Assembly: GCF_000153105.1 (NCBI RefSeq)
Contig: NZ_CH672377.1
Coordinates: 1,902,147 to 1,966,146, forward strand
Direction: 5' to 3'
From: Blastopirellula marina DSM 3645
Lineage (GTDB): Bacteria > Planctomycetota > Planctomycetia > Pirellulales > Pirellulaceae
Length of the DNA: 64,000 nt
The position numbers and the translations under genes are program-made. Numbering within the stretch: the first letter of the stretch is position 1; every line of letters begins with the position of its first letter. Below, one piece after another: positions 1-64,000 of this stretch. The notes under the pieces are model-generated. The model had not been told where the DNA came from, searched no databases, and worked only from the letters and a program-made list of their open reading frames with translations.

Positions 1-3000
1 TGATGGACGAACTGCTGGCGCGGCAAACGAAAATCCCGATCTATCGCGTCACTGATGGAATTGAAGTCAAGCCCAACTCGATCTATCTGATCCCCCCCAA
101 AAAGGAAATGATCATCGCCAACGGCAAGTTGCTGTTGAGCGACAAAGATCCAAAATCGGGTTTGGCGCTGCCGATCGATATCTTCTTCCGCTCGTTGGCG
201 CAAGACTGCGGTCCGCGCTCGATCGGGATCGTCTTGTCCGGAACCGGCAGCGACGGGTCGCGGGGAATCCGTGATATTCATGAGGCAGGCGGTTTGGTGA
301 TCGCGCAAGAATCAGATTCCGCCAAATTCGATGGAATGCCGAAAAGCGCCGTCGAAACTGGCGAAGTGGATTTAATTCTCCCCCCTGAGAAAATCCCGCC
401 AGCGTTGTTGTCTTACGTTCGGCATCATAGCGCCGAGGGATACGCACTAGAGCAGGCGCAAACAAATCCGTCGATTCTGGAAGGCTTTGACGCGATCTTC
501 CAATTACTGCGGACCAACTATGACATCAACTTCTCGTTCTACAAACGGACGACGGTCACGCGCCGCGTGCAGCGCCGTTTGCTGATGAGTCAGATCACCG
601 ATTTGGAAGAATACGTCGATCGCCTGCGCGAAGATCCGGAAGAGCTTAATCGGTTGTACAAAGATCTGCTGATCGGCGTGACGAAGTTCTTTCGTGATGG
701 CGAAGCATTCGAGCGACTGCAGAAGGAGATCTTACCGTCGCTGATTGAGAAGGTTCCCGACGATGGGGAACTCCGGATTTGGGTCGCCGGCTGCGCGACG
801 GGAGAAGAACCGTATTCGATCGCGATTTTGGTGCAAGAGCTGCTAGAGCAGTTGAAGCGGCCGCTCCAGGTCAAGATCTTTGCGACCGACGTCCACCGAA
901 CTTCGTTGGAGTTCGCCAGCGTCGGGATCTATAGCGAAGCGTCCGTTTCTGAGGTGCCGATCAGTCGCATGGAACGCTTTTTTACACGGGTTAAAGGAGG
1001 CTATCGCGTCTCCCAAGAGCTTCGTCAGATGATCGTCTTCGCACCGCACAACATCATCAAAGACGCTCCATTCACCAAGATCGACTTGATCACCTGCCGC
1101 AATTTGTTGATCTACCTGGAAACCTTGGCGCAGAAAAAAGCGATCTCGTTGTTTCATTTTGCGCTGAATACCGGCGGCGTCATGATGATGGGGCCCAGTG
1201 AGAGTCCTGGTGAATTGGCCGAAGAATTTGAGGCCCTCGACGAGCGTTGGAAAGTCTATCGCAAGCGACGCGACAAGCGTTTGCCGCCTGACATGCGTTT
1301 GCCGCTTTCCGCCGGATATGCGAAGCCGCAAGGAGTCTCACGATTTAGCGTCGCCTCAGCGGCGGTCGCTCCGCCGGACGGTCCGCTGCTGCGAGCGTAT
1401 GACGAGTTGCTGAAAGAGCATGCGCCCCCCAGCTTGCTCGTCAACGACCATCGCGAACTGATCCAATCGTTCGGCGGCGGATCGGACTATTTGAAGATGC
1501 GCGATGGTCGTCCTTCGCACGACTTCCTCGATCTGATGATCCCTGATCTGCGAATTCCCGTGACGACGGCGATCCAACAGGCCGCAAAAAAGCGAACGCC
1601 AGTCAGCTTTCGCGGGATTCGAATTCAAGTCGGCGACACGCAACAAGTCGTTCATCTGGCGGTCAAACCGATCCAAGATCGTCAAACGGGCGGCGAGTTT
1701 TTTCTCATCACGTTCCAACCGCTGACGTCTCGCTCCACTGCAGAAGTCGCCGCCGAGGCCGATATCGGCCTCGGTATTGAGGAGGCCTCACGCGATCAGA
1801 TCGTGGCGCTCGAAGGAGAACTGCGCTACACGAAAGAAAATCTGCAAGCGACAGTCGAGGAGATGGAGACCAGCAATGAAGAATTGCAAGCGACTAACGA
1901 AGAGCTGGTCGCATCGAATGAAGAGTTGCAGAGCACCAATGAAGAACTGCACAGCGTCAATGAAGAGCTCTATACGGTCAACGCCGAATATCAGAAGAAA
2001 ATCGCTGAGCTGACGGAGATGACCGCGGATCTCGACAGCTTGTTGTATAGCACCGACTTGGGCGTTATTTTTTTGGATCGCGAACTTTGCATTCGAAAAT
2101 ACACTCCCAAGATCGGCGATGCGTTTCATCTCGTCGCTTCCGACATCGGCCGCCGGATCGACAGCTTTTCGCACAACATCGAACACGCCGGACTGATGGA
2201 CGATCTGAATGCGGTCCTGGAGAACGGCGAGCCGATCGAAAGGGAAGTTCGCGCCGGCCAGTCGCAGACGCTGTTACTGCGAGTATTGCCCTATCGGCCC
2301 AAACAAACGGTGCAAGGAGTCGTACTGACGCTGATTGACATCAGCCGATTGAAGCAAGCCGAAAACGAATCGCGGCTCATGTCGAAAGTATTTGTTGACG
2401 CAGCGGATCCGATCGTCGTCGAAGACCTAGAGGGCCGAATCACCGATTTAAACGCCGAAGCGCAGCGTGTGTACGACTATTCGCGCAGTGAGTTGATTGG
2501 ACAGAGATTCGAACTGTTGGTCCCGCCGGAGGATTCTCTCCGATCGCGCGAGCTGCGCCAGCGCTGCTTGGAAAAAGGGGGGCTGCGCAATATCGAAACG
2601 GTCAAACAAGATCGTCAAGGAAATGTCTTTCCCGTCTTGTTGACGCTCTCTGTTCTGACTGACGAGCAAGGGAAGCCTGTCGCGATCGCCAGCAGCGCGA
2701 AGGACATCACCGATCGAATCAATGCCGAGAAAGAGGCGCGAGCCGCCGTGAACAATCGCGACCAGTTTCTGGCGATGCTCTCGCACGAACTGCGAAATCC
2801 GCTAGGAGCCACGCTGACGGCGACCTATGTCTTGGATCTAGAGCCGAACCTCTCGCCCGATGTGCGCGAAGTATGCGACGTAATTCAAAGACAAACGCTG
2901 CAAGCGGCGCGGTTGCTGGACGATTTGCTGGATGTGTCGCGCGTCATGCGAGGAAAGATCGAGATTCGCCCGCAAGTGGTCGACTTGCGAACCTTGGTCG

Positions 3001-3854
3001 AGGACGTCACCCAGGCGGTCGCCCCACTCATTCAAGCGCGAGAACATAACCTGGTGATTGAAGTGCCCGAGACGCCGGTGCTGGTCGAAGGAGATCCGAC
3101 GCGTCTACTGCAAATTCAGGAAAATCTGTTGGCGAACGCGGCGCGGTACACCGCGCCAGGGGGCGAAATCCGATTCTCCCTGTCACGCGAAGATGGAGAG
3201 GCCGTCAATCGCGTCAAAGACAACGGAAGTGGAATACCGCCTCACATGCTGGAACGCATTTTTGAGTTGTTCGTGCAATCGGATGATACCCTGGATCGAA
3301 CCGATGGCGGGATGGGGCTCGGCTTGACCTTGGTGAAGACACTGGTCGAGTTACATGGTGGACGGGTTTCGGCCCATAGCGATGGACCGGGGAAGGGGAG
3401 TGAGTTTGTTCTGCGATTGCCGCTGTTGGCCGATGGACGAATCCAGCAACACCCCGATGCGAACGGGAGTCCGAGCATCACCCAAACTCATCGACGCATC
3501 GTATTGATCGAAGACAACAAAGATTGCCGCGAAATGCTGGAGACAATGCTCCGACTTGATGGGCACGATGTCTGCACCGCCAATGAAGGGCAGCAGGGGC
3601 TTGACCTGATCTTGCATCAGAATCCTGATGTCGCGATCGTCGATATTGGCCTACCGCAATTGAGCGGCTACCAAATCGCCCAGAATGTTCGCAAAAAACT
3701 CGGCGACGCGATCTACTTGATCGCGCTGACCGGCTATGGCCGCACGGAAGATCGCAAAGCGGTGCGTAACGCCGGTTTCGACATGCATTTAGTCAAGCCG
3801 CTAAAGCCGGCCGAATTAACCCGCGCCCTCGAAGAGCTAAATCGCTCCCAATAA
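1..3854 (+). CDS. CheB/CheR-PAS-histidine kinase-receiver hybrid (5' partial)
   Basis: Sensory hybrid protein combining chemotaxis-type methylesterase and methyltransferase modules with a histidine kinase. Residue numbers count from the ATG at base 3. The N-terminus starts inside a CheB methylesterase domain (GTGSDG with the catalytic Asp, about 80-88). The CheB Ser/His region must lie upstream, so the gene is cut by the window edge and that ATG is probably internal. A CheR domain follows (about 160-420; SAM motif [12 protein letters not shown]). Then come a long Asn/Glu-rich coiled coil (about 600-675; repeated ..NEELQ..), two PAS regions (about 680-910), a HisKA box with H928 in SHELRNP, an HATPase with DNGSGIP and GMGLGL, and a C-terminal receiver with phospho-acceptor D1214. 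This architecture is known as a CheB/CheR-fusion kinase, probably cytoplasmic and not necessarily chemotactic. It converges with the next gene, 5 bp away. Confidence 0.93.
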
Positions 3855-3859
3855 TCGGG

Positions 3860-5071
3860 CTACCAGTTCACGCCGACCGAAGTGACCACGCCGAAGAAGC
3901 CGACATTACCTTCTTCGCTTGTCGCGTTGCCGACGCCGTTCCAGAATTGCCCTTCCATCGCGACGGTCGCAAAAGGTTTCCAGATGCGGCAAGTCTGGCC
4001 GCCGCTCCATTGCAGCCCCAACTGCAATTCGCCGATCGACAACAGGTCATCGCGACTGGAAGTGCTGGTCGTCGTAAAAGGGGTCGTCAGATCGAGATCT
4101 TCGCCAGCATTCAAGTTGCTGTGGGCATCGCCAAACAATAGCGAACCACGGCCGCGCGTGAACAGGGACCAACAAGGCGCGACAGGAACCGATGCGAACA
4201 TCGACAACGTCGGACCGAATCCGCTGAGGCCATGTTGATAGTCGATCTGCCCCGCAAGCGTGCCTGCGGCGTCGACCGTCTGTGAGAGATAACTCTGGTT
4301 GATCTCGGCATAACGAACGCCGCCGGCGACCCCAAAGTTCCAGCACGAAAAACAGCCTTTCTTCGTTAACTCGAGATCGATCGTGTAGGCGGTCAGTCCT
4401 GAGTTGGCGGTAAATGTCTCGCCGGGAATCGTGGTCGAGGTATCAACATCGCCAAACAGCGGCGGCGTTATTCGGCCAAATCCATCGGCCGGCGGCTGCG
4501 CGGTGATGCTGGCGGGATCATGAGAGAAACGCCACCAGGTCGCCTGAAAGCCGATGTTGTCGTTGAGTTGAACTCCCGTGAAAACACGCGGAGCAAACGC
4601 CATCTTCGATTCGAACTCGACCTGCTGATACGACTCGAAACTCGCGCCGTCTGACTGCATCAAGTTATAAGCGGGGTTTTCGCTGAACCGCGGCGCCAAA
4701 AAAGTCGCCTCGAAGCCGGCGTACCAGTTGGAGCGACAAGGGACGCATTCATCCATACAACCGCCTGACATGTCTTCGCCGGTCATCATCCTCGAATCAC
4801 CGGGCGAATAGGTCGTCTCGGTCGGCATCATCGTCGTCGCGTGATAGCTGACCGGCGCAACGTGATCGTTAGTGGCGATCATCGCCACCGACTGCGGGCT
4901 AGCAGTCCGCTTGGGCGCCGTCGTCATGGGACGCGCGACGGCCGGTTGTCGGAGCCGCTGCGGTTGGGCGTTGGAACGGGCGCCGCCCACGTTATGAGCC
5001 GACTCCGCAAAAGCGGCGGTCGTAAAAACTCCGATGAGCAGCGCGACGGCGAGTAAGCGAGTAAATGACAT
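3860..5071 (-). CDS. outer-membrane beta-barrel protein (BBP7/Lpg1974-like)
   Basis: 403-residue secreted protein with a clear signal peptide (MSFTRLLAVALLIGVFTTAAFA). After a low-complexity Thr/Pro/Met linker to about residue 95 there is a Cys pair motif (CMDECVPC), then a long region of alternating short beta-strands. It starts with NWYAGFEATFLAPRF, has KKGCFSCWNFGVAGGVRYAE and FGPTLSMFASVPV, and ends in a terminal aromatic strand (SVGVNW). This pattern fits the planctomycete BBP7 family and Lpg1974-type porin-like barrels. A role as a structural porin in the outer membrane is inferred from family; no substrate can be read from the sequence. It has its own upstream region and no operon partner. 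Confidence 0.75.
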   Translation of the reverse strand: MSFTRLLAVALLIGVFTTAAFAESAHNVGGARSNAQPQRLRQPAVARPMTTAPKRTASPQSVAMIATNDHVAPVSYHATTMMPTETTYSPGDSRMMTGEDMSGGCMDECVPCRSNWYAGFEATFLAPRFSENPAYNLMQSDGASFESYQQVEFESKMAFAPRVFTGVQLNDNIGFQATWWRFSHDPASITAQPPADGFGRITPPLFGDVDTSTTIPGETFTANSGLTAYTIDLELTKKGCFSCWNFGVAGGVRYAEINQSYLSQTVDAAGTLAGQIDYQHGLSGFGPTLSMFASVPVAPCWSLFTRGRGSLLFGDAHSNLNAGEDLDLTTPFTTTSTSSRDDLLSIGELQLGLQWSGGQTCRIWKPFATVAMEGQFWNGVGNATSEEGNVGFFGVVTSVGVNW

Positions 5072-5206
5072 CCAACAGTCTCCACAAACGAAGCTCGGGA
5101 TTGAGCCAGAAACGGACTCTAAATTTCCCTACAATCGTCTATCGGTAGGCTGCGCAGAATAATCCAGCTTTTCCGGTTGTATCAATTTTGCAGCTGCTAG
5201 CAGCTA

Positions 5207-6742
5207 TCAGACAGGAGCGGAGAGCGTGACGACAAACTCCTCGTCGTCGGCAAGTGGAGGTTCGCCGTTATCGATGACAAGCACGCGGAAAGAGACAGGG
5301 CCAGGTAGGTCCGCCGCCGTCGGAGTCCAACGAATAATTGCGTGGTTGTTATCTATCTTTTCAATGGTCGCACCCGCGGGCGAATCTTCGGCGTCGAGAA
5401 TGTAGGTGAGCGTATCCCCGGGGTTGGGATCGGTTGCGGTAATTTCGATGACCAGTTCGACCCCGACTTGGGCCATTTGATCGGGGATCGGCGCGAGATC
5501 AGGCGACAAGTTGACAACCGCTTCCGCCGGGACGCAGAGCAAATAGACTCCGTCGTGATCGACGACGCCATCTCCGTTCCATGCGATCGCAAACGCGGCG
5601 TCCGATGCGGCGATGTTCGGAGCACGCTGGTGACCGAACTGCGGCGTCGCGGTCGACGCGTTGACAAAAAATTCATCTGCAAGCGCCGGCGTCGGCGTCG
5701 AGAGATCAATGCTGCGGGCTTTCACATTCCAGCCGGTTCCATCCAACACGCCATCGGTCCAGGCCGCGATGATCGCCCCGTCGGCGGTCGCCGCCAAATT
5801 CACTTCGAATTGCTGCCCCGCGGTCGCCGCATTGATCAGGAACTCGGATCCGATCAGCCCGGTCGAAACGCCGACTTGTTGGGCATAGATTCCCCAGCCG
5901 TCGCCATCTTGATTGCGACTTTGCCAGGCGACCGCGAAACTATCGCCGAGCGCAACGACGCTCGCCGCTTCTTGACTTTGAGCCGTGTTGGCGTTGACCA
6001 GAAACTCGCTCCCCAGCTTCGTTCCGTCCGCGCTGAATCGCTGAGCGTAAATGCCCCAATCGCTGCCATCCTGGTGGCGACTGCTCCACGTGACCAGCAT
6101 GATTCCGTCCGCGTTGATCGCGATGTCGGCGTACGCTTGTTCGCGAAAGGTCGTCGTGTTGACCAGCATTTCCCCAGACAGCGCGACGCCGGCGCTGCTG
6201 AACCGGCGAGCAAAGATTCCATCAAAATCGCCGCTGCCGACTCCTTGCCAAACGAAAGTCGCCGTGCCGTCGGACGCGATCGCGACCTCCGGGTTTTCCT
6301 GCACGCCGCCGGTCGTTTGATTGATCAGCACTTCGCCTGTCATCGCATTGCCGGAAGCGTCGTACCAGCGAGCAAAAACGCCGGACCGATCTCCAACTCC
6401 GCGGCCTTGCCAGACGGCGAGAAATCCGCCGCTGGGGAGCAGCGTGATCGAGACATTTGATTGCTCGCCCGCCGTGGTCTGATTGATCAATTGCGAAGAA
6501 CCAAGCGGTTGCCCCGATTCATCCAGAAGGCGAAAGAAGACGCCGTCGCGATCGCCGAACCCCACGCCGGAGTAAGCGACAACGATTGATCCATCGTCCA
6601 AAAACGAGGCCGAATTTCCGGCATCCGTAATTTGGTCCCCGATGCTCGGCTCGTTGACCAACTGTTCTACGCCGGTCGGAGAAACGCTCAGCAGTTGGCG
6701 ACCTTCCAGCCGCTCACAAGATAAAGCTCGTCGGTAGGACAT
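5207..6742 (-). CDS. secreted seven-repeat (probable beta-propeller) protein with C-terminal Ig/cadherin-like domain
   Basis: 511 residues. The N-terminus has the planctomycete surface-protein motif (CERLEGRQLLS, residues 9-19) instead of a classical signal peptide. Residues about 22-410 contain seven repeats of 52-57 residues with the pattern (L/F)(I/V)N.TT..Q.......DG......W......D..G(I/V)(Y/F)A. Seven units of this size suggest a seven-bladed beta-propeller, which is an inference. Residues about 412-510 form one Ig/cadherin-like module (PDLAPIPDQMAQVGVE ... FRVLVIDNGEPPLADDEEFVVTL). The same module type occurs several times in the neighbouring giant protein (6915-11300). Likely extracellular or cell-envelope; adhesion or matrix function is possible but unproven. 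It shares strand with the giant gene, but a terminator lies between them, so they are probably separate transcripts. Confidence 0.8.
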   Translation of the reverse strand: MSYRRALSCERLEGRQLLSVSPTGVEQLVNEPSIGDQITDAGNSASFLDDGSIVVAYSGVGFGDRDGVFFRLLDESGQPLGSSQLINQTTAGEQSNVSITLLPSGGFLAVWQGRGVGDRSGVFARWYDASGNAMTGEVLINQTTGGVQENPEVAIASDGTATFVWQGVGSGDFDGIFARRFSSAGVALSGEMLVNTTTFREQAYADIAINADGIMLVTWSSRHQDGSDWGIYAQRFSADGTKLGSEFLVNANTAQSQEAASVVALGDSFAVAWQSRNQDGDGWGIYAQQVGVSTGLIGSEFLINAATAGQQFEVNLAATADGAIIAAWTDGVLDGTGWNVKARSIDLSTPTPALADEFFVNASTATPQFGHQRAPNIAASDAAFAIAWNGDGVVDHDGVYLLCVPAEAVVNLSPDLAPIPDQMAQVGVELVIEITATDPNPGDTLTYILDAEDSPAGATIEKIDNNHAIIRWTPTAADLPGPVSFRVLVIDNGEPPLADDEEFVVTLSAPV

Positions 6743-6843
6743 GCAGAAATGAATCTTTTGAGGGTGAAAGGGGGGCTGACAACACCATGATAATCACGAC
6801 CTTTCAACGATCATCCTGAATCTGCTGTTTGGTTCGTAATAAA

Positions 6844-6875
6844 AGAAAGGACACCTCGATTGAGATGTCCTTTCT
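6844..6875 (-). terminator. rho-independent terminator of the giant repeat-protein gene
   Basis: Arms 6844-6857 and 6862-6875 pair almost perfectly (14-bp stem with one G-U type mismatch and a 4-nt loop). On the minus strand the hairpin is followed by TTTATTA. It lies about 40 bp past the stop of the 1461-residue gene and before the start of the next minus-strand gene. Confidence 0.8.
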
Positions 6876-6914
6876 CCCAAAAAAATGAGACAGGTCTAAC
6901 GACTTCGCTGACGG

Positions 6915-9900
6915 TTACAGCCAAGGTTCGTCTAGGACTTCGGTCAGGGCGAGATCAAATTCATCGTTGTTGATCGATTCCCCTTCCAAAGGAGGTTCGC
7001 CTGCCGTGACGATCGTCACGGTACCGACAGCGGCCACGCTGGCGAGCGTGCCGTCATCGACGACCACTTCCACCAGGCGATCGGTTTCGTCCGGATCTTC
7101 CGCACTGTTCTCGTAGGTGAGCGTTCGCAGCACTAGCTCGTAGTTGGCCAGCGTATCTGCTCCGCTTAGCGTCAGCACGCCGTTCAGATAACTAGCGGTA
7201 ATCGCTGTCCCGGTCGTGTCGACCGCAAGGGTTTCGGCGGCGCCATCGAGCAGGTTGGAGATGGTTACCGTCGCCGAGGCCAAGGTGGCGTTGTCGACAT
7301 CGGTCACCGTCAGATCGGTATCGACAATCACAACCGGCCCAGCATCCTCGGTGAAGGTTGCGGCGAAACCGGTTCCGGCGTCCTCCCCGTTCAGGTCGAC
7401 TTCCGGAGCGTTATTAACGGCGACAACCGTGACCGTGCTGACCACTGCGACGCTGTCGTCCGTCCCGTCGTTAACCGTCACTTCGACCAGACGATCCGCT
7501 TCGCTCGGGTTGCCTGAGGTGTTCTCGTAGGCGAGCGTACCCAGCACCAACTGGTAGTTGGCCAACGTATCTTCTCCGATCATCGTCAGTACGCCATCCA
7601 CATAGGTCGCGATAATCGACGTGCCGGTAACATCGACAGTCAGCGCCTCGGCGTCGCCGTCCAGCAAGTTTGTGATTGTCACCGTGGCCGAAGTCAACGT
7701 CAGGTCGTCGGTATCAAACACCCCTAGGTCAGAATCGACGATCGTTACCGCACCACCATCTTCAGTAAAGGTGACGGCAAAGCCGGTTCCCTCGTCCTCA
7801 CCGTTCAGATCAACGATCGGCAAAGCGTTCGTCAACGTGACGGTGAATGACTCCGAGTCGGTTCCCGGAGCGTCGGGGTCGTTATCGGTCACCAACACGA
7901 CAAACACAAACGGGCCGGCGCCTTCTTCCACAGTCGGAGTCCACTCGATCAATGCCGTCGTATCACTGGTTTTCGTGATCGTCGCCGAGGCTGGCATGCT
8001 GCTGCTCGGATCATCAAAATCAAGTTGGAACGTCAGATCGTTCCCCTCCAGATCGGACGCGGTGACAATCACCTGCATCGCGACGCCAACTTGCGCTTCC
8101 TGATCGGCGATCGCTTCCAGATTCGGCGATTCGTTCACGTCCACAACGGTGACCGTGCTGACCGCCGCGACGCTATCGTCGGCGCCATCGTTGACGATCA
8201 CTTCGATCACCCGAGCGGTCTCGGTCGGTTCTTGCGACGTGTTCTCGTAAGTGAGCGTACGCAAGACCAACTCATAGTTGGCCAGCGTATCTTCGCCGGT
8301 CAACGTCAACACGCCGTCGACGTAACTGGCCGTGATCGCTGTCCCGGTCGTATCCACCGCCAGCTCTTCGGCGGCGCCGTCCAGCAGATTGGTGATTGTG
8401 ACGGTGGCCGAAACCAGCGTCGTATTGTCGACATCGGTCAGCGTCAGATCGGTATCAACGATCGCGACGGGACCTTCGTCTTCAGTAAAGGTCGCCGTGA
8501 AGCTGGTCCCTTCATCTTCGCCGTTCAAATCGACGATCGGCAAAGCGTTGATGAGCGTGACGGTGAAGGTCTCCGAATCGGACAGCGCATCCGTCGCATC
8601 ATCATCGGTTACCAGAACGACAAACACGAACGGGCCGGCGCCATCTTCAATACTCGGCGTCCAGGAGATCAACGCCGTCGTATCGCTGGTCTTGGTGATC
8701 GTCGCCGATGCAGGCATGTTGCCGCTGGGATCATCAAAGTCGAGCTGGAATTCCAGCGCATCCCCTTCTGAATCGGAAGCGGTGACGATCACTTCCATCA
8801 ATTCGCCGACCTGGGCGTCTTGATCGGAGATCGCTTCCAGATTCGGCGCGTCATTGACTCCCACGACGGCGACCGTACTAACCGCCGCGACGCTATCGAC
8901 AGCGCCATCGTTGACAGTCACTTCGATCAGACGAGCGGTCTCGGTTGGATTCTCCGACGTGTTCTCGTAAGTGAGCGTACGCAAGACCAACTCATAGTTG
9001 GCCAGCGTATCTTCGCCGGTCAACGTCAACACGCCGTCGATGTAACTGGCCGTGATCGCTGTCCCGGTCGTATCCACCGTCAGTTCTTCGGCGGCTCCAT
9101 CCAGCAGATTCGTTATCGTGACGGCGGCCGATGCTAACGTCGTATTATCAATGTCCGAAATCGTCAGATCGGTATCGACGATCGCGACGGGACCTTCGTC
9201 TTCGGTAAAGGTCGCCGCGAAGCCGGTTTCTTCATCCTCACCGTTCAGATCGATGATCGGCGGATCGTTGACGAGCGTGACGGTGAAGGTCTCCGAATCG
9301 GAAAGCGCATCGGTCGGATGATCATCAGTTACCAACACGACAAACACAAACGGCCCGGCGCCATCTTCAATACTCGGCGTCCAGGAGATCAACGCCGTCG
9401 TATCGCTGGTCTTGGTGATCGTCGCCGATGCAGGCATGTTGCCGCTGGGATCATCAAAGTCGAGCTGGAATTCCAGCACATCCCCTTCCGGATCGGAAGC
9501 GGTGACGATCACTTCCATCACCACGCCGAGATGAGCTTCTTGATCGGAGATCGTCTCCAAATCGGGAGCGTCGTTCACGCCTACAACCGTGACCGTGCTG
9601 ACCGCCGCAACGCTATCACTTTCGCCATCATTGACGATTACTTCGATCAGACGAGCGGTCTCAGTCGGGTTTTCCGAAGTATTATTGTAGGTGAGCGAAC
9701 GCAAGACCAGCTCATAGTTGGCCAGCGTATCTTCACCGGTCAATGTCAGCACGCCGCCAACATAGCTGGCCGTGATCGCCGTCCCGGTCGTATCGACCGC
9801 TAAGATTTCGGCGGCGTCGTCCAGCAGATTGGTGATCGTCACGGTCGCCGAAGTCAACGTCGCGCTATCGGCGTCGGCGATCGCCAGATCGGCGTCGACA

Positions 9901-11300
9901 ATCGCGACGGGGCCTCCATCTTCGGTGAAGGTCGCACTGAAATCGATGCCTGCGTCGTCGCCGTTCAGATCGACGCTCGGCGCATTATCCTCAAGCAAGA
10001 TCGAGACGGTGCTGATCGCGGCGACGCTATCGTCGACGCCATCGTTGACGACCACTTCGATCACGCGAGCGGTCTCGGTCGGATCAAGCGAGGTATTGTC
10101 ATAGGTAAGCGAACGCAGGACCAGCTCATAGTTGGCCAGCGTATCCTCGCCGCTCAAGGTCAATACGCCGCCGACATAACTCGCGGTGATCGCCGTGCCG
10201 GTGGTGTCGACCGCCAAGACCTCGGAGTCGCCATCCAACCAGTTGGTGATCGTCACGGTCGCCGAAGTCAACGTCGTGTTGTCGACATCCGCTAGCGCCA
10301 GATCGGTATCGACAATCGCCGCCGGACCATCTCCTTCGGCAAATGTCGCTTCAAAACTAGTTCCCGCATCGTCGCCGTTCAGGTCGACCGTCGGCGCATC
10401 GTTGACCGGAACGACCGTAATCTTCGACGCAGCTTTGACGCTGTCAGAAACCCCGTCGTTGACCGTCACTTCAATCGTGCGAACGGTGGAGTCCGGATCT
10501 TGCGACGTATTGTTGTACTGGAGCGTTCGCAGGACTTGCTGGTAATTGGCCAGCGAATCAGCCCCCGAGAGGAGCAGTTCTCCGGTGTTGGGGTCATAGC
10601 TGGTCACGACGATGCTCGTGCCGGTTACATCCACCGAAAGCGACTCCGCCGCTCCATCGGGACGATTCACCAGCACAATCTTGGCCGAGTCGAGCAGCGG
10701 ACTGTCCGCATCCGTCACCGTCAGGTTTGCCCCGACGGCGGCGACTGGCCCGCCATCTTCCGTAAATTGGCCGTTGTAGCCGGTTCCGGCCGTGGGGCCG
10801 TTCAGATCGACCGACGGGGTCTGGTTTCCTGCGGCCGAAACGACAATCGTGAATGTTTCAGCGTCCGCTAGCGGCGTCGTTCCCCGGTCGATCGCGATGA
10901 CGATGATTTTATGAGACCCCACCTGATCTGCCGTCGGCGTCCAAGTGAAGATGCCGGAGGTCGAAATCTTCGCTCCTTCCGGCGTGTCGGTGCCGACATC
11001 GGGATCCAGCACCAGGCGAATCTGATCGCCGGTCGGATCTCCGCTCGCGTCCAAGTCGACAACGGTTGCGCCATTGGCGAACAAATCGATCGTGAACGCT
11101 TGCCCCACGACCAGATTGATCTGGGGAACGTCCGCGAGATTGAGGTCCGGAGCGCAATCATTGCCAGGCACGCCGGAAGCCGTCAGCACCACGCGCGGCT
11201 CCAGCGACTCCAATTGTGAGACATGGTTCCGGCTTCGGCGAGCTTTGGGGGAGGAGGCGCGGAAGGGACGCAATGAGTTTAGATCACGGCGATTTTGCAT
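6915..11300 (-). CDS. giant cadherin-like repeat surface protein
   Basis: 1461 residues, acidic and Asp/Thr-rich, with the planctomycete N-terminal motif (LESLEPRVVLTASG, about residues 29-42). It contains seven copies of a module of about 130 residues. Each opens with DLNG(E/D)(D/E)xGT.F.(A/V)TFTEDxGPVAIVD and closes with TLANYELVLR.LTY.NTS..P.ETAR.IEV.VNDG..DSVA. These alternate with three cadherin/Ig-like modules starting NLEAISDQ(D/E)AQ.G; an N-terminal PQINLVVGQAF module is a fourth relative. The Asp-rich loops suggest calcium binding, as in cadherin and VCBS repeats. From base 7921 to about 9600 the gene repeats with an exact 720-bp (240-residue) period, and bases 8641-8757 and 9361-9477 are identical. 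Probable extracellular adhesin or cell-wall/matrix protein. The C-terminus (NNDEFDLALTEVLDEPWL) shows no recognisable anchor. Confidence 0.85.
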   Translation of the reverse strand: MQNRRDLNSLRPFRASSPKARRSRNHVSQLESLEPRVVLTASGVPGNDCAPDLNLADVPQINLVVGQAFTIDLFANGATVVDLDASGDPTGDQIRLVLDPDVGTDTPEGAKISTSGIFTWTPTADQVGSHKIIVIAIDRGTTPLADAETFTIVVSAAGNQTPSVDLNGPTAGTGYNGQFTEDGGPVAAVGANLTVTDADSPLLDSAKIVLVNRPDGAAESLSVDVTGTSIVVTSYDPNTGELLLSGADSLANYQQVLRTLQYNNTSQDPDSTVRTIEVTVNDGVSDSVKAASKITVVPVNDAPTVDLNGDDAGTSFEATFAEGDGPAAIVDTDLALADVDNTTLTSATVTITNWLDGDSEVLAVDTTGTAITASYVGGVLTLSGEDTLANYELVLRSLTYDNTSLDPTETARVIEVVVNDGVDDSVAAISTVSILLEDNAPSVDLNGDDAGIDFSATFTEDGGPVAIVDADLAIADADSATLTSATVTITNLLDDAAEILAVDTTGTAITASYVGGVLTLTGEDTLANYELVLRSLTYNNTSENPTETARLIEVIVNDGESDSVAAVSTVTVVGVNDAPDLETISDQEAHLGVVMEVIVTASDPEGDVLEFQLDFDDPSGNMPASATITKTSDTTALISWTPSIEDGAGPFVFVVLVTDDHPTDALSDSETFTVTLVNDPPIIDLNGEDEETGFAATFTEDEGPVAIVDTDLTISDIDNTTLASAAVTITNLLDGAAEELTVDTTGTAITASYIDGVLTLTGEDTLANYELVLRTLTYENTSENPTETARLIEVTVNDGAVDSVAAVSTVAVVGVNDAPNLEAISDQDAQVGELMEVIVTASDSEGDALEFQLDFDDPSGNMPASATITKTSDTTALISWTPSIEDGAGPFVFVVLVTDDDATDALSDSETFTVTLINALPIVDLNGEDEGTSFTATFTEDEGPVAIVDTDLTLTDVDNTTLVSATVTITNLLDGAAEELAVDTTGTAITASYVDGVLTLTGEDTLANYELVLRTLTYENTSQEPTETARVIEVIVNDGADDSVAAVSTVTVVDVNESPNLEAIADQEAQVGVAMQVIVTASDLEGNDLTFQLDFDDPSSSMPASATITKTSDTTALIEWTPTVEEGAGPFVFVVLVTDNDPDAPGTDSESFTVTLTNALPIVDLNGEDEGTGFAVTFTEDGGAVTIVDSDLGVFDTDDLTLTSATVTITNLLDGDAEALTVDVTGTSIIATYVDGVLTMIGEDTLANYQLVLGTLAYENTSGNPSEADRLVEVTVNDGTDDSVAVVSTVTVVAVNNAPEVDLNGEDAGTGFAATFTEDAGPVVIVDTDLTVTDVDNATLASATVTISNLLDGAAETLAVDTTGTAITASYLNGVLTLSGADTLANYELVLRTLTYENSAEDPDETDRLVEVVVDDGTLASVAAVGTVTIVTAGEPPLEGESINNDEFDLALTEVLDEPWL
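7921..9600 (-). repeat. 720-bp direct repeats inside the giant repeat-protein gene
   Basis: Corresponding blocks start at 7921, 8641 and 9361, spaced exactly 720 bp. The 8641 and 9361 blocks are identical over 117 bp and differ by one base at 8758. Blocks at 8281 and 9001 differ at one position in 60. Each unit encodes one 130-residue module plus one cadherin/Ig-like module. Confidence 0.9.
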
Positions 11301-11989
11301 AGAGATGTTTCTGTAGGTCTTCGTTGGAATAGGGGAAGGAACGGAGGCCGACCAGATTCCACCTGGTCAGTCTAGGTAAAGCGTGGCAATTCTAACGGAT
11401 AGGGTGCGAAGTCAACTAATCCACTTTCACGCATGCTTTACCCAGCCAAGCGGGACGCTGAAATGGCCGATCGCGCCGAATCTGTCACCCTGGATAAAAG
11501 GGGCAATTTGCGGCCATGTTGTCTGGTGAATCTTCGTCTTTAGTTCGACTTAACAACGCGAAAATTGGTTCCACCGACGCTGGTTTACTCCTCCTAAAAT
11601 CCCAAGATTCTTGAAAATTGCGCATAAGATTTATTCGGACAATTCTTCGCAAACACCCAAGACGTCAACGCTAGCATTCGCCAGTTGGTATGCGCTGCGT
11701 AACAAGTTCTCGGCGACGGAGCGGCGATCGCGTTTTGATTGAAACACCAAACGCGTTCCTTCGAGTCGCCAAATTTTCCCCAATCTCGCCAAGCGGACAT
11801 TTCTAATGGACGCGAAGTCGCCGCTCGAAACTCCTATGCCTTAAGCCGTAGACCACTCCAACACCTGCCAATCGCCCCGCGGTTCGCCCTAGCGAGCGTT
11901 TCTCGGCGCGATTTGCGTCACTGCTTCCGTCCAGGAATAATGGCGAGGACCAACTTGCCCCCGTCGCTCGTCTTTTGTGTGAGCCTGCT
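11301..11989. other. intergenic region, divergent promoters expected
   Basis: About 690 bp between the start of the minus-strand giant gene and the plus-strand sulfatase. Regional base composition is more AT-rich than the flanking genes. A 68-codon minus-strand frame (11594-11800) has no good ribosome binding site or recognisable sequence. I see no RNA gene or repeat. It should hold the promoters of both flanking genes, but I cannot assign a confident -35/-10 pair. Confidence 0.4.
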
Positions 11990-13414
11990 ATGCGAAATGC
12001 CCTCCTGACGCTTTGTCTTGCCGTTGCCGGCGCCGCCTACGCCGAAGCGGCGGAGCGCCCGAACTTTGTCTTCTTCCTGGTCGACGACCTCGGCTGGGCT
12101 GACGTAGGGTGCAACGGCAGCACGTTTCACGAAACGCCGAACATCGACAAGTTGGCCGGCAGCGGCATGCGTTTCACCAACGGGTACGCCGCTTGTCCCG
12201 TTTGCTCGCCGACGCGGGCCAGCATCATGACGGGTCGGCATCCGGTCCGGGTCGACATCACCGATTGGATCCCGGGGATGAAAGCGAAGGGGGCGAAGAA
12301 TCACCGCTTCCAACATATCCACGATCGCGATGATCTGGCGCCGGAAGAAACGACGATCGCCGAGTCGCTGCGAGCCGACGGTTACTCCACCTTCTTCGCC
12401 GGCAAATGGCATTTGGGCGACCAAGGAAACTGGCCGACCGAGCAAGGGTTCGACATCAACATCGGCGGGCACGACCGAGGCTCCCCTCCCGGCGGCTACT
12501 ATTCGCCCTGGAACAATCCGGTGCTAGAAGCGAAACATGACGGCGAGTATCTGACCGAACGGTTGACCGAAGAGTCGATTCACTTTTTGGAGACGCGCGA
12601 CCAGGCGAAACCATTTTTGCTGTACCTGGCCTACTACAACGTTCACACGCCGATCCAGCCCTATCAAAAACGGGTCAAACACTACCAAGAAAAGGCGAAG
12701 CAGTTTGAGGGGGAAACGCCCGTTCAAAAAGAAGGGGGCGGAAAGTCGCGCATGCGACAAGACAACCCGCAGTACGCATCGATGGTCGCCGCAGTCGATG
12801 ACAGCGTCGGAGCCATTTTGGCTGCGCTCGATCGTTTGAGTCTGACCGATAATACGGTCGTCATCTTCTTCTCCGATAACGGCGGGCTTTGCACGACCGG
12901 CGGCGCGGGACCGACCAGCAACTTGCCGCTCCGCTCTGGCAAAGGCTGGCTGTACGAAGGGGGGGTCCGCGAGCCGATGATCATTCGTGCCCCCGGCGTG
13001 ACCAAGGCCGGTTCCGTTTGCGATACGCCGGTCGTCAGCATGGATTTCTTCCCCACCATCCGCTCGCTCGCCGGACTGCCGGCGCAGCCGAAATTGCACG
13101 TGGACGGGCAAAGCCTGGTTCCGCTGCTCGCAGGGAAGTCTCCCTCCGAGGACCGCACGTTCTATTGGCACTATCCGCACTATCACGGATCGAAATGGAC
13201 GCCGGGAGCATCAATTCGCGACGGCGACTGGAAGCTGATCGAATTTTATGAAGATGACCGAGCCGAGTTGTACAACCTTCAACACGACCCCGGCGAGTTA
13301 CAAGACTTGAGCCAATCGAACCCAGAAAAAGCGGCCGAGTTACGCCAGAAGCTTCAAACCTGGCAAACGAAAATGAACGCCAAAATGCCGCAGGAAGTCG
13401 ACGGACAGCAATAA
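11990..13414 (+). CDS. sulfatase (arylsulfatase A-like, CSPTR motif)
   Basis: 474 residues from the ATG at 11990, which begins a signal peptide ([20 protein letters not shown]); a TTG five codons upstream is a less likely start. Alkaline-phosphatase-fold sulfatase: the N-terminal metal motif is [13 protein letters not shown], and the formylglycine site is [12 protein letters not shown] (Cys about residue 75). Also present are GKWHLG, the metal-site motif FFSDNGG and a C-terminal sulfatase subdomain ([11 protein letters not shown]). It hydrolyses sulfate esters, probably of sulfated polysaccharides, in the periplasm. The Cys needs conversion by a formylglycine-generating enzyme that is not in this window. 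The substrate cannot be read from the sequence. The PQQ-like propeller gene follows 107 bp downstream on the same strand. Confidence 0.93.
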
Positions 13415-13521
13415 AGTTAGCTGGCTTACAAGCCGCTTGTTCGAGGTGAGCTAACCTAACGGAAATGTTATTCTGGGCGGAGCGATGTTCGGAATATTTC
13501 ACGGTAAAAAGAGCAAACATC

Positions 13522-14757
13522 ATGATCGCGCGACTTATCCTCCTGAGCGTCGTTTTCGTTTCGTCTTCCACAATGCTGCAAGCTGGCGACTGGCTCCATT
13601 GGCGCGGACCGCACGATTTGGGAATCGCCGAACCTGGGCAGAGCCCGCCGACCAAGTTTAGCGACAGTGAGAATGTGGTTTGGAAAACGTCGGTCCCAGG
13701 TCGCGGGCACTCGTCCCCGATTTTGGTGGGCGACAAAGTCGTGCTGACAACCGCCGACAAAGAAAAGCAAACGCAGTCGGTGCTCTGCTTTGATCGTAAG
13801 ACCGGCAAGTCGCTCTGGACGACGGTCGTCAATACCGGCGGACTGCCGCCTGAGATTCACTCGAAAAACACTCACGCTTCACCGACCGTCGCGTGCGACG
13901 GCAAGCAGTTATTCGCACTATTCAATAACAACAACTCGGTGCAATTAGCGGCGTTGGATCTCAACGGCAAGCTCCTCTGGAAGAAACAGGGCCCCTTTAC
14001 GCCGCAGCAGTTCAAATTTGGTTTTGGCCCTTCACCGCTTCTTTATGGCGATCTAGTGATCTTGGCCGCCGAGTACGAACAAGGCTATATCATCGCGCTC
14101 CGCAAGAAAAACGGCGCGATCGCTTGGAAAATTGATCGACCGCAAATTAGTTTTTCATCACCGATCGTCGCCAAACTCGCCGGTCGAGACCAGATGCTGA
14201 TTAGCGGTCTCAGCAAGGTTTGCAGCTATGATCCGCAAAGCGGCAAGCTCCTTTGGTCGGTCGATGGGCCGGCGCTGGCGACATGCGGCACGTTGGTCTG
14301 GTTGGGCGATACGGTCTTCGCCAGCGGCGGCTATCCCGAGAAAGAAACCATCGCCGTCAAAGCGGATGGTTCAGGCAAGATCTTGTGGCGCCAACCGGTT
14401 AAGTGTTACGAGCAATCGCTGGTCGCCGCCGATGGCTTTGTCTACGCGGTCAGCGACGATGGGATCGCCTATTGCTGGAACGCCGTGACTGGGCAAGAGA
14501 TGTGGAAACAGCGACTGGGAGGAGGTTCGGTCAGTTCTTCCCCCACGCTGGTCGGCGATTCGATCTATCTGTTCAACGAGCGCGGCAAATGCTTCGTCTT
14601 CAAGGCGAATCCGCAGAAGTTCGAGCTGGTCGCAGAAAATCAACTCGGCGACGAGGCGTTCGCTTCCCCCTCATTTTGCGAAGACCAAATGTTCATGCGG
14701 ACCGCCGATTCCAGCAGCGGAACCCGGCTGGAGACGCTCTATTGCATCGGGCAATAG
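13522..14757 (+). CDS. PQQ-like (BamB-type) beta-propeller protein
   Basis: 411 residues from the ATG at 13522, which opens a signal peptide (MIARLILLSVVFVSSSTMLQAG). The mature part starts DWLHWRGPHDLGIAE, the usual opening of planctomycete PQQ-binding-like propeller proteins. Recurrent blade motifs of the form G(K/A)..W(K/S/T) follow: GKSLWTTVV, GKLLWKKQG, GAIAWKI, GKLLWSVDG, GKILWRQP, GQEMWKQ, suggesting six to eight blades. Such proteins lie in the periplasm. They may be scaffolds or, rarely, quinoprotein-like enzymes; no cofactor ligands are identifiable, so function is unknown. It lies downstream of the sulfatase on the same strand and converges with the next gene 11 bp away. Confidence 0.85.
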   Translation: MIARLILLSVVFVSSSTMLQAGDWLHWRGPHDLGIAEPGQSPPTKFSDSENVVWKTSVPGRGHSSPILVGDKVVLTTADKEKQTQSVLCFDRKTGKSLWTTVVNTGGLPPEIHSKNTHASPTVACDGKQLFALFNNNNSVQLAALDLNGKLLWKKQGPFTPQQFKFGFGPSPLLYGDLVILAAEYEQGYIIALRKKNGAIAWKIDRPQISFSSPIVAKLAGRDQMLISGLSKVCSYDPQSGKLLWSVDGPALATCGTLVWLGDTVFASGGYPEKETIAVKADGSGKILWRQPVKCYEQSLVAADGFVYAVSDDGIAYCWNAVTGQEMWKQRLGGGSVSSSPTLVGDSIYLFNERGKCFVFKANPQKFELVAENQLGDEAFASPSFCEDQMFMRTADSSSGTRLETLYCIGQ

Positions 14758-14768
14758 AGCGCGGCGAC

Positions 14769-15536
14769 TTACGATTCTGGCTTCGTCGGATTATCGATCG
14801 GCTTCAAGCTGATGCCGCCAGAGGCGCGTAATTCCAACTCGTACGTCTTTCCTTCGAGCATCTGAATACTGGCCGCTTCTCCATGCGCGGCGCGGATCCC
14901 CTTTTCTTGGGCCGCTTTGGGATCGTTGGCCAGTTTCCAAAAGTCAGACCAGAGCTCATTTTCAAATTCGGTCGCTTCGGGATTTTGACCGTAGACCAGG
15001 GGACGATCACCGACCTTATCGATATCGGGAACTTCGTCCGCCGATTGCGAGTCTCCAAAGATCTTGCGGAAGAGAAAAATAGACGTGTTACGAAAGGGAT
15101 CGTTTTCTTCGACGAATTTGTCCTCGAACTTGACCACCCAATAATCGATGTAAACCACGTCGCCTTTGACGACAAACTCGCGCGGCGCACCAATCGTCTC
15201 TCCCTGGCGATCGACTTCGACAAAACGAATCTTCGAAGTCTTCTTGCCGGTCTGCTCATCGACCGTTTGATCGACGACATAGAACTGGCCGATGCGGCGA
15301 TCGACCTTTAACAGCTTCAGGCGAACCTCCAGCTTTTCGATCGCCTCTTTTTTCAGCAAGACTTCCGTTTCGAGCGCAACAACTTTGGTTTGCGCATCTT
15401 GCAAGGCCAGCTCTTTTTCGTGGTAGACGTTGTAGCCAAAGAAGGATGCGAAACCGAGCACGATTGCAACGAGCAATGCGAGAAGCGTTCGAATCGTCGT
15501 GTTGATTGTAGAGATCGTATCCATCATCTTCGCCAT
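14769..15536 (-). CDS. membrane-anchored coiled-coil protein of unknown function
   Basis: 255 residues from the ATG at 15536, which has GGGAAAG five bases upstream; a start 19 codons earlier lacks this. One N-terminal transmembrane segment (LLALLVAIVLGFASFFGYNVY, about residues 17-37) is followed by a heptad-like stretch (about 42-80; alternating Glu/Lys/Leu) and a soluble domain with QTGKKTSKIRFVEVD and GDVVYIDYWVVKFED. I do not recognise the family. The topology fits a protein anchored in the inner membrane with a periplasmic domain. A terminator of the upstream branching-enzyme gene separates the two, so it is probably transcribed on its own. Confidence 0.65.
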   Translation of the reverse strand: MAKMMDTISTINTTIRTLLALLVAIVLGFASFFGYNVYHEKELALQDAQTKVVALETEVLLKKEAIEKLEVRLKLLKVDRRIGQFYVVDQTVDEQTGKKTSKIRFVEVDRQGETIGAPREFVVKGDVVYIDYWVVKFEDKFVEENDPFRNTSIFLFRKIFGDSQSADEVPDIDKVGDRPLVYGQNPEATEFENELWSDFWKLANDPKAAQEKGIRAAHGEAASIQMLEGKTYELELRASGGISLKPIDNPTKPES

Positions 15537-15608
15537 GAAGGCTTTCCCAGTTGCCGTGCGATTGCTGCGCCTACCGGAATTGTACACCACCACGCGGCGC
15601 TGCGAAGT

Positions 15609-15638
15609 GAAAAAGAAAACGGCCCGCTACGGGCCGTT
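15609..15638 (-). terminator. rho-independent terminator of the GH13 gene
   Basis: Perfect 9-bp arms at 15618-15626 and 15630-15638 with a 3-nt loop. The minus-strand 3' side reads TTTTCTTTTT. It lies about 35 bp past the stop of the glucan-enzyme gene. Confidence 0.85.
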
Positions 15639-15672
15639 CCACAATCGTCCAGCACCCTACAAACTCTGACGG

Positions 15673-17487
15673 TTATGCCGGATCTTGCGAGAAAATCTGG
15701 AAGCTGTAGGGAGCCAGCGCCACCGTGTCGGAGAAACCCTGGCCGTCATACGGAGCCGGTTCGGCCTGACTGTCTCCATCGGCATGGTTGCTGAAGTCGT
15801 CGCTATAGACTTTCGCGTCTGAATTCAAACGCAATCGCCAGACGCCCTCTCGCGGAAAGCCGATTCGATAGTCATGCAATTCTTGGTTCGCGAAGTTGGC
15901 GACCACCACGACGCTATCGCCGGGACCACCTTCGCTCCAGCGACGAAACGCGATCACTTTGTTGGCGTCGTCAAGATGAAAGACTTCGATGTTTTGGCCG
16001 GTCAACCCACGCGAACATCCTACGCGATTGAGCCGCAAGTGGATCAGATCGCGATAGAGTCGTTTGATGCCGCGAAACTCCGCCTCTAGTTCCCACTTCA
16101 GCGGTTTGTCGTCGCGGAACCAGCCATCCTGCAGGAACTCTTGGCCTTGAAACAGCATCGGGATGCCGGGCGCGGTGAACATCATCGCCGCGGCCAACGT
16201 CGAGCGCCGCTTTGCATACACGTCGTGCGGGTGCTGAGCACTTACTTCACTGACGACGCGCGCCTTGCCGTTGGCGACTTCATCATGCGATTCGCTATAA
16301 ACAACTCGCTGAAAAGCGTCGCCGTTATAGCGATACAGCAGCGCGTCGCGCACGACTTCCATTGAGCGATCGGAGTCGTTCAAGATCGTCACGACGCTCC
16401 GAATGGGGTGAACGAATTTGGCGTCCCATTGCGAGAGAAAGCCGGCGCCTCCTTCCTCGGGAGACTTCGTTAACCATTCGTTGTTTTGCAGATCTTCCGC
16501 GATGAGGATGCGGCCTGGAAAACGCTTGCGGATGACGTCGTTCACCCACCGGGTCATCGACCATCCTTCCGGCAGTTCGGTTCCGCCGTCGACACTGCGG
16601 ATGAAAAGCGTCATATCATAACGGAGTCCGTCGACATGAAAATCGTCCAGCCACATCAGCGCGTTGTCGTGGATGTATTGCCGGACTTCGCCGCGACCAT
16701 AGTCGGGACGCGTGTCTCCCCACGGAGTCGTCGATTTCCAGTCGTTGTAGAAATAGATGCCCCCTTTCCCGTTTTCGCTCCAGCCGTCGAACTGCCAGAT
16801 GCTCAAGTCGCTCGGCCCAAAGTGGTTGTAAACGACATCCAAGATGACGCCGATTCCCCGCCGATGGGCTTCCTTTACAAATCGTTTCAGGCCGTTCGGT
16901 CCTCCGTAGGCGCCTTCGACCGCAAAGATTTGCGCGGGGTTGTAACCCCATGAATAGTCGCCGGCAAACTCGGCCGCCGGCATCAATTCAATCGCGTTGA
17001 TCCCCAGGTTTTTCAGATAGTCAAGTTTTTGGATCGCATCGGCGAAACCGCCGGGGCCGTTTTCGTCCTGACCATTGAACGTGCCGACGTGCATCTCGTA
17101 GATGACCAGCTCGTTGAAGGTCGGGAGTTGAAACGCGTCCTCTTCCCAGTCGAAGCTATGCGTGTCGTAGATCACGCCGTCGCCGACCGAGTTGGTCACT
17201 TCACGAGCGTACGGGTCAATCCGCGACAGTTCTTGCTCTCCATTGCGCAGGAAAAAGCGATAACGCTGCCCCGGCTCGGCGCCGGTGACGTCGGCGTACC
17301 AGAAACCATGCTCTTCGTGCGCCATCGGATTGGCGTCGGCGTTCCAATCGTTGAACTCGCCGACAACGGCGACAGAGTCGGCGTTCGGCGCCCAAACGCG
17401 AAACGCCGTTCCCTCTTCGTGTGGGATCGCTCCCATACCGAGCTGATGCTTCGTCTCGTCCAACTTCTGCTCAGTCGATGTCCCCAT
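15673..17487 (-). CDS. GH13 alpha-glucan branching enzyme-like protein with CBM48
   Basis: 604 residues from the ATG at 17487, with GGAG six bases upstream; a GTG four codons earlier is an alternative. An N-terminal CBM48/early-set domain (about residues 15-105; FRVWAPNADSVAVVGEFNDWN) precedes a GH13 barrel. The conserved regions are VIYEMHVGTFN, VILDVVYNHFGPSDLS, the nucleophile Asp in GLRYDMT, the acid Glu in ILIAEDLQ and the stabilising region SESHDEVANGK. A C-terminal beta domain follows. The pattern resembles 1,4-alpha-glucan branching enzymes (GlgB) more than trehalohydrolases, although the two families overlap in these motifs. Cytoplasmic glycogen-type metabolism is inferred. No glgA or glgC neighbours are present. 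Confidence 0.85.
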   Translation of the reverse strand: MGTSTEQKLDETKHQLGMGAIPHEEGTAFRVWAPNADSVAVVGEFNDWNADANPMAHEEHGFWYADVTGAEPGQRYRFFLRNGEQELSRIDPYAREVTNSVGDGVIYDTHSFDWEEDAFQLPTFNELVIYEMHVGTFNGQDENGPGGFADAIQKLDYLKNLGINAIELMPAAEFAGDYSWGYNPAQIFAVEGAYGGPNGLKRFVKEAHRRGIGVILDVVYNHFGPSDLSIWQFDGWSENGKGGIYFYNDWKSTTPWGDTRPDYGRGEVRQYIHDNALMWLDDFHVDGLRYDMTLFIRSVDGGTELPEGWSMTRWVNDVIRKRFPGRILIAEDLQNNEWLTKSPEEGGAGFLSQWDAKFVHPIRSVVTILNDSDRSMEVVRDALLYRYNGDAFQRVVYSESHDEVANGKARVVSEVSAQHPHDVYAKRRSTLAAAMMFTAPGIPMLFQGQEFLQDGWFRDDKPLKWELEAEFRGIKRLYRDLIHLRLNRVGCSRGLTGQNIEVFHLDDANKVIAFRRWSEGGPGDSVVVVANFANQELHDYRIGFPREGVWRLRLNSDAKVYSDDFSNHADGDSQAEPAPYDGQGFSDTVALAPYSFQIFSQDPA

Positions 17488-17561
17488 CGCATTCTCCACG
17501 AACCGTTCAAAGGAATTTTAAACGCCAATCCCCAGCAGCACTTCGGCAAATATCGCGTTCG

Positions 17562-17732
17562 TTAAACGACGGGTCGACGGAAGCCGCCCACCACCAGACT
17601 GATAATGAACATGATCACGAACACGACCGCCAGAAACTTGGCGATACCTGCCGCCATACCGGCGACACCGCCAAAACCCAACAAAGCGGCAATCAAAGCA
17701 ATCACGAGAAATGTAATGGCCCAACCTAACAT
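17562..17732 (-). CDS. DUF1328-type small membrane protein
   Basis: 56 residues from the ATG at 17732, preceded by a perfect AAGGAG six bases upstream; a longer frame start upstream has none. Two transmembrane helices ([19 protein letters not shown] and [19 protein letters not shown]) are joined by a short Gly/Ala loop, matching the short DUF1328/YtjA family of two-helix inner-membrane proteins. The molecular function of the family is unknown. The gene stands alone, upstream of the branching-enzyme gene on the same strand. Confidence 0.88.
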
Positions 17733-17974
17733 GACGTTCTCCTTGGAAATGATGGAAGCGTCCGCAATAAGTTGCGAACAATCCACCCAAGAGCATACGG
17801 CGTGCCAATTCGCGCAAGTCCATAAATAGCAACGTTTTCTGTACTAAATGCCGCGCAGATCTGATCGTGCGCCAGCCGGTCAGGCCGCAAGTCAGCCGCG
17901 CCGGGCGAGAAGGGGGGGTAACGTAAGGTAGAATGGATGGTTTGGACCGAATCCATTGGCGGCCCCGCAAAATC

Positions 17975-18709
17975 ATGACAACCGAATCTGCTCCGACGAC
18001 AGATCGCTCGGCGATCGTACGGCTGGATCACGTCGGTCGCGTCTTCACCATGGGCGAGGTGAAAGTCGAAGTGCTGCGCGACTTTTCGCTCGATATATAT
18101 GAAGGCGAGTTCCTGGCGATCGTCGGCCCCAGCGGCAGCGGCAAATCGACGATTCTGAACCTGGTCGGCGGGCTCGATCAGCCAACCTCAGGAGAAGTCT
18201 TATTTCGCGGTGAAGATCTGACGTCCGCTTCCAATCGCCGACTGACCGCCTACCGCCGTGATCATGTCGGCTTCGTCTTCCAGTTTTATAATTTGGCGCC
18301 CAATCTGACCGCTCGTGAGAATGTGCTGACCGCAACCGAGATCGCCCGCGATCCGGCCGATGTCGACGAAGTCCTCGAAATGGTCGGTCTCACCGAGCGG
18401 GCCGATCACTTTCCGGCCCAGCTCTCCGGCGGCGAGCAACAGCGCGTCGCTATCGCTCGGGCCGTCGCAAAAAATCCCGATCTTTTATTATGCGACGAAC
18501 CAACCGGTGCGCTCGACTACACGACCGGCATAAAAGCGCTGCGCTTGTTGGTGGACGTCAATCGCCGCTTGGGCGCGACGATCGTGCTGATTACGCATAA
18601 CAGCGCGATCGCCGAAACGGCTGATCGGGTCGTTCACTTGCGCAGCGGACAGATTAGCGATCTCGTGATCAACCCACATCCGATCGCGCCAGAAGAGGTG
18701 ACCTGGTGA
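17975..18709 (+). CDS. ABC exporter ATP-binding protein (MacB/LolD/DevA type)
   Basis: 244 residues from the ATG at 17975; an ATG at 17933 in the same frame is possible. Complete ABC ATPase: Walker [11 protein letters not shown]-loop [18 protein letters not shown], signature [14 protein letters not shown], Walker [13 protein letters not shown] and H-loop ITHN. The FQFYNL Q-loop and the signature place it in the MacB/LolD/DevA exporter subfamily. It powers export through the permease encoded next. The stop overlaps the permease start (GTGA), which signals translational coupling. This is gene 1 of a three-gene exporter operon. Confidence 0.95.
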
Positions 18710-21078
18710 GCATGCTCGACCGCAAACTGGCGCGGGACCTCGTGCAGTCGCGAGGTCTGCTCCTAGCGATCGTCAGCATCATGACGCTGGGGATCGGCCT
18801 GTTTGTCGGCATGCAGTCAACCTATCGCAGCTTGAGCGGCGCCAAACAGCGCTACTACGCAGATTGCCGCGTCGCCGACTTTTGGATCGACCTGAAAAAA
18901 CTGCCGCTAGCCGAAGTCGAAGCGGTCCGCCAGATCGAAGGAATCCGCCAGCTGCAGCCGCGGATTCAATTTCCCGCGACGGTCGATCTCGATAACCGCG
19001 TCAAGCCGCTCAACGGCTTGGTCATCGCGATGCCCGAGCGCCGCCAACCGGTGCTGAATGATATCTTGATGGTTCGCGGCAGCTATTTTACCGGGCGACG
19101 TGACAACGAAGTCGTGATCAATGACAAGTTCGCCGCCGCCAATCGCATCTCGCCGGGCGACTGGATTCATCTGCTAATGAATGATCGGCGGCAACAGTTT
19201 TTTGTTGTCGGCACGGCGATCAGCGCCGAGTTCACGTATCTGCTAGGGCCAGGGGCGCTGACTCCAGACCCCGAAAATTTCGGCGTCTTCTACGTACCGC
19301 AGCGTTTTGCCGAAGAGGCCTATGACTTCTCCGGCGCCGCCAATCAGTTGGTCGGCGCGGTAGCGCCGGGGACCAACCTGGATCGCTTGCTCGATGACAT
19401 CGAACGGCAACTCAGTTCGTATGGAGTCTTCTCTGCGACGCCGCTGAAAGATTACACGTCGAACTACTATATCTCGAACGAAATCTCGCAACTGAGCAAC
19501 TTCGCCACGTTTCTACCCTCGGTTTTTCTCGCGGTCGCGGCGCTGGTGTTAAACGTGTTGATGACGCGACTGGCGCGGCAGCAGCGCACCATCGTCGGCG
19601 CCTTCAAAGCGATCGGTTACAGCGACTGGGCGTTATTCGCCCATTTTTTGAAGTATGGCGCGGCGGTCGGAATCGCCGGCGCAATCGGCGGATCGATCTT
19701 GGGAATATTACTCGCCCAAGGAATGACCTCTCAGTATCAGATGTTGTTTCAGTTTCCCGATCTGCACGCCGACTTCTTCCTGGCGACCCATTTGACCGGT
19801 CTAGCGGTCAGTTTAAGCTGTGCGATCCTTGGTTCGCTGTATGGCGCTCGATCGATGCTGATCTTGAAACCGGTCGAAGCCATGCGGAGCGAACCGCCCA
19901 AACATGCAGGCCGAATCTGGCTCGAGCGCCTTCCCTGGTTCTGGAACCGTCTGTCGTCTCCCTGGCGAGCTGCGCTGCGCGGCATGGTGCGCAATCGCGT
20001 TCGAACAGCCGTCGCGATCTTCGCGTCCATGACCGGCGCGTCGATCCTGGTCGCCGGCCTGATGATGTTCGAAGCGACCGACTACTTCATTCGCGTCCAG
20101 TTTGAGGAGATCGTTCGCAGCGATATTGATTTGTCCTTTAAAGACGTGGTCGATCGCTCTGCGATCACCGAACTGCAACGTCTGCCCGGCGCCGATCTGA
20201 TTGAACCCACCTTTAGCGTCGCGTGCACTCTCGAAAATGGATCGCACAGTCGACGGAGCGCCGTGATGGGAATCACCCCGGGCGCGAACTTGACTTCGCC
20301 GCGCGACCAGCAGGGACGGCGGATCGTCGTGCCGGATGTTGGCCTGATGCTTGATCGGCAGTTGGCTGCGATTCTGGGAGTCGGTCGGGGAGATCTGTTA
20401 GTGCTACGACCCGTACAAGGAGATCAAACGCCGTTGACGGTTCCGGTCACGCAGCTTTGCGACGGCATGTTTGGCTTGAGCTGTTATGCCGACATTCGCT
20501 ATTTGAACAAATTGCGTGGGGAAGAGTTCGCCGCCAGCGGCGCTCAATTGAAAATCAATCCGGCCCCTGGAGAGATCGATCAGCTCTATCGCGAATTGAA
20601 ACGTATGCCGGCGATCGAATCGGTGAACGCTCGCATCGACATGATCGCCAACATGCGTCAGACGTTCGTCCAGGGGCAACTGGTGATGATCTTTTCTATT
20701 ATCTTGTTCGCCGGCATCATTTTCTTTGGCAGCGTGCTCAACGCCACATTGATCAATCTGGCCGAACGAGAGCGCGAAGCGGCGACGCTGGGCGCCCTGG
20801 GCTATACGCGGTGGGAAATTGGGGCGATGTTCCTGCGCGAAAGCATGTTAGCGAACGTCATCGGCACGCTGCTGGGATTTCCGCTGGGGTACGAACTGGT
20901 GGTCTTGATGACCTACACGATCGATAAAGATCTGATCCGCTTTCCGGTCGTGACCGCTGCGTGGATTTATTGGGCGGGCAGCGTCGCGTCCATTTCGTTC
21001 GCGCTGGCCGCACATGCGGTCGTCCAGCGGCAGATCAACAAAATGAATCTAATCGAGGCTCTTCAAGTAAAGGAATAG
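18706..21078 (+). CDS. ABC exporter permease with two FtsX-like domains
   Basis: 790 residues, GTG start overlapping the ATPase stop (an ATG two codons later is an alternative). A long N-terminal helix (about 12-34; LLLAIVSIMTLGIGLFVGM) precedes a large extracytoplasmic domain. A first FtsX three-helix bundle spans about 265-400, a second helix and extracytoplasmic domain about 440-640, and a second FtsX bundle about 655-780. Such duplicated-FtsX permeases of the LolCE/DevC/MacB group export lipids, lipoproteins or small molecules. The substrate is unknown. It acts with the ATPase upstream and the adaptor downstream. Confidence 0.92.
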   Translation: MSMLDRKLARDLVQSRGLLLAIVSIMTLGIGLFVGMQSTYRSLSGAKQRYYADCRVADFWIDLKKLPLAEVEAVRQIEGIRQLQPRIQFPATVDLDNRVKPLNGLVIAMPERRQPVLNDILMVRGSYFTGRRDNEVVINDKFAAANRISPGDWIHLLMNDRRQQFFVVGTAISAEFTYLLGPGALTPDPENFGVFYVPQRFAEEAYDFSGAANQLVGAVAPGTNLDRLLDDIERQLSSYGVFSATPLKDYTSNYYISNEISQLSNFATFLPSVFLAVAALVLNVLMTRLARQQRTIVGAFKAIGYSDWALFAHFLKYGAAVGIAGAIGGSILGILLAQGMTSQYQMLFQFPDLHADFFLATHLTGLAVSLSCAILGSLYGARSMLILKPVEAMRSEPPKHAGRIWLERLPWFWNRLSSPWRAALRGMVRNRVRTAVAIFASMTGASILVAGLMMFEATDYFIRVQFEEIVRSDIDLSFKDVVDRSAITELQRLPGADLIEPTFSVACTLENGSHSRRSAVMGITPGANLTSPRDQQGRRIVVPDVGLMLDRQLAAILGVGRGDLLVLRPVQGDQTPLTVPVTQLCDGMFGLSCYADIRYLNKLRGEEFAASGAQLKINPAPGEIDQLYRELKRMPAIESVNARIDMIANMRQTFVQGQLVMIFSIILFAGIIFFGSVLNATLINLAEREREAATLGALGYTRWEIGAMFLRESMLANVIGTLLGFPLGYELVVLMTYTIDKDLIRFPVVTAAWIYWAGSVASISFALAAHAVVQRQINKMNLIEALQVKE

Positions 21079-21080
21079 CC

Positions 21081-22472
21081 ATGAACAAAAACCGTTCCGG
21101 CAACAGCTGGATTAACAAGTGGACCATCTCGGCGGTCGTGATCCTGGCGATCCTCGGCGGCTGGTTGGCTCTCGGGCAATCGTCCGGCGTTCCGGTCGAA
21201 ACGACTCGACCGCGACGCGGCCCGATCGCACAATACGTCGACGAACAAGGGAAAACCCGCTTGCCGCGCACCTATGAGATCACGATGCCGCTGGGAGGGC
21301 GGATCGAAGCAATCGCATTGGAGCCCGGCGATCCCGTGAAAAAGGGAGAAACCGTCGCACGCTTGGTGCCGAGCGATCTGCAAAACGAACTAGACCAGGC
21401 GAAAGCCGCCGTCGAACGGTTAACCGCGTCCATCGCCGAAAACGCCGACACCACAGTCGAGGATACCAGCAAAACCCAAGCGTCCCACTTCGTCGAATCA
21501 ATGAAATCGACCGTCGAAGCGGCCAAAGCTCGCATGGTCGCTGGTAAGTCGCGCGTCGACTATGCGATCACTTTTCTGGGTCGCGTTCAGACGTTAATTC
21601 CTTCTGGCGCTAAAACCGAAGATGAGCTCGATCGAGCGCAATTACGTAAAGTCGAAGCCGACACCGACTATCAACAAGACGTCCTGATCTTTCAGGCGAT
21701 GAAATCCATTGACGCCGCCACCTTGCTTCTGCCGACCTTGGTGCAACAGTATATCGATCGCAAAGATTTGACCATCGCCGTGCTGAAACAAGAAAAGCTG
21801 GAAGCCGAAGCGCGACTACGTCAGGCGAAAACCAATGTTGAACGCGGCACGATGATCAGCCCGATTGACGGCGTCGTGCTGGAACGATCGATCGTCAACG
21901 AACAGCAACTCGCCGCCGGCGCGCAATTGCTGACGATCGGCGATTTGCACGAACTGGAAGTCGAAGCCGATCTGCTGAGTCAGGATGCCGTTAATCTGCA
22001 TCACGGCTCGCGAGCGCTGATTTACGGCGCAGCGGTCGGACGCGCGGCGGAGAACGGCTTAGAGGGAGTCGTCGCACGAATTCGACCGGCCGGATTTACC
22101 AAACGAAGCTCGCTGGGAGTCGATCAACAACGTGTCAAAGTGATCGTCCGTCTGCGCAGCGGCGAACTCGAGAAGATCGCCGTCGATCGGACGCTGGGCG
22201 TCGACTACCGCGTGCAAGTTCGCGCGATCGAAGCGGAGAAAGAGGACGCATTGACGATCCCCCGCGCCTGTCTGTTTCGCGCCGCCGACGGCAATTGGCA
22301 AGTGATGGCCGTTCGCGACGAGATCGCTCGATTGGTTCGCGTCGAAGTCGGATTGATCAATGATCGCTTCGCCGAGATCACGGCAAATCTGACGCCCGAG
22401 GATTTGGTCATCCTAGCGCCGGATTCAAGCTTGCATGACGGGGACGCCGTGCGTGCTATCGAGCAAAATTGA
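21081..22472 (+). CDS. HlyD-family periplasmic adaptor of the ABC exporter
   Basis: 463 residues from the ATG at 21081, two bases after the permease stop, with AAGGA seven bases upstream. One N-terminal transmembrane anchor (ISAVVILAILGGWLALG), then a barrel/lipoyl half-motif (GGRIEAIALEPGDPVKKGETVARL, about 65-90). A long alpha-helical hairpin (about 95-255) is followed by the second lipoyl half (MISPIDGVVLERSIVNEQQLAAGAQLLTIGD) and a beta-barrel domain. This is the membrane-fusion adaptor that would link the inner-membrane ABC pump to an outer-membrane channel. The tight spacing shows it is gene 3 of the operon. No TolC-like channel gene is in the window. Confidence 0.93.
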   Translation: MNKNRSGNSWINKWTISAVVILAILGGWLALGQSSGVPVETTRPRRGPIAQYVDEQGKTRLPRTYEITMPLGGRIEAIALEPGDPVKKGETVARLVPSDLQNELDQAKAAVERLTASIAENADTTVEDTSKTQASHFVESMKSTVEAAKARMVAGKSRVDYAITFLGRVQTLIPSGAKTEDELDRAQLRKVEADTDYQQDVLIFQAMKSIDAATLLLPTLVQQYIDRKDLTIAVLKQEKLEAEARLRQAKTNVERGTMISPIDGVVLERSIVNEQQLAAGAQLLTIGDLHELEVEADLLSQDAVNLHHGSRALIYGAAVGRAAENGLEGVVARIRPAGFTKRSSLGVDQQRVKVIVRLRSGELEKIAVDRTLGVDYRVQVRAIEAEKEDALTIPRACLFRAADGNWQVMAVRDEIARLVRVEVGLINDRFAEITANLTPEDLVILAPDSSLHDGDAVRAIEQN

Positions 22473-22496
22473 CCGCCGCGGATGGATGGCAAGAAA

Positions 22497-22605
22497 AGAA
22501 AAACCCCCACAAACGGGGCAGTGTCTGTGAGGGTCCTCCCGGTCGCAAGCGACCAAGGATATCGAACGCCTATTCTCTCAGAATCGGCGTAACTGTCGAA
22601 TCAAA
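22497..22605 (-). ncRNA. candidate small RNA: three hairpins ending in a U-tract
   Basis: Minus-strand candidate transcript of about 108 nt in an otherwise empty 340-bp gap. In transcript order: hairpin 1 (arms near 22586-22589 and 22567-22570, extended by five more pairs with one mismatch), hairpin 2 (perfect 6-bp arms 22549-22554 and 22541-22546 plus an outer 4-bp stem), and hairpin 3 (22533-22523 with 22514-22504, two mismatches). Hairpin 3 is followed by a run of Ts (22503-22495 read on the minus strand), like a rho-independent terminator. No minus-strand gene lies nearby for this terminator to serve. It resembles no RNA family I know. Confidence 0.4.
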
Positions 22606-22611
22606 GGTTGT

Positions 22612-22641
22612 TTTATAAAGTTTTCTGCATTTGAATTGCAA
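22612..22641 (-). promoter_or_regulatory. possible sigma-70 promoter for the candidate small RNA
   Basis: On the minus strand TTGCAA (22641-22636) and TATAAA or TTTATA (22619-22612) are spaced 16-18 bp. The predicted start falls about 7 bp downstream, near 22605, just before the three-hairpin element. Confidence 0.35.
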
Positions 22642-22812
22642 GCGGAAAATGGGCTCACCCAGAAGAAACTGTCGTCCTCCCCAGAGCGATAATTTTCAGA
22701 AAGGGCGGTCGACGCGTGCTCAACATTCTAAGAAGATACGCCGCGTCGACTCACTCTGTTCAGGCGTAAACGCCGTCTCCTTCGTCGATCAAAAAAGTTC
22801 CGGAAATTTCGC

Positions 22813-23961
22813 ATGTCAATAACCGTAGAACCGGTCGTATCGCGTCGCCTCCAAAAACAGTTCACGCAACTCGCCTGGGACCTCTACAAGGGGGATCCCT
22901 ATTGGGTGCCGCCGCTGCGACAAAACCAACGAGAATTGCTGAACTTCGATCCGGATCCGTTTTATGAAAAAAACGAAATCCAATGTTTTCTGGCATTCAA
23001 GGACGGCAAGCCGGTCGGCCGCGTCGCCGCGATCATCAACAACGGCCATATCGAGCGCTACAAAGAGCGCCGCGGCTTCTTTGGCTTCTTTGAGTCGATT
23101 AACGACCAGGAAGTCGCCAACGCGCTGTTCGACGCCGCTCGAGCTTGGTTGAAAGAACACGACATTCTGCTCGTCCGCGGTCCCACCAACCCATCGCTCA
23201 ATCATGAATGCGGTCTACTGATCGACGGTTTCGATTCGATGCCGACCTTTATGATGTCCTATAACCCACCTTATTACGCTGATTTGATTGAGGGCTATGG
23301 TTTTCGCAAAGTCGAAGACTTGTATGCGTTTTGGGGTGATCTGGCCATGCTTGAATCGCTCGATCCGAAGCTGAAATTTGTCGTTGACGAAGCGAAACGC
23401 CGTTTTCAACCGGTACTGCGCCCCATCGACAAGAGCCGCTTTGCGGAAGAAGTCCGGATGTTCCTCGACATCTACAACAAGTCGTTGGTCGCGACCTGGG
23501 GATTTGTTCCGCTCTCGGACGCCGAAGTCGACCACATGGCGAAAGGGTTGAAACAATTGGTCGTTCCCGAATTGACCACCGTTTGCGAGATCGAAGGCAA
23601 ACCGGTCGGCGCCGTGTTCGGATTGCTCGATTACAATCCCCGCATCAAAAAGATCGATGGGCGGCTTTTTCCGTTTGGATTCTTACGACTGCTTTGGAAT
23701 CGCAAGAAGATCCACCGCGTGCGCCTGATGAGCACCAATATATTGCCGGAGTTCCAACGTTGGGGGATCGGGCTGGTGCTTTTGGAACGGCTTGTTCCGG
23801 ATAGTCTAAAATTTGGGATTCAAGAAGCGGAGTTCTCTTGGGTGCTGGAAAGCAATCATCTTTCGCGCGCTACCCTTGAACGGGGCGGTGCGAGAAAGGT
23901 GAAGAGTTTTCGCATCTATGATTACGCTCCGACAGAACCTGCGGCCGCCGAAAAGAGCTAG
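22813..23961 (+). CDS. GNAT-like (YghO-type) protein of unknown substrate
   Basis: 382 residues. The N-terminal segment (VEPVVSRRLQKQFTQLAWDLYKGDPYWVPPLRQNQREL) is typical of the YghO-like family of GNAT-fold proteins. The central part has FLAFKDGKPVGRVAAIIN, an acetyl-CoA-type beta-strand turn, and GPTNPSLNHECGLLIDGF. A second acetyltransferase-like half (about 200-375) has CEIEGKPVGAVFGLLDYNP and ILPEFQRWGIGLVLLERL, the latter a degenerate (Q/R)xxGxG/A CoA loop. N-acyltransferase activity is likely from the fold, but the acceptor is unknown. The gene stands alone and is followed by a terminator. Confidence 0.75.
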   Translation: MSITVEPVVSRRLQKQFTQLAWDLYKGDPYWVPPLRQNQRELLNFDPDPFYEKNEIQCFLAFKDGKPVGRVAAIINNGHIERYKERRGFFGFFESINDQEVANALFDAARAWLKEHDILLVRGPTNPSLNHECGLLIDGFDSMPTFMMSYNPPYYADLIEGYGFRKVEDLYAFWGDLAMLESLDPKLKFVVDEAKRRFQPVLRPIDKSRFAEEVRMFLDIYNKSLVATWGFVPLSDAEVDHMAKGLKQLVVPELTTVCEIEGKPVGAVFGLLDYNPRIKKIDGRLFPFGFLRLLWNRKKIHRVRLMSTNILPEFQRWGIGLVLLERLVPDSLKFGIQEAEFSWVLESNHLSRATLERGGARKVKSFRIYDYAPTEPAAAEKS

Positions 23962-24000
23962 CGCGACGACATTATTTCGCACGCTTGTCGCAAGATAGAA

Positions 24001-24024
24001 AAGAGGACGCATCTGCGTCCTCTT
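24001..24024 (+). terminator. rho-independent terminator after the GNAT-like gene
   Basis: Perfect 11-bp arms (24001-24011 and 24014-24024). The minus-strand side has the better T-run (TTTTCT), so it may work in both directions. It lies 40 bp after the stop. Confidence 0.7.
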
Positions 24025-24274
24025 CGTCGTTTGCGATCTGTTGATTCTGCTACGGCCAGCGCGATCCTTGGACGATCAAAAGTTCCAATGCGTCATCTTT
24101 GATCCAACATCGGCATTTTCGTAAAGTGCTTGAAAATGCGGGATTTGCTGGAGTTTCTCCACTTTTTCGCCGCATGGCACGACCATTGCGATGGTAGTTC
24201 GTTCAAGTCGCAGCGTCACTACGCTGCTGAGGGAATGAACAAGCTACTAACTGTTCTCTAGAGGAGAAACAACG

Positions 24275-25195
24275 ATGAAACGCTTTTGGATGACTAGCGG
24301 CCTTACTGCCGCACTGTTGATTAGCGCCCCGCTGTTGGCCGACGACACGACTCCGGCCACCGAGCCAGGCGGCGTGAACGTCAAAGTAGACGCCCAGCGC
24401 GATGCGAATCGTGATGCTACCAAAGCCACCGAGAAGAAAGTTTGCACCGGCGCCGATCTGATCGGCATGACGGTGAAGAACTCGGAAGGCGAAAACCTGG
24501 GTACGATCAATGACGCCGTCATCGATCTGAAATCGGGCAAAATTCGCTATGTCGCCGTCAGCTTCGGCGGTTTCGCCGGCATCGGCGACAAATTGTTCGC
24601 CGTTCCGTTTCAAGCGGTCGCGGCCCATAAGGGAGACAACCCTTATATCGAATTTGACGCCACCGAGAAGTCGCTGGAAAACGCCCAAGGCTTCGACGAA
24701 GCTCATTGGCCTGATTTCGGCGACGCCAAATGGGTCATGACCAATGATCGCGCCTACGACTATGAACGTGAAAATGACGTTCGTAAGGGTGAACTTGCCA
24801 CGGACGACGCCAAATCGCCAGTCGACGTCTCGGCGATGCGTCTCAGCACGCTGGACGGCATTACCGTGAAGAATCAACAGGGCGAAACGATCGGTTCGAT
24901 CGCGGACGCCGCGTTGAATGCGGATCGCGGTAAGGTCGAATACGTCGCCCTGTCGTTTGGCGGATTCGTTGGTATCGGCGACAAGCTGCTCGCCGTGCCG
25001 TTGGACGCGTTGAAATTCCACAAAGGCGAGAACGAGAACTACTTGGTGATGAACGTCACCGAAAAGGAACTCGAAAATCGTCAGGGATTTGACCAGTCGA
25101 ACTGGCCGCACCATGCCGATTCGGCTTGGTCCGGTAAAGTGATGAAGAAGGATCGTAAGATCAACGTCGATGTCAACGTCGGCGGTCAGAAGTAA
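24275..25195 (+). CDS. secreted protein with two PRC-barrel domains
   Basis: 306 residues with a signal peptide (MKRFWMTSGLTAALLISAPLLADD) and a strong GAGGAG ribosome site 9 bases upstream. Two homologous halves each hold a PRC-barrel: about 60-150 (LIGMTVKNSEGENLGTINDAVIDL, YVAVSFGGFAGIGDKLFAVP) and about 188-285 (LDGITVKNQQGETIGSIADAALNA, YVALSFGGFVGIGDKLLAVP). Each half ends with a (Q/R)GFD..(H/N)WP motif. The halves clearly arose by internal duplication. PRC-barrels are small all-beta domains found in photosystem and RNA-maturation proteins. The secreted stand-alone type is often stress-related, but its function is not established. The preceding 313-bp gap holds only a terminator and this gene's leader. 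Confidence 0.85.
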   Translation: MKRFWMTSGLTAALLISAPLLADDTTPATEPGGVNVKVDAQRDANRDATKATEKKVCTGADLIGMTVKNSEGENLGTINDAVIDLKSGKIRYVAVSFGGFAGIGDKLFAVPFQAVAAHKGDNPYIEFDATEKSLENAQGFDEAHWPDFGDAKWVMTNDRAYDYERENDVRKGELATDDAKSPVDVSAMRLSTLDGITVKNQQGETIGSIADAALNADRGKVEYVALSFGGFVGIGDKLLAVPLDALKFHKGENENYLVMNVTEKELENRQGFDQSNWPHHADSAWSGKVMKKDRKINVDVNVGGQK

Positions 25196-25402
25196 CCGCG
25201 AGCCGTCGCGCTTTATGGAATGACGTCACCCTCAGCGGGGCCGGCGCATGTTTCGACATGTGTCGGCTTCGTGCTGTTGGGGGACCACTGTTCGGACCTG
25301 AGCGACCCGATTTTGGAAGCGGCGACAGCAGTGATATCACAGGACGCCCCACCGACTGTTTTGCACCCGCGATTTCCCTCCGATTCTGTCGCTTGAACCC
25401 TG

Positions 25403-25431
25403 TTGACAGGGCCGTTGGAGAGCGGCATAAT
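25403..25431 (+). promoter_or_regulatory. near-consensus sigma-70 promoter (distal)
   Basis: TTGACA at 25403-25408 and CATAAT at 25426-25431 with a 17-bp spacer. The predicted start is about 25438. A short stem-loop with a T-run follows at about 25459-25475, before the tRNA, so this promoter may make a very short RNA or be attenuated. Confidence 0.6.
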
Positions 25432-25512
25432 TCGAGGTTCCTGCAGCAGATTTGGCCCTTTTAAGGGTTTTTGCTGCCGGAGCACATTAAAAACGGATGG
25501 CGTGGAGGGCGG

Positions 25513-25540
25513 TTGATTCATCGCCCAGTTGACGTATAAT
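25513..25540 (+). promoter_or_regulatory. tRNA-Gly promoter (proximal)
   Basis: TTGATT at 25513-25518 and a perfect TATAAT at 25535-25540 with a 16-bp spacer. The predicted start near 25547 is about 29 bases before the mature tRNA 5' end, a normal distance. Confidence 0.7.
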
Positions 25541-25575
25541 CCGTTGTTTCCGTCGCTTGTCGGCGGACTACCAGT

Positions 25576-25655
<80 letters not shown>

Positions 25656-25868
25656 GATTTCGCTTGGCCAAACCCGATTTCGCTCGGCAGGTTAAGCCCA
25701 GGACTCTCAGTAGCCGCAGCGGAAGCGTTTCGATCGTCGCTTCTCTTGGATTGGAACCTTGTCCCGCGCTCGGCGGATCCGCAACTCTCGGCTTCGCAGG
25801 CCGCTGTCGCTTCGAGCGGGTCTTCTTAAAAATACATTACGCAACCTCAGTATTTGGCAAGCATTCAG

Positions 25869-27338
25869 ATGACGTCACCGGATGAAACCACGGCGGTCGA
25901 AGCCGAACAAACGGAAGAGTCGAAAAAACTGTCGCTGGAAGTGAAGGTCGAAAGCCCGAGCTCGTGCCAGCGTCACGTCACGGTGACCGTCTCGCATGAA
26001 GACGTCGATCGTTACTTCGACAAAGCCTTTGACGAGATGGCCCCCACGGCGGCTGTCCCCGGCTTCCGTCCCGGACATGCTCCGCGCAAGCTGGTCGAAA
26101 AGCGATTCCGCAAGGAAGTCGCCAATCAGGTCAAAGGCTCGCTGTTGATGGACAGCATGGCCCAGGCCAGCGACGAACAAAACTTCTCGGCGATTAGTGA
26201 GCCGGACTTCAAGTTCGACGCGGTCGAGCTTCCCGAAGAAGGCCCGCTGACGTTCGAGTTCGATATCGAAGTTCGTCCCGAGTTCGACCTGCCGAAATGG
26301 AAAGGCCTCGAGCTCAACAAGCCGGTCAAAACGTTCGAGAAGGCCGACATCGACAAGCATCTGGCAAAAGTGCTCGATCGCTTCAGCGAAATCGCCCCGA
26401 TCGACGCTCCCGCCGAAATGGACGACTTCCTGACGTTGAACATCGTCAGCAAGCTGGACGGCAAAGAGATCGCTCGCACCGAAGAAATCAGCGTTCGCCT
26501 GCGTGACACGCTCAGCTTCCAAGACGCCAACTGGGAAGAATTCGGCAAGACGGTCCTCGGCGTCAAAGCCGGCGACAAAAAGTCGGGCAAAGCGACCGTC
26601 AGCGAAGAAGCCGCTAACGAAGATCTGAAGGGCAAAGAACTCGATCTTGAGATTGAAGTCCTGGAAGTGAAGCGTCTCGAATTGCCGGAAATGAACGCCG
26701 AGTTCCTGCAGAAGATCGGCAGCTTTGAAAGCGAAGGCGATCTACGCGATTTCGTCAAAGCCGACATGGAACGTCAGTTCGAGTATCACCAGCAACAACA
26801 ATTGCGTGGCGCGATTACCGAACAGTTGATCAAAGACGCCGATTGGGACCTGCCGCCGGCACTCCTCCGACGCCAAGCCGGTCGCGAACTGGAACGAGCG
26901 ATCCTCGATCTTCGTTCTTACGGTTTCGATGAAGATGCGATCCGCGGCTACGAAAATACGCTTCGCCAGAACAGCCTGCAGTCGACCGAAAAGGCGCTGA
27001 AAGAGCACTTTATTCTGGAACGGATCGCCGAAGAAGAAACGATCGAAGACGCTCCGGAAGACTACGAACGCGAGATCATGCAGATCGCCGCGCAAAGCAA
27101 GCAGTCGCCGCGAAGCGTGCGTGCTCGCCTCGAGAAGCAAGGCCTAATGGATACGCTTCGCAACCAGATCATCGAACGCAAGGTGATCGAGCTGATCACT
27201 GGCGAAGCGAAGTTCACCGAAGTTCCGGCGGAAGCGGACGCCCAAGCGAGCGTCTCGCCGATCGAATTCGCCATCACTGGCCAACCGGTCGAAGGCGATA
27301 TTCCGGAAGCCCAGGAAGAAGGCAAAGAGGAAGCGTAA
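25869..27338 (+). CDS. tig: trigger factor
   Basis: 489 residues from the ATG at 25869; a TTG five codons upstream is possible. Ribosome-associated folding chaperone and peptidyl-prolyl isomerase that meets nascent chains at the exit tunnel. The N-terminal ribosome-binding domain (about 15-150) carries the signature GFRPGHAPRKLVEKRF (usual core GFRxGKxP). A central FKBP-like region spans about 165-255 and a long helical C-terminal chaperone domain about 260-440. The acidic tail ends near 489, slightly longer than the usual 430-450 residues. Unlike in many bacteria, no clpP/clpX genes follow; a strong terminator ends the unit. Confidence 0.95.
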   Translation: MTSPDETTAVEAEQTEESKKLSLEVKVESPSSCQRHVTVTVSHEDVDRYFDKAFDEMAPTAAVPGFRPGHAPRKLVEKRFRKEVANQVKGSLLMDSMAQASDEQNFSAISEPDFKFDAVELPEEGPLTFEFDIEVRPEFDLPKWKGLELNKPVKTFEKADIDKHLAKVLDRFSEIAPIDAPAEMDDFLTLNIVSKLDGKEIARTEEISVRLRDTLSFQDANWEEFGKTVLGVKAGDKKSGKATVSEEAANEDLKGKELDLEIEVLEVKRLELPEMNAEFLQKIGSFESEGDLRDFVKADMERQFEYHQQQQLRGAITEQLIKDADWDLPPALLRRQAGRELERAILDLRSYGFDEDAIRGYENTLRQNSLQSTEKALKEHFILERIAEEETIEDAPEDYEREIMQIAAQSKQSPRSVRARLEKQGLMDTLRNQIIERKVIELITGEAKFTEVPAEADAQASVSPIEFAITGQPVEGDIPEAQEEGKEEA

Positions 27339-27360
27339 GCTCTTCTTTTTCTACCCTACA

Positions 27361-27396
27361 AAAAAAGCCGCTGGCGAATATGCCAGCGGCTTTTTT
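27361..27396 (+). terminator. strong bidirectional terminator between tig and tssM
   Basis: Perfect 15-bp arms 27361-27375 and 27382-27396, with an A-run before and a T-run after, so it can stop transcription from both convergent genes. Confidence 0.93.
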
Positions 27397-27421
27397 GTTT
27401 TCTTGAACCAGCGTCCCCAGC

Positions 27422-29080
27422 TTACAGCTTGGTGAGTGCGACGATCAGCAGCGCCAGCACCGCGACGCCAAGGCCGGCGTAACCGAAGATCGTAAACCAG
27501 TTTCGCATCCGATCGCGACGTCGCGCATCTTCGGTCCAACTGACGAAGTTCTGGGCGTTAAAGACCAGCGTCATCACACCAGGCAGGAAGCCTTGCTGGG
27601 TAAGTGGATCGCTGCCGGTCGCGGCCAGATACCAACCGGCGGGCATCCAATCGCCATGATGTTCTGGATAAAGTCCGCGAGTCAGAATACGCAGGATCGC
27701 GTCGCTGCGGCGGTCTAACGAGCTGACGAACTGGTAGAGCATTCGATTGCTTTCGATCTCGCGGCGTTGATCCCCGTGGAACGAATCGCGTTGGGCGAAG
27801 ATCCGATAGACCAGGGCCGATGCAAGCGAACGATTGACCCACCGAACGCCGCTGTGCAAGATCTCTTTGATATTGCTGAAATCGGCGACCGGGATATTCG
27901 GCAATTCGGCGCCAAAGCGACGACGGCGATGTTCTTCCGGAAAACGACGAAGCAATTCGTCGCAGCCGTTGAATTGTTCGGCGTCACAGAAAATCGCCGT
28001 GACGGGACCGGCGACTTCGCTCGCTTGACGAACTTGCTGCAGATCATGCTGCATAAAGACCGCCGTTTGCTGCGCGACGGCCAGATTTTCGGTCGCATCG
28101 CCGGGGACCAACACGATCACCCCATTGTGCGTGCAATAGGGGGCGCGGGCATGGCGAATCAAGTCGATGACATAGTCGAGCCGATCGAGCGTTTCGTCAA
28201 TCTCTTCTTTGGTGATCTCAACGGTCGTTTTGACTTCGGCTCGCGGCGTCGTCCGAATCATTGCGTTGGCCGAAGGTTCGGCGAAAGCTAACGCCAAGTT
28301 CGACTCGGCTTCGTCCAGTTTCGATTCGGCCGATACGGCGGTGCTTTCTAGTTTCTTCTGCGTCTTCGGCATGACGGCGACGCCAGAGCTCTCGCCGCTC
28401 AAAAAGTCGGAGTAGACAGGTTCGTTATACGGATCACTGCCGGCGACGACCACTTCCATCGGATTCGACTCTTCCGCTGCGCGGGCCATGTCTTGCAAAC
28501 GTGAAGCTTGCAAGCCTAATAGCGACGCATCGCGCAGCGAAACGAAGACTCCCCGTTCATCGGCCCAAATGCGTAGCGGCGCGTCGGCGCCGCGCGGAGT
28601 CGGCGGCTGCGTAAGCGAAAGCCCGGCTGCGGAGCAAAAATTGGCGTCGCCGGCCGTCGTTTGGCCCAACACCAAAAACAGCGGCTCTTTGACCAATGAA
28701 ACCCCATTACGCATCAGTTGTTCGGTCGCTTCGGTCCAGGCCTGGTCCAGATCAGGGTAGGGGGAAACGCTGACGCGTTGGCGCACCAGTCGCATCATCC
28801 ACCAGACTTGCCAGCCCAATGCGTAGCCCAGCAAAAACAGAATCGGCAACCAACTAGAGCGGACGATGGTTGAAGGAAAGCGAACCGATTTTTCCAGTTC
28901 TAAATAGTCGTTCAGCCACCATAGCCCAATCAAAATGGCGACGATCGCCAGCCCATGGACCAGCCATAGCAGCAAGCGAACCGTCCCTTGAGCGCGGGCG
29001 GTTGCGGCGACAGGCGCGGTGATCAAATTGGCGAGACTCGCCAACGATTGCCCCATCGAACTAAGTATCTTCATGAACAT
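27422..29080 (-). CDS. tssM: short TssM/IcmF-like T6SS membrane protein lacking the periplasmic domain
   Basis: 552 residues from the ATG at 29080, 24 bases after the tssL stop; a second ATG lies two codons further. Two N-terminal transmembrane helices (LLLWLVHGLAIVAILIGLWWL and WLPILFLLGYALGWQVWWMM) are followed by a cytoplasmic GTPase-like domain with the IcmF-type strand LFLVLGQTTAGDANFCSAAG. That motif is a degenerate Walker A without GK(S/T). A long cytoplasmic region (to about 520) follows, then a third helix (FGYAGLGVAVLALLIVALTKL) that ends the protein. Usual TssM proteins have about 1100-1300 residues with a large periplasmic part after this helix; that part is missing. It pairs with TssL as the inner-membrane base of a T6SS. 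Confidence 0.8.
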   Translation of the reverse strand: MFMKILSSMGQSLASLANLITAPVAATARAQGTVRLLLWLVHGLAIVAILIGLWWLNDYLELEKSVRFPSTIVRSSWLPILFLLGYALGWQVWWMMRLVRQRVSVSPYPDLDQAWTEATEQLMRNGVSLVKEPLFLVLGQTTAGDANFCSAAGLSLTQPPTPRGADAPLRIWADERGVFVSLRDASLLGLQASRLQDMARAAEESNPMEVVVAGSDPYNEPVYSDFLSGESSGVAVMPKTQKKLESTAVSAESKLDEAESNLALAFAEPSANAMIRTTPRAEVKTTVEITKEEIDETLDRLDYVIDLIRHARAPYCTHNGVIVLVPGDATENLAVAQQTAVFMQHDLQQVRQASEVAGPVTAIFCDAEQFNGCDELLRRFPEEHRRRRFGAELPNIPVADFSNIKEILHSGVRWVNRSLASALVYRIFAQRDSFHGDQRREIESNRMLYQFVSSLDRRSDAILRILTRGLYPEHHGDWMPAGWYLAATGSDPLTQQGFLPGVMTLVFNAQNFVSWTEDARRRDRMRNWFTIFGYAGLGVAVLALLIVALTKL

Positions 29081-29103
29081 CGCGTACGTTCCGTGTTTGA
29101 GGG

Positions 29104-29841
29104 TTAGCGGCCGAACCAGTCGACGACGACGAACGTGAGAAAAGGTGCGGCGACAAGCCCAACGACGCAAGCAGCGGCGATCATCGTTTGCATGCGGCCC
29201 TCGCCATGCAAGGGTCGAGCGTCGCACGACGGCGGGAGCTCCGCTTCTAGCGAAACTTGCAAGTCGTCGATGTCGCCAACGGCGACTCGAGCTCGCGAGA
29301 TCCACGACATCAGCTTTTCAGGCTGCGCACGCATTTCGCCCCGAAATCCAAGCGTTACGCAAAGGTAATAGACTTCTAACGGATCGTGCTCGCCGTGACG
29401 CAGCGCCATTTCCGCTTCGTGCCAAAAGCGCCAAGCGCGATCGTTGGCGCCAAACAGATGCATCTCGATCTTTTGTTCGTTCCACGCATTCGTCGACTGG
29501 GGGCAGTCGGTAAAGATTTCATCCAACCAACACGCCAGCGCGTATTGCAGGTTAACCAACTGCTTCTCGCGACGCGTATGAACGACGGTTGCGATCGAGT
29601 CACGTTGCAATAGATCGAGCAGGACCACTTGTTCAAACTCAAGGTCCACCTTCTGCTGCGACTCGAGTCGACGGAGCAGATCGAGTCCGTAGTCCATTAC
29701 GGCACGTACGTCTTCTGCCAAGGGAGATTGCATGGCGCGCGTCTCGTCTAGGGGGAAATAATTTGTACCCGGCGTGCCCGGCGGTGGGGCGATCCGATCA
29801 ATTTCCGTTACAAGCGGCGGAGCCGAATTCGGCGACGGCAT
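29104..29841 (-). CDS. tssL: T6SS inner-membrane protein TssL (DotU family)
   Basis: 245 residues. The cytoplasmic DotU domain (about 38-185) has the family pattern: YALACWLDEIFTD, WNEQKIEMHLFGAND-AWRFWHEAE and LEVYYLCVTLGFRGEMR. One C-terminal transmembrane helix (MIAAACVVGLVAAPFLTFVVVDWF) anchors it, as is normal for TssL. No C-terminal OmpA-like peptidoglycan-binding domain is fused. It forms the T6SS membrane base with TssM, encoded immediately downstream (stop to start 23 bp), and the two are probably co-transcribed. The gene diverges from tssA. Confidence 0.9.
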   Translation of the reverse strand: MPSPNSAPPLVTEIDRIAPPPGTPGTNYFPLDETRAMQSPLAEDVRAVMDYGLDLLRRLESQQKVDLEFEQVVLLDLLQRDSIATVVHTRREKQLVNLQYALACWLDEIFTDCPQSTNAWNEQKIEMHLFGANDRAWRFWHEAEMALRHGEHDPLEVYYLCVTLGFRGEMRAQPEKLMSWISRARVAVGDIDDLQVSLEAELPPSCDARPLHGEGRMQTMIAAACVVGLVAAPFLTFVVVDWFGR

Positions 29842-30201
29842 CCGCCGTTTGTAACGAATCGCAAGCGTTTCGGTATCTGCGTTTCACTCTTCAAAGCGAG
29901 GAGCGTCGCGGCGGATCCCAAGAAACGCTACGGCTGCGGTGGGTCTTACGTATCGGCATGGGCGCGGCGACAAATCGGCGAGATCGTCCGTGCGCTGCAT
30001 AGGCGTGAGTTCGTTGCAATATAGGTCGCGGTATGGGACCAGTCGCCGGAGGTAAAAAATTTCGCGGCTTTTGCCCTGCGCCAATTCCTGACCTAACTTT
30101 GCCGGAACATCGATCGGTAACCCCCTACGGGTAACCGATCAGCACTCCCCAATATTCGCCCCTCCCCGCGGCGCACTCCCCCAACCAACCCACCAGCGAC
30201 A
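29842..30201. other. divergent intergenic region of the T6SS locus
   Basis: 360 bp between tssL (minus) and tssA (plus). It should contain the promoters of both arms of the T6SS locus. I see no RNA gene, repeat or coding frame with support. An inverted GGTAACC...GGTTACC-like pair sits near 30116-30139 and could be an operator, but this is weak. Confidence 0.35.
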
Positions 30202-31254
30202 ATGGCCGAAGTAGACGTAGCCGAACTAATTTCGCCCGTCTCCGAAGATCGCCCAGCCGGCGATCCGGACGCCTATTCGCATCGTTTGCACGATCAATTT
30301 CGTGAATTACGCCGCGAAGAGGACGCCGACGACTTCGATGACGTCACGCGACCGGCCAACCTGAAGCAGGCCGATTGGGCCGGTATTGTCGATCTTGCTC
30401 GTAATTCGCTTTTGCACGACAGCAAAGATCTGCGAGTCGTCTGCCATTTGATCGAGGGTCTCGCTCGAACCGAAGGGATCCACGGCGTCGCCGCAGGACT
30501 TGACCTGCTAAAGAATCTCATTGAACAGCGTTGGGATAGTCTGAATCCGCCGCTGGATAACGGGCCAGAAGCTCGTCTTGCTCCGCTGGCCAATTTGCTG
30601 GATGACGAAGATCGCGGCGTGCTCTTTCCGCGAACGATTCGTCGCGTCCCGCTGCTCTCGAACAGCCAAGGGCAACTGACCGCCGTCGACTGGCTGCAAT
30701 GGCAACAATCCAAGAACCCGGAAGAGCAAGCTTGTTTGTCGCGCATTCTGGCTTCGGCCACGCGAGACGATGTGCTGCACGCCGTCAAAGAAGCGCAGCG
30801 GTCGCACGACGCGGCCCGCGAAATCGCACGTCTGCTCGACGAACGACTCGGTTGTGATGCGACGGCGCTGTTGAATCTGCAAAAGGCGCTGGAGGAATGC
30901 CAACGTTTGTTGGCGGCCGAATTGGCCAAACGACCAGAACCAACCCCGGAAAGCGAAACCACGACCGCAGGCGAAGCGGGGGCCGATGGGTCCGCCGCCA
31001 ACAACGGTCGCTCTGGCAACGTGGGCGACATCGTCGTTCGCCGCCAGGAACTTTATCGACAGCTTTCGGCGGCAGCCGATCTGCTGGAGCAAATTGAACC
31101 GAACAGCCCCGCGCCATTCCTTGTGCGTCGAGCTGTTCAACTCGGCCAGATGCCGTTTCCGCAATTGATGCAAGCCATCGTACGCGAGCAAACGGTGCTG
31201 GACGAACTACAACGGCAAATTGGCGATTCGCAGACGTCTGCGATCGCAAATTGA
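30202..31254 (+). CDS. tssA: T6SS baseplate/tail-cap protein TssA
   Basis: 350 residues. The N-terminal ImpA-type domain (about 5-130) has the family landmarks: ELISPVSEDRPAGDP.AY near the start, W..I..LA..LL...KDLRV with L.EGL.R..G..G, and W..L.PPLD. A variable helical centre with an Ala/Gly/Ser linker (about 235-265) follows. The C-terminal helical domain ends with the typical PNSPAPFLVRRAVQLGQMPFPQLMQ. TssA binds the baseplate and the growing sheath. It is the first gene of the plus-strand T6SS run. I saw no good Shine-Dalgarno site before the ATG. Confidence 0.9.
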   Translation: MAEVDVAELISPVSEDRPAGDPDAYSHRLHDQFRELRREEDADDFDDVTRPANLKQADWAGIVDLARNSLLHDSKDLRVVCHLIEGLARTEGIHGVAAGLDLLKNLIEQRWDSLNPPLDNGPEARLAPLANLLDDEDRGVLFPRTIRRVPLLSNSQGQLTAVDWLQWQQSKNPEEQACLSRILASATRDDVLHAVKEAQRSHDAAREIARLLDERLGCDATALLNLQKALEECQRLLAAELAKRPEPTPESETTTAGEAGADGSAANNGRSGNVGDIVVRRQELYRQLSAAADLLEQIEPNSPAPFLVRRAVQLGQMPFPQLMQAIVREQTVLDELQRQIGDSQTSAIAN

Positions 31255-31349
31255 TTCTCCGATTTCGTTTCGACGGCGAATTGACGCACCGCAGCGTGAG
31301 AGGCGGCTGCGATCGCGTAGCCGCCACAAACCCTTAAGGAAACTGACTG

Positions 31350-31859
31350 ATGAGCGAAAGCCTGCAACACAAGCTTGATCGCGTGCGTCCTCCGCGCGTG
31401 CAAATTACGTATGACGTCGAGACCGGCGGCGCCATGGAAGTCAAAGAGCTTCCGTTGGTTGTCGGCGTGATGGCCGATCTTTCGGGTCAGCCGAAAGAAG
31501 CTTTGCCGGGCATCAAGCAACGCAAGTTTGTGCCGATCGATCGCGATAACTTCAACAGCGTTCTGGAAAAGAGCGGCGCTCGCGTCGCGATGCAGGTTCC
31601 GAACGTGTTGGAAGACGATAACACGAACCTCAGCGTCGAGCTGAACTTCAAAGACATGACCGACTTCGAGCCGACCAACGTCGCTCGCCAGGTTCCGGTC
31701 TTGGCCAATCTGCTCGAGATGCGTGATCGCTTGAAGCAACTGCTCAGCAAAATGGAAGGCAACGACGCTTTGTGCGGATTGCTGGACGACACGCTGGGTG
31801 ACGACGCTGCTCGCGACACGATCAGCAAAGACCTTGGCGTCGAAGCTCCGACCGCCTAG
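31350..31859 (+). CDS. tssB: T6SS contractile sheath small subunit TssB
   Basis: 169 residues with AAGGAAA upstream of the ATG. The full TssB/VipA pattern is present: RVQITYDVETGGAMEVKELPLVVGVMADLSG, RKFVPIDRDNFNSVL and LNFKDMTDFEPTNVARQVPVLANLLEMRDRL. It assembles with TssC into the cytoplasmic sheath whose contraction drives the Hcp tube. The gene lies 95 bp after tssA, with a weak stem (31302-31325) in between, and 56 bp before tssC. Confidence 0.97.
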   Translation: MSESLQHKLDRVRPPRVQITYDVETGGAMEVKELPLVVGVMADLSGQPKEALPGIKQRKFVPIDRDNFNSVLEKSGARVAMQVPNVLEDDNTNLSVELNFKDMTDFEPTNVARQVPVLANLLEMRDRLKQLLSKMEGNDALCGLLDDTLGDDAARDTISKDLGVEAPTA

Positions 31860-31915
31860 TTCCCGTTCCGCAACAAACGCAACAAACGCAACGAAAGTAA
31901 CAGGAGATACACATA

Positions 31916-33388
31916 ATGGCTGCTGAAAACGAAACCACCGCCGGCGGAACGGCGACCCTAGAGCTGACCCTGTTGGATCAGATTCTGGAAAACACGCGTC
32001 CGCTCGACGACGCTGAAATGGAATTGAATAAGTCGTACATCGAAGAATTCGTGCGTCAGGCCTCTAAAGACCAGAACAAGGTCTCGAAGGACGCCGCCAC
32101 GAAGATCAACTTCTGGATCGCCGAGCTCGACAAAAAGCTCTCGGCCCAGTTGAACGAAGTCATGCACCACGAGAAGTTCCAAGCCCTGGAAAGCAGCTGG
32201 CGCGGACTTAGCTTCCTGGTTCACGAATCGGAAACCGGCACGTCGCTGAAGATTCGCGTCATGAACGCGACCAAGCACGACCTGCTGAAAGACCTGGAGA
32301 CCGCCGTCGAATTCGACCAGAGCGCGATCTTCAAGAAGATCTACGAAGAAGAATACGGCCAACTCGGCGGTCAGCCTTACGGTTTGTTGATCGGCGATTA
32401 CGAGTTCTCGCGTCGTCCGGAAGACATCAACCTGTTGAAGCTGATGTCGAACGTCGCCGCTGCGGCTCACGCTCCGTTGATCTCGGCCGCTTCGCCGACG
32501 CTGTTCAATCTTGACAGCTTCTCGGATCTGCCGAACCCGCGTGACCTGGCCAAGATCTTCGAAGGTGCGACCCACACTTCGTGGCGTTCGTTCCGCGACA
32601 GCGAAGATTCGCGTTACGTCGCTTTGACTCTGCCGCACGTTCTGTCTCGCTTGCCTTACGGCGAAGAGTTCAAGAAGGTCGAAGAGTTCAACTTTGAAGA
32701 AGCCGTTGACGGCAAAGATTACCACAAGTATCTGTGGATGAACGCCGCTTGGGCTTATGGCGTCCGCATCACCAACGCCTTCTCGAAGTACGGCTGGTTC
32801 GCCAAAGTTCGTGGAGTCGAAGGCGGCGGTAAAGTGGAGAACCTTCCGGTTCACACCTTCCCGACCGATGACGGCGACATTGCGATGAAGTGCCCGACCG
32901 AAATCGCGATCAGCGATCGTCGTGAGTTCGAGCTGTCCAACCTCGGCTTCCTGCCGCTGTTGCACGCCAAGAACACGGATTACGCCGTCTTCATGGGCGC
33001 CCAAAGCGCTCAAAAGCCGAAGGTTTACTTCGACGACGACGCCAACTCCAACGCCGAACTTTCGTCGAAAATCAACTTCCTGCTGTGCGTCTCGCGATTC
33101 GCTCATTACCTGAAGGTCATGGCTCGCGACAAAATCGGCTCGAACCTGGAAGTCGCCGAAGCCGAACGTTGGTTGAACAGCTGGATCAGCAACTACGTTT
33201 GCGATCCCGCCACCGCCGGCGACGAGACCAAAGCGAAGTGCCCGCTGTCCGACGCTCGCGTTGAAGTTCGCGAAGTCAAAGGCAAGCCGGGCTGGTACGA
33301 AGCCGTCGCTTGGCTGCGTCCTCACTTCCAGCTCGAAACGCTCGAAGCCTCGATGCGTTTGGTCGCTGAAGTGCCGAAGCAAGGCTAG
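31916..33388 (+). CDS. tssC: T6SS contractile sheath large subunit TssC
   Basis: 490 residues, the usual TssC/VipB length, with AGGAG upstream. Family landmarks are WRGLSFLVHESETGTSLKIRVMNA, IYEEEYGQLGGQPYGLLIGDYEF, FRDSEDSRYVALTLPHVLSRLPYG, WMNAAWAYGVRITNAF, the conserved core RGVEGGGKVENLPVHTFPTDDGD, and LPLLHAKNTDYAVFMGAQS. It forms the sheath with TssB. The codon use is strongly biased, as expected of a highly expressed structural gene, which also creates a long spurious antisense frame. A UUCG-capped hairpin follows before hcp. Confidence 0.97.
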   Translation: MAAENETTAGGTATLELTLLDQILENTRPLDDAEMELNKSYIEEFVRQASKDQNKVSKDAATKINFWIAELDKKLSAQLNEVMHHEKFQALESSWRGLSFLVHESETGTSLKIRVMNATKHDLLKDLETAVEFDQSAIFKKIYEEEYGQLGGQPYGLLIGDYEFSRRPEDINLLKLMSNVAAAAHAPLISAASPTLFNLDSFSDLPNPRDLAKIFEGATHTSWRSFRDSEDSRYVALTLPHVLSRLPYGEEFKKVEEFNFEEAVDGKDYHKYLWMNAAWAYGVRITNAFSKYGWFAKVRGVEGGGKVENLPVHTFPTDDGDIAMKCPTEIAISDRREFELSNLGFLPLLHAKNTDYAVFMGAQSAQKPKVYFDDDANSNAELSSKINFLLCVSRFAHYLKVMARDKIGSNLEVAEAERWLNSWISNYVCDPATAGDETKAKCPLSDARVEVREVKGKPGWYEAVAWLRPHFQLETLEASMRLVAEVPKQG

Positions 33389-33403
33389 TTAACTATCGCG
33401 GGT

Positions 33404-33437
33404 CGCGCCGCTTTCGAGCGGCGCGCCTGCTTTTTCG
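33404..33437 (+). terminator. UUCG-tetraloop hairpin between tssC and hcp
   Basis: A 9-bp GC-rich stem (33404-33412 with 33417-33425) closed by a TTCG loop, followed by CCTGCTTTTT. It may act as a partial terminator or a 3' mRNA stabiliser for tssBC, with hcp transcribed from readthrough or its own promoter. Confidence 0.6.
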
Positions 33438-33483
33438 CATTCCCAATATCCACACAAACTAACTGACATACGGAGCCAATATC

Positions 33484-33999
33484 ATGGCAGTCGATTACTT
33501 CTTGAAAGTCTCGGACATCGATGGCGAATCGGGCGACTCGGTGCACGCCAAAGAAATCGAAATCTCGGAATTCAACTGGAGCGCTTCGCAGACCGGCACC
33601 TTCGCTCAAGGCGCAGGCGGCGGCGCCGGCAAGGTCCGCATGAACGATTTCGAGTTCATGACCCGCACCGGCAAAGCTTCGCCGAAACTGATGCTCGCTT
33701 GCGCCAAAGGGGATCACATTCCCGAAGTGACCCTCACCTGTCGTAAGGCGGGCGGCGGACAACAAGAGTTCTACATCATCACGATGAAGGACGTTTTGAT
33801 CGCCCACTACCAAACCGGCAGCCATCGCAACAACGGTTCGACCGAAGAAGGTCAAGGCTACGATGACGGCCTGCCGCGTGACTTCGTGAAGTTGAACTTC
33901 GCGAAGATCGAATGCGAATATCGTCCGCAGAAGGACGACGGCAGCTTGGACAATCCGGTCAAAGCCGGCTACGACCTGAAGGCCAACAAGCCTGTCTAA
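33484..33999 (+). CDS. hcp: T6SS tube protein Hcp (TssD)
   Basis: 171 residues, a normal Hcp length; GGAG lies 9 bases upstream of the ATG. Hallmarks are the N-terminal DYFLKVSDIDGES, the HAKEIEISEFNW strand, a Gly-rich turn (AQGAGGGAGKVRMNDFEF), SPKLMLACAKGDHIPEVTLTCRKAG and QEFYIITMKDVLI. The C-terminal strand has VKLNFAKIECEYRPQ. Hcp hexamers stack into the inner tube and carry or chaperone effectors. No effector is fused. It is flanked by a stem-loop before and a strong terminator after, so its dosage is probably set separately from tssBC and tssEFG. Confidence 0.96.
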   Translation: MAVDYFLKVSDIDGESGDSVHAKEIEISEFNWSASQTGTFAQGAGGGAGKVRMNDFEFMTRTGKASPKLMLACAKGDHIPEVTLTCRKAGGGQQEFYIITMKDVLIAHYQTGSHRNNGSTEEGQGYDDGLPRDFVKLNFAKIECEYRPQKDDGSLDNPVKAGYDLKANKPV

Positions 34000-34032
34000 G
34001 CGAACTCGTTCGCTCAACGCCAACATCGAAAG

Positions 34033-34075
34033 TCAGGCGCACCGCCGCCGCGGTCGCCTGATTTTCCTTATTTTT
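34033..34075 (+). terminator. rho-independent terminator after hcp
   Basis: Long near-perfect stem (outer 7-bp arms 34033-34039 and 34055-34061, inner 5-bp arms) followed by TTTTCCTTATTTTT. It ends the hcp transcript, so tssEFG need readthrough or a separate promoter. Confidence 0.85.
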
Positions 34076-34160
34076 CCCGCTCGCCTCGACCGACGTCCGC
34101 TTCTTGACCCGCCGCAGGACGTTCAGCCAATACCTCCGCTCCCCTTACGGAGGCCCGGAC

Positions 34161-34643
34161 ATGCCGAGAACGACTCTCACTCCTGAACTAACGCCATCGA
34201 TCTATGATCGCTTGGTGGACGCCTGTTTCGAGGTAGAGCCCGATAGCCGTGCGCAAAGCGTGCGCGGATTTGTGCTGGGCATCTGCCGCGATCTTGAAGA
34301 CCTGCTGAACACCTCCGCGTCGCGTCCTGTGGACGAAATCGATGCGCTGGCGCTTCGCAACTCGGTCTTTTGCTACGGCGTTCCCGAGCTAACGCTGCAT
34401 GATGGCGCCACGCGAGCCGACATGCTCGCTTTGGCGAGCGACATTGAAAACACGATTCGCCGCTTCGAACCTCGTCTCGACACGGTTCACGTCAACCTCG
34501 ACGTTTCGAAGCAGAGCGTCTGGAATCGCATTTCGTTTGCGATAGAAGGAACGTCCAAAGCGTTGCCCAATGCGAAAATCCGCGTCGGCGCCGCGCTCAA
34601 CCCCACCAACCGTCGCATTGAAGTGACGCCGAACGAATCATGA
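34161..34643 (+). CDS. tssE: T6SS baseplate protein TssE (gp25-like)
   Basis: 160 residues from the ATG at 34161, which has GGAGG seven bases upstream; an upstream in-frame TTG has no such site. It matches the gpW/gp25 family: TPSIYDRLVDACFEVEPD near the start, a helix with GICRDLEDLLNTS, SVFCYGVPEL, and the diagnostic ENTIRRFEPRLDTVHVNLD. TssE is the T6SS baseplate wedge protein homologous to phage gp25. The gene overlaps tssF by 4 bp (ATGA), so the two are translationally coupled. Confidence 0.92.
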   Translation: MPRTTLTPELTPSIYDRLVDACFEVEPDSRAQSVRGFVLGICRDLEDLLNTSASRPVDEIDALALRNSVFCYGVPELTLHDGATRADMLALASDIENTIRRFEPRLDTVHVNLDVSKQSVWNRISFAIEGTSKALPNAKIRVGAALNPTNRRIEVTPNES

Positions 34644-36490
34644 ACGAAACGCTCTTCCCCTACTACGAACGTGAACTATTGCTCGCTCGCGAGCAATCGC
34701 AGCAGTTCGCGCGCAAGCACCCGGCCGCGGCCGGTCGTCTGCTTCTGGAAGCGAATCGTAGCCGCGACCCGCACGTCGAACGTCTGATCGAGTCGTTTGC
34801 GCTGATCGCCGGCCGCATTCAAAAGAAATTGGACGACGATTTTCCGGAAGTGACCGATGCGCTGCTCGAGGTTCTTTACCCGCATTACCTGGCGCCGATT
34901 CCGTCGATGACCACGGTCCAATTCCAGCCCGACCCAACCAATCCGCAAGCCTCCGGCGCCAAGATCGCCCGCGGCAGTCAACTCCGTACGCAGCGCGTGG
35001 GCGATGGCCCCTGCTTTTTCCGCACTTGCTACGACACGACGGTTTGGCCGGTCGAAGTGACTCACGTCGACACGCTCACGCCGCCGTGGAGCAATTCGTT
35101 AACCGTTCGCCGCGACGCGATGGCGGCGATACGCGTTCGCTTACGTTGCCAGGCTGACACGGCCTTTAGCACGCTGCCGATCGAGTCGCTGCGATTTCAT
35201 TTGCACGGCGGCGATCAAGTTACCGCCAAGCTCTACGAATATCTGCTGAACCATTGCAATCGCGTCTCGATCGTCGCCGCCAACGACAATAAGGAAGAGA
35301 CGCGCGTTAACTTTGAACCTCAGCAAGTGATCACTCCGGTTGGTTTTCAGCCCGAAGAAGCGTTGCTGCCGTCGGCCGCTCAAGGCCAGCCCGGCTATCA
35401 GCTATTAACCGATCTGTTCGCCTATCCCGAGAAGTTCCTCTACTTTGATCTGCATGGTTTTCGCAAAGCCGCCAAAGCAGGCTGGCAGCGTGAGATCGAC
35501 GTTTGGTTCTTTTTCGACAGCATCGAACCGCTCGTCCATGGCGCGATTCATGCCGATACGTTCCAGCTTGGCTGCACGCCGGCGATCAACCTGTTTGACA
35601 AGATTTGTGAACCGATCGCGATCGATCATCGCCGCAGCGAGTATCGCATCACGCCGGACGTACAACGCCCCAACGACGTCGAGGTTCACTCGATTCGCCG
35701 CGTGACCACGCAAGGGACCGACGGAGACGTCGAGTTTCGTCCGTTTTATGCGATCGGGCACGCAAGTCGTTGGAATCCGGCGGCGCCCGACGAAGCCTAT
35801 TGGCATCTGTCGCGGCGACCTTCGACTCAGCCGGGAGACGACGGCGACGATTCGTTCCTGCAACTCGTCGATTTGAACTTTGATCCCTGCCGCCCCGCGG
35901 ACGCGGTCGCTACGGTGCAAGCCGTTTGCTCCAATCGCGATCTCCCGACCAAACTTTACAATCAATGGGGTTCGGCCGAATTCCAGTTGCAAGTCCCCGC
36001 GCCGATCAAAGCGACGCGCTGTTTGCGACAACCGACTCCGCCGCTGCGACCTCCGGTCGACAACGGCAATCGCTGGCGTTTGGTCTCGCACTTGTCACTC
36101 AATCACCTGTCGTTGACCGACAAGCATGGGATCGACAGCTTGCGTGAGATCTTGCGGCTGTACGATTTCTCGACCGATGGCAACGGCCATGAACGAGCGA
36201 TTCGTAACCGCCAAATGATCGAAGGATTGCAGAAGCTGAAGTGCGATCGAACCGTCGCTCGCGTCGGCAGCTCGCTTAAAGGAGGCTTCTGCCGCGGCCT
36301 GGAGATTCGTATCGAACTGGATGACCAAAAGTATCACGGCGTCGGCTCTTACCTGTTCGCGTCGGTCTTAGAGCGATTCCTGGGATTGTACGTCAACATC
36401 AACTCGTTCACTCAATTGGTCGCCGTGACGCAACAGCGCGGCGTATTGAAACGCTTTGAACCTCGAGCCGGAGAGGCGATGCTCCTATGA
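34640..36490 (+). CDS. tssF: T6SS baseplate protein TssF
   Basis: 616 residues, usual for TssF. Family landmarks are FPYYERELLLAREQSQQFARKHPAAAGRLLLEANRSRDPHVERLIESFALIAGRIQKKLDDDFPEVTDALLEVLYPHYLAPIPSM at the start, a central FLYFDLHGFRKA, PINLFDKICEPI-like CTPAINLFDKICEPIAIDHRRSEY, and a C-terminal SLNHLSL with FSTDGN. Together with TssG and TssE it builds the baseplate wedge. It overlaps tssE upstream and tssG downstream, each by ATGA. Confidence 0.95.
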   Translation: MNETLFPYYERELLLAREQSQQFARKHPAAAGRLLLEANRSRDPHVERLIESFALIAGRIQKKLDDDFPEVTDALLEVLYPHYLAPIPSMTTVQFQPDPTNPQASGAKIARGSQLRTQRVGDGPCFFRTCYDTTVWPVEVTHVDTLTPPWSNSLTVRRDAMAAIRVRLRCQADTAFSTLPIESLRFHLHGGDQVTAKLYEYLLNHCNRVSIVAANDNKEETRVNFEPQQVITPVGFQPEEALLPSAAQGQPGYQLLTDLFAYPEKFLYFDLHGFRKAAKAGWQREIDVWFFFDSIEPLVHGAIHADTFQLGCTPAINLFDKICEPIAIDHRRSEYRITPDVQRPNDVEVHSIRRVTTQGTDGDVEFRPFYAIGHASRWNPAAPDEAYWHLSRRPSTQPGDDGDDSFLQLVDLNFDPCRPADAVATVQAVCSNRDLPTKLYNQWGSAEFQLQVPAPIKATRCLRQPTPPLRPPVDNGNRWRLVSHLSLNHLSLTDKHGIDSLREILRLYDFSTDGNGHERAIRNRQMIEGLQKLKCDRTVARVGSSLKGGFCRGLEIRIELDDQKYHGVGSYLFASVLERFLGLYVNINSFTQLVAVTQQRGVLKRFEPRAGEAMLL

Positions 36491-37611
36491 TCGCTTCCAG
36501 CCAACCTCCCCAACTGCGGGCGCCTGCCGGATCGGTCTTGGCGCGACTCTACAAAGAGCCGCAAACGTTTGACTTCTTCCAAGCGGTCCGCTTGCTAGAA
36601 CGAAGCAATCAAGCGGAGCCGCACGAAGAACGGAGCCCTTGCGTTCGTTTCCGCGCTCACAATTCGTCCGCGTTTCCGGCCAGCGAGATTTACGACCTGG
36701 AAGCGTCGCCGGACGATCCGCAAGCCACGGAAATGACGGTCACGTTTCTCGGTCTGACCGGGCCGAGCGGCGTACTGCCGCATCACTATACCGAGATGCT
36801 GCTGCGACTGCATCGCGAACTGCGTGGTGACCACAAGTTCGCTCTGCGTGATTGGTTCGACCTGTTTAACGATCGCCTGACGCGGCTTTTTTATCGCGTC
36901 TGGGAAAAGAATCGCTTTTGGGTTCCTTACTCGCGGCGTGAATTTGAAAAAAAGTCTCCCGACGCGTTCACGCAAGGTTTGCTCAGCCTCGGCGGGTTCG
37001 GCTTGCCGACGCTACGGGATCGCCTGCAGCGCCCCAGCGACAATGCCGGCGTTAGCGATTTGGCGCTGCTTCGCTATAGCGGGTTGCTCGCCCAGCAACG
37101 CCGTTCGCCCGAGAACCTGCGGCGAATGCTGATCGACTACTTTCAGATCCCGATCGAGGTCAAGCCGTTGCAAGGTCAATGGCTCTCGCTGGACCAAAGC
37201 CAGCAAACGAAAATCGGCCGCTATCGACATAACCAACAATTGGGAAAAACGGCCGTATTAGGACGCCGCGTCTGGGAACTGCAACACAAGTTCCGCTTGC
37301 AACTTGGCCCCCTGACGCTCGATCAATTCAATGAGTTTTTGCCGGCGCCTCCCGAAATGGACGTCGCATCGCATCGTGGACAAGAAGCGTTATGTGGACA
37401 GGGGCAATGGTCGCTGGGTCAATTGACGCGCGTCTTTGTCGGACCGTCGCTCGACTTTGACGTACAACTCGTGCTCAAAAAAGACGAAGTCCCGCGAACG
37501 CAACTCTCTGGGCAGCCGGCCAAAGCGTCACGTCTGGGCTGGAACGCTTGGATCGGAACGCAACCTGCCAAAGAGGATCAGGCGAATGCTAGTTTCACGG
37601 TGGATAATTAG
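36487..37611 (+). CDS. tssG: T6SS baseplate protein TssG
   Basis: 374 residues. The N-terminus has the TssG pattern ARLYKEPQTFDFFQAVRLLER, then VRFRAHNSSAFPASEI, MTVTFLGLTGPSGVLPHHYTEMLLRL and DFFDLFNDRL-like DWFDLFNDRLTRLFYRVWEK. The C-terminal half has YSGLLAQQRRSPENLRRMLIDYFQIPIEVKPLQGQW and LGRRVWE. It pairs with TssF in the baseplate wedge. It is the last T6SS gene here; the 258-bp palindromic repeat array starts within a few bases of its stop, which suggests the locus once continued or was rearranged at this point. Confidence 0.93.
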   Translation: MIASSQPPQLRAPAGSVLARLYKEPQTFDFFQAVRLLERSNQAEPHEERSPCVRFRAHNSSAFPASEIYDLEASPDDPQATEMTVTFLGLTGPSGVLPHHYTEMLLRLHRELRGDHKFALRDWFDLFNDRLTRLFYRVWEKNRFWVPYSRREFEKKSPDAFTQGLLSLGGFGLPTLRDRLQRPSDNAGVSDLALLRYSGLLAQQRRSPENLRRMLIDYFQIPIEVKPLQGQWLSLDQSQQTKIGRYRHNQQLGKTAVLGRRVWELQHKFRLQLGPLTLDQFNEFLPAPPEMDVASHRGQEALCGQGQWSLGQLTRVFVGPSLDFDVQLVLKKDEVPRTQLSGQPAKASRLGWNAWIGTQPAKEDQANASFTVDN

Positions 37612-38291
37612 CGTCCACCGAGTGGACCGGACCGCGATGTTTTTTTCGTAGCCCGGGGCGCAAATTTTTGAGGTGGCGTTGTTTCAAGCCACGCGAACAC
37701 CAGCCAGAGGCGCAAGCCGATGGATTGCGGCTGGTCGCTTCGATCGAAGTTGGTATCGCCAAACGCTTTCCATCGGCTCGCGCCTCTGGCTAGTATTGCA
37801 TCCGACCTGCCGGCCGCGAGACTTCGTGAATTGTTTCACCATGTGGACTGGACCGCAGCGCGTTTTTTTTGAGCGGCGGACTGGACCGGACTGCGACGTT
37901 TTTTTCGTAACCCGGGGCGCAAATTTTTGAGGTGGCGTTGTTTCAAGCCACGCGAACACCAGCCAGAGGCGCAAGCCGATGGATTGCGGCTGGTCGCTTC
38001 GATCGAAGTTGGTATCGCTAAACGCTTTCCATCGGCTCGCGCCTCTGGCTAGTATTGCCTCCGACCTGCCGGCTGCGAAACTTCGTGAATTGTTTCACCA
38101 TGTGGACTGGACCGCAGCGCGTTTTTTTTGAGCGGCGGACTGGACCGGACCGCGACGTTTTTTCGTAGCCCGGGGCGCAAATTTTTGAGGTGGCTTTTTT
38201 TCAAGCCACACGAACACCAGCCAGAGGCGCAAGCCGATGGATTGCGGCTGGTCGCTTCGATCGAAGTTGGTATCGCTAAACGCTTTCCATC

Positions 38292-38301
38292 GGCTTGCGC
38301 C
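38292..38301 (+). repeat. left copy of the IS target-site duplication
   Basis: GGCTTGCGCC directly before the IS left end; the identical sequence follows the right end. It lies in the right arm of the hairpin of the third 258-bp unit. Confidence 0.92.
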
Positions 38302-39829
38302 CAGAAGCGTCCGGGATTTTCTTCGCAATTTCTTCACTTGCGCCAGCGACTTCAGTTTGTCATGATTTCGACATGCAGCCGAAATCGCGACAGCGCCGAA
38401 CGAAACGGGAGTTGGCCGAATTGCCACTGTGGCCTGATCAGGTCATGGGGGGGAAGTTCGTGCGCTTATTGCAGAAGCAGCTTAGTGAGTTGCGGCGCCG
38501 TGACGATTCTCATGGCAATCGCGAGTTGTTTCTCGATGACGTCTTCGTCACTTACCTGCTCGCCTTTTTTAACCCAACGATTCGCACGCTGCGAACGATC
38601 GAAGATTTTAGTCAAACGCAGCAAGTCCAGCGGCATCTCTCGATTCAAAAAATCTGCCGCACTACGCTTTCCGACTTCCATCGACTCGTCGATCCTCAGC
38701 GGCTCGAGCCGATCCTGCAGGCGCTGCGCGAGCAGTTGAGCCGCAAAGAGGCCGGGCTCGGCCGCGCTGCGAACGACTTATCCGAATTGCTCAAGCGGAC
38801 CGTCGCCGTCGATGGAACGTTTTTAGAAGCGGCGGCCGAGGTCGCGTGGGCCGTGCGCGGTTCAAATCAACATGGACGAGAAAATTCGTATATCCGACTC
38901 GATTTTCAAGTCGGCGTTACGAGTTGGGCGCCAGAGATGATTGTCGTCGCCGAACCGGGGCACAGCGAGTCGGCGTCGGCCGCGGCTAACGTGCAAGATG
39001 GTCGGCTTTATCTGTACGATCGCGGCTTCAGCGGCTTCGACGTCATCAACGCGCATTATCATCTGCAAAACGAATCTTGGACTCCCCGCGCGCAGTTCGT
39101 TATCCGTTACAAACCGGCTGGCGGCAATGCGCCGCACCTGGCTGACGCCGACGAAAATCCGCTAAGCGAAAAAGATCTCGCAGCAGGCGTCGTCAGTGAT
39201 CGGCGCGGCCGTTTTCGCTCGTCGAAAGCAGCGCGACATATCGTTCTCGATGTGCCGTTGCGCGAGGTGATTATCGAGTATCAAGAGCAGGACGAAACGA
39301 AAACCGTGCGTCTGATTACGAACTTGCTCGACGTGTCGGCCGAAGTCATCGCCCAGCTCTATCAACAGCGCTGGCAGATCGAACTCTTCTTCCGCTGGTT
39401 GAAATGCTTCGCCAATTTCAATCACTTGATCAGTCATCACCGCTCGGGCGTGCTGCTCAGCTTCTACGTCGCGGTGATCGCGGCGCTGCTGACCTATCTG
39501 CACTTGGGACATCGTCCGAGCAAGTATATGTTCGTGATGCTGGAGCAAGTCGCCTGCGGCGCAGCGACGTGGGAAGAAATCGCGCCGATCCTACGCGAGC
39601 GCGAACGACAGCGTGACGTGGAACGAGCATCGGCCGCGAAGCGCCGCGCAAAAAAGAAAGCCGAGTCGTAATAAGCTGGCGTCTAACCCCGACGGCAAGC
39701 CGCGCCGCCGCCTGCGCGGATGTTGAACCGGCGCCGACCGCAAGATCAGCACACCAGCCTCTCATCCCAACACATGACGCACGCCAGGCGGCCGAAACGA
39801 TGAAAAACCTGAAATCCCGGACGCTTCTG
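38302..39829 (+). mobile_element. IS4-family insertion sequence, 1528 bp
   Basis: Terminal inverted repeats: the left end CAGAAGCGTCCGGGATTT at 38302-38319 matches the reverse complement of the right end (39812-39829) at all 18 positions. A perfect 10-bp target duplication flanks it. One intact transposase gene (38373-39671) carries the DDE and YREK residues of the IS4 family. A 10-bp duplication and about 1.5 kb fit this family. Ends, duplication and frame are all intact, so the insertion is probably recent and may be active. Confidence 0.95.
38373..39671 (+). CDS. IS4-family DDE transposase
   Basis: 432 residues from the ATG at 38373. Catalytic residues can be placed: first Asp in VAVDGTFLEAA, second Asp in LYLYDRGFSGFDVI, and Glu in YQQRWQIELFFRWLK. 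The last motif exactly fits the IS4 YREK signature (Y-x2-R-x3-E-x6-K). The N-terminal helical region (about 25-120) resembles the DUF4372-type DNA-binding part of related transposases. It cuts and pastes the surrounding element. The Lys/Arg-rich C-terminus (REREROQ-type basic tail, ending AKRRAKKKAES) may bind DNA. It is full-length with no frameshift. Confidence 0.95.
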   Translation: MQPKSRQRRTKRELAELPLWPDQVMGGKFVRLLQKQLSELRRRDDSHGNRELFLDDVFVTYLLAFFNPTIRTLRTIEDFSQTQQVQRHLSIQKICRTTLSDFHRLVDPQRLEPILQALREQLSRKEAGLGRAANDLSELLKRTVAVDGTFLEAAAEVAWAVRGSNQHGRENSYIRLDFQVGVTSWAPEMIVVAEPGHSESASAAANVQDGRLYLYDRGFSGFDVINAHYHLQNESWTPRAQFVIRYKPAGGNAPHLADADENPLSEKDLAAGVVSDRRGRFRSSKAARHIVLDVPLREVIIEYQEQDETKTVRLITNLLDVSAEVIAQLYQQRWQIELFFRWLKCFANFNHLISHHRSGVLLSFYVAVIAALLTYLHLGHRPSKYMFVMLEQVACGAATWEEIAPILRERERQRDVERASAAKRRAKKKAES

Positions 39830-39839
39830 GGCTTGCGCC
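39830..39839 (+). repeat. right copy of the IS target-site duplication
   Basis: GGCTTGCGCC directly after the IS right end, identical to 38292-38301. The interrupted repeat unit resumes here. Confidence 0.92.
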
Positions 39840-40210
39840 TCTGGCTAGTATTGCCTCCGACCTGCCGGCCGCGAGACTTCGTGAATTGTTTCACCATGTG
39901 GACTGGACCGCAGCGCGTTTTTTTTGAGCGGCGGACTGGACCGGACCGCGACGTTTTTTCGTAGCCCGGGGCGCAAATTTTTGAGGTGGCGCTTTTTCAA
40001 GCCACGCGAGCACCAGCCAGAGGCGCAAGCCGATGGATTTCGGCTGGCCGCTTCGATCGAAGTTGGTATCGCCAAACGCTTTCCATCGGCTCGCGCCTCT
40101 GGCTAGTATTGCCTCCGACCTGCCGGCCGCGAGACTTCGTGAATTGTTTCACCATGTGGACTGGACCGCGGCGCGTTTTTTTTGAGCGGTCGAGTGGACC
40201 GGACCGCTGC

Positions 40211-40442
40211 TGCTTTTCGAAGCACAAATTGTCAAAGAGCGTCGTGTGCCCACCGAGTAGGTTGCGTCAAGACGCAACAAGCCCTGCTGACTAGGCATGG
40301 AATAGGTTGCAGCGCCTCGACGCATACCCTGCCCGACTATCTCTTCTCGCCGCACGGCAATCGACCACGGATCCGTGCGTACTGTCAATCGACAATTGCT
40401 GACTGCGCACCCTACCCGACATTACCATGTATCGCGGCCCAC
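40211..40442. other. noncoding stretch between repeat array and second palindromic element
   Basis: About 230 bp without a supported gene. It contains a small perfect hairpin (GTTGCGTC-AA-GACGCAAC near 40261-40278). I see no promoter or RNA gene that I can support. Confidence 0.4.
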
Positions 40443-40693
40443 CCATGGATGAAGAGCGGGGAAACCCCGTGCCGGTATCGCGAAGCGGAATCCCTCGCTT
40501 CCGCTTTTTGGCAGGTTCGCCAGAAATAGAACGCGGATGCCAAGGAGAAGGGACGGTAAGAAACGAGATCCTACCAACTTGTTCAACGAGACTCGCTCCC
40601 TTTCATTATTGCGGGGAGATGCTTTTCGGGCGGACCTAGTCGATGGGCTTTGATCTTGATTTCCGACCGTGTTTTCCCGCTCTTCATCCATGG
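40443..40693. repeat. palindromic MITE-like element
   Basis: A 251-bp segment bounded by perfect 18-bp inverted repeats (CCATGGATGAAGAGCGGG at 40443-40460; reverse complement at 40676-40693). It has no believable reading frame. Internal short hairpins occur after the left arm and near 40484-40503. It may be a nonautonomous mobile element or another extragenic palindromic repeat. No direct repeat of a target site is obvious at its edges. Confidence 0.5.
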
Positions 40694-40759
40694 CTCGGCC
40701 ATGTTCTATTCTTCGCTTCTTCAAATAGAGCAACTTCAAAACGGGCGCAACGCGCCATC

Positions 40760-40800
40760 AAGAAAACGAAAACGGGCGACGGTCGTGGCAACCGTCGCCC
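40760..40800 (-). terminator. rho-independent terminator of the vWA lipoprotein gene
   Basis: Perfect 10-bp arms 40774-40783 and 40791-40800 with a 7-nt loop, followed on the minus strand by GTTTTCGTTTTCTT. It is 30 bp past the stop. Confidence 0.9.
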
Positions 40801-40830
40801 GCTTCCTTCCCCGTCATTATGGTCGTTTGA

Positions 40831-42702
40831 TTACTTCTTGAGCGTCTTGGCGGCCTGGACGATCTTCAGGAACTCGCCGCGATAGCTATCGTCGCCGACG
40901 TTGTTGCTGACCAGTTCGGTGATTTCGTCCAAATTCACTTTCGCGTCCTGGTCTCCTGCTCGCAGCAACATGCCAAACATCGCGACTCCAGCGGCAAATT
41001 GGAAATCGCCGCTCGCTTGGGCGAAACGATTCCCTGAGTCTTTGACCCCGACCGATATCAACGAGCTTTCGTCTTCGTCAGGCTGTTTGTAGCGAATCTT
41101 CAGCGTCAGCAGTTCGTCGCTGTCAGCGGCCGGCGTCACGTCGCGGGTCGCTTGATATTTCAGATCGTCCACCTTGGCGGTCGTGACCGGCGATTCGACC
41201 GAAGCCGGGACGATTTCGTAGAACGCTGTGACGCAATGTCCGGCCCCGATTTCGCCGGCGTCTTTTTTGTCGTCGTTGAAATCTTCATTGGCGAGCAGAC
41301 GATTTTCGTAGCCCACCAAGCGATAAGCGGCGACTTTGGTCGGGTTAAATTCGATTTGAATTTTCACATCCTTCGCAATCGTCGTTAGCGTACCGCTCAT
41401 CTGTTCGACCAACACTTTTTTCGCTTCGGTGATCGTATCGATGAACGCATAGTTGCCGTTCGCTTTGCCCGAGAGCTCTTCCATCATCGCATCGTTGTGG
41501 TTGCCGGTTCCAAAACCCATCACGCTGAGGAAGACGCCGGACTTCGCTTTGTCGGCCGCCATCGTGACCAAATCGCTGGTGCTGGTGACGCCAACATTAA
41601 AGTCGCCGTCGGTGCACAGGATCACGCGATTGACGCCTCCCTTGATAAAGTTCTCGGTTGCGGCCTGGTAGGCGAGTTCGATCCCTTGCCCGCCGTTGGT
41701 CGAACCGCCGGCCTGCAGTCGATCGAGCGCCTCCATGATGGTCGACTTGTCATCGCCGTTGGTGCTATTAAGCACCATGCCGGCGGCGCCGGCGTAAACG
41801 ACGATCGCGACTTTGTCGTTTTCTCCCAACTGATCGACCAGCAGCTTCATTCCTTGCTTCAGCAGCGGCAGTTTCCGCGCGTTATTCATCGAGCCGGAGA
41901 CGTCGAGCAAGAAGACCAGATTGCTGGCCGGGCGCTCGGCGTTGGCGATCTCTTTTCCCTTGATGCCGATCCGCACTAAGCGATGCTCCGCGTTCCAAGG
42001 GCAAGCCGCCGCTTCCACATTCGCGGCGAAGGGTTTCTGGTCCGTGGGGGTCGCGTAGTCGTAGGTGAAGTAGTTGATCAACTCTTCCACACGTACCGCG
42101 CCTTGCGGCGGCAGTTGGTGGTAATCGATCAGGTAAGAGCGAATCTTTGAATAGGAAGCGGTATCGACGTCGATCGAGAAGGTCGACAGCGGCTCGTCCG
42201 CCACCGCACGGAACGGGTTGTTCTCGACATAGGCGAACTTGTCGCCGCCCACCCCGGGGCCTTCTCCATGACCGGCGATTCCATCTAGCTGCGGCATGAA
42301 ACCAGGCGCGGCGTTTGGCTGTTCAATGCCCAATCGACGGGACTCTGTCGGCAGGGTCGCCAACCGGTCTTGTCGGGCATCGCTTCGGACCTTGCCTGCT
42401 TCTTTTTCTCGGCCGGCGACCCGATCCCGATTCATCTCTACCGCTCGCGCCGCCGGCACTGGTTGACTCGCGACAGCGGAAAGCTCACTCGCCGGCTTGG
42501 CCTCTTGCTTGACGGACTTGTTGTTATCGGCGTAAACCGCTTCGGCTACCTTCTCCTCTCGTTCCGCGTCCAACACAACGACTGGACTCGACGAAGGCGC
42601 CGTCGCACTCGGCGCATTAGGATTTTGGTTCTGCCCGACTTGCGGCCGACAGCCGCAGACGGCGGCGACCGCCAGCAGCAATACAATTCTCGAAACTCGC
42701 AT
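40831..42702 (-). CDS. vWA-domain lipoprotein (YfbK-like)
   Basis: 623 residues from the ATG at 42702, with GAGGGAG eight bases upstream. A lipoprotein signal (MRVSRIVLLLAVAAVCGC, lipid Cys 18) precedes a low-complexity linker (to about 170). Then come a YfbK-type N-terminal domain (FAYVENNPFRAVADEPLSTFSIDVDTASY, about 195-290) and a von Willebrand A domain with an intact MIDAS site (LLDVSGSMN with DxSxS; GGSTNGGQGI; CTDGDFN). A C-terminal DUF3520-type domain spans about 480-620. It is a metal-dependent protein-binding module on the membrane, with partners unknown. It is a single-gene unit ended by a strong terminator. Confidence 0.92.
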   Translation of the reverse strand: MRVSRIVLLLAVAAVCGCRPQVGQNQNPNAPSATAPSSSPVVVLDAEREEKVAEAVYADNNKSVKQEAKPASELSAVASQPVPAARAVEMNRDRVAGREKEAGKVRSDARQDRLATLPTESRRLGIEQPNAAPGFMPQLDGIAGHGEGPGVGGDKFAYVENNPFRAVADEPLSTFSIDVDTASYSKIRSYLIDYHQLPPQGAVRVEELINYFTYDYATPTDQKPFAANVEAAACPWNAEHRLVRIGIKGKEIANAERPASNLVFLLDVSGSMNNARKLPLLKQGMKLLVDQLGENDKVAIVVYAGAAGMVLNSTNGDDKSTIMEALDRLQAGGSTNGGQGIELAYQAATENFIKGGVNRVILCTDGDFNVGVTSTSDLVTMAADKAKSGVFLSVMGFGTGNHNDAMMEELSGKANGNYAFIDTITEAKKVLVEQMSGTLTTIAKDVKIQIEFNPTKVAAYRLVGYENRLLANEDFNDDKKDAGEIGAGHCVTAFYEIVPASVESPVTTAKVDDLKYQATRDVTPAADSDELLTLKIRYKQPDEDESSLISVGVKDSGNRFAQASGDFQFAAGVAMFGMLLRAGDQDAKVNLDEITELVSNNVGDDSYRGEFLKIVQAAKTLKK

Positions 42703-42797
42703 TCGATTCTCCCTCGAAAAGCTGGGCTGCGCCGGCGCTAATACGAACGCGGGCAGGGGAATGTCTTGATTCACCCAGCTAGACGAGGGTCGCAGCG

Positions 42798-44267
42798 CTA
42801 CGGTTTTGGAGAATTTTCGCGAGCTTCTTTTTGCGCGAGCAGCGATGCGACCAATTCTGGATGGCTCGCGGCCAGATTCTCGGTTGGATCGGCTGTCTCC
42901 CGCAGGTCGTACAGTTCCACCGTTGGCCCATCTTCCTTGGATTGTTTCACAATCAAACGATGTGTCGGCGAACGGACCGAGGTCCCGCCGCCCCAGTAGC
43001 TGAGCGAAACTTCATGCACCTGGTCGACCTGACCGGTTAAAACCGGACGCAAACTTTTGCCGTCAAGCGGGTTGGCCGTTTGCGTAAAGCGCGGCTCGCA
43101 CAGGTCGATCAATGTGGGATAAAGATCGATCGAGTCGACTATCGCATCGCTGACGCTACCCGGCTTGGTGACTCCTGGCGCACGGACAATCAACGTGCTG
43201 CGGACCGTACGTTCGTAAAGCGCATGCTTGCCCCACATCGCGTACTCGCCCAGATGCCAACCATGATCGCCCCAGACGACGACAATCGTATTTTCGGCCA
43301 GGCCGAGACGATCGACCTCATCCAACACTTTGCCGATCTGACGATCGACATACCGCACGCAGGCCAGGTAACCGCGTTTGGCGGTCAGCGCATCTTCTTT
43401 CGCGAGCGGATGTGACTTTTCGTACGGAGCGTCGTACCGATAGAACTCGCCGCTGCCAGACCAAAACTCCGAGTTCAATTTCTCCGGCGCCGTAGGAGGC
43501 GCGACCTCGCGCTCGGCGATCGCATCCCAATCTTGTTTGGTCGCGACAAACGGCAGATGCGGCTTGATGAAACCAAGCCCCAAAAAGAACGGCTCGTCTC
43601 GATCTTTCAACTCGCCCAGCTTTTTGATCGCCGCATTGGCCAACATGCCATCGGGCAAATCTTCGTCGCGCGTCGCGGTGAACTCCAGCAAGTCTTGGCG
43701 TCCGGTTCCATCTTCCCGGTGGCTTCCTCCTTCGTAACCAAAGAAGACTCCCCAACCTCTTTTCCAGGGACCGTACGGAGTCGCCAGCTCGTCCCAAGCA
43801 CCCGGCATCTCGTCTCGTCCATCCCCTTTGCCGTCATATCCAAACACCTTGCCATCGGCGGTGTGCGAGATCTTGCCGATGCAAACGGTGTGATAGCCGT
43901 TGCGACGGAAAAGCTCTGGCATCGTTTGCGCGCCCGGCAATTGCTGGGGCGAAAGTTTGTTCCTGCCGGAATAGAACGCGGTGTTCGCCATCGCGCGGGT
44001 ATTCACCGGACTGCGCCCGGTCAAAAGCGCAAAGCGAGACGCTCCGCAGGTCGGGACTTGAACATAGTGCCGTCGAAACAACATCCCTTGCGCCGCCAAT
44101 TGATCCAGACGAGGGCTTTCGACATAGGGCAATCCATAGCAGCCCAGCTCGGTCCGCAAGTCGTCCACGGCGATCAGCAAGACATTGGGCTGCTTTTCGG
44201 CCGCGACAACCGACGTAGCGACAAAGAGAGTTAGCGCCGCAAAGAGATAATAGGGACGTGAGAACAT
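42798..44267 (-). CDS. sulfatase (iduronate-2-sulfatase-like, CGASR motif)
   Basis: 489 residues from the ATG at 44267, which starts a signal peptide (MFSRPYYLFAALTLFVATSVVAAE) and has GGAG six bases upstream; the frame is open for 107 more codons without a good start. It has LLIAVDDLRTELGCYG (metal Asp pair) and formylglycine site CGASRFALLTGR. Also GKISH, LGLGFIKPHLPFVA and WGDHGWHLGEY, which together are typical of the iduronate-2-sulfatase-like group. It is periplasmic or secreted; the substrate in planctomycetes is likely a sulfated polysaccharide, not demonstrated. It diverges from the DHDPS-fold gene. Confidence 0.92.
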   Translation of the reverse strand: MFSRPYYLFAALTLFVATSVVAAEKQPNVLLIAVDDLRTELGCYGLPYVESPRLDQLAAQGMLFRRHYVQVPTCGASRFALLTGRSPVNTRAMANTAFYSGRNKLSPQQLPGAQTMPELFRRNGYHTVCIGKISHTADGKVFGYDGKGDGRDEMPGAWDELATPYGPWKRGWGVFFGYEGGSHREDGTGRQDLLEFTATRDEDLPDGMLANAAIKKLGELKDRDEPFFLGLGFIKPHLPFVATKQDWDAIAEREVAPPTAPEKLNSEFWSGSGEFYRYDAPYEKSHPLAKEDALTAKRGYLACVRYVDRQIGKVLDEVDRLGLAENTIVVVWGDHGWHLGEYAMWGKHALYERTVRSTLIVRAPGVTKPGSVSDAIVDSIDLYPTLIDLCEPRFTQTANPLDGKSLRPVLTGQVDQVHEVSLSYWGGGTSVRSPTHRLIVKQSKEDGPTVELYDLRETADPTENLAASHPELVASLLAQKEARENSPKP

Positions 44268-44435
44268 AGCGAGACTCCGCAAACAGGTGGGGCCGAAGGG
44301 TCCCACTATCTTAGTCAAATTGTCACGGAATGTCGCGGCGCACGGGGGGAAGCGCAGCGCAACGCTTGTCGCGCGACGAAAGAGCGCGTAGAGTTGAGCG
44401 GCGCCTTTGTTCCTTCCGCCGCAAGAGATGACGCC

Positions 44436-45503
44436 ATGACGAGCAAATATATCGAATCCCTGGTCTCCGATCCGATCGCAAATTATCCCGCCGCGACGGT
44501 CGCCAGTTTCGATCCGACCCGCGGCGATCTGCCGCGTCGAGAACTTGATCCAGAGCGTCTGGTCGCCTACCTGGAGAATCTGGCGCATGCCGGCGCGGCG
44601 GCCGTCTTGCTAGCCGCATCAACCGGACAAGGGCATCTGCGGACCGTGGACGAACTAGCCCAATGGTTCGCCGCAGCGGGCAAGGCCAAGGTCGGCGAGA
44701 TGGTGAAGATGGCCCTGCTTCGTCCCGAAGATGGCGAAGAAGCGAACGCGCGGCTTTTGGACGTCATCGTCGAGCAAGAGATTCCCGTCGTCTTCTTGCG
44801 TCCCGGCGCCAATCTGCCGGCCGGCGCTAGCAATGCGGAAGTGGTCGACAACATGGCGCCGCTGCTGAAACAAACGGCTGCTGCGGGGCGCGCTATCGGC
44901 GTCTATTCGATCTCGGATGTCAGCGGCGTGCCGTTAACGGCCGCCGCGACCGAACAACTGCTCGACCTGCCAGGCGGAGAGCGAATCGTCGCCGCCAAAA
45001 TCACCGAAGCCGACTACGACGCTAGCACGCTGCAATACTTGAATAGCCCGCGACTGACAAAGCTGAAGATCGTCCAAGGCTGGGATCCGCATCTCGCCCG
45101 AGCGCTGCAAGACGGGCCGAAGCACGACATCGAAGGTCGCCAGCGCGTAGGAGTCACATCCGGTCCGATGTCGCTCGCCGTCTATCAATACAAGTTTTTA
45201 CTGCAAGCCGCCGCCGAGCAGCGCTGGAACGAAGTCGCGCAGTCGCAAGCGGCCGTTACGGCGCTCTTCGCCGCGATGCAAGACGATCCGCAAAAGTTCG
45301 CCGACTTGCAACGCGCCAAAGTGATTATGGGCCTTGGCCAACCGCTGGTCAGCGAGGTAACGGACGAACAGATCAACCGCGTCTTCACCGCGCTCGAAAG
45401 CTTACCCCGCGCCGAAGACCGCCGCCGTTTGGCGTGGAGTCTCGACCTGATGGAAGACGGGCCGTATCACGAGCGATTGGCGGCGCTGGCCGACGCGACG
45501 TAG
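44436..45503 (+). CDS. DHDPS/NAL-superfamily protein of unknown reaction
   Basis: 355 residues from the ATG at 44436 (an ATG at 44427 in another frame ends at once). TIM-barrel protein of the dihydrodipicolinate synthase/N-acetylneuraminate lyase superfamily. The loop AAVLLAASTGQGHLRTVDE stands where GTTGE is usual, and the Schiff-base Lys is in ERIVAAKITEADYD. The tyrosine region (IGVYSISDVSGVPL) differs from the usual Y-N-x-P, so lysine biosynthesis is doubtful; it may be a sugar-acid aldolase or dehydratase-like enzyme. It carries extra helical residues at the C-terminus. Single gene, cytoplasmic. Confidence 0.75.
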   Translation: MTSKYIESLVSDPIANYPAATVASFDPTRGDLPRRELDPERLVAYLENLAHAGAAAVLLAASTGQGHLRTVDELAQWFAAAGKAKVGEMVKMALLRPEDGEEANARLLDVIVEQEIPVVFLRPGANLPAGASNAEVVDNMAPLLKQTAAAGRAIGVYSISDVSGVPLTAAATEQLLDLPGGERIVAAKITEADYDASTLQYLNSPRLTKLKIVQGWDPHLARALQDGPKHDIEGRQRVGVTSGPMSLAVYQYKFLLQAAAEQRWNEVAQSQAAVTALFAAMQDDPQKFADLQRAKVIMGLGQPLVSEVTDEQINRVFTALESLPRAEDRRRLAWSLDLMEDGPYHERLAALADAT

Positions 45504-45627
45504 CGTTTTTAATTCCTCTTCGTAGCCCGCCAGCGCGAGTTTTGTTTTGAAATTGTGCTATTTCGAACCATTCGCGCAACTTCAAACCTCACGTCGTGAG
45601 CGAAGGTGACATTTTTTTCGGGTGCGC

Positions 45628-48600
45628 CTACTTCGTGGGAATCACGTTCAACGTGTAATGCGCTTCGGCCGGGAAGAGCTTCTTGCCTTCGCCGGCGACG
45701 CTGTCATCGACATGCAACTCGTACACGAATCCGGCGCGTAGCTCTTCCAGCCGCAAGCGGACTTCCCGTTTGTCGGCGCTGACTTCGAGCAGGTCGATCG
45801 TCTCAGGGCGCGAGTCAATATCGTCGCCGCCATACGCAGGCGTGGACTGACGACGATACGAGTTGAGCGTATAGCTCCGCTTGTCGGCGGCGGCCGGTGC
45901 GTTGATCGGTTGCGTAAAGCGAATCACAAAGCCGTCGCTGGTCGCGCGGACTTCATCGATTCCGCTCGGCATCGTCGTTTCCTGCGGTCGCATCTTCACC
46001 AGCGAGCCGACGTTGGCGCCTCCGCCCCAGCCGCCTTCGCGCATGTTGCCGATCACCAATTCTCCGCTCGGCGAGACGGCGCAGGCGATCGGCCCGAGCA
46101 GCGCGTTCTTCACCTCGTCGCCGGGATCGTGGGTAAAGGGATAGATCGCTCCTTGAATGGCGTCGCCCACATGATCCAGACTCATGCGAACCAATCGTCG
46201 CGTGTCGTACTCGCAGCCGATCAGGTCGCCTTCAAACGGGCCGAAATAGTCTTCGTTGATCTGTCGCCGCAGCGCCGCCGGCGTTTCTAAGAAACAGATG
46301 CCGTTCACGCTGCGCGTCCAAGGATGCGGAATCGCGATCGCCGGCGTCGTCTCTTCCGGCGCAAAGCCGGGCCGGCGGTCGATTTTGTTGATAAATCCGT
46401 ATCGCTTGCCCGGCACGATATGGTTCAATTCGTTGAAGGGGTTGTAGTTCCCTTGATTGTCGGTGACAAACAGTTCGCCAGCTTGGTTTCGAGCGATCCC
46501 AATCGGAAAGCGATGTCCCGCAGTAAGTTCTTCAATCTTAAAATAGCTCGGATCGTCGGCGGTCGGCTTGCGCGGGATCAGCTTCAGCACGACTCCGCGC
46601 CACTTGGAAGCGGCCTGCGAGCGGCCATCTTGCTGACAAGCGGTCGAGACGTAGTAGGCGCCGTCACTATCTTGCGGCAGTCCCATCGCCCAATCGTGAT
46701 AGTCGGCCGTATGTCCCCAACCATCGACCAGCGTTTCGATCCGCTCGACATGTCCGGCGTCGTCGTGGAAGATCCGGAGCAACGAATATTTGTTGATCAC
46801 ATCGAGATAGCCTTCGTAAGCAGCCAGACCAAACGGCGCCGCCAACTCGATATCAAGCGGGATCAGCGTTTCTTGTTTTCCATCTCCATCGGCGTCGCGG
46901 ACCAGCCAGATTCGCCCCTTGAGCGACGCGACCACCATGTCCCCGTTCGGCCGCCAGGCGATCGCCGTCGGCATCAGTTCGACCGTCAGCGGCAAGCGCT
47001 GCGCTGACCAACCCGGCGTGATCGTCAACTCGGCCGCCGCGGCGATCGACGGCTCCAACTGCGGTCGCGGCGGATAGCGATCTGTAGGCAAGCTCGATAG
47101 ATAGCGGGCCGAAAAGTTCGCTTCCTGACCGGCCGGCGCGATTTGCACGACGCCGGACGCCAGCAGCTTGGCGTCGCCGGCGACCGAGATCGACAGTTTT
47201 TGTTTGGCGATCGTCAGCGTATCGCCGCTGATTTCGGCCGTTTGCGTCTGTTTAGAATCGAGCAACCGCAGCGCCAGTTGATAGCCGGATGGCGTCTGTT
47301 TGACTTGGAACGAGCGAACGAATCCATGGGCCCCTTGTTCGTCCCAGATCGGCGTGATGGTTTGTCGCACTAGCACCGTTTGCGGATTCTCTTTGCCAAA
47401 CGTCAGACGATAGTCGGCCGAAACGCCGCCGTCGCTGTTGCGCCGCCAACGGTCGACGCTGGTGATAAACTGGCCCGTCGTCTGTGGCGCGAGCGACTTT
47501 CCGTTGGGCTGAACCAGCGCGAGTTCCGGCGTATCATCACCGACGGCCAGCAACTCGGCCCCGGCCAATTCCCAGAACCATGATTTCCCTTCGCTCCGCT
47601 CATACGCGGCGTCCCCTAATGTCCACGACGCCAGACGACCTGTTTCGAGATCAAACAACACGTTGTGCCGGTTCGGCAATCCAACGAGCAGCGGCTTGAT
47701 GAATTGCAAATTGCGATCGACGTCGCGCAGGACGTCGGTCAACACCAGCGCGGTTTCGTTATCGCTGACGATACCGCTGCGGCGGGCCACGCGCACCGGG
47801 TTCGGTTTCGGCGGCTGAAAGCCGGGCGTGTTCAACACGCGCCAGACGGCGGCCAGTTGATCATCGATCTCGTCATGCAACACGCCGCTAACCGGAACTG
47901 TCACGCTCGGCATTTCCATCTGCGGCACGATGCGCGCCGGTTTTCGCACCCAACGATCAAACCAGTCGCGCCGAATCCGATCTCCCAACATCGAGAGAGT
48001 CGGCCCCTTTGCGTTAAGCGGCGCGTCCGACGGCCGCCAATCGCCGACCGCATGGCAGCTGGTGCAGTTGAACCCGTCGCCGCCAACTAGCCGCTCGCCG
48101 GCGATCGCCAGCGCCGCTGGATCGACTTCCGACGGGCGCCCTACCAGCGGATGTGCGGGGATCCGATCTTGTTCGACCAGATAGTCCTTGATCGCGGTCA
48201 ACTCCGTATCCTGGAGTCGGAACCGCGGCATCTGCACTTTGAGCCAAGGACGATGGACCGGGTCTTTACGCAGAATGATGTCCATCAGCGCCTGGTCATG
48301 CAGTTTGTCTCCCACGCTGTTGAGTGATGGAGGAGTGAGCGTAGGCAATACCGCGCTGAGCGCCGAATCGGCGGCCGCCGCCTGCGCGGCGATTGGCGCT
48401 AAGCCTTTGCCGACGCCGCGAGCATGACACGCAAGGCAATTACGCTCGCGGACAATTTGAGCGCCGGAAATTGCGGCCGCAGCGGTTCCCTTATCCGGCG
48501 CCTTCTGACGCAGATAGATCCGAATCGCTTCCTGTTCATCCGCCGACAGGAGATAGCCGGGATGCTTTTCGACGGTGGGCGCCGCCAGGCAAGCGTCATG

Positions 48601-49821
48601 CCACAAGTCGCCAGAGGTCAAAGTCGATAACGGCTTCCGCTGGTCGTCTTTCAAATCGCCTGGCAAGCGGTGACATGCGTCACAGCGATTGGCCAGGACA
48701 AGGTCGCGGCCTTGCTTCACTTTGAGCGAGTTTGGCTTTTTCTGCGGCGTCGAAGCGAGTTTGCCCGACTTCGAGAGCGTCGCCAGGTAGGCGGCTAAAT
48801 GCTTGCGAGAATCGCCATCGAGTTGATAAACGGGCATCCGGTGATCGGCGTTCAACGCCGCTGGGTCTTCCAGCCATTTGGCGAAAAAGTGGGGCGGTCG
48901 CTTGGCGGCGATATCGCTGAGGTCCCCTCCGCTAAAAGGTCCGGCCGCGCCCAACTCTCCCACGCGATGACAGGCCAAACAGCCGAGCGACTCAAACATT
49001 CGTTTGCCGCTACCGACCGAGCCCCCCTTGTCAGGCTTTCCTTTTGCTCCCACCATGTCCGACTCGGCCACCAGATACGCGGCGATCGCTTCGGCGTCCC
49101 CTTGGGGCAGGTTGTAGTGCGGCATCTTGCGGGTCGATGCGTCGCTTTCGTTGGCGGCGCTCATCAGTCGATCGACAATCCAAGGTTGCGACAGATGACC
49201 GGCGACCCGGTTCAGCGCCGGTGCTGGAAGTTCGGCCGAGCGATCTCCACCATGGCAAGCGCCGCAGCGATGCGATCGCACTAGATCTCGCCCGGTGTCA
49301 AACGGCTGTGCGAACGTATCGTCAATTTCATGGAAGAGCCACTCCGGCGTGATCGGCTCTAGCGTGTAATCGGGCCCGGCCCAATAGATGGCAATCTGCG
49401 CGTCGGGGGATGTTTTCGTGAATTCGACCTGCAGCGGGTGCCAGTCAAACTTCAGATCAATCGATTCGGCGGTCAGCCAACCCGGCCTCTTCGCTTCGGC
49501 GTCCAGCACGACTTCGTCTTCGATCAGGATCCGGACTTTCCCTTGCGCGTAAACATACAGCGTGTAAGGGCCCGGCGTTTTGGTCAGCAGCAATCCGTCC
49601 CACTTGGCGGCGAACTTGCCGCCGCTCACCCGAGCGTCGGGCGCCGCAGCGCCAAAGTGGAATGCGATCTGCGGATCGATCCGGCGACATTTTGTTCCGT
49701 CGGCGGCGACGTAATCGGCGATCAACCCCGAAGCGAACTCATCTTCAAATTGGGCCGAAACAAGCGAAACCGAACCGCAAACAAACAAGCAGACGACGGC
49801 GAAAATGCGATAGGCAGGCAT
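45628..49821 (-). CDS. giant PA14-multihaem cytochrome-propeller protein (PVC type)
   Basis: 1397 residues from the ATG at 49821, with a signal peptide (MPAYRIFAVVCLFVCGSVSLVSAQ). A PA14-like carbohydrate-binding domain (about 30-170; KTPGPYTLYVYAQGKVRILIEDEVVLD) is followed by five c-type haem motifs: CGACH (about 186), CLACH (279), CDACH (381), CLACH (461) and CTSCH (585). A DUF6797-like region (about 660-940) precedes a soluble-dehydrogenase-like beta-propeller (about 955-1250; WRPNGDMVVASLKGRIWLVRDADGDGKQ, HDWAMGLPQDSDGAYYVS, FPIGIARNQAGELFVTDNQG) and a C-terminal beta domain. It probably oxidises a carbohydrate-related compound in the periplasm and passes electrons along its haems; this is inferred. 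Confidence 0.88.
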   Translation of the reverse strand: MPAYRIFAVVCLFVCGSVSLVSAQFEDEFASGLIADYVAADGTKCRRIDPQIAFHFGAAAPDARVSGGKFAAKWDGLLLTKTPGPYTLYVYAQGKVRILIEDEVVLDAEAKRPGWLTAESIDLKFDWHPLQVEFTKTSPDAQIAIYWAGPDYTLEPITPEWLFHEIDDTFAQPFDTGRDLVRSHRCGACHGGDRSAELPAPALNRVAGHLSQPWIVDRLMSAANESDASTRKMPHYNLPQGDAEAIAAYLVAESDMVGAKGKPDKGGSVGSGKRMFESLGCLACHRVGELGAAGPFSGGDLSDIAAKRPPHFFAKWLEDPAALNADHRMPVYQLDGDSRKHLAAYLATLSKSGKLASTPQKKPNSLKVKQGRDLVLANRCDACHRLPGDLKDDQRKPLSTLTSGDLWHDACLAAPTVEKHPGYLLSADEQEAIRIYLRQKAPDKGTAAAAISGAQIVRERNCLACHARGVGKGLAPIAAQAAAADSALSAVLPTLTPPSLNSVGDKLHDQALMDIILRKDPVHRPWLKVQMPRFRLQDTELTAIKDYLVEQDRIPAHPLVGRPSEVDPAALAIAGERLVGGDGFNCTSCHAVGDWRPSDAPLNAKGPTLSMLGDRIRRDWFDRWVRKPARIVPQMEMPSVTVPVSGVLHDEIDDQLAAVWRVLNTPGFQPPKPNPVRVARRSGIVSDNETALVLTDVLRDVDRNLQFIKPLLVGLPNRHNVLFDLETGRLASWTLGDAAYERSEGKSWFWELAGAELLAVGDDTPELALVQPNGKSLAPQTTGQFITSVDRWRRNSDGGVSADYRLTFGKENPQTVLVRQTITPIWDEQGAHGFVRSFQVKQTPSGYQLALRLLDSKQTQTAEISGDTLTIAKQKLSISVAGDAKLLASGVVQIAPAGQEANFSARYLSSLPTDRYPPRPQLEPSIAAAAELTITPGWSAQRLPLTVELMPTAIAWRPNGDMVVASLKGRIWLVRDADGDGKQETLIPLDIELAAPFGLAAYEGYLDVINKYSLLRIFHDDAGHVERIETLVDGWGHTADYHDWAMGLPQDSDGAYYVSTACQQDGRSQAASKWRGVVLKLIPRKPTADDPSYFKIEELTAGHRFPIGIARNQAGELFVTDNQGNYNPFNELNHIVPGKRYGFINKIDRRPGFAPEETTPAIAIPHPWTRSVNGICFLETPAALRRQINEDYFGPFEGDLIGCEYDTRRLVRMSLDHVGDAIQGAIYPFTHDPGDEVKNALLGPIACAVSPSGELVIGNMREGGWGGGANVGSLVKMRPQETTMPSGIDEVRATSDGFVIRFTQPINAPAAADKRSYTLNSYRRQSTPAYGGDDIDSRPETIDLLEVSADKREVRLRLEELRAGFVYELHVDDSVAGEGKKLFPAEAHYTLNVIPTK

Positions 49822-50032
49822 GATGAACCGCAAATAAGGAAGGAGGATAGAGCGGGGTCTACGGCGTTTCCAGTCTACTACGCCGCAACATGAATTGCAC
49901 TTGATCTCTCGTGATATTAAAAATAAACGAAACCCGTTAAAAGCCCAGGCGTTCGCAAACGGTTTCCGCCTGGGCTAAACTTGAGCGTGATCGTCGCCTT
50001 GAGTTCATGATACCCTGCCTTGCGAGTCTGTG

Positions 50033-51550
50033 ATGAAGCATGCCCCCCCCGTTTTCGCCCTTATGGCCGTTCTGTTGTTTTCCGGCGTCGCCGCGGCCGC
50101 CGATCAGCCGAACATTTTGTTCATTATGTCGGACGACCACGCCTATAACGCGCTGAGTTGCTACGGCAGCAAAATCAACCAAACGCCGAATCTCGATCGC
50201 ATCGCCAAAGAAGGAATGCGTTTCGACAATTGCATGGTCACCAATTCAATCTGCGGTCCCTGCCGCGCCGTGATCCTGACCGGCAAGTTCAGCCACAAGA
50301 ATGGGTTTGTCGACAATCACAGCCGCTTTAACGGCAAGCAGTTGACCTATCCCAAGTTGCTGCAAAAGGCCGGCTATCAAACCGCCGTCGTCGGCAAATG
50401 GCACCTGGTCAGCGATCCGACCGGTTTTGATTACTGGGAAGTGCTGCAAGGCCAAGGACCGTACTACAACCCGACGATGCTCTCGAATACCGGAAAGCAC
50501 AAGCACACCGGCTATACGACCGACATCATTACCGATCTGGCGCTCAACTGGCTAAAAGAAAGTCGCGACCCCAACAAGCCGTTCCTGCTGGTCTATCAGC
50601 ACAAGGCTCCGCATCGCAACTGGCAGCCGGGGCCGAAGTACCTGAACATGTATGACGGCGAAACGATACCGGAGCCCGACACGCTGTTTGACGACTACGA
50701 AAATCGGGCCACGCCGGCGTCCGAGCAAGAGATGACGATCGCCAATCACATGAACGCGAACGATCTGAAGCTGACCCAACCCGGCGGTTTGACGAAAGAG
50801 CAACTAGCCGCTTGGAACGCCGCTTACGAGCCGAAGAACAAAGCGTTCCAAGAGGCCGACCTGAAGGGAGACGATCTTGTTCGCTGGAAGTATCAGCGCT
50901 ACATCAAAGACTATCTCCGCTGCGTCGCTGCGGTCGATGATAACGTCGGTCGCGTCCTTGATTATCTGGATGAGAACGGATTGGCCGAAAACACGATTGT
51001 CGTTTACACGTCGGATCAAAGCTTTTATCTCGGCGAACACGGCTGGTACGACAAGCGTTGGATGTATGAAGAATCGTTCCGCACGCCGCTGATGGTTCGT
51101 TGGCCCGAGAAGATCAAAGCCGGCACGACTAACGACGCGTTGGTGATGAATCTGGACTTCGCCGAGACGTTTCTGAACGCCGCCGGCGTCGAGATCCCGG
51201 CCGAAATGCAAGGGCGCAGCTTTTTGCCGATGCTCGAAGGGAAAACGATTCCCGATTGGCGAAAGAGCGTTTACTACCACTACTACGAATATCCGCAGCC
51301 GCATCGCGTAGCGCCCCACTACGGCGTCCGCACCGATCGCTACAAGCTGATCCACTTCTACAAGACCGACGAGTGGGAACTGTTCGATCTAGAGAAAGAT
51401 CCGAAAGAGCTGAAGAGCGTCTATGACGACTCCAAGTATGCGGAAGTTCAGAACGTCATGAAGTCGGAACTGAAAAAGTTGCGTAAACAGTACGAAGACG
51501 ACGGCACGGTCGTCCAGTTTGACAAAGATGGAAACGTGAAGTCCTCGTAA
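50033..51550 (+). CDS. sulfatase (CGPCR motif)
   Basis: 505 residues from the ATG at 50033 (a GTG directly before is in frame). Signal peptide [24 protein letters not shown]. Sulfatase fold: [30 protein letters not shown], the modified-Cys site [34 protein letters not shown] and [35 protein letters not shown]. The last motifs are typical of the family of sulfatases acting on heparan/algal polysaccharides. The fourth position of the formylglycine motif is Cys instead of Ser. Periplasmic; substrate unknown. It is a single gene with a terminator 20 bp downstream. Confidence 0.92.
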
Positions 51551-51571
51551 CTTCCGCTCCCTAAAAATCAT

Positions 51572-51605
51572 GCAGGGCGCCCGATCAAGGCGCCCTGCGT
51601 TGTTT
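51572..51605 (+). terminator. rho-independent terminator after the CGPCR sulfatase gene
   Basis: Perfect 10-bp GC-rich arms 51572-51581 and 51589-51598 with a 7-nt loop, followed by GTTGTTTCTC. Confidence 0.8.
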
Positions 51606-51690
51606 CTCGCAGAGCACGTCGTTGGGCGTGGAACCAGATCGCGCGCGATCCCCAGTTAAAGTTTTCCCGTTTCACGTTTTGGCCAACACG

Positions 51691-53073
51691 ATGACGACTG
51701 ATCTTCGAACGCCCTCTTGCTCTCGCCGCAACTTTCTCTCGCTGGCCGTTGCATCGGCGACCCTCGCCGGCGCCAGACCGCTGTTCGCCGCGACGGAATC
51801 AACCGATCGCGATCCGTTGCTGATGTCCCAAAATCGGGTCATTTCTCACGCTCGAGAAATCGGCCTCGAAGTTCTCCAGCCAACGCCGGCGGAGCTCGCA
51901 GCGGGCTTATCGTTGCACCGGCAATCGCTAGTGTTTGATATCTATGGCTTTGCGCCACGAGCCGCTCTCGATGCGCCGCGCGTGACCGCCGCGATCGAAG
52001 CCGGAGCTTCGGACGTGGAGCTGCAAGACTTGGAGGAAGATCTCGGCATGACCCAGGCTACGGTGGAGCCTGCGGAGCGCGAGGAGTTTGACGAAGCCAT
52101 GCGATGCGGCGGCGTGACCGCCATCTTTCAGAACGCCGGCGAAGAAGGGCAAGATCCGCTGCGACTGATGAAGCGATTGGCGCGATTTACTTATCTGACC
52201 GACCGGCTGCGCGGCCTCCTCATGCGCGCCACCGTCCCTGCCGACATCGAAGCGGCCCATCAAGCGGGCAAGCATTGTCTGTATCTGACGGGCAATGGAG
52301 TCCCGCTCCCCGCCACCTGGATCAACGTCGAAGAAGAGCTGGGCTACATTCGGCTGTTCTATCAGTTGGGCATTCGCATGATGCACGTCACCTATAACCG
52401 GCGCAACTTGCTCGGCGACGGCTGTGCGGAAACGGCCAACGGGGGTCTCAGTGATTTGGGGCGCGCCGCGATCGCCGAGATGAATCGTGTCGGCGTCATC
52501 GTCGATGTGGCGCACAGCGGCCGGCAGACGAGTCTCGAAGCGGCTCAAACGTCGCAGAAACCGATGGTGGCCAGCCATACTGTTTGCGCCGGCCTGCGAG
52601 ACCATATCCGCGCCAAGCCGGACAACGTGGTTCGCGCAATTTGCGACACCGGCGGCTTGATCGGTATTTGTTGGATTCCTAATTTTCTCGGCGGCAGCGG
52701 CGATCTGTCGGCTCTCCTCGACCATATCGACTATGCCGTCAAGCGTTTCGGCGTCGATCATGTGGCGATCGGCACGGACGTCGCGCATACGTCGCAGCAT
52801 GCGGCGGCCGCGAGACAAGCAATTCCGAAACGTCCACGCCGCCGCAGACGCTACGAAGCTCTCTGGCCAGACGGCGCTCTCGGCGGTCACTGGCCGCGCG
52901 CGGCAAGTTTGGCTTGGACCAACTGGCCGCTGGTCACCGTCGGCCTGGTCCAGCGCGGTTACTCCGAAGACGACATCCGTAAGATCCTCGGCCAAAACAT
53001 GCTGCGAGTTTGCCGCGCGCAAGCCAACGCCGAACTTCCAACCGTTGCAGAACTCACTTCCCCATCCCGCTGA
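51691..53073 (+). CDS. Tat-exported M19 (membrane dipeptidase)-like protein
   Basis: 460 residues from the ATG at 51691. A twin-arginine signal (SRRNFLSLAVASATLAGARPLFA) predicts export of a folded, probably metal-bound protein. The M19 TIM-barrel signature is clear in the second half: MMHVTYNRRNLLGDGCAETANGGLSDLGRAAIAEMNRVGVIVDVAHSGRQTSLEAAQTSQKPMVASHTVC, and GVDHVAIGTDVAH. The late ligand histidines (DVAHS, VASHT) are present. The early HxD motif and the metal-bridging Glu of renal dipeptidase are not found; FDIYGFAP and LYLTGNGVPLP stand in their places. A true dipeptidase activity is therefore uncertain. Single gene. Confidence 0.85.
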   Translation: MTTDLRTPSCSRRNFLSLAVASATLAGARPLFAATESTDRDPLLMSQNRVISHAREIGLEVLQPTPAELAAGLSLHRQSLVFDIYGFAPRAALDAPRVTAAIEAGASDVELQDLEEDLGMTQATVEPAEREEFDEAMRCGGVTAIFQNAGEEGQDPLRLMKRLARFTYLTDRLRGLLMRATVPADIEAAHQAGKHCLYLTGNGVPLPATWINVEEELGYIRLFYQLGIRMMHVTYNRRNLLGDGCAETANGGLSDLGRAAIAEMNRVGVIVDVAHSGRQTSLEAAQTSQKPMVASHTVCAGLRDHIRAKPDNVVRAICDTGGLIGICWIPNFLGGSGDLSALLDHIDYAVKRFGVDHVAIGTDVAHTSQHAAAARQAIPKRPRRRRRYEALWPDGALGGHWPRAASLAWTNWPLVTVGLVQRGYSEDDIRKILGQNMLRVCRAQANAELPTVAELTSPSR

Positions 53074-53148
53074 CGTCCCTTCCCCCAAAAACGCCACGCG
53101 CCGCTGGTGACGCCCCCACTCTCCGCTTTCCTACCTCTCTCTCCGCGC

Positions 53149-53189
53149 AAAAAAATCCCTCGATCGCCATGGCGTGCGAACGAGGGATT
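53149..53189 (-). terminator. rho-independent terminator of the MORN-like gene
   Basis: 9-bp arms 53154-53162 and 53181-53189 with an inner palindrome, followed on the minus strand by a seven-T run. It lies about 50 bp past the stop of the 401-residue gene. Confidence 0.8.
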
Positions 53190-53239
53190 ATTAATTCAAA
53201 GGCTTGCGTAACACGTCGTGTCGCCGCTGGATCGGTGAC

Positions 53240-54445
53240 CTATCGCCGCGGCAATGGGTTCAAGATCGGCAACGAAGCTTCCTGCGGATGAAGCAACGAC
53301 GGTTCGTCCAAATCCTTCGCTTCCAGTTGAACTTCCGCTGGTTCGCCGTTGGCCAGTTCTTCTTGCTCTTCCATCGGTTCCCCCTCTTCGTCGGTGATGA
53401 CGATCATCGGGGGTTCGTCGATGCTCGACAGACCTTCGTCGATATTGCTGGGATAGTCTTGCGAACTAGCGACGCGGCCATCCGGGTTCCAGCTCATCCA
53501 GCGACCAATTTGCACGCCGTCTTTGAAGGCGCCGTCGGTCTTTTTCAGGCCGTTTTCGTGCCACCACAACCAGCGACCATCTTCTTTGCCGGCGATATAC
53601 GATCCTTGAATCGCTTTCTGACCATTGCCGAACCACCAAATGAACTTGCCAACCGGCACGTCGAACTCGTATTCCCCTTCGACCTGAATCTGGCCGTTCG
53701 AGTAATAGGTGATCCACTTGCCGTGGCGTTCGTCTTTACCTTGCGGTTCAAAGTCGGCCAGTTGCGCGTCCCACCAGCTATCCTTGCTTTTGGCGACCAG
53801 CGGAGCGTGCAGGTAGACCCCTTCGCTCTTCTTACGCCCCCCCTTTTCTTGATCGACCTTGGCGGCCAGCTTACGACCTTTGATATAGATCGATCGACTG
53901 GGCGATTTGGCGCCGCGAGCGAACTCCAGCACTTCGCCGTCGAGCAAACCGTTCACATAGTTCGCTTCCTGCAGCTTCGAGCCGTCGACATTGTAGAAGT
54001 TCGCCGGTCCATGGCGCTCGCCATCGACAAAGCTGATCTCCATGATGATGCGCTGATTCGCGTCATGGATTCCCCAAACGCCGTGCAGCTCGCCCTCTTT
54101 GAAGGAAGCGGTCGACACGAAGGGAGGCTTGAATTGGTTGAACGGCGCCGAACGAAACATGTTCGACTCGCTGCCGCGAAACCATCGCGACCAGACGCCA
54201 TCGCGGCGGTTGTGTTGGTATTGGCCTTCGGCCAGCATCGTGCCGCTTTCGTCCAGATGCTTCCAGTAGCCGTGATTGACGTAGTTTCCTTCGTCGTCCT
54301 GCGTCACTTCACGTTCGATCTTGATCGAGGCGTTCGGATAACGCTCTTGAATGAGTTCGACGTCGCCCGTCGCAGCTATCGCCGGCGAGCATAGCGCGAC
54401 GCAGCCCAACAGGGCCCAAGCGGTCGCGTTCATGTGTCGTCGCAT
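53240..54445 (-). CDS. secreted MORN-variant repeat protein
   Basis: 401 residues from the ATG at 54445, with a perfect AAGGAG six bases upstream; an internal Met at codon 5 is an alternative. Signal peptide MRRHMNATAWALLGCVALCSPAIAATG. At least six MORN-variant repeats of about 22-24 residues follow the pattern (Y/W)..(N/D)G.....G.Y..(G/N)...G.W..(W/Y): for example GKWITYYSNGQIQVEGEYEFDVPVGKFIWWFGNGQKAIQGSYIAGKEDGRWLWWHENG. An acidic tail (about 340-390) has EEGEPMEEQEELANGEPAEVQLE. The repeat type is common in antitoxin-like and surface proteins; function unknown. Single gene. Confidence 0.8.
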   Translation of the reverse strand: MRRHMNATAWALLGCVALCSPAIAATGDVELIQERYPNASIKIEREVTQDDEGNYVNHGYWKHLDESGTMLAEGQYQHNRRDGVWSRWFRGSESNMFRSAPFNQFKPPFVSTASFKEGELHGVWGIHDANQRIIMEISFVDGERHGPANFYNVDGSKLQEANYVNGLLDGEVLEFARGAKSPSRSIYIKGRKLAAKVDQEKGGRKKSEGVYLHAPLVAKSKDSWWDAQLADFEPQGKDERHGKWITYYSNGQIQVEGEYEFDVPVGKFIWWFGNGQKAIQGSYIAGKEDGRWLWWHENGLKKTDGAFKDGVQIGRWMSWNPDGRVASSQDYPSNIDEGLSSIDEPPMIVITDEEGEPMEEQEELANGEPAEVQLEAKDLDEPSLLHPQEASLPILNPLPRR

Positions 54446-54824
54446 TTCGCACTCCTTTGCATTAGATCGTTCCAGAAGGGTCTATCAATCGTCACTTCGC
54501 ACTGTCGGCTCGCTGCGGGCCGACGTTTGCGGACGAGACGTTCCCCCCGGCGCCCGTCTCCTGATTCCAGCCAACATCATTGACCGCCCCATCAAGATTC
54601 GTCCTGATTACTGTTTCGACGCGATCTGTAGGAATTTCCAGTTCCTTCGGTTCCTGCCGATTTAGCGGCAAATGCGCAAGCCTCCCGCTGACCGCTAACT
54701 CCTTGCTCAAATTACCCAGTGCCCCAGTCGGAAAGGGGGTCGCGAAATCAGCGCATGCGTCGACCCTGGCAAGTTGTTACGATAGGGCTGTTGGTCCCGC
54801 CTGTTTTCCTCCTGTGATTCGCCC
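54446..54824. other. intergenic region with a doubtful small minus-strand frame
   Basis: 379 bp between divergent genes. A minus-strand frame of 72 codons (54492-54710, TTG start, no good ribosome site) ends 46 bp before the MORN-like gene and has a fairly protein-like sequence (VETVIRTNLDGAVNDVGW). It could be a short gene or a remnant; I do not recognise it. Confidence 0.3.
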
Positions 54825-56600
54825 ATGGTTCGTTTATCGGGTTTCTGCACGTTGCTGGTTTTGCTGGCGAGCACTCATGCTAGCGCTCAAGCGATCGACG
54901 CCTACCGTTCACCGGTCGATGTCGCGATCGGTCCTCAGGCCAAGTGGTTGCTTACCGCCAATCAGACCTCGGGTACGCTTTCGCTAGTCGACCTGTCGAC
55001 AGGCCGCGTTCTGGACGAGATCTCGGTCGGCGCTCGTCCCAGCTATGTCGTTCTGTGCGCGGATGGCCATACGGCGCTGGTCAGCGCGGCCGATGAAGGA
55101 CTGCTGGTCAAAGTGCAGATCGACGCCGGTAAGCTCAAGAAAATCGCCGATATTGACGTCGGTTTCGACCCCCACGGCATCGCCGTGCGAAAAGATGGAA
55201 CCCGCGCCTTTGTGGCGCTTCCCAGTGGACATGCGGTCGGCGTGGTCGATCTGGTGCAAAATCGCCTGATCGAGCATTCGTTTCCCGGGCCGCTGCCGCG
55301 TTATCTGACGCTCAGCCCTGATGATTCGCGTCTGGCGGTCGGTCTCTCCGGCGACGGAACCATCGCCGTGATGGAAACGGTCGGCAACTCAGTTCTGTAT
55401 GCAACTCGCATCAAGGGCTTGAACATCGGCCACATGAAAACGTCGGCCGACGGCAAGCAAGTCTACTTCCCGTGGCTCCACTACGGTGAAAACATCCCGT
55501 CCCCCTCTAATATTCGCCGCGGTTGGGTGCTGGGAAATCGACTCGGTCGCGTCGACCTGACCGAAGATGCGCTGGACGAGGTTCTCTCGCTTGATACCGA
55601 AGGGAACGCCGTCGCTGACGCATTTGGACTCGACCTGTCCCCTGATGAGTCGCATGTGGTGATCTCGGCGAGCGGCACCCACGAGTTGTTGGTGCTGCGT
55701 CTGACCGATTTGAAGATGTACACGGTCGGCTCGACCGAACATATCGATCAAGAGCTGCTTGATGATTCCGCTCGCTTCGCACGGATCCCGGTTGGCGGAC
55801 GTCCGATGGGACTGGAGATTACGCCGGATGGCGAAAGCGTTTACGTCGCGAACTATCTGTTAGACGCCGTCCAAGAGATCGATCTGGCGACGCGCACCAT
55901 CCAGCGGACGATTCCGCTCGGCTCCCAGGTCGAAACGACCTTGGCCCGTCAGGGAGAAGCGCTCTTTTATGATGGAGACAAAAGCTTCGATCGTTGGTAC
56001 AGCTGTCACAGCTGTCATTATGATGGGGGCAGCAATGCCGAGATTTTCGATACCCGCAACGACCGCACGATCGGCACCTATAAGACGGCGCCGGTCTTAT
56101 GGAACGTCAGTCAGACGCAGCCCTGGACCTGGCATGGTTGGCAGCAAGATCTGCGCAGCGCGATGCAGACGTCATTTACCGAGACGATGCAAGGAAAGCG
56201 GTTGGAAGAACAGGAGGTCGACGCATTGATCGCCTATTTCGATCAATTGAAACCTCCCGCGAATCCGTACTCGCGCGAATCATCCGCGGCGGCCGCCGTC
56301 GCTCGCGGCAAAGCGATCTTCTTCAGCGACAAGTCGGCCTGCAGCAGTTGCCACGCCGGCGAGAACATGACCGACGGCCAAATGCATGACGTCGGCACCG
56401 GCCACCGGCGAGATCGCTATGACGGCTACAACACGCCGTCGCTATTGGGGGTCTACTCGAAGGTTCGGCTGTTGCATCACGGCCGAGCTCGCAACCTGAA
56501 AGAAGTGCTGACCGAGCACCACGCTCCTGAAAATGTCGCCGGTGAACCGCTGACGGACCAGGAGACGCGGGATTTGGTGGAGTATTTGAAGACGTTGTAG
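54825..56600 (+). CDS. YVTN beta-propeller plus dihaem cytochrome c peroxidase-like protein
   Basis: 591 residues with a signal peptide (MVRLSGFCTLLVLLASTHASAQA). Residues about 28-380 are YVTN-type propeller blades (KWLLTANQTSGTLSLVDLSTGRVLDEI, GVVDLVQNRLIEHSFPG, TPDGESVYVANYLLDAVQEIDLATRTI). Residues about 380-591 hold two c-type haem motifs, CHSCH (C394-H398) and CSSCH (C506-H510), in a MauG/cytochrome c peroxidase-like domain. The late HHGRA..L...L..H sequence is typical of such domains. It probably works in the periplasm as a redox enzyme or electron carrier; the substrate is unknown. Confidence 0.88.
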   Translation: MVRLSGFCTLLVLLASTHASAQAIDAYRSPVDVAIGPQAKWLLTANQTSGTLSLVDLSTGRVLDEISVGARPSYVVLCADGHTALVSAADEGLLVKVQIDAGKLKKIADIDVGFDPHGIAVRKDGTRAFVALPSGHAVGVVDLVQNRLIEHSFPGPLPRYLTLSPDDSRLAVGLSGDGTIAVMETVGNSVLYATRIKGLNIGHMKTSADGKQVYFPWLHYGENIPSPSNIRRGWVLGNRLGRVDLTEDALDEVLSLDTEGNAVADAFGLDLSPDESHVVISASGTHELLVLRLTDLKMYTVGSTEHIDQELLDDSARFARIPVGGRPMGLEITPDGESVYVANYLLDAVQEIDLATRTIQRTIPLGSQVETTLARQGEALFYDGDKSFDRWYSCHSCHYDGGSNAEIFDTRNDRTIGTYKTAPVLWNVSQTQPWTWHGWQQDLRSAMQTSFTETMQGKRLEEQEVDALIAYFDQLKPPANPYSRESSAAAAVARGKAIFFSDKSACSSCHAGENMTDGQMHDVGTGHRRDRYDGYNTPSLLGVYSKVRLLHHGRARNLKEVLTEHHAPENVAGEPLTDQETRDLVEYLKTL

Positions 56601-56624
56601 ACAGACTCGGCGACGCGTTGGGCG

Positions 56625-56937
56625 TTGGTCATTGATCCACAATTCGTCGGCCGCCTCTTCGATCCCTTCTTCGAGATCTTCGGGATCGACTCAAACAGAC
56701 GTTACGCGATTGCGCCTCGGCAGCTCACAATTCCAGATGACGTGCGCTGCGATCAAGCAAAAATCTTTGTCCTGCTCGACCACGCTTTTGCGATTAGCTA
56801 ATTGAAGCGACTCTCAACAGCGCTTTTGCGAAGCGATCGAATTGGTTCAGCAGACGATCGCAGGGAAATACAACCTTAATCTCTGTGTCCCACGAATGCG
56901 TTCCTTTGCATTCCGCTGTTGTAATTACCCTACTACC
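56625..56937 (-). pseudogene. decayed minus-strand gene with a frameshift and an internal stop
   Basis: Two successive minus-strand frames read as protein but are broken. The first (about 56937-56806) contains ECKGTHSWDTEIKVV and DRLLNQFDRFAKALLRVAS, then stops. The adjoining frame continues LANRKSVVEQDKDFCLIA and AHVIWNCELPRRNRVTSV, meets a TGA, and goes on DPEDLEEGIEEAADELWIN. One frameshift near 56810 and one stop would restore a frame of about 100 codons. No start codon or ribosome site is visible and I do not recognise the family. It may be the remnant of a gene that once occupied this 478-bp gap. Confidence 0.4.
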
Positions 56938-57078
56938 CTACCTATTCGTGCGCAAGGGAATCTACTCGCCCCCAATTAATTGACTCCCCAAAAGAGGAGG
57001 TTTAGATTAACGGCTTAGATGTCAGCGCCAGTTTTCCCTTCGGCATATATCTGTCTACCCAAAGCAAGGAGGATGACG

Positions 57079-58785
57079 ATGCGATTCCGAAAGCTCATCG
57101 CAGTTAGTGCTTTTTTTACGGTGGTGATCTTCTTGACGCCCCCTCTTTTCGCGCAAAAACTCTTCGGCGGAGGCGGAGGCGGAGGCGGAGGTGGCAATGC
57201 ATGGGGCAACAATGGAGGTAAAAACAATTCGGGGCTCGAAAAAGCCATCGTCGGCGGAATTTTTGGGGCGATCGAACAAGGAATTCGAGCGAGCAGCCAC
57301 AACGATCACCACGATCACCACGATCACCACGATCACCATGACCATCACGACCACTACAATCACCACGATCGGCACGGCCATTACAACACGCGGCCCTATT
57401 ATCCCCAGTGGTCGAACAACAATTATCAGCAGTACTACTCCCCCCCGAACCCTGCGCCAGTGAAGGCCGCTCCGGCGCCTCCCAAAATCGTAACGCCGGC
57501 AAAAAATAAAGCGCCGGTGAAGATCGTGGCGGCCAAAAAGAACACCGTGCTCAACCCAAACGTTATCCGCGGTCTTAGTCTCGCCGACATCGATCGCGCC
57601 AATGAGAAGCTGCGAGATCAGCAAGACGAAAAGCTCGACGATATCGAGGACGATCTCGAGGAAGCGCTTCCTCCCAGCGACACGGATTTGATCACGCAAA
57701 TGGACGCCGCCGGCATCCAAGATCCCACCATCCAGAAGCAGATTTTGGACGCGAAAAACAAGGGCGACTCGGCCCAGACGCAAATTCTCTTCAATACCAA
57801 TGCTGATCCGGCTCATAAAGGGGAAGCCGCGGACCTGGCGAAGAAAATTGACCTGCAGAACGATCTCATCGATTTGCGAGAGGAAAATCGGGACGGTAAA
57901 TTGAGCCAACGCGACATTGATCGGTTCAAAGACAAATCGAAAGGGCTGCTTCCTCCTGGCCCCAAACGGGACGATCTCCTCGCTGACTTCGATGACATGA
58001 GCAAAACGGCGGAAGTCCAGGACTTGCTCGATAATGCGGTTCCTAACCCCGGTATGAGCGGACTCGGCGGCGGCTCAGTGACGGTGATTTACAATCCCAA
58101 CCTTCCGGAAGGTTCGGTCATTAACCTGGGCAACGGCTCGATGATGGTCGGCACAGGCGGCGCGGGAGATCTGTATATCAGCTCCTCTTCGTTGGCTGCG
58201 GCAATGGGTTTGCCGGTCGCTGTCTCGCAACCGGTTCCCGAATCAGATGGGAAGATTCCGACGAGCGGAGTCGTGCTGCGAAACGGCTCAGACAACGGCG
58301 CCGAGATCGCCTATGTCATCAACGACAAATACGACTACTTGATGAAATCGGGGCATCTCCAAACGCTGGGCGAAGGAAAATGGGTCGTTCGCTATGATCG
58401 CGGAGGATCCTTTGGGGAAGCGAAATATACGCTGACCACCGGCACGTATGAGTTCACCCCTACCGACTCAGGCTGGGCTCTCTTCGCCAAAAAGTTTGAT
58501 ATCAAAATCGACAACTCGGGCAATCCGAATGAATTTCAGTACGTGGTCAACAATGTCTCTGCGGTGGTGGGGCCTTACAGCGTGAAGACTCATCACAGCG
58601 CTTACCCGCTCGAAGTGCGCTTTGATCGCGGCGACGGCAAAGGAGAGGAACGCAAAGTTCTGAATGGGGGCACGTTCCTGGTCGCCGTCAGTCCCGGTGA
58701 TAACCTATGGGACCTCTATTCGAACGACGGAATTCCAGTACTTGCCGGAGACCGCAGCGGCGGCATCAACTTGTTCGGCAACTAA
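57079..58785 (+). CDS. secreted His/Asp-repeat protein of unknown function
   Basis: 568 residues from the ATG at 57079, five bases after AAGGAGG; upstream in-frame ATGs are badly placed. A signal peptide (MRFRKLIAVSAFFTVVIFLTPPLFAQ) and a Gly run (GGGGGGGGGG, about 30-40) precede a His/Asp tract (residues about 74-108; repeated HHD). This tract is encoded by repeats of the 9-mer GATCACCAC and is likely to bind Ni, Zn or Cu. A Pro/Ala/Lys linker and an acidic helical region (about 165-310; IDRANEKLRDQQDEKLDDIEDDLEEA) follow. The C-terminal part (about 330-568) is beta-rich with two similar sub-repeats (VVRYDRGGSFGEAKYTLTTGTYEF and EVRFDRGDGKGEERKVLNGGTFLV). I do not recognise a family. Single gene with terminator. 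Confidence 0.75.
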   Translation: MRFRKLIAVSAFFTVVIFLTPPLFAQKLFGGGGGGGGGGNAWGNNGGKNNSGLEKAIVGGIFGAIEQGIRASSHNDHHDHHDHHDHHDHHDHYNHHDRHGHYNTRPYYPQWSNNNYQQYYSPPNPAPVKAAPAPPKIVTPAKNKAPVKIVAAKKNTVLNPNVIRGLSLADIDRANEKLRDQQDEKLDDIEDDLEEALPPSDTDLITQMDAAGIQDPTIQKQILDAKNKGDSAQTQILFNTNADPAHKGEAADLAKKIDLQNDLIDLREENRDGKLSQRDIDRFKDKSKGLLPPGPKRDDLLADFDDMSKTAEVQDLLDNAVPNPGMSGLGGGSVTVIYNPNLPEGSVINLGNGSMMVGTGGAGDLYISSSSLAAAMGLPVAVSQPVPESDGKIPTSGVVLRNGSDNGAEIAYVINDKYDYLMKSGHLQTLGEGKWVVRYDRGGSFGEAKYTLTTGTYEFTPTDSGWALFAKKFDIKIDNSGNPNEFQYVVNNVSAVVGPYSVKTHHSAYPLEVRFDRGDGKGEERKVLNGGTFLVAVSPGDNLWDLYSNDGIPVLAGDRSGGINLFGN

Positions 58786-58823
58786 ACGCGGCCTCGGCGA
58801 AACGTTCCCACCAATGGGCGCGC

Positions 58824-58856
58824 AGGGACGTCGCAATGCGACGTCCCTTTTCTTTG
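58824..58856 (+). terminator. rho-independent terminator after the His/Asp-repeat gene
   Basis: Perfect 12-bp arms 58824-58835 and 58837-58848, then TTTTCTTT. It lies about 40 bp past the stop. Confidence 0.93.
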
Positions 58857-59072
58857 CGCGCTAGGGGAATTGTTCCTGCAAAATCGGCCGAAGATGTCAA
58901 AAAAATCCTCCCTGCAGTGCTGTTTCTGGTTATCCGTTTCGGTTTAGGCTAGACTTAGCTTTGCATCCTGCCGCGGCGATCCCTCCTGACTTGCCGCGAT
59001 TTTGGCGCCGCTCACCCCTGGCGCCCGAAGCTTTCCCGTCGAAATTCCATCCAACTCTATGAGAAAGACCCC

Positions 59073-64000
<4,928 letters not shown>

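Follow-up and report, generated by a model that had tools for sequence, protein, structure and literature searches.

How does a type VI secretion system (T6SS) cross the cell envelope when its TssM ends at the third membrane helix and no TssJ is found beside it? In the known domain plan of TssM, that helix is followed by a periplasmic half, which is viewed as the central piece of the trans-envelope channel. The question is raised by a locus in the window analyzed here, a 64,000-nucleotide stretch of the Blastopirellula marina DSM 3645 genome.

A T6SS locus with a short TssM

The locus consists of two divergent units, listed here with positions in the window:

27422 to 29080, minus strand: tssM, short form, 552 amino acids (PF14331 IcmF-related_N, E=2.2e-7)
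29104 to 29841, minus strand: tssL, DotU family, 245 amino acids (PF09850, E=1.8e-17; TIGR03349, E=3.9e-16, 59.5 bits, below the cut-off of 89.95)
29842 to 30201, no strand: gap of 360 bases by coordinates between the tssL-tssM and tssA-G units, presumed promoter region
30202 to 31254, plus strand: tssA (TIGR03363, 187.5 bits, cut-off 160.85)
31350 to 31859, plus strand: tssB, small sheath subunit (PF05591, E=4.2e-54)
31916 to 33388, plus strand: tssC, large sheath subunit (TIGR03355, 689.7 bits)
33484 to 33999, plus strand: hcp (tssD) (PF05638, E=2.4e-35)
34104 to 34643, plus strand: tssE (TIGR03357, 69.6 bits, cut-off 53.2)
34640 to 36490, plus strand: tssF (PF05947, E=9.1e-209)
36487 to 37611, plus strand: tssG (PF06996, E=8.9e-91)

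An earlier note on this DNA had read tssL and tssM on one strand and tssA, tssB, tssC, hcp, tssE, tssF, and tssG on the other, and Pfam and TIGRFAM matches confirm both positions and identities. Products of the plus-strand genes matched Pfam families at E values of 7.6e-15 to 9.1e-209, while the Pfam scan of TssL returned DotU and no further domain. The mechanical open reading frame of tssM may begin at 29305; the start chosen, 29080, agrees with relatives. A genome-wide check for tssK, clpV, and vgrG, as the note had proposed, located all three away from the tssM locus and unlinked to it, with TssK at C2:19837-21099, VgrG at C3:341103-342653, and ClpV at C2:1288900-1291506 (1273.9 bits against a cut-off of 884.95). 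Of the core T6SS set, the genome thus has sheath (TssB/C), tube (Hcp), baseplate (TssE/F/G/K), spike (VgrG), and ClpV; a scan of eight further proteins near vgrG showed no PAAR tip protein. The locus is otherwise that of a genuine T6SS.

Membership of the 552-residue protein in the TssM/IcmF family is indicated by an IcmF-related N-terminal domain following two helices, by a third helix, and by the neighboring TssL. PF14331 scored 30.9 bits against a Pfam cut-off of 25, and the TssM equivalog TIGR03348 scored 9.1 bits, below its cut-off of 388.15. Membrane helices, called by hydropathy rather than by a trained predictor, lie at residues 36 to 54 (hydropathy 2.44), 78 to 96 (weaker, 1.38), and 531 to 549 (2.53), and only 3 residues follow the last of these. 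The layout proposed in the earlier note, with two N-terminal helices, a cytoplasmic IcmF-type domain, and a third helix at the C-terminal end, is therefore upheld. The GK[ST] P-loop that the cytoplasmic domain of canonical TssM carries is missing from this domain in the short form. Searches of the genome (3 contigs, 99.59% complete) gave no match to PF06761, the periplasmic part of TssM, and, in agreement with the absence of tssJ noted earlier, none to TssJ (PF12790), a profile that may miss diverged TssJ. The PF06761 search thus found no recognizable separate gene for the periplasmic part in this genome. A search with the single TssM sequence against PDB sequences returned no relevant match.

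Conservation of the short TssM

The short TssM was matched in 21 of 40 genomes (this one and 39 relatives), with best open frames of 482 to 689 amino acids, and TssK and VgrG are present in the same 21. Among fetched loci, the C-terminal end lies 0 to 9 residues past the last hydrophobic segment in all 21 TssM frames longer than 400 amino acids, a count that leaves out 2 of 23 TssM matches (400 amino acids or less) and includes one genome twice. The dN/dS of TssM is 0.08 to 0.10. Because most proteins were read from stop to stop, N-terminal lengths are upper bounds. PF06761 and TssJ were found in 1 of the 40 genomes, which has an additional canonical set. In a phylum-level sample of 294 planctomycete genomes, 18 encode a short TssM (542 to 631 amino acids) and 16 have long TssM frames; open frames in other planctomycete classes reach 1,182 to 1,683 amino acids. 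The short TssM is thus a trait of part of the phylum, and within that part its layout is a stable lineage trait. In a TssK tree, a 99/99 branch sets the 23 short-TssM rows apart from the rest, and TssK of Singulisphaera falls inside this group; the name planctomycete for the group rests on this position and on five named loci from the CL4A scan described below.

The earlier note had raised a sequencing error at 27422 that might hide a longer frame. It is extremely improbable that such an error, or truncation or decay of tssM, explains the short protein. The protein does lack the periplasmic half of known TssM, but the 21 frames examined end alike, dN/dS is low, the phylum-level sample holds 18 genomes with frames of 542 to 631 amino acids, and the genome has no PF06761 match. 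The occurrence in 21 of 40 genomes, the shared ends, and the dN/dS together rule out frameshift and decay at the sequence level.

Giant proteins that accompany the short TssM

Two paralogous giant proteins with frames of ~1,450 to 1,950 amino acids, which we name CL4A and CL4B, are strongly tied to the short-TssM T6SS. At E<1e-30, CL4 profile A2 matched 21/21 T6SS-positive and 0/19 T6SS-negative genomes (n = 40), and at E<1e-40, CL4A profile A7 matched 18/18 short-TssM genomes and 0/276 of the remainder, a set that contains the 16 long-TssM genomes (n = 294), both lines having been drawn once scores were known. If the thresholds of the tools are applied instead, matches extend through shared domains to 38 of 40 genomes (1e-3) and 74 of 294 (1e-10). 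Six of the 18 genomes (G000, G030, G117, G206, G214, and G251) supplied rows to A7 and match by construction; the other 12 gave none, two of them (G002 and G003) being from the same genus as B. marina. The weakest of the 18 scored 2.5e-47 and the next best genome 6.1e-30. Five genomes without a short TssM were near misses (1e-25 to 1e-30; frames of 1,864 to 2,121 amino acids). In four of them what matched was the vWA segment, with which the frame ends at its C terminus; nothing caspase-like matched, and tss gene profiles gave no hit in the fetched stretch. The fifth, G268, was not recovered in a repeat search and stands outside this count. A contig scan for CL4A used the closer alignment set A3, alignment A1 being without a conserved stretch, and found at least 13 loci; among the matches listed, 5 cover a large part of CL4A, each under a planctomycete or Kuenenia title, and 8 cover the vWA segment only. 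The reduced membrane complex suggested by the earlier note stands insofar as neither the TssM periplasmic half nor TssJ was found and the state is stable in the lineage; that the complex is simply reduced is not supported, given the tie of CL4A and CL4B to short TssM (21/21 versus 0/19; 18/18 versus 0/276).

Gene order points to the same tie, counting only those clusters inspected further from a frame clustering that covered mechanical frames of both strands. In B. marina, VgrG-CL4A-CL4B stand in a row (L040) on another contig than tssM. A Singulisphaera locus (L081) reads VgrG-CL4A-CL4B-TssM-TssL-TssK, L118 reads TssK-TssL-TssM-CL4A, L119 reads TssM-CL4A, and L120 and L122 carry CL4B or a CL4B-like gene, TssM, and CL4A. 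CL4 frequently adjoins vgrG rather than tssM, here on a separate contig, an arrangement that would equally agree with a role linked to the spike or in regulation.

Both proteins begin with one N-terminal helix (predicted N-in) and a putative caspase-like domain, followed in CL4A by a vWA domain and in CL4B by a carboxypeptidase-regulatory/Ig-like end. K and R are richer before than after the helix in 30 of the 31 sequences with a listed helix, and the cytoplasmic tail is short, usually with a W-R/K/Q motif. Values of dN/dS are 0.08 to 0.13 for CL4A and 0.14 to 0.15 for CL4B, indicating purifying selection. The vWA metal-site motifs DxSxS and T/S-D-G are kept in 18/18 CL4A rows; Pfam matches are to VWA or VWA_2, several of them below cut-off, including that of the B. 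marina protein. The caspase motif is less constant: its His is kept in 13/18 CL4A rows, while Cys occupies the D-x-C position in 1/18, the B. marina protein, which retains both residues, and lies one column earlier in 7/18. NF047832 (caspase-like) matched below cut-off in two of the four CL4 proteins scanned, both from Singulisphaera, and in neither of the two from B. marina, and the scanned proteins gave no Pfam caspase match. Against PDB sequences (E<0.01), the matches of CL4B were confined to its carboxypeptidase-regulatory/Ig-like end (NOMO2 and SdrD) and those of CL4A to the vWA segment (three chains). Sensors carry vWA and caspase-like domains as typically as scaffolds do, which counts against a structural reading.

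A separate gene for the periplasmic half, which the earlier note had held would contradict it, has a counterpart here only loosely, in CL4 as a candidate functional replacement: domain scans, PDB sequence search, and hhalign found no sequence similarity between CL4 and that half, a weak test. Fusion of a short TssM with CL4 was likewise considered as the origin of long TssM and rejected: hhalign of 11 long-form C-terminal parts against the CL4A and CL4B alignments gave probabilities of 0.0. This is a weak negative, because the same test also failed to connect the long forms with canonical TssM sequences taken singly (0.1 to 0.2), even though one of these alignments lies on a shared GPW motif.

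CL4A and CL4B might instead be envelope sensors that license firing, with the short TssM-TssL platform anchoring the baseplate and nothing dedicated spanning the periplasm. Domains of both kinds are common in signaling proteins, PpkA offers a parallel with its periplasmic vWA part, and a caspase-like domain joined to a vWA with intact metal motifs, together with vgrG adjacency in several genomes, would suit such a role. However, scans of CL4 proteins turned up no kinase, FHA, or other output domain, 1,400 to 1,850 periplasmic residues is large for a sensor, and the presence of CL4A with every short TssM sampled and with none of the long ones fits compensation better than optional regulation. 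We consider sensors unlikely.

A proposed membrane complex and known systems

We favor, with a probability of roughly 0.6, a functional T6SS that represents a planctomycete type of its own, in which CL4A and CL4B would supply the periplasmic part of the membrane complex. The inner-membrane platform would consist of TssL and a TssM reduced to two helices, a cytoplasmic domain that has lost its P-loop, and the last helix, and the giant pair would take on the envelope-spanning work done elsewhere by the TssM periplasmic half and TssJ. From sequence we infer that both are structural, touch TssM, and span the periplasm: each would be anchored by its single N-terminal helix, placing ~1,400 to 1,850 residues in the periplasm, and its short cytoplasmic tail could dock on TssL, TssM, or TssK. 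The intact vWA metal site of CL4A could hold on to another protein, for which the Ig/carboxypeptidase-regulatory-like end of CL4B is a plausible candidate. Against this reading, no outer-membrane component was found in the B. marina genome. The balance tips slightly toward a fuller version, an additional kind of T6SS membrane complex in which the TssM periplasmic half and TssJ were lost once and a hetero-pair of CL4A (caspase-like scaffold and vWA gripper) and CL4B (same scaffold and Ig/carboxypeptidase-regulatory-like end) crosses the periplasm, perhaps contacting an outer-membrane beta-barrel in place of the TssJ lipoprotein. If true, the envelope-crossing module of the T6SS is replaceable and its cytoplasmic dock is not, TssL and cytoplasmic TssM being kept and an apparently unrelated giant pair being present in every sampled genome of the lineage.

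With T6SSi (TssJ-TssL-TssM, of the enteroaggregative Escherichia coli type) the planctomycete system shares TssL, the two N-terminal helices, IcmF-type domain, and third helix of TssM, and the set of sheath, tube, baseplate, VgrG, and ClpV. It differs in having no TssM periplasmic half, no TssJ that was found, and no P-loop, and in the presence of CL4A and CL4B in every short-TssM system sampled. No system of short TssM and CL4 type was described in the open-access literature searched, and the combination provides a search signature with concrete gene targets.

T6SSiv of Amoebophilus also lacks TssJ, and, according to PMC10433429, TssL, TssM, and ClpV as well. The planctomycete machine might be anchored in the inner membrane only, without the usual envelope crossing (firing on lysis, for example, or as a T6SSiv), with CL4A and CL4B as wall-remodeling helpers or cargo carriers. 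The failure to find TssJ or the TssM periplasmic half in the genome would agree with this, as would the linkage of CL4 to vgrG, but we regard it as quite improbable: TssL, TssM, and ClpV are all present here, CL4 is predicted to be membrane anchored and, unlike cargo, occurs with every sampled system, and scans of CL4 proteins showed neither wall-degrading nor wall-binding domains.

For a replacement by CL4A and CL4B, the best analogue is T6SSiii of Bacteroidota, in which, according to PMC10781749, TssN, Q, O, P, and R replace TssJ, L, and M, with no TssL or TssM at all. There too a phylum-specific envelope complex, its genes often scattered, stands in for the TssM periplasmic half and TssJ; the planctomycete system is set apart by keeping TssL and TssM, to which it adds giant caspase-like/vWA and caspase-like/Ig-like proteins. 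Planctomycetes, whose cell envelope is unusual, would then have an independent solution of their own in addition to the one in Bacteroidota. The Acinetobacter T6SS, as PMC10564176 presents it, has TsmK, has lost TssJ, and co-occurs with lineage-specific envelope proteins, a similar combination, but its TssM keeps a periplasmic domain (part of it studied there as residues 930 to 1228). TagP of the Pseudomonas putida K1-T6SS, described in PMC10433429 as identified in silico, derives from TssM but lacks the C-terminal periplasmic domain usual there and carries a peptidoglycan-binding domain; the planctomycete short TssM, in contrast, simply stops after its helix and is the sole TssM found.

The short TssM and its conservation

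The earlier note had placed nine T6SS genes at 27422-37611 of the window, and this was borne out by matches to Pfam and NCBI profiles:

within 27422-37611, minus strand: tssL and tssM (profile matches)
within 27422-37611, plus strand: tssA, tssB, tssC, hcp, tssE, tssF and tssG (profile matches)

TssK, VgrG and ClpV, which the note had suggested seeking elsewhere, were all found at separate places in the Blastopirellula marina genome (three contigs, 99.59% complete), ClpV with a score over cut-off. The note saw no tssJ, and PF12790 had no matches in this genome; a profile search of the three contigs likewise returned no match to PF06761, which would mark a separate TssM periplasmic half. A divergent TssM, the 552-residue protein matches the Pfam IcmF N-terminal domain in the HMM comparison that the note proposed (30.9 bits, cut-off 25), while the NCBI full-length TssM model gives 9.1 bits, far below its 388. 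Hydropathy places its helices at residues 36-54, 78-96 (weak) and 531-549, and the protein continues for 3 residues past the last one. The P-loop of canonical TssM reads GxxGxGKT; at this position the B. marina protein has GQTTAGDA, and GK[ST] occurs in none of the 21 aligned TssM sequences.

Conservation of the short TssM is evident from its presence in 21 of 40 genomes (B. marina and 39 relatives). TssK and VgrG were present in the identical 21, and all 21 TssM frames longer than 400 aa in the fetched loci (a count omitting two shorter TssM matches) stop 0 to 9 residues past the last hydrophobic segment. Within the genus, its dN/dS is 0.08 to 0.10. PF06761 and TssJ were found in only one of the 40 genomes, G022, where canonical TssM and TssJ lie on small contigs (C250 and C263, fetched as L101 and L102), one of which also bears a second TssK, and the short TssM and its TssK lie on another. 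Since completeness is 88% and contamination 4% for this genome, the canonical set may be foreign; it is either a second system or contamination.

Across 294 genomes of the phylum, a short-TssM profile matched 34. TssM frames in 18 of these span 542 to 631 aa, every one in the class of B. marina; in the other 16, all outside that class, frames span 1,182 to 1,683 aa and the match falls before the third helix. PF06761 was detected in 9 of the 294 genomes, none of them among the 18. In loci L103 to L113, from other planctomycete classes, TssM frames of 1,431 to 1,683 aa have a periplasmic part of ~1,000 residues, and the four scanned matched no Pfam TssM periplasmic model; one long TssM keeps a GPW motif aligned with that of canonical TssM.

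Passages from four papers place Rhodopirellula baltica among the two T6SS carriers outside the Proteobacteria (Boyer 2009, PMC2660368), report T6SS-related genes in R. baltica (PMC5394234), note the system in freshwater planctomycetes (PMC6461901) and count Planctomycetes among phyla with T6SS (PMC9113992); those same passages mention neither a short TssM nor a replacement. We found no paper on a planctomycete T6SS membrane complex in the open-access literature searched.

Downstream of tssG, window positions 37517-40223 hold tandem 258- to 259-base units, each with internal 39-base inverted repeats. The array is split by an insertion sequence that encodes a DDE transposase (38295-39671) and is bounded by perfect 21-base ends (38299-38319 and 39812-39832).

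Co-occurrence and linkage of the CL4 family

Neighbourhood comparison surfaced the CL4 family of giant single-helix proteins (complete frames of 1,464 to 1,938 aa); 19 of the 21 T6SS-positive genomes have a member in the loci fetched. Its tree divides into two paralogue groups of old origin, A and B, whose genes often stand in tandem. The B. marina copies lie on contig C3:

342917-347926: CL4A, following a divergent vgrG
347941-352335: CL4B, after CL4A

Two DUF6931 genes also lie in this vgrG neighbourhood (L040:6136-7400, minus strand).

At E < 1e-30, a line drawn post hoc with the scores already known, a CL4B-based profile with rows from the sampled genomes matched 21/21 T6SS-positive versus 0/19 T6SS-negative genomes; the best T6SS-negative score (7.6e-24) was confined to the caspase-like segment. 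With the default cut-off of the tool the count rises to 38 of 40, owing to widespread caspase-like and carboxypeptidase-regulatory segments. Phylum-wide, a CL4A profile built after the short-TssM survey matched at E < 1e-40, again chosen with scores known, exactly the 18 short-TssM genomes and 0 of the 276 others, the weakest of the 18 scoring 2.5e-47 and the next genome 6.1e-30. Six of the 18 (G000, G030, G117, G206, G214 and G251) supplied profile rows and match by construction; the other 12, two from B. marina's own genus, supplied none. At 1e-10 the profile matched 74 of 294 genomes, including the long-TssM genomes G052, G077 and G184, through caspase-like or vWA segments. Of five near misses with large frames, four matched by vWA only, at the C-terminal end and with no tss profile match nearby, and the fifth was not re-found on fetching. 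These four, in L123 to L125 and L127 (G066:C541, G077:C36, G224:C135 and G055:C27), have frames of 1,864 to 2,121 aa that carry a C-terminal CL4A-like vWA segment, with neither a caspase-like match nor tss neighbours in the fetched stretches. A second CL4 frame (1,464 to 1,912 aa) was listed in 15 of the 18 short-TssM genomes. Of the other three (G137, G214 and G162), the two examined further, G137 and G214, encode directly upstream of tssM a diverged protein of 1,612 to 1,630 aa that is tied to CL4 by BLAST clustering alone.

Singulisphaera sp. GP187 encodes VgrG-CL4A-CL4B-TssM-TssL-TssK in a single stretch. In locus L118, 19 bases separate the tssM stop from the CL4A start, and in L122 the CL4A ATG overlaps the tssM stop; in L120 and L122, tssM is flanked by a CL4B or CL4B-like gene on one side and by CL4A on the other. 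CL4 was found in none of fifteen 20-kb loci around long or canonical TssM, a result weak alone, as the profiles used also missed the CL4A of L121, detected by the later CL4A profile. In L085, from a MAG titled Candidatus Kuenenia, CL4A and CL4B adjoin VgrG and TssA (9833-20538) with TssM outside the stretch, reflecting either true spread beyond the class or a binning error.

Predicted topology and proposed role of CL4

An N-terminal hydrophobic segment is present in 31 of 33 listed CL4 sequences, the other two being truncated where a fetched stretch or contig ends, and a second segment appears only in L040 and L058. Lys and Arg are more frequent before the helix than after it in 30 of the 31, and the bulk of CL4 is therefore predicted to be periplasmic. 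The exception is the B. marina CL4A (L040), where the printed count covers an upstream stretch; its near-identical neighbour L043 has 4 before and 3 after. A W-R/K/Q motif lies in the pre-helix tail of 15 of 18 A and 10 of 11 B sequences, and only after the helix in one further A sequence.

The N-terminal part shows a tentative resemblance to caspases, with NF047832 matching below cut-off in two of four CL4 proteins scanned, both from Singulisphaera. Because 13 of 18 CL4A sequences retain the caspase His but just one, the B. marina protein, has Cys at the D-x-C position (7 of 18 have it one column earlier), catalysis is doubtful for most members, though B. marina CL4A may be capable of it. Metal motifs of the CL4A vWA domain are present in 18/18 sequences. 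CL4B has a C-terminal carboxypeptidase-regulatory-like domain in all five scanned (over cut-off in two) and weak Ig-like matches. Sequence and profile comparison, a weak test, gave no similarity of CL4A or CL4B to the TssM periplasmic half.

We infer the contacts and function of CL4 as follows: the baseplate would be docked as usual by TssL and the short TssM, while CL4A and CL4B, held by their helices and tails, would make a periplasmic stalk.

Candidate outer-membrane partner and history

A gene for a conserved outer-membrane beta-barrel-like protein recurs within seven planctomycete loci of T6SS or CL4 genes, among them those of Singulisphaera and a Kuenenia MAG:

L081:24086-25870, minus strand: Singulisphaera copy, lipobox
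L054:14028-15878, minus strand: PF13557 below cut-off
L085:985-2559, plus strand: Kuenenia MAG
L067:7129-8538, minus strand
L074:1901-3538, plus strand
L065:8557-9888, minus strand
L082:21374-22810, plus strand

In four loci (L081, L054, L067 and L074) the fetched stretch also contains the short TssM or its TssK, and in the remaining three it contains CL4 or other tss genes; no such protein was found in the 15 long or canonical TssM loci. The last residue is aromatic in 5 of 7, and of the two copies scanned with Pfam only that of L054 matched PF13557. This protein is a possible outer-membrane partner.

In a TssK tree, in which the long-TssM rows are unsure and the root is not fixed, a 99/99 branch sets the 23 short-TssM rows apart as one group, and a different branch (98/92) does so for the five canonical rows. 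This grouping would be accounted for if the TssM periplasmic half was lost once, as CL4 arrived.

Among the fetched loci, tssC-like genes are doubled in tandem in L055:15787-18872, L064:16718-19979, L071:3710-6945 and L109:323-3474, and a sigma-70-family factor gene lies between tssM and tssA in L066 (2417-3223, minus strand) and L071 (8723-9940, minus strand).
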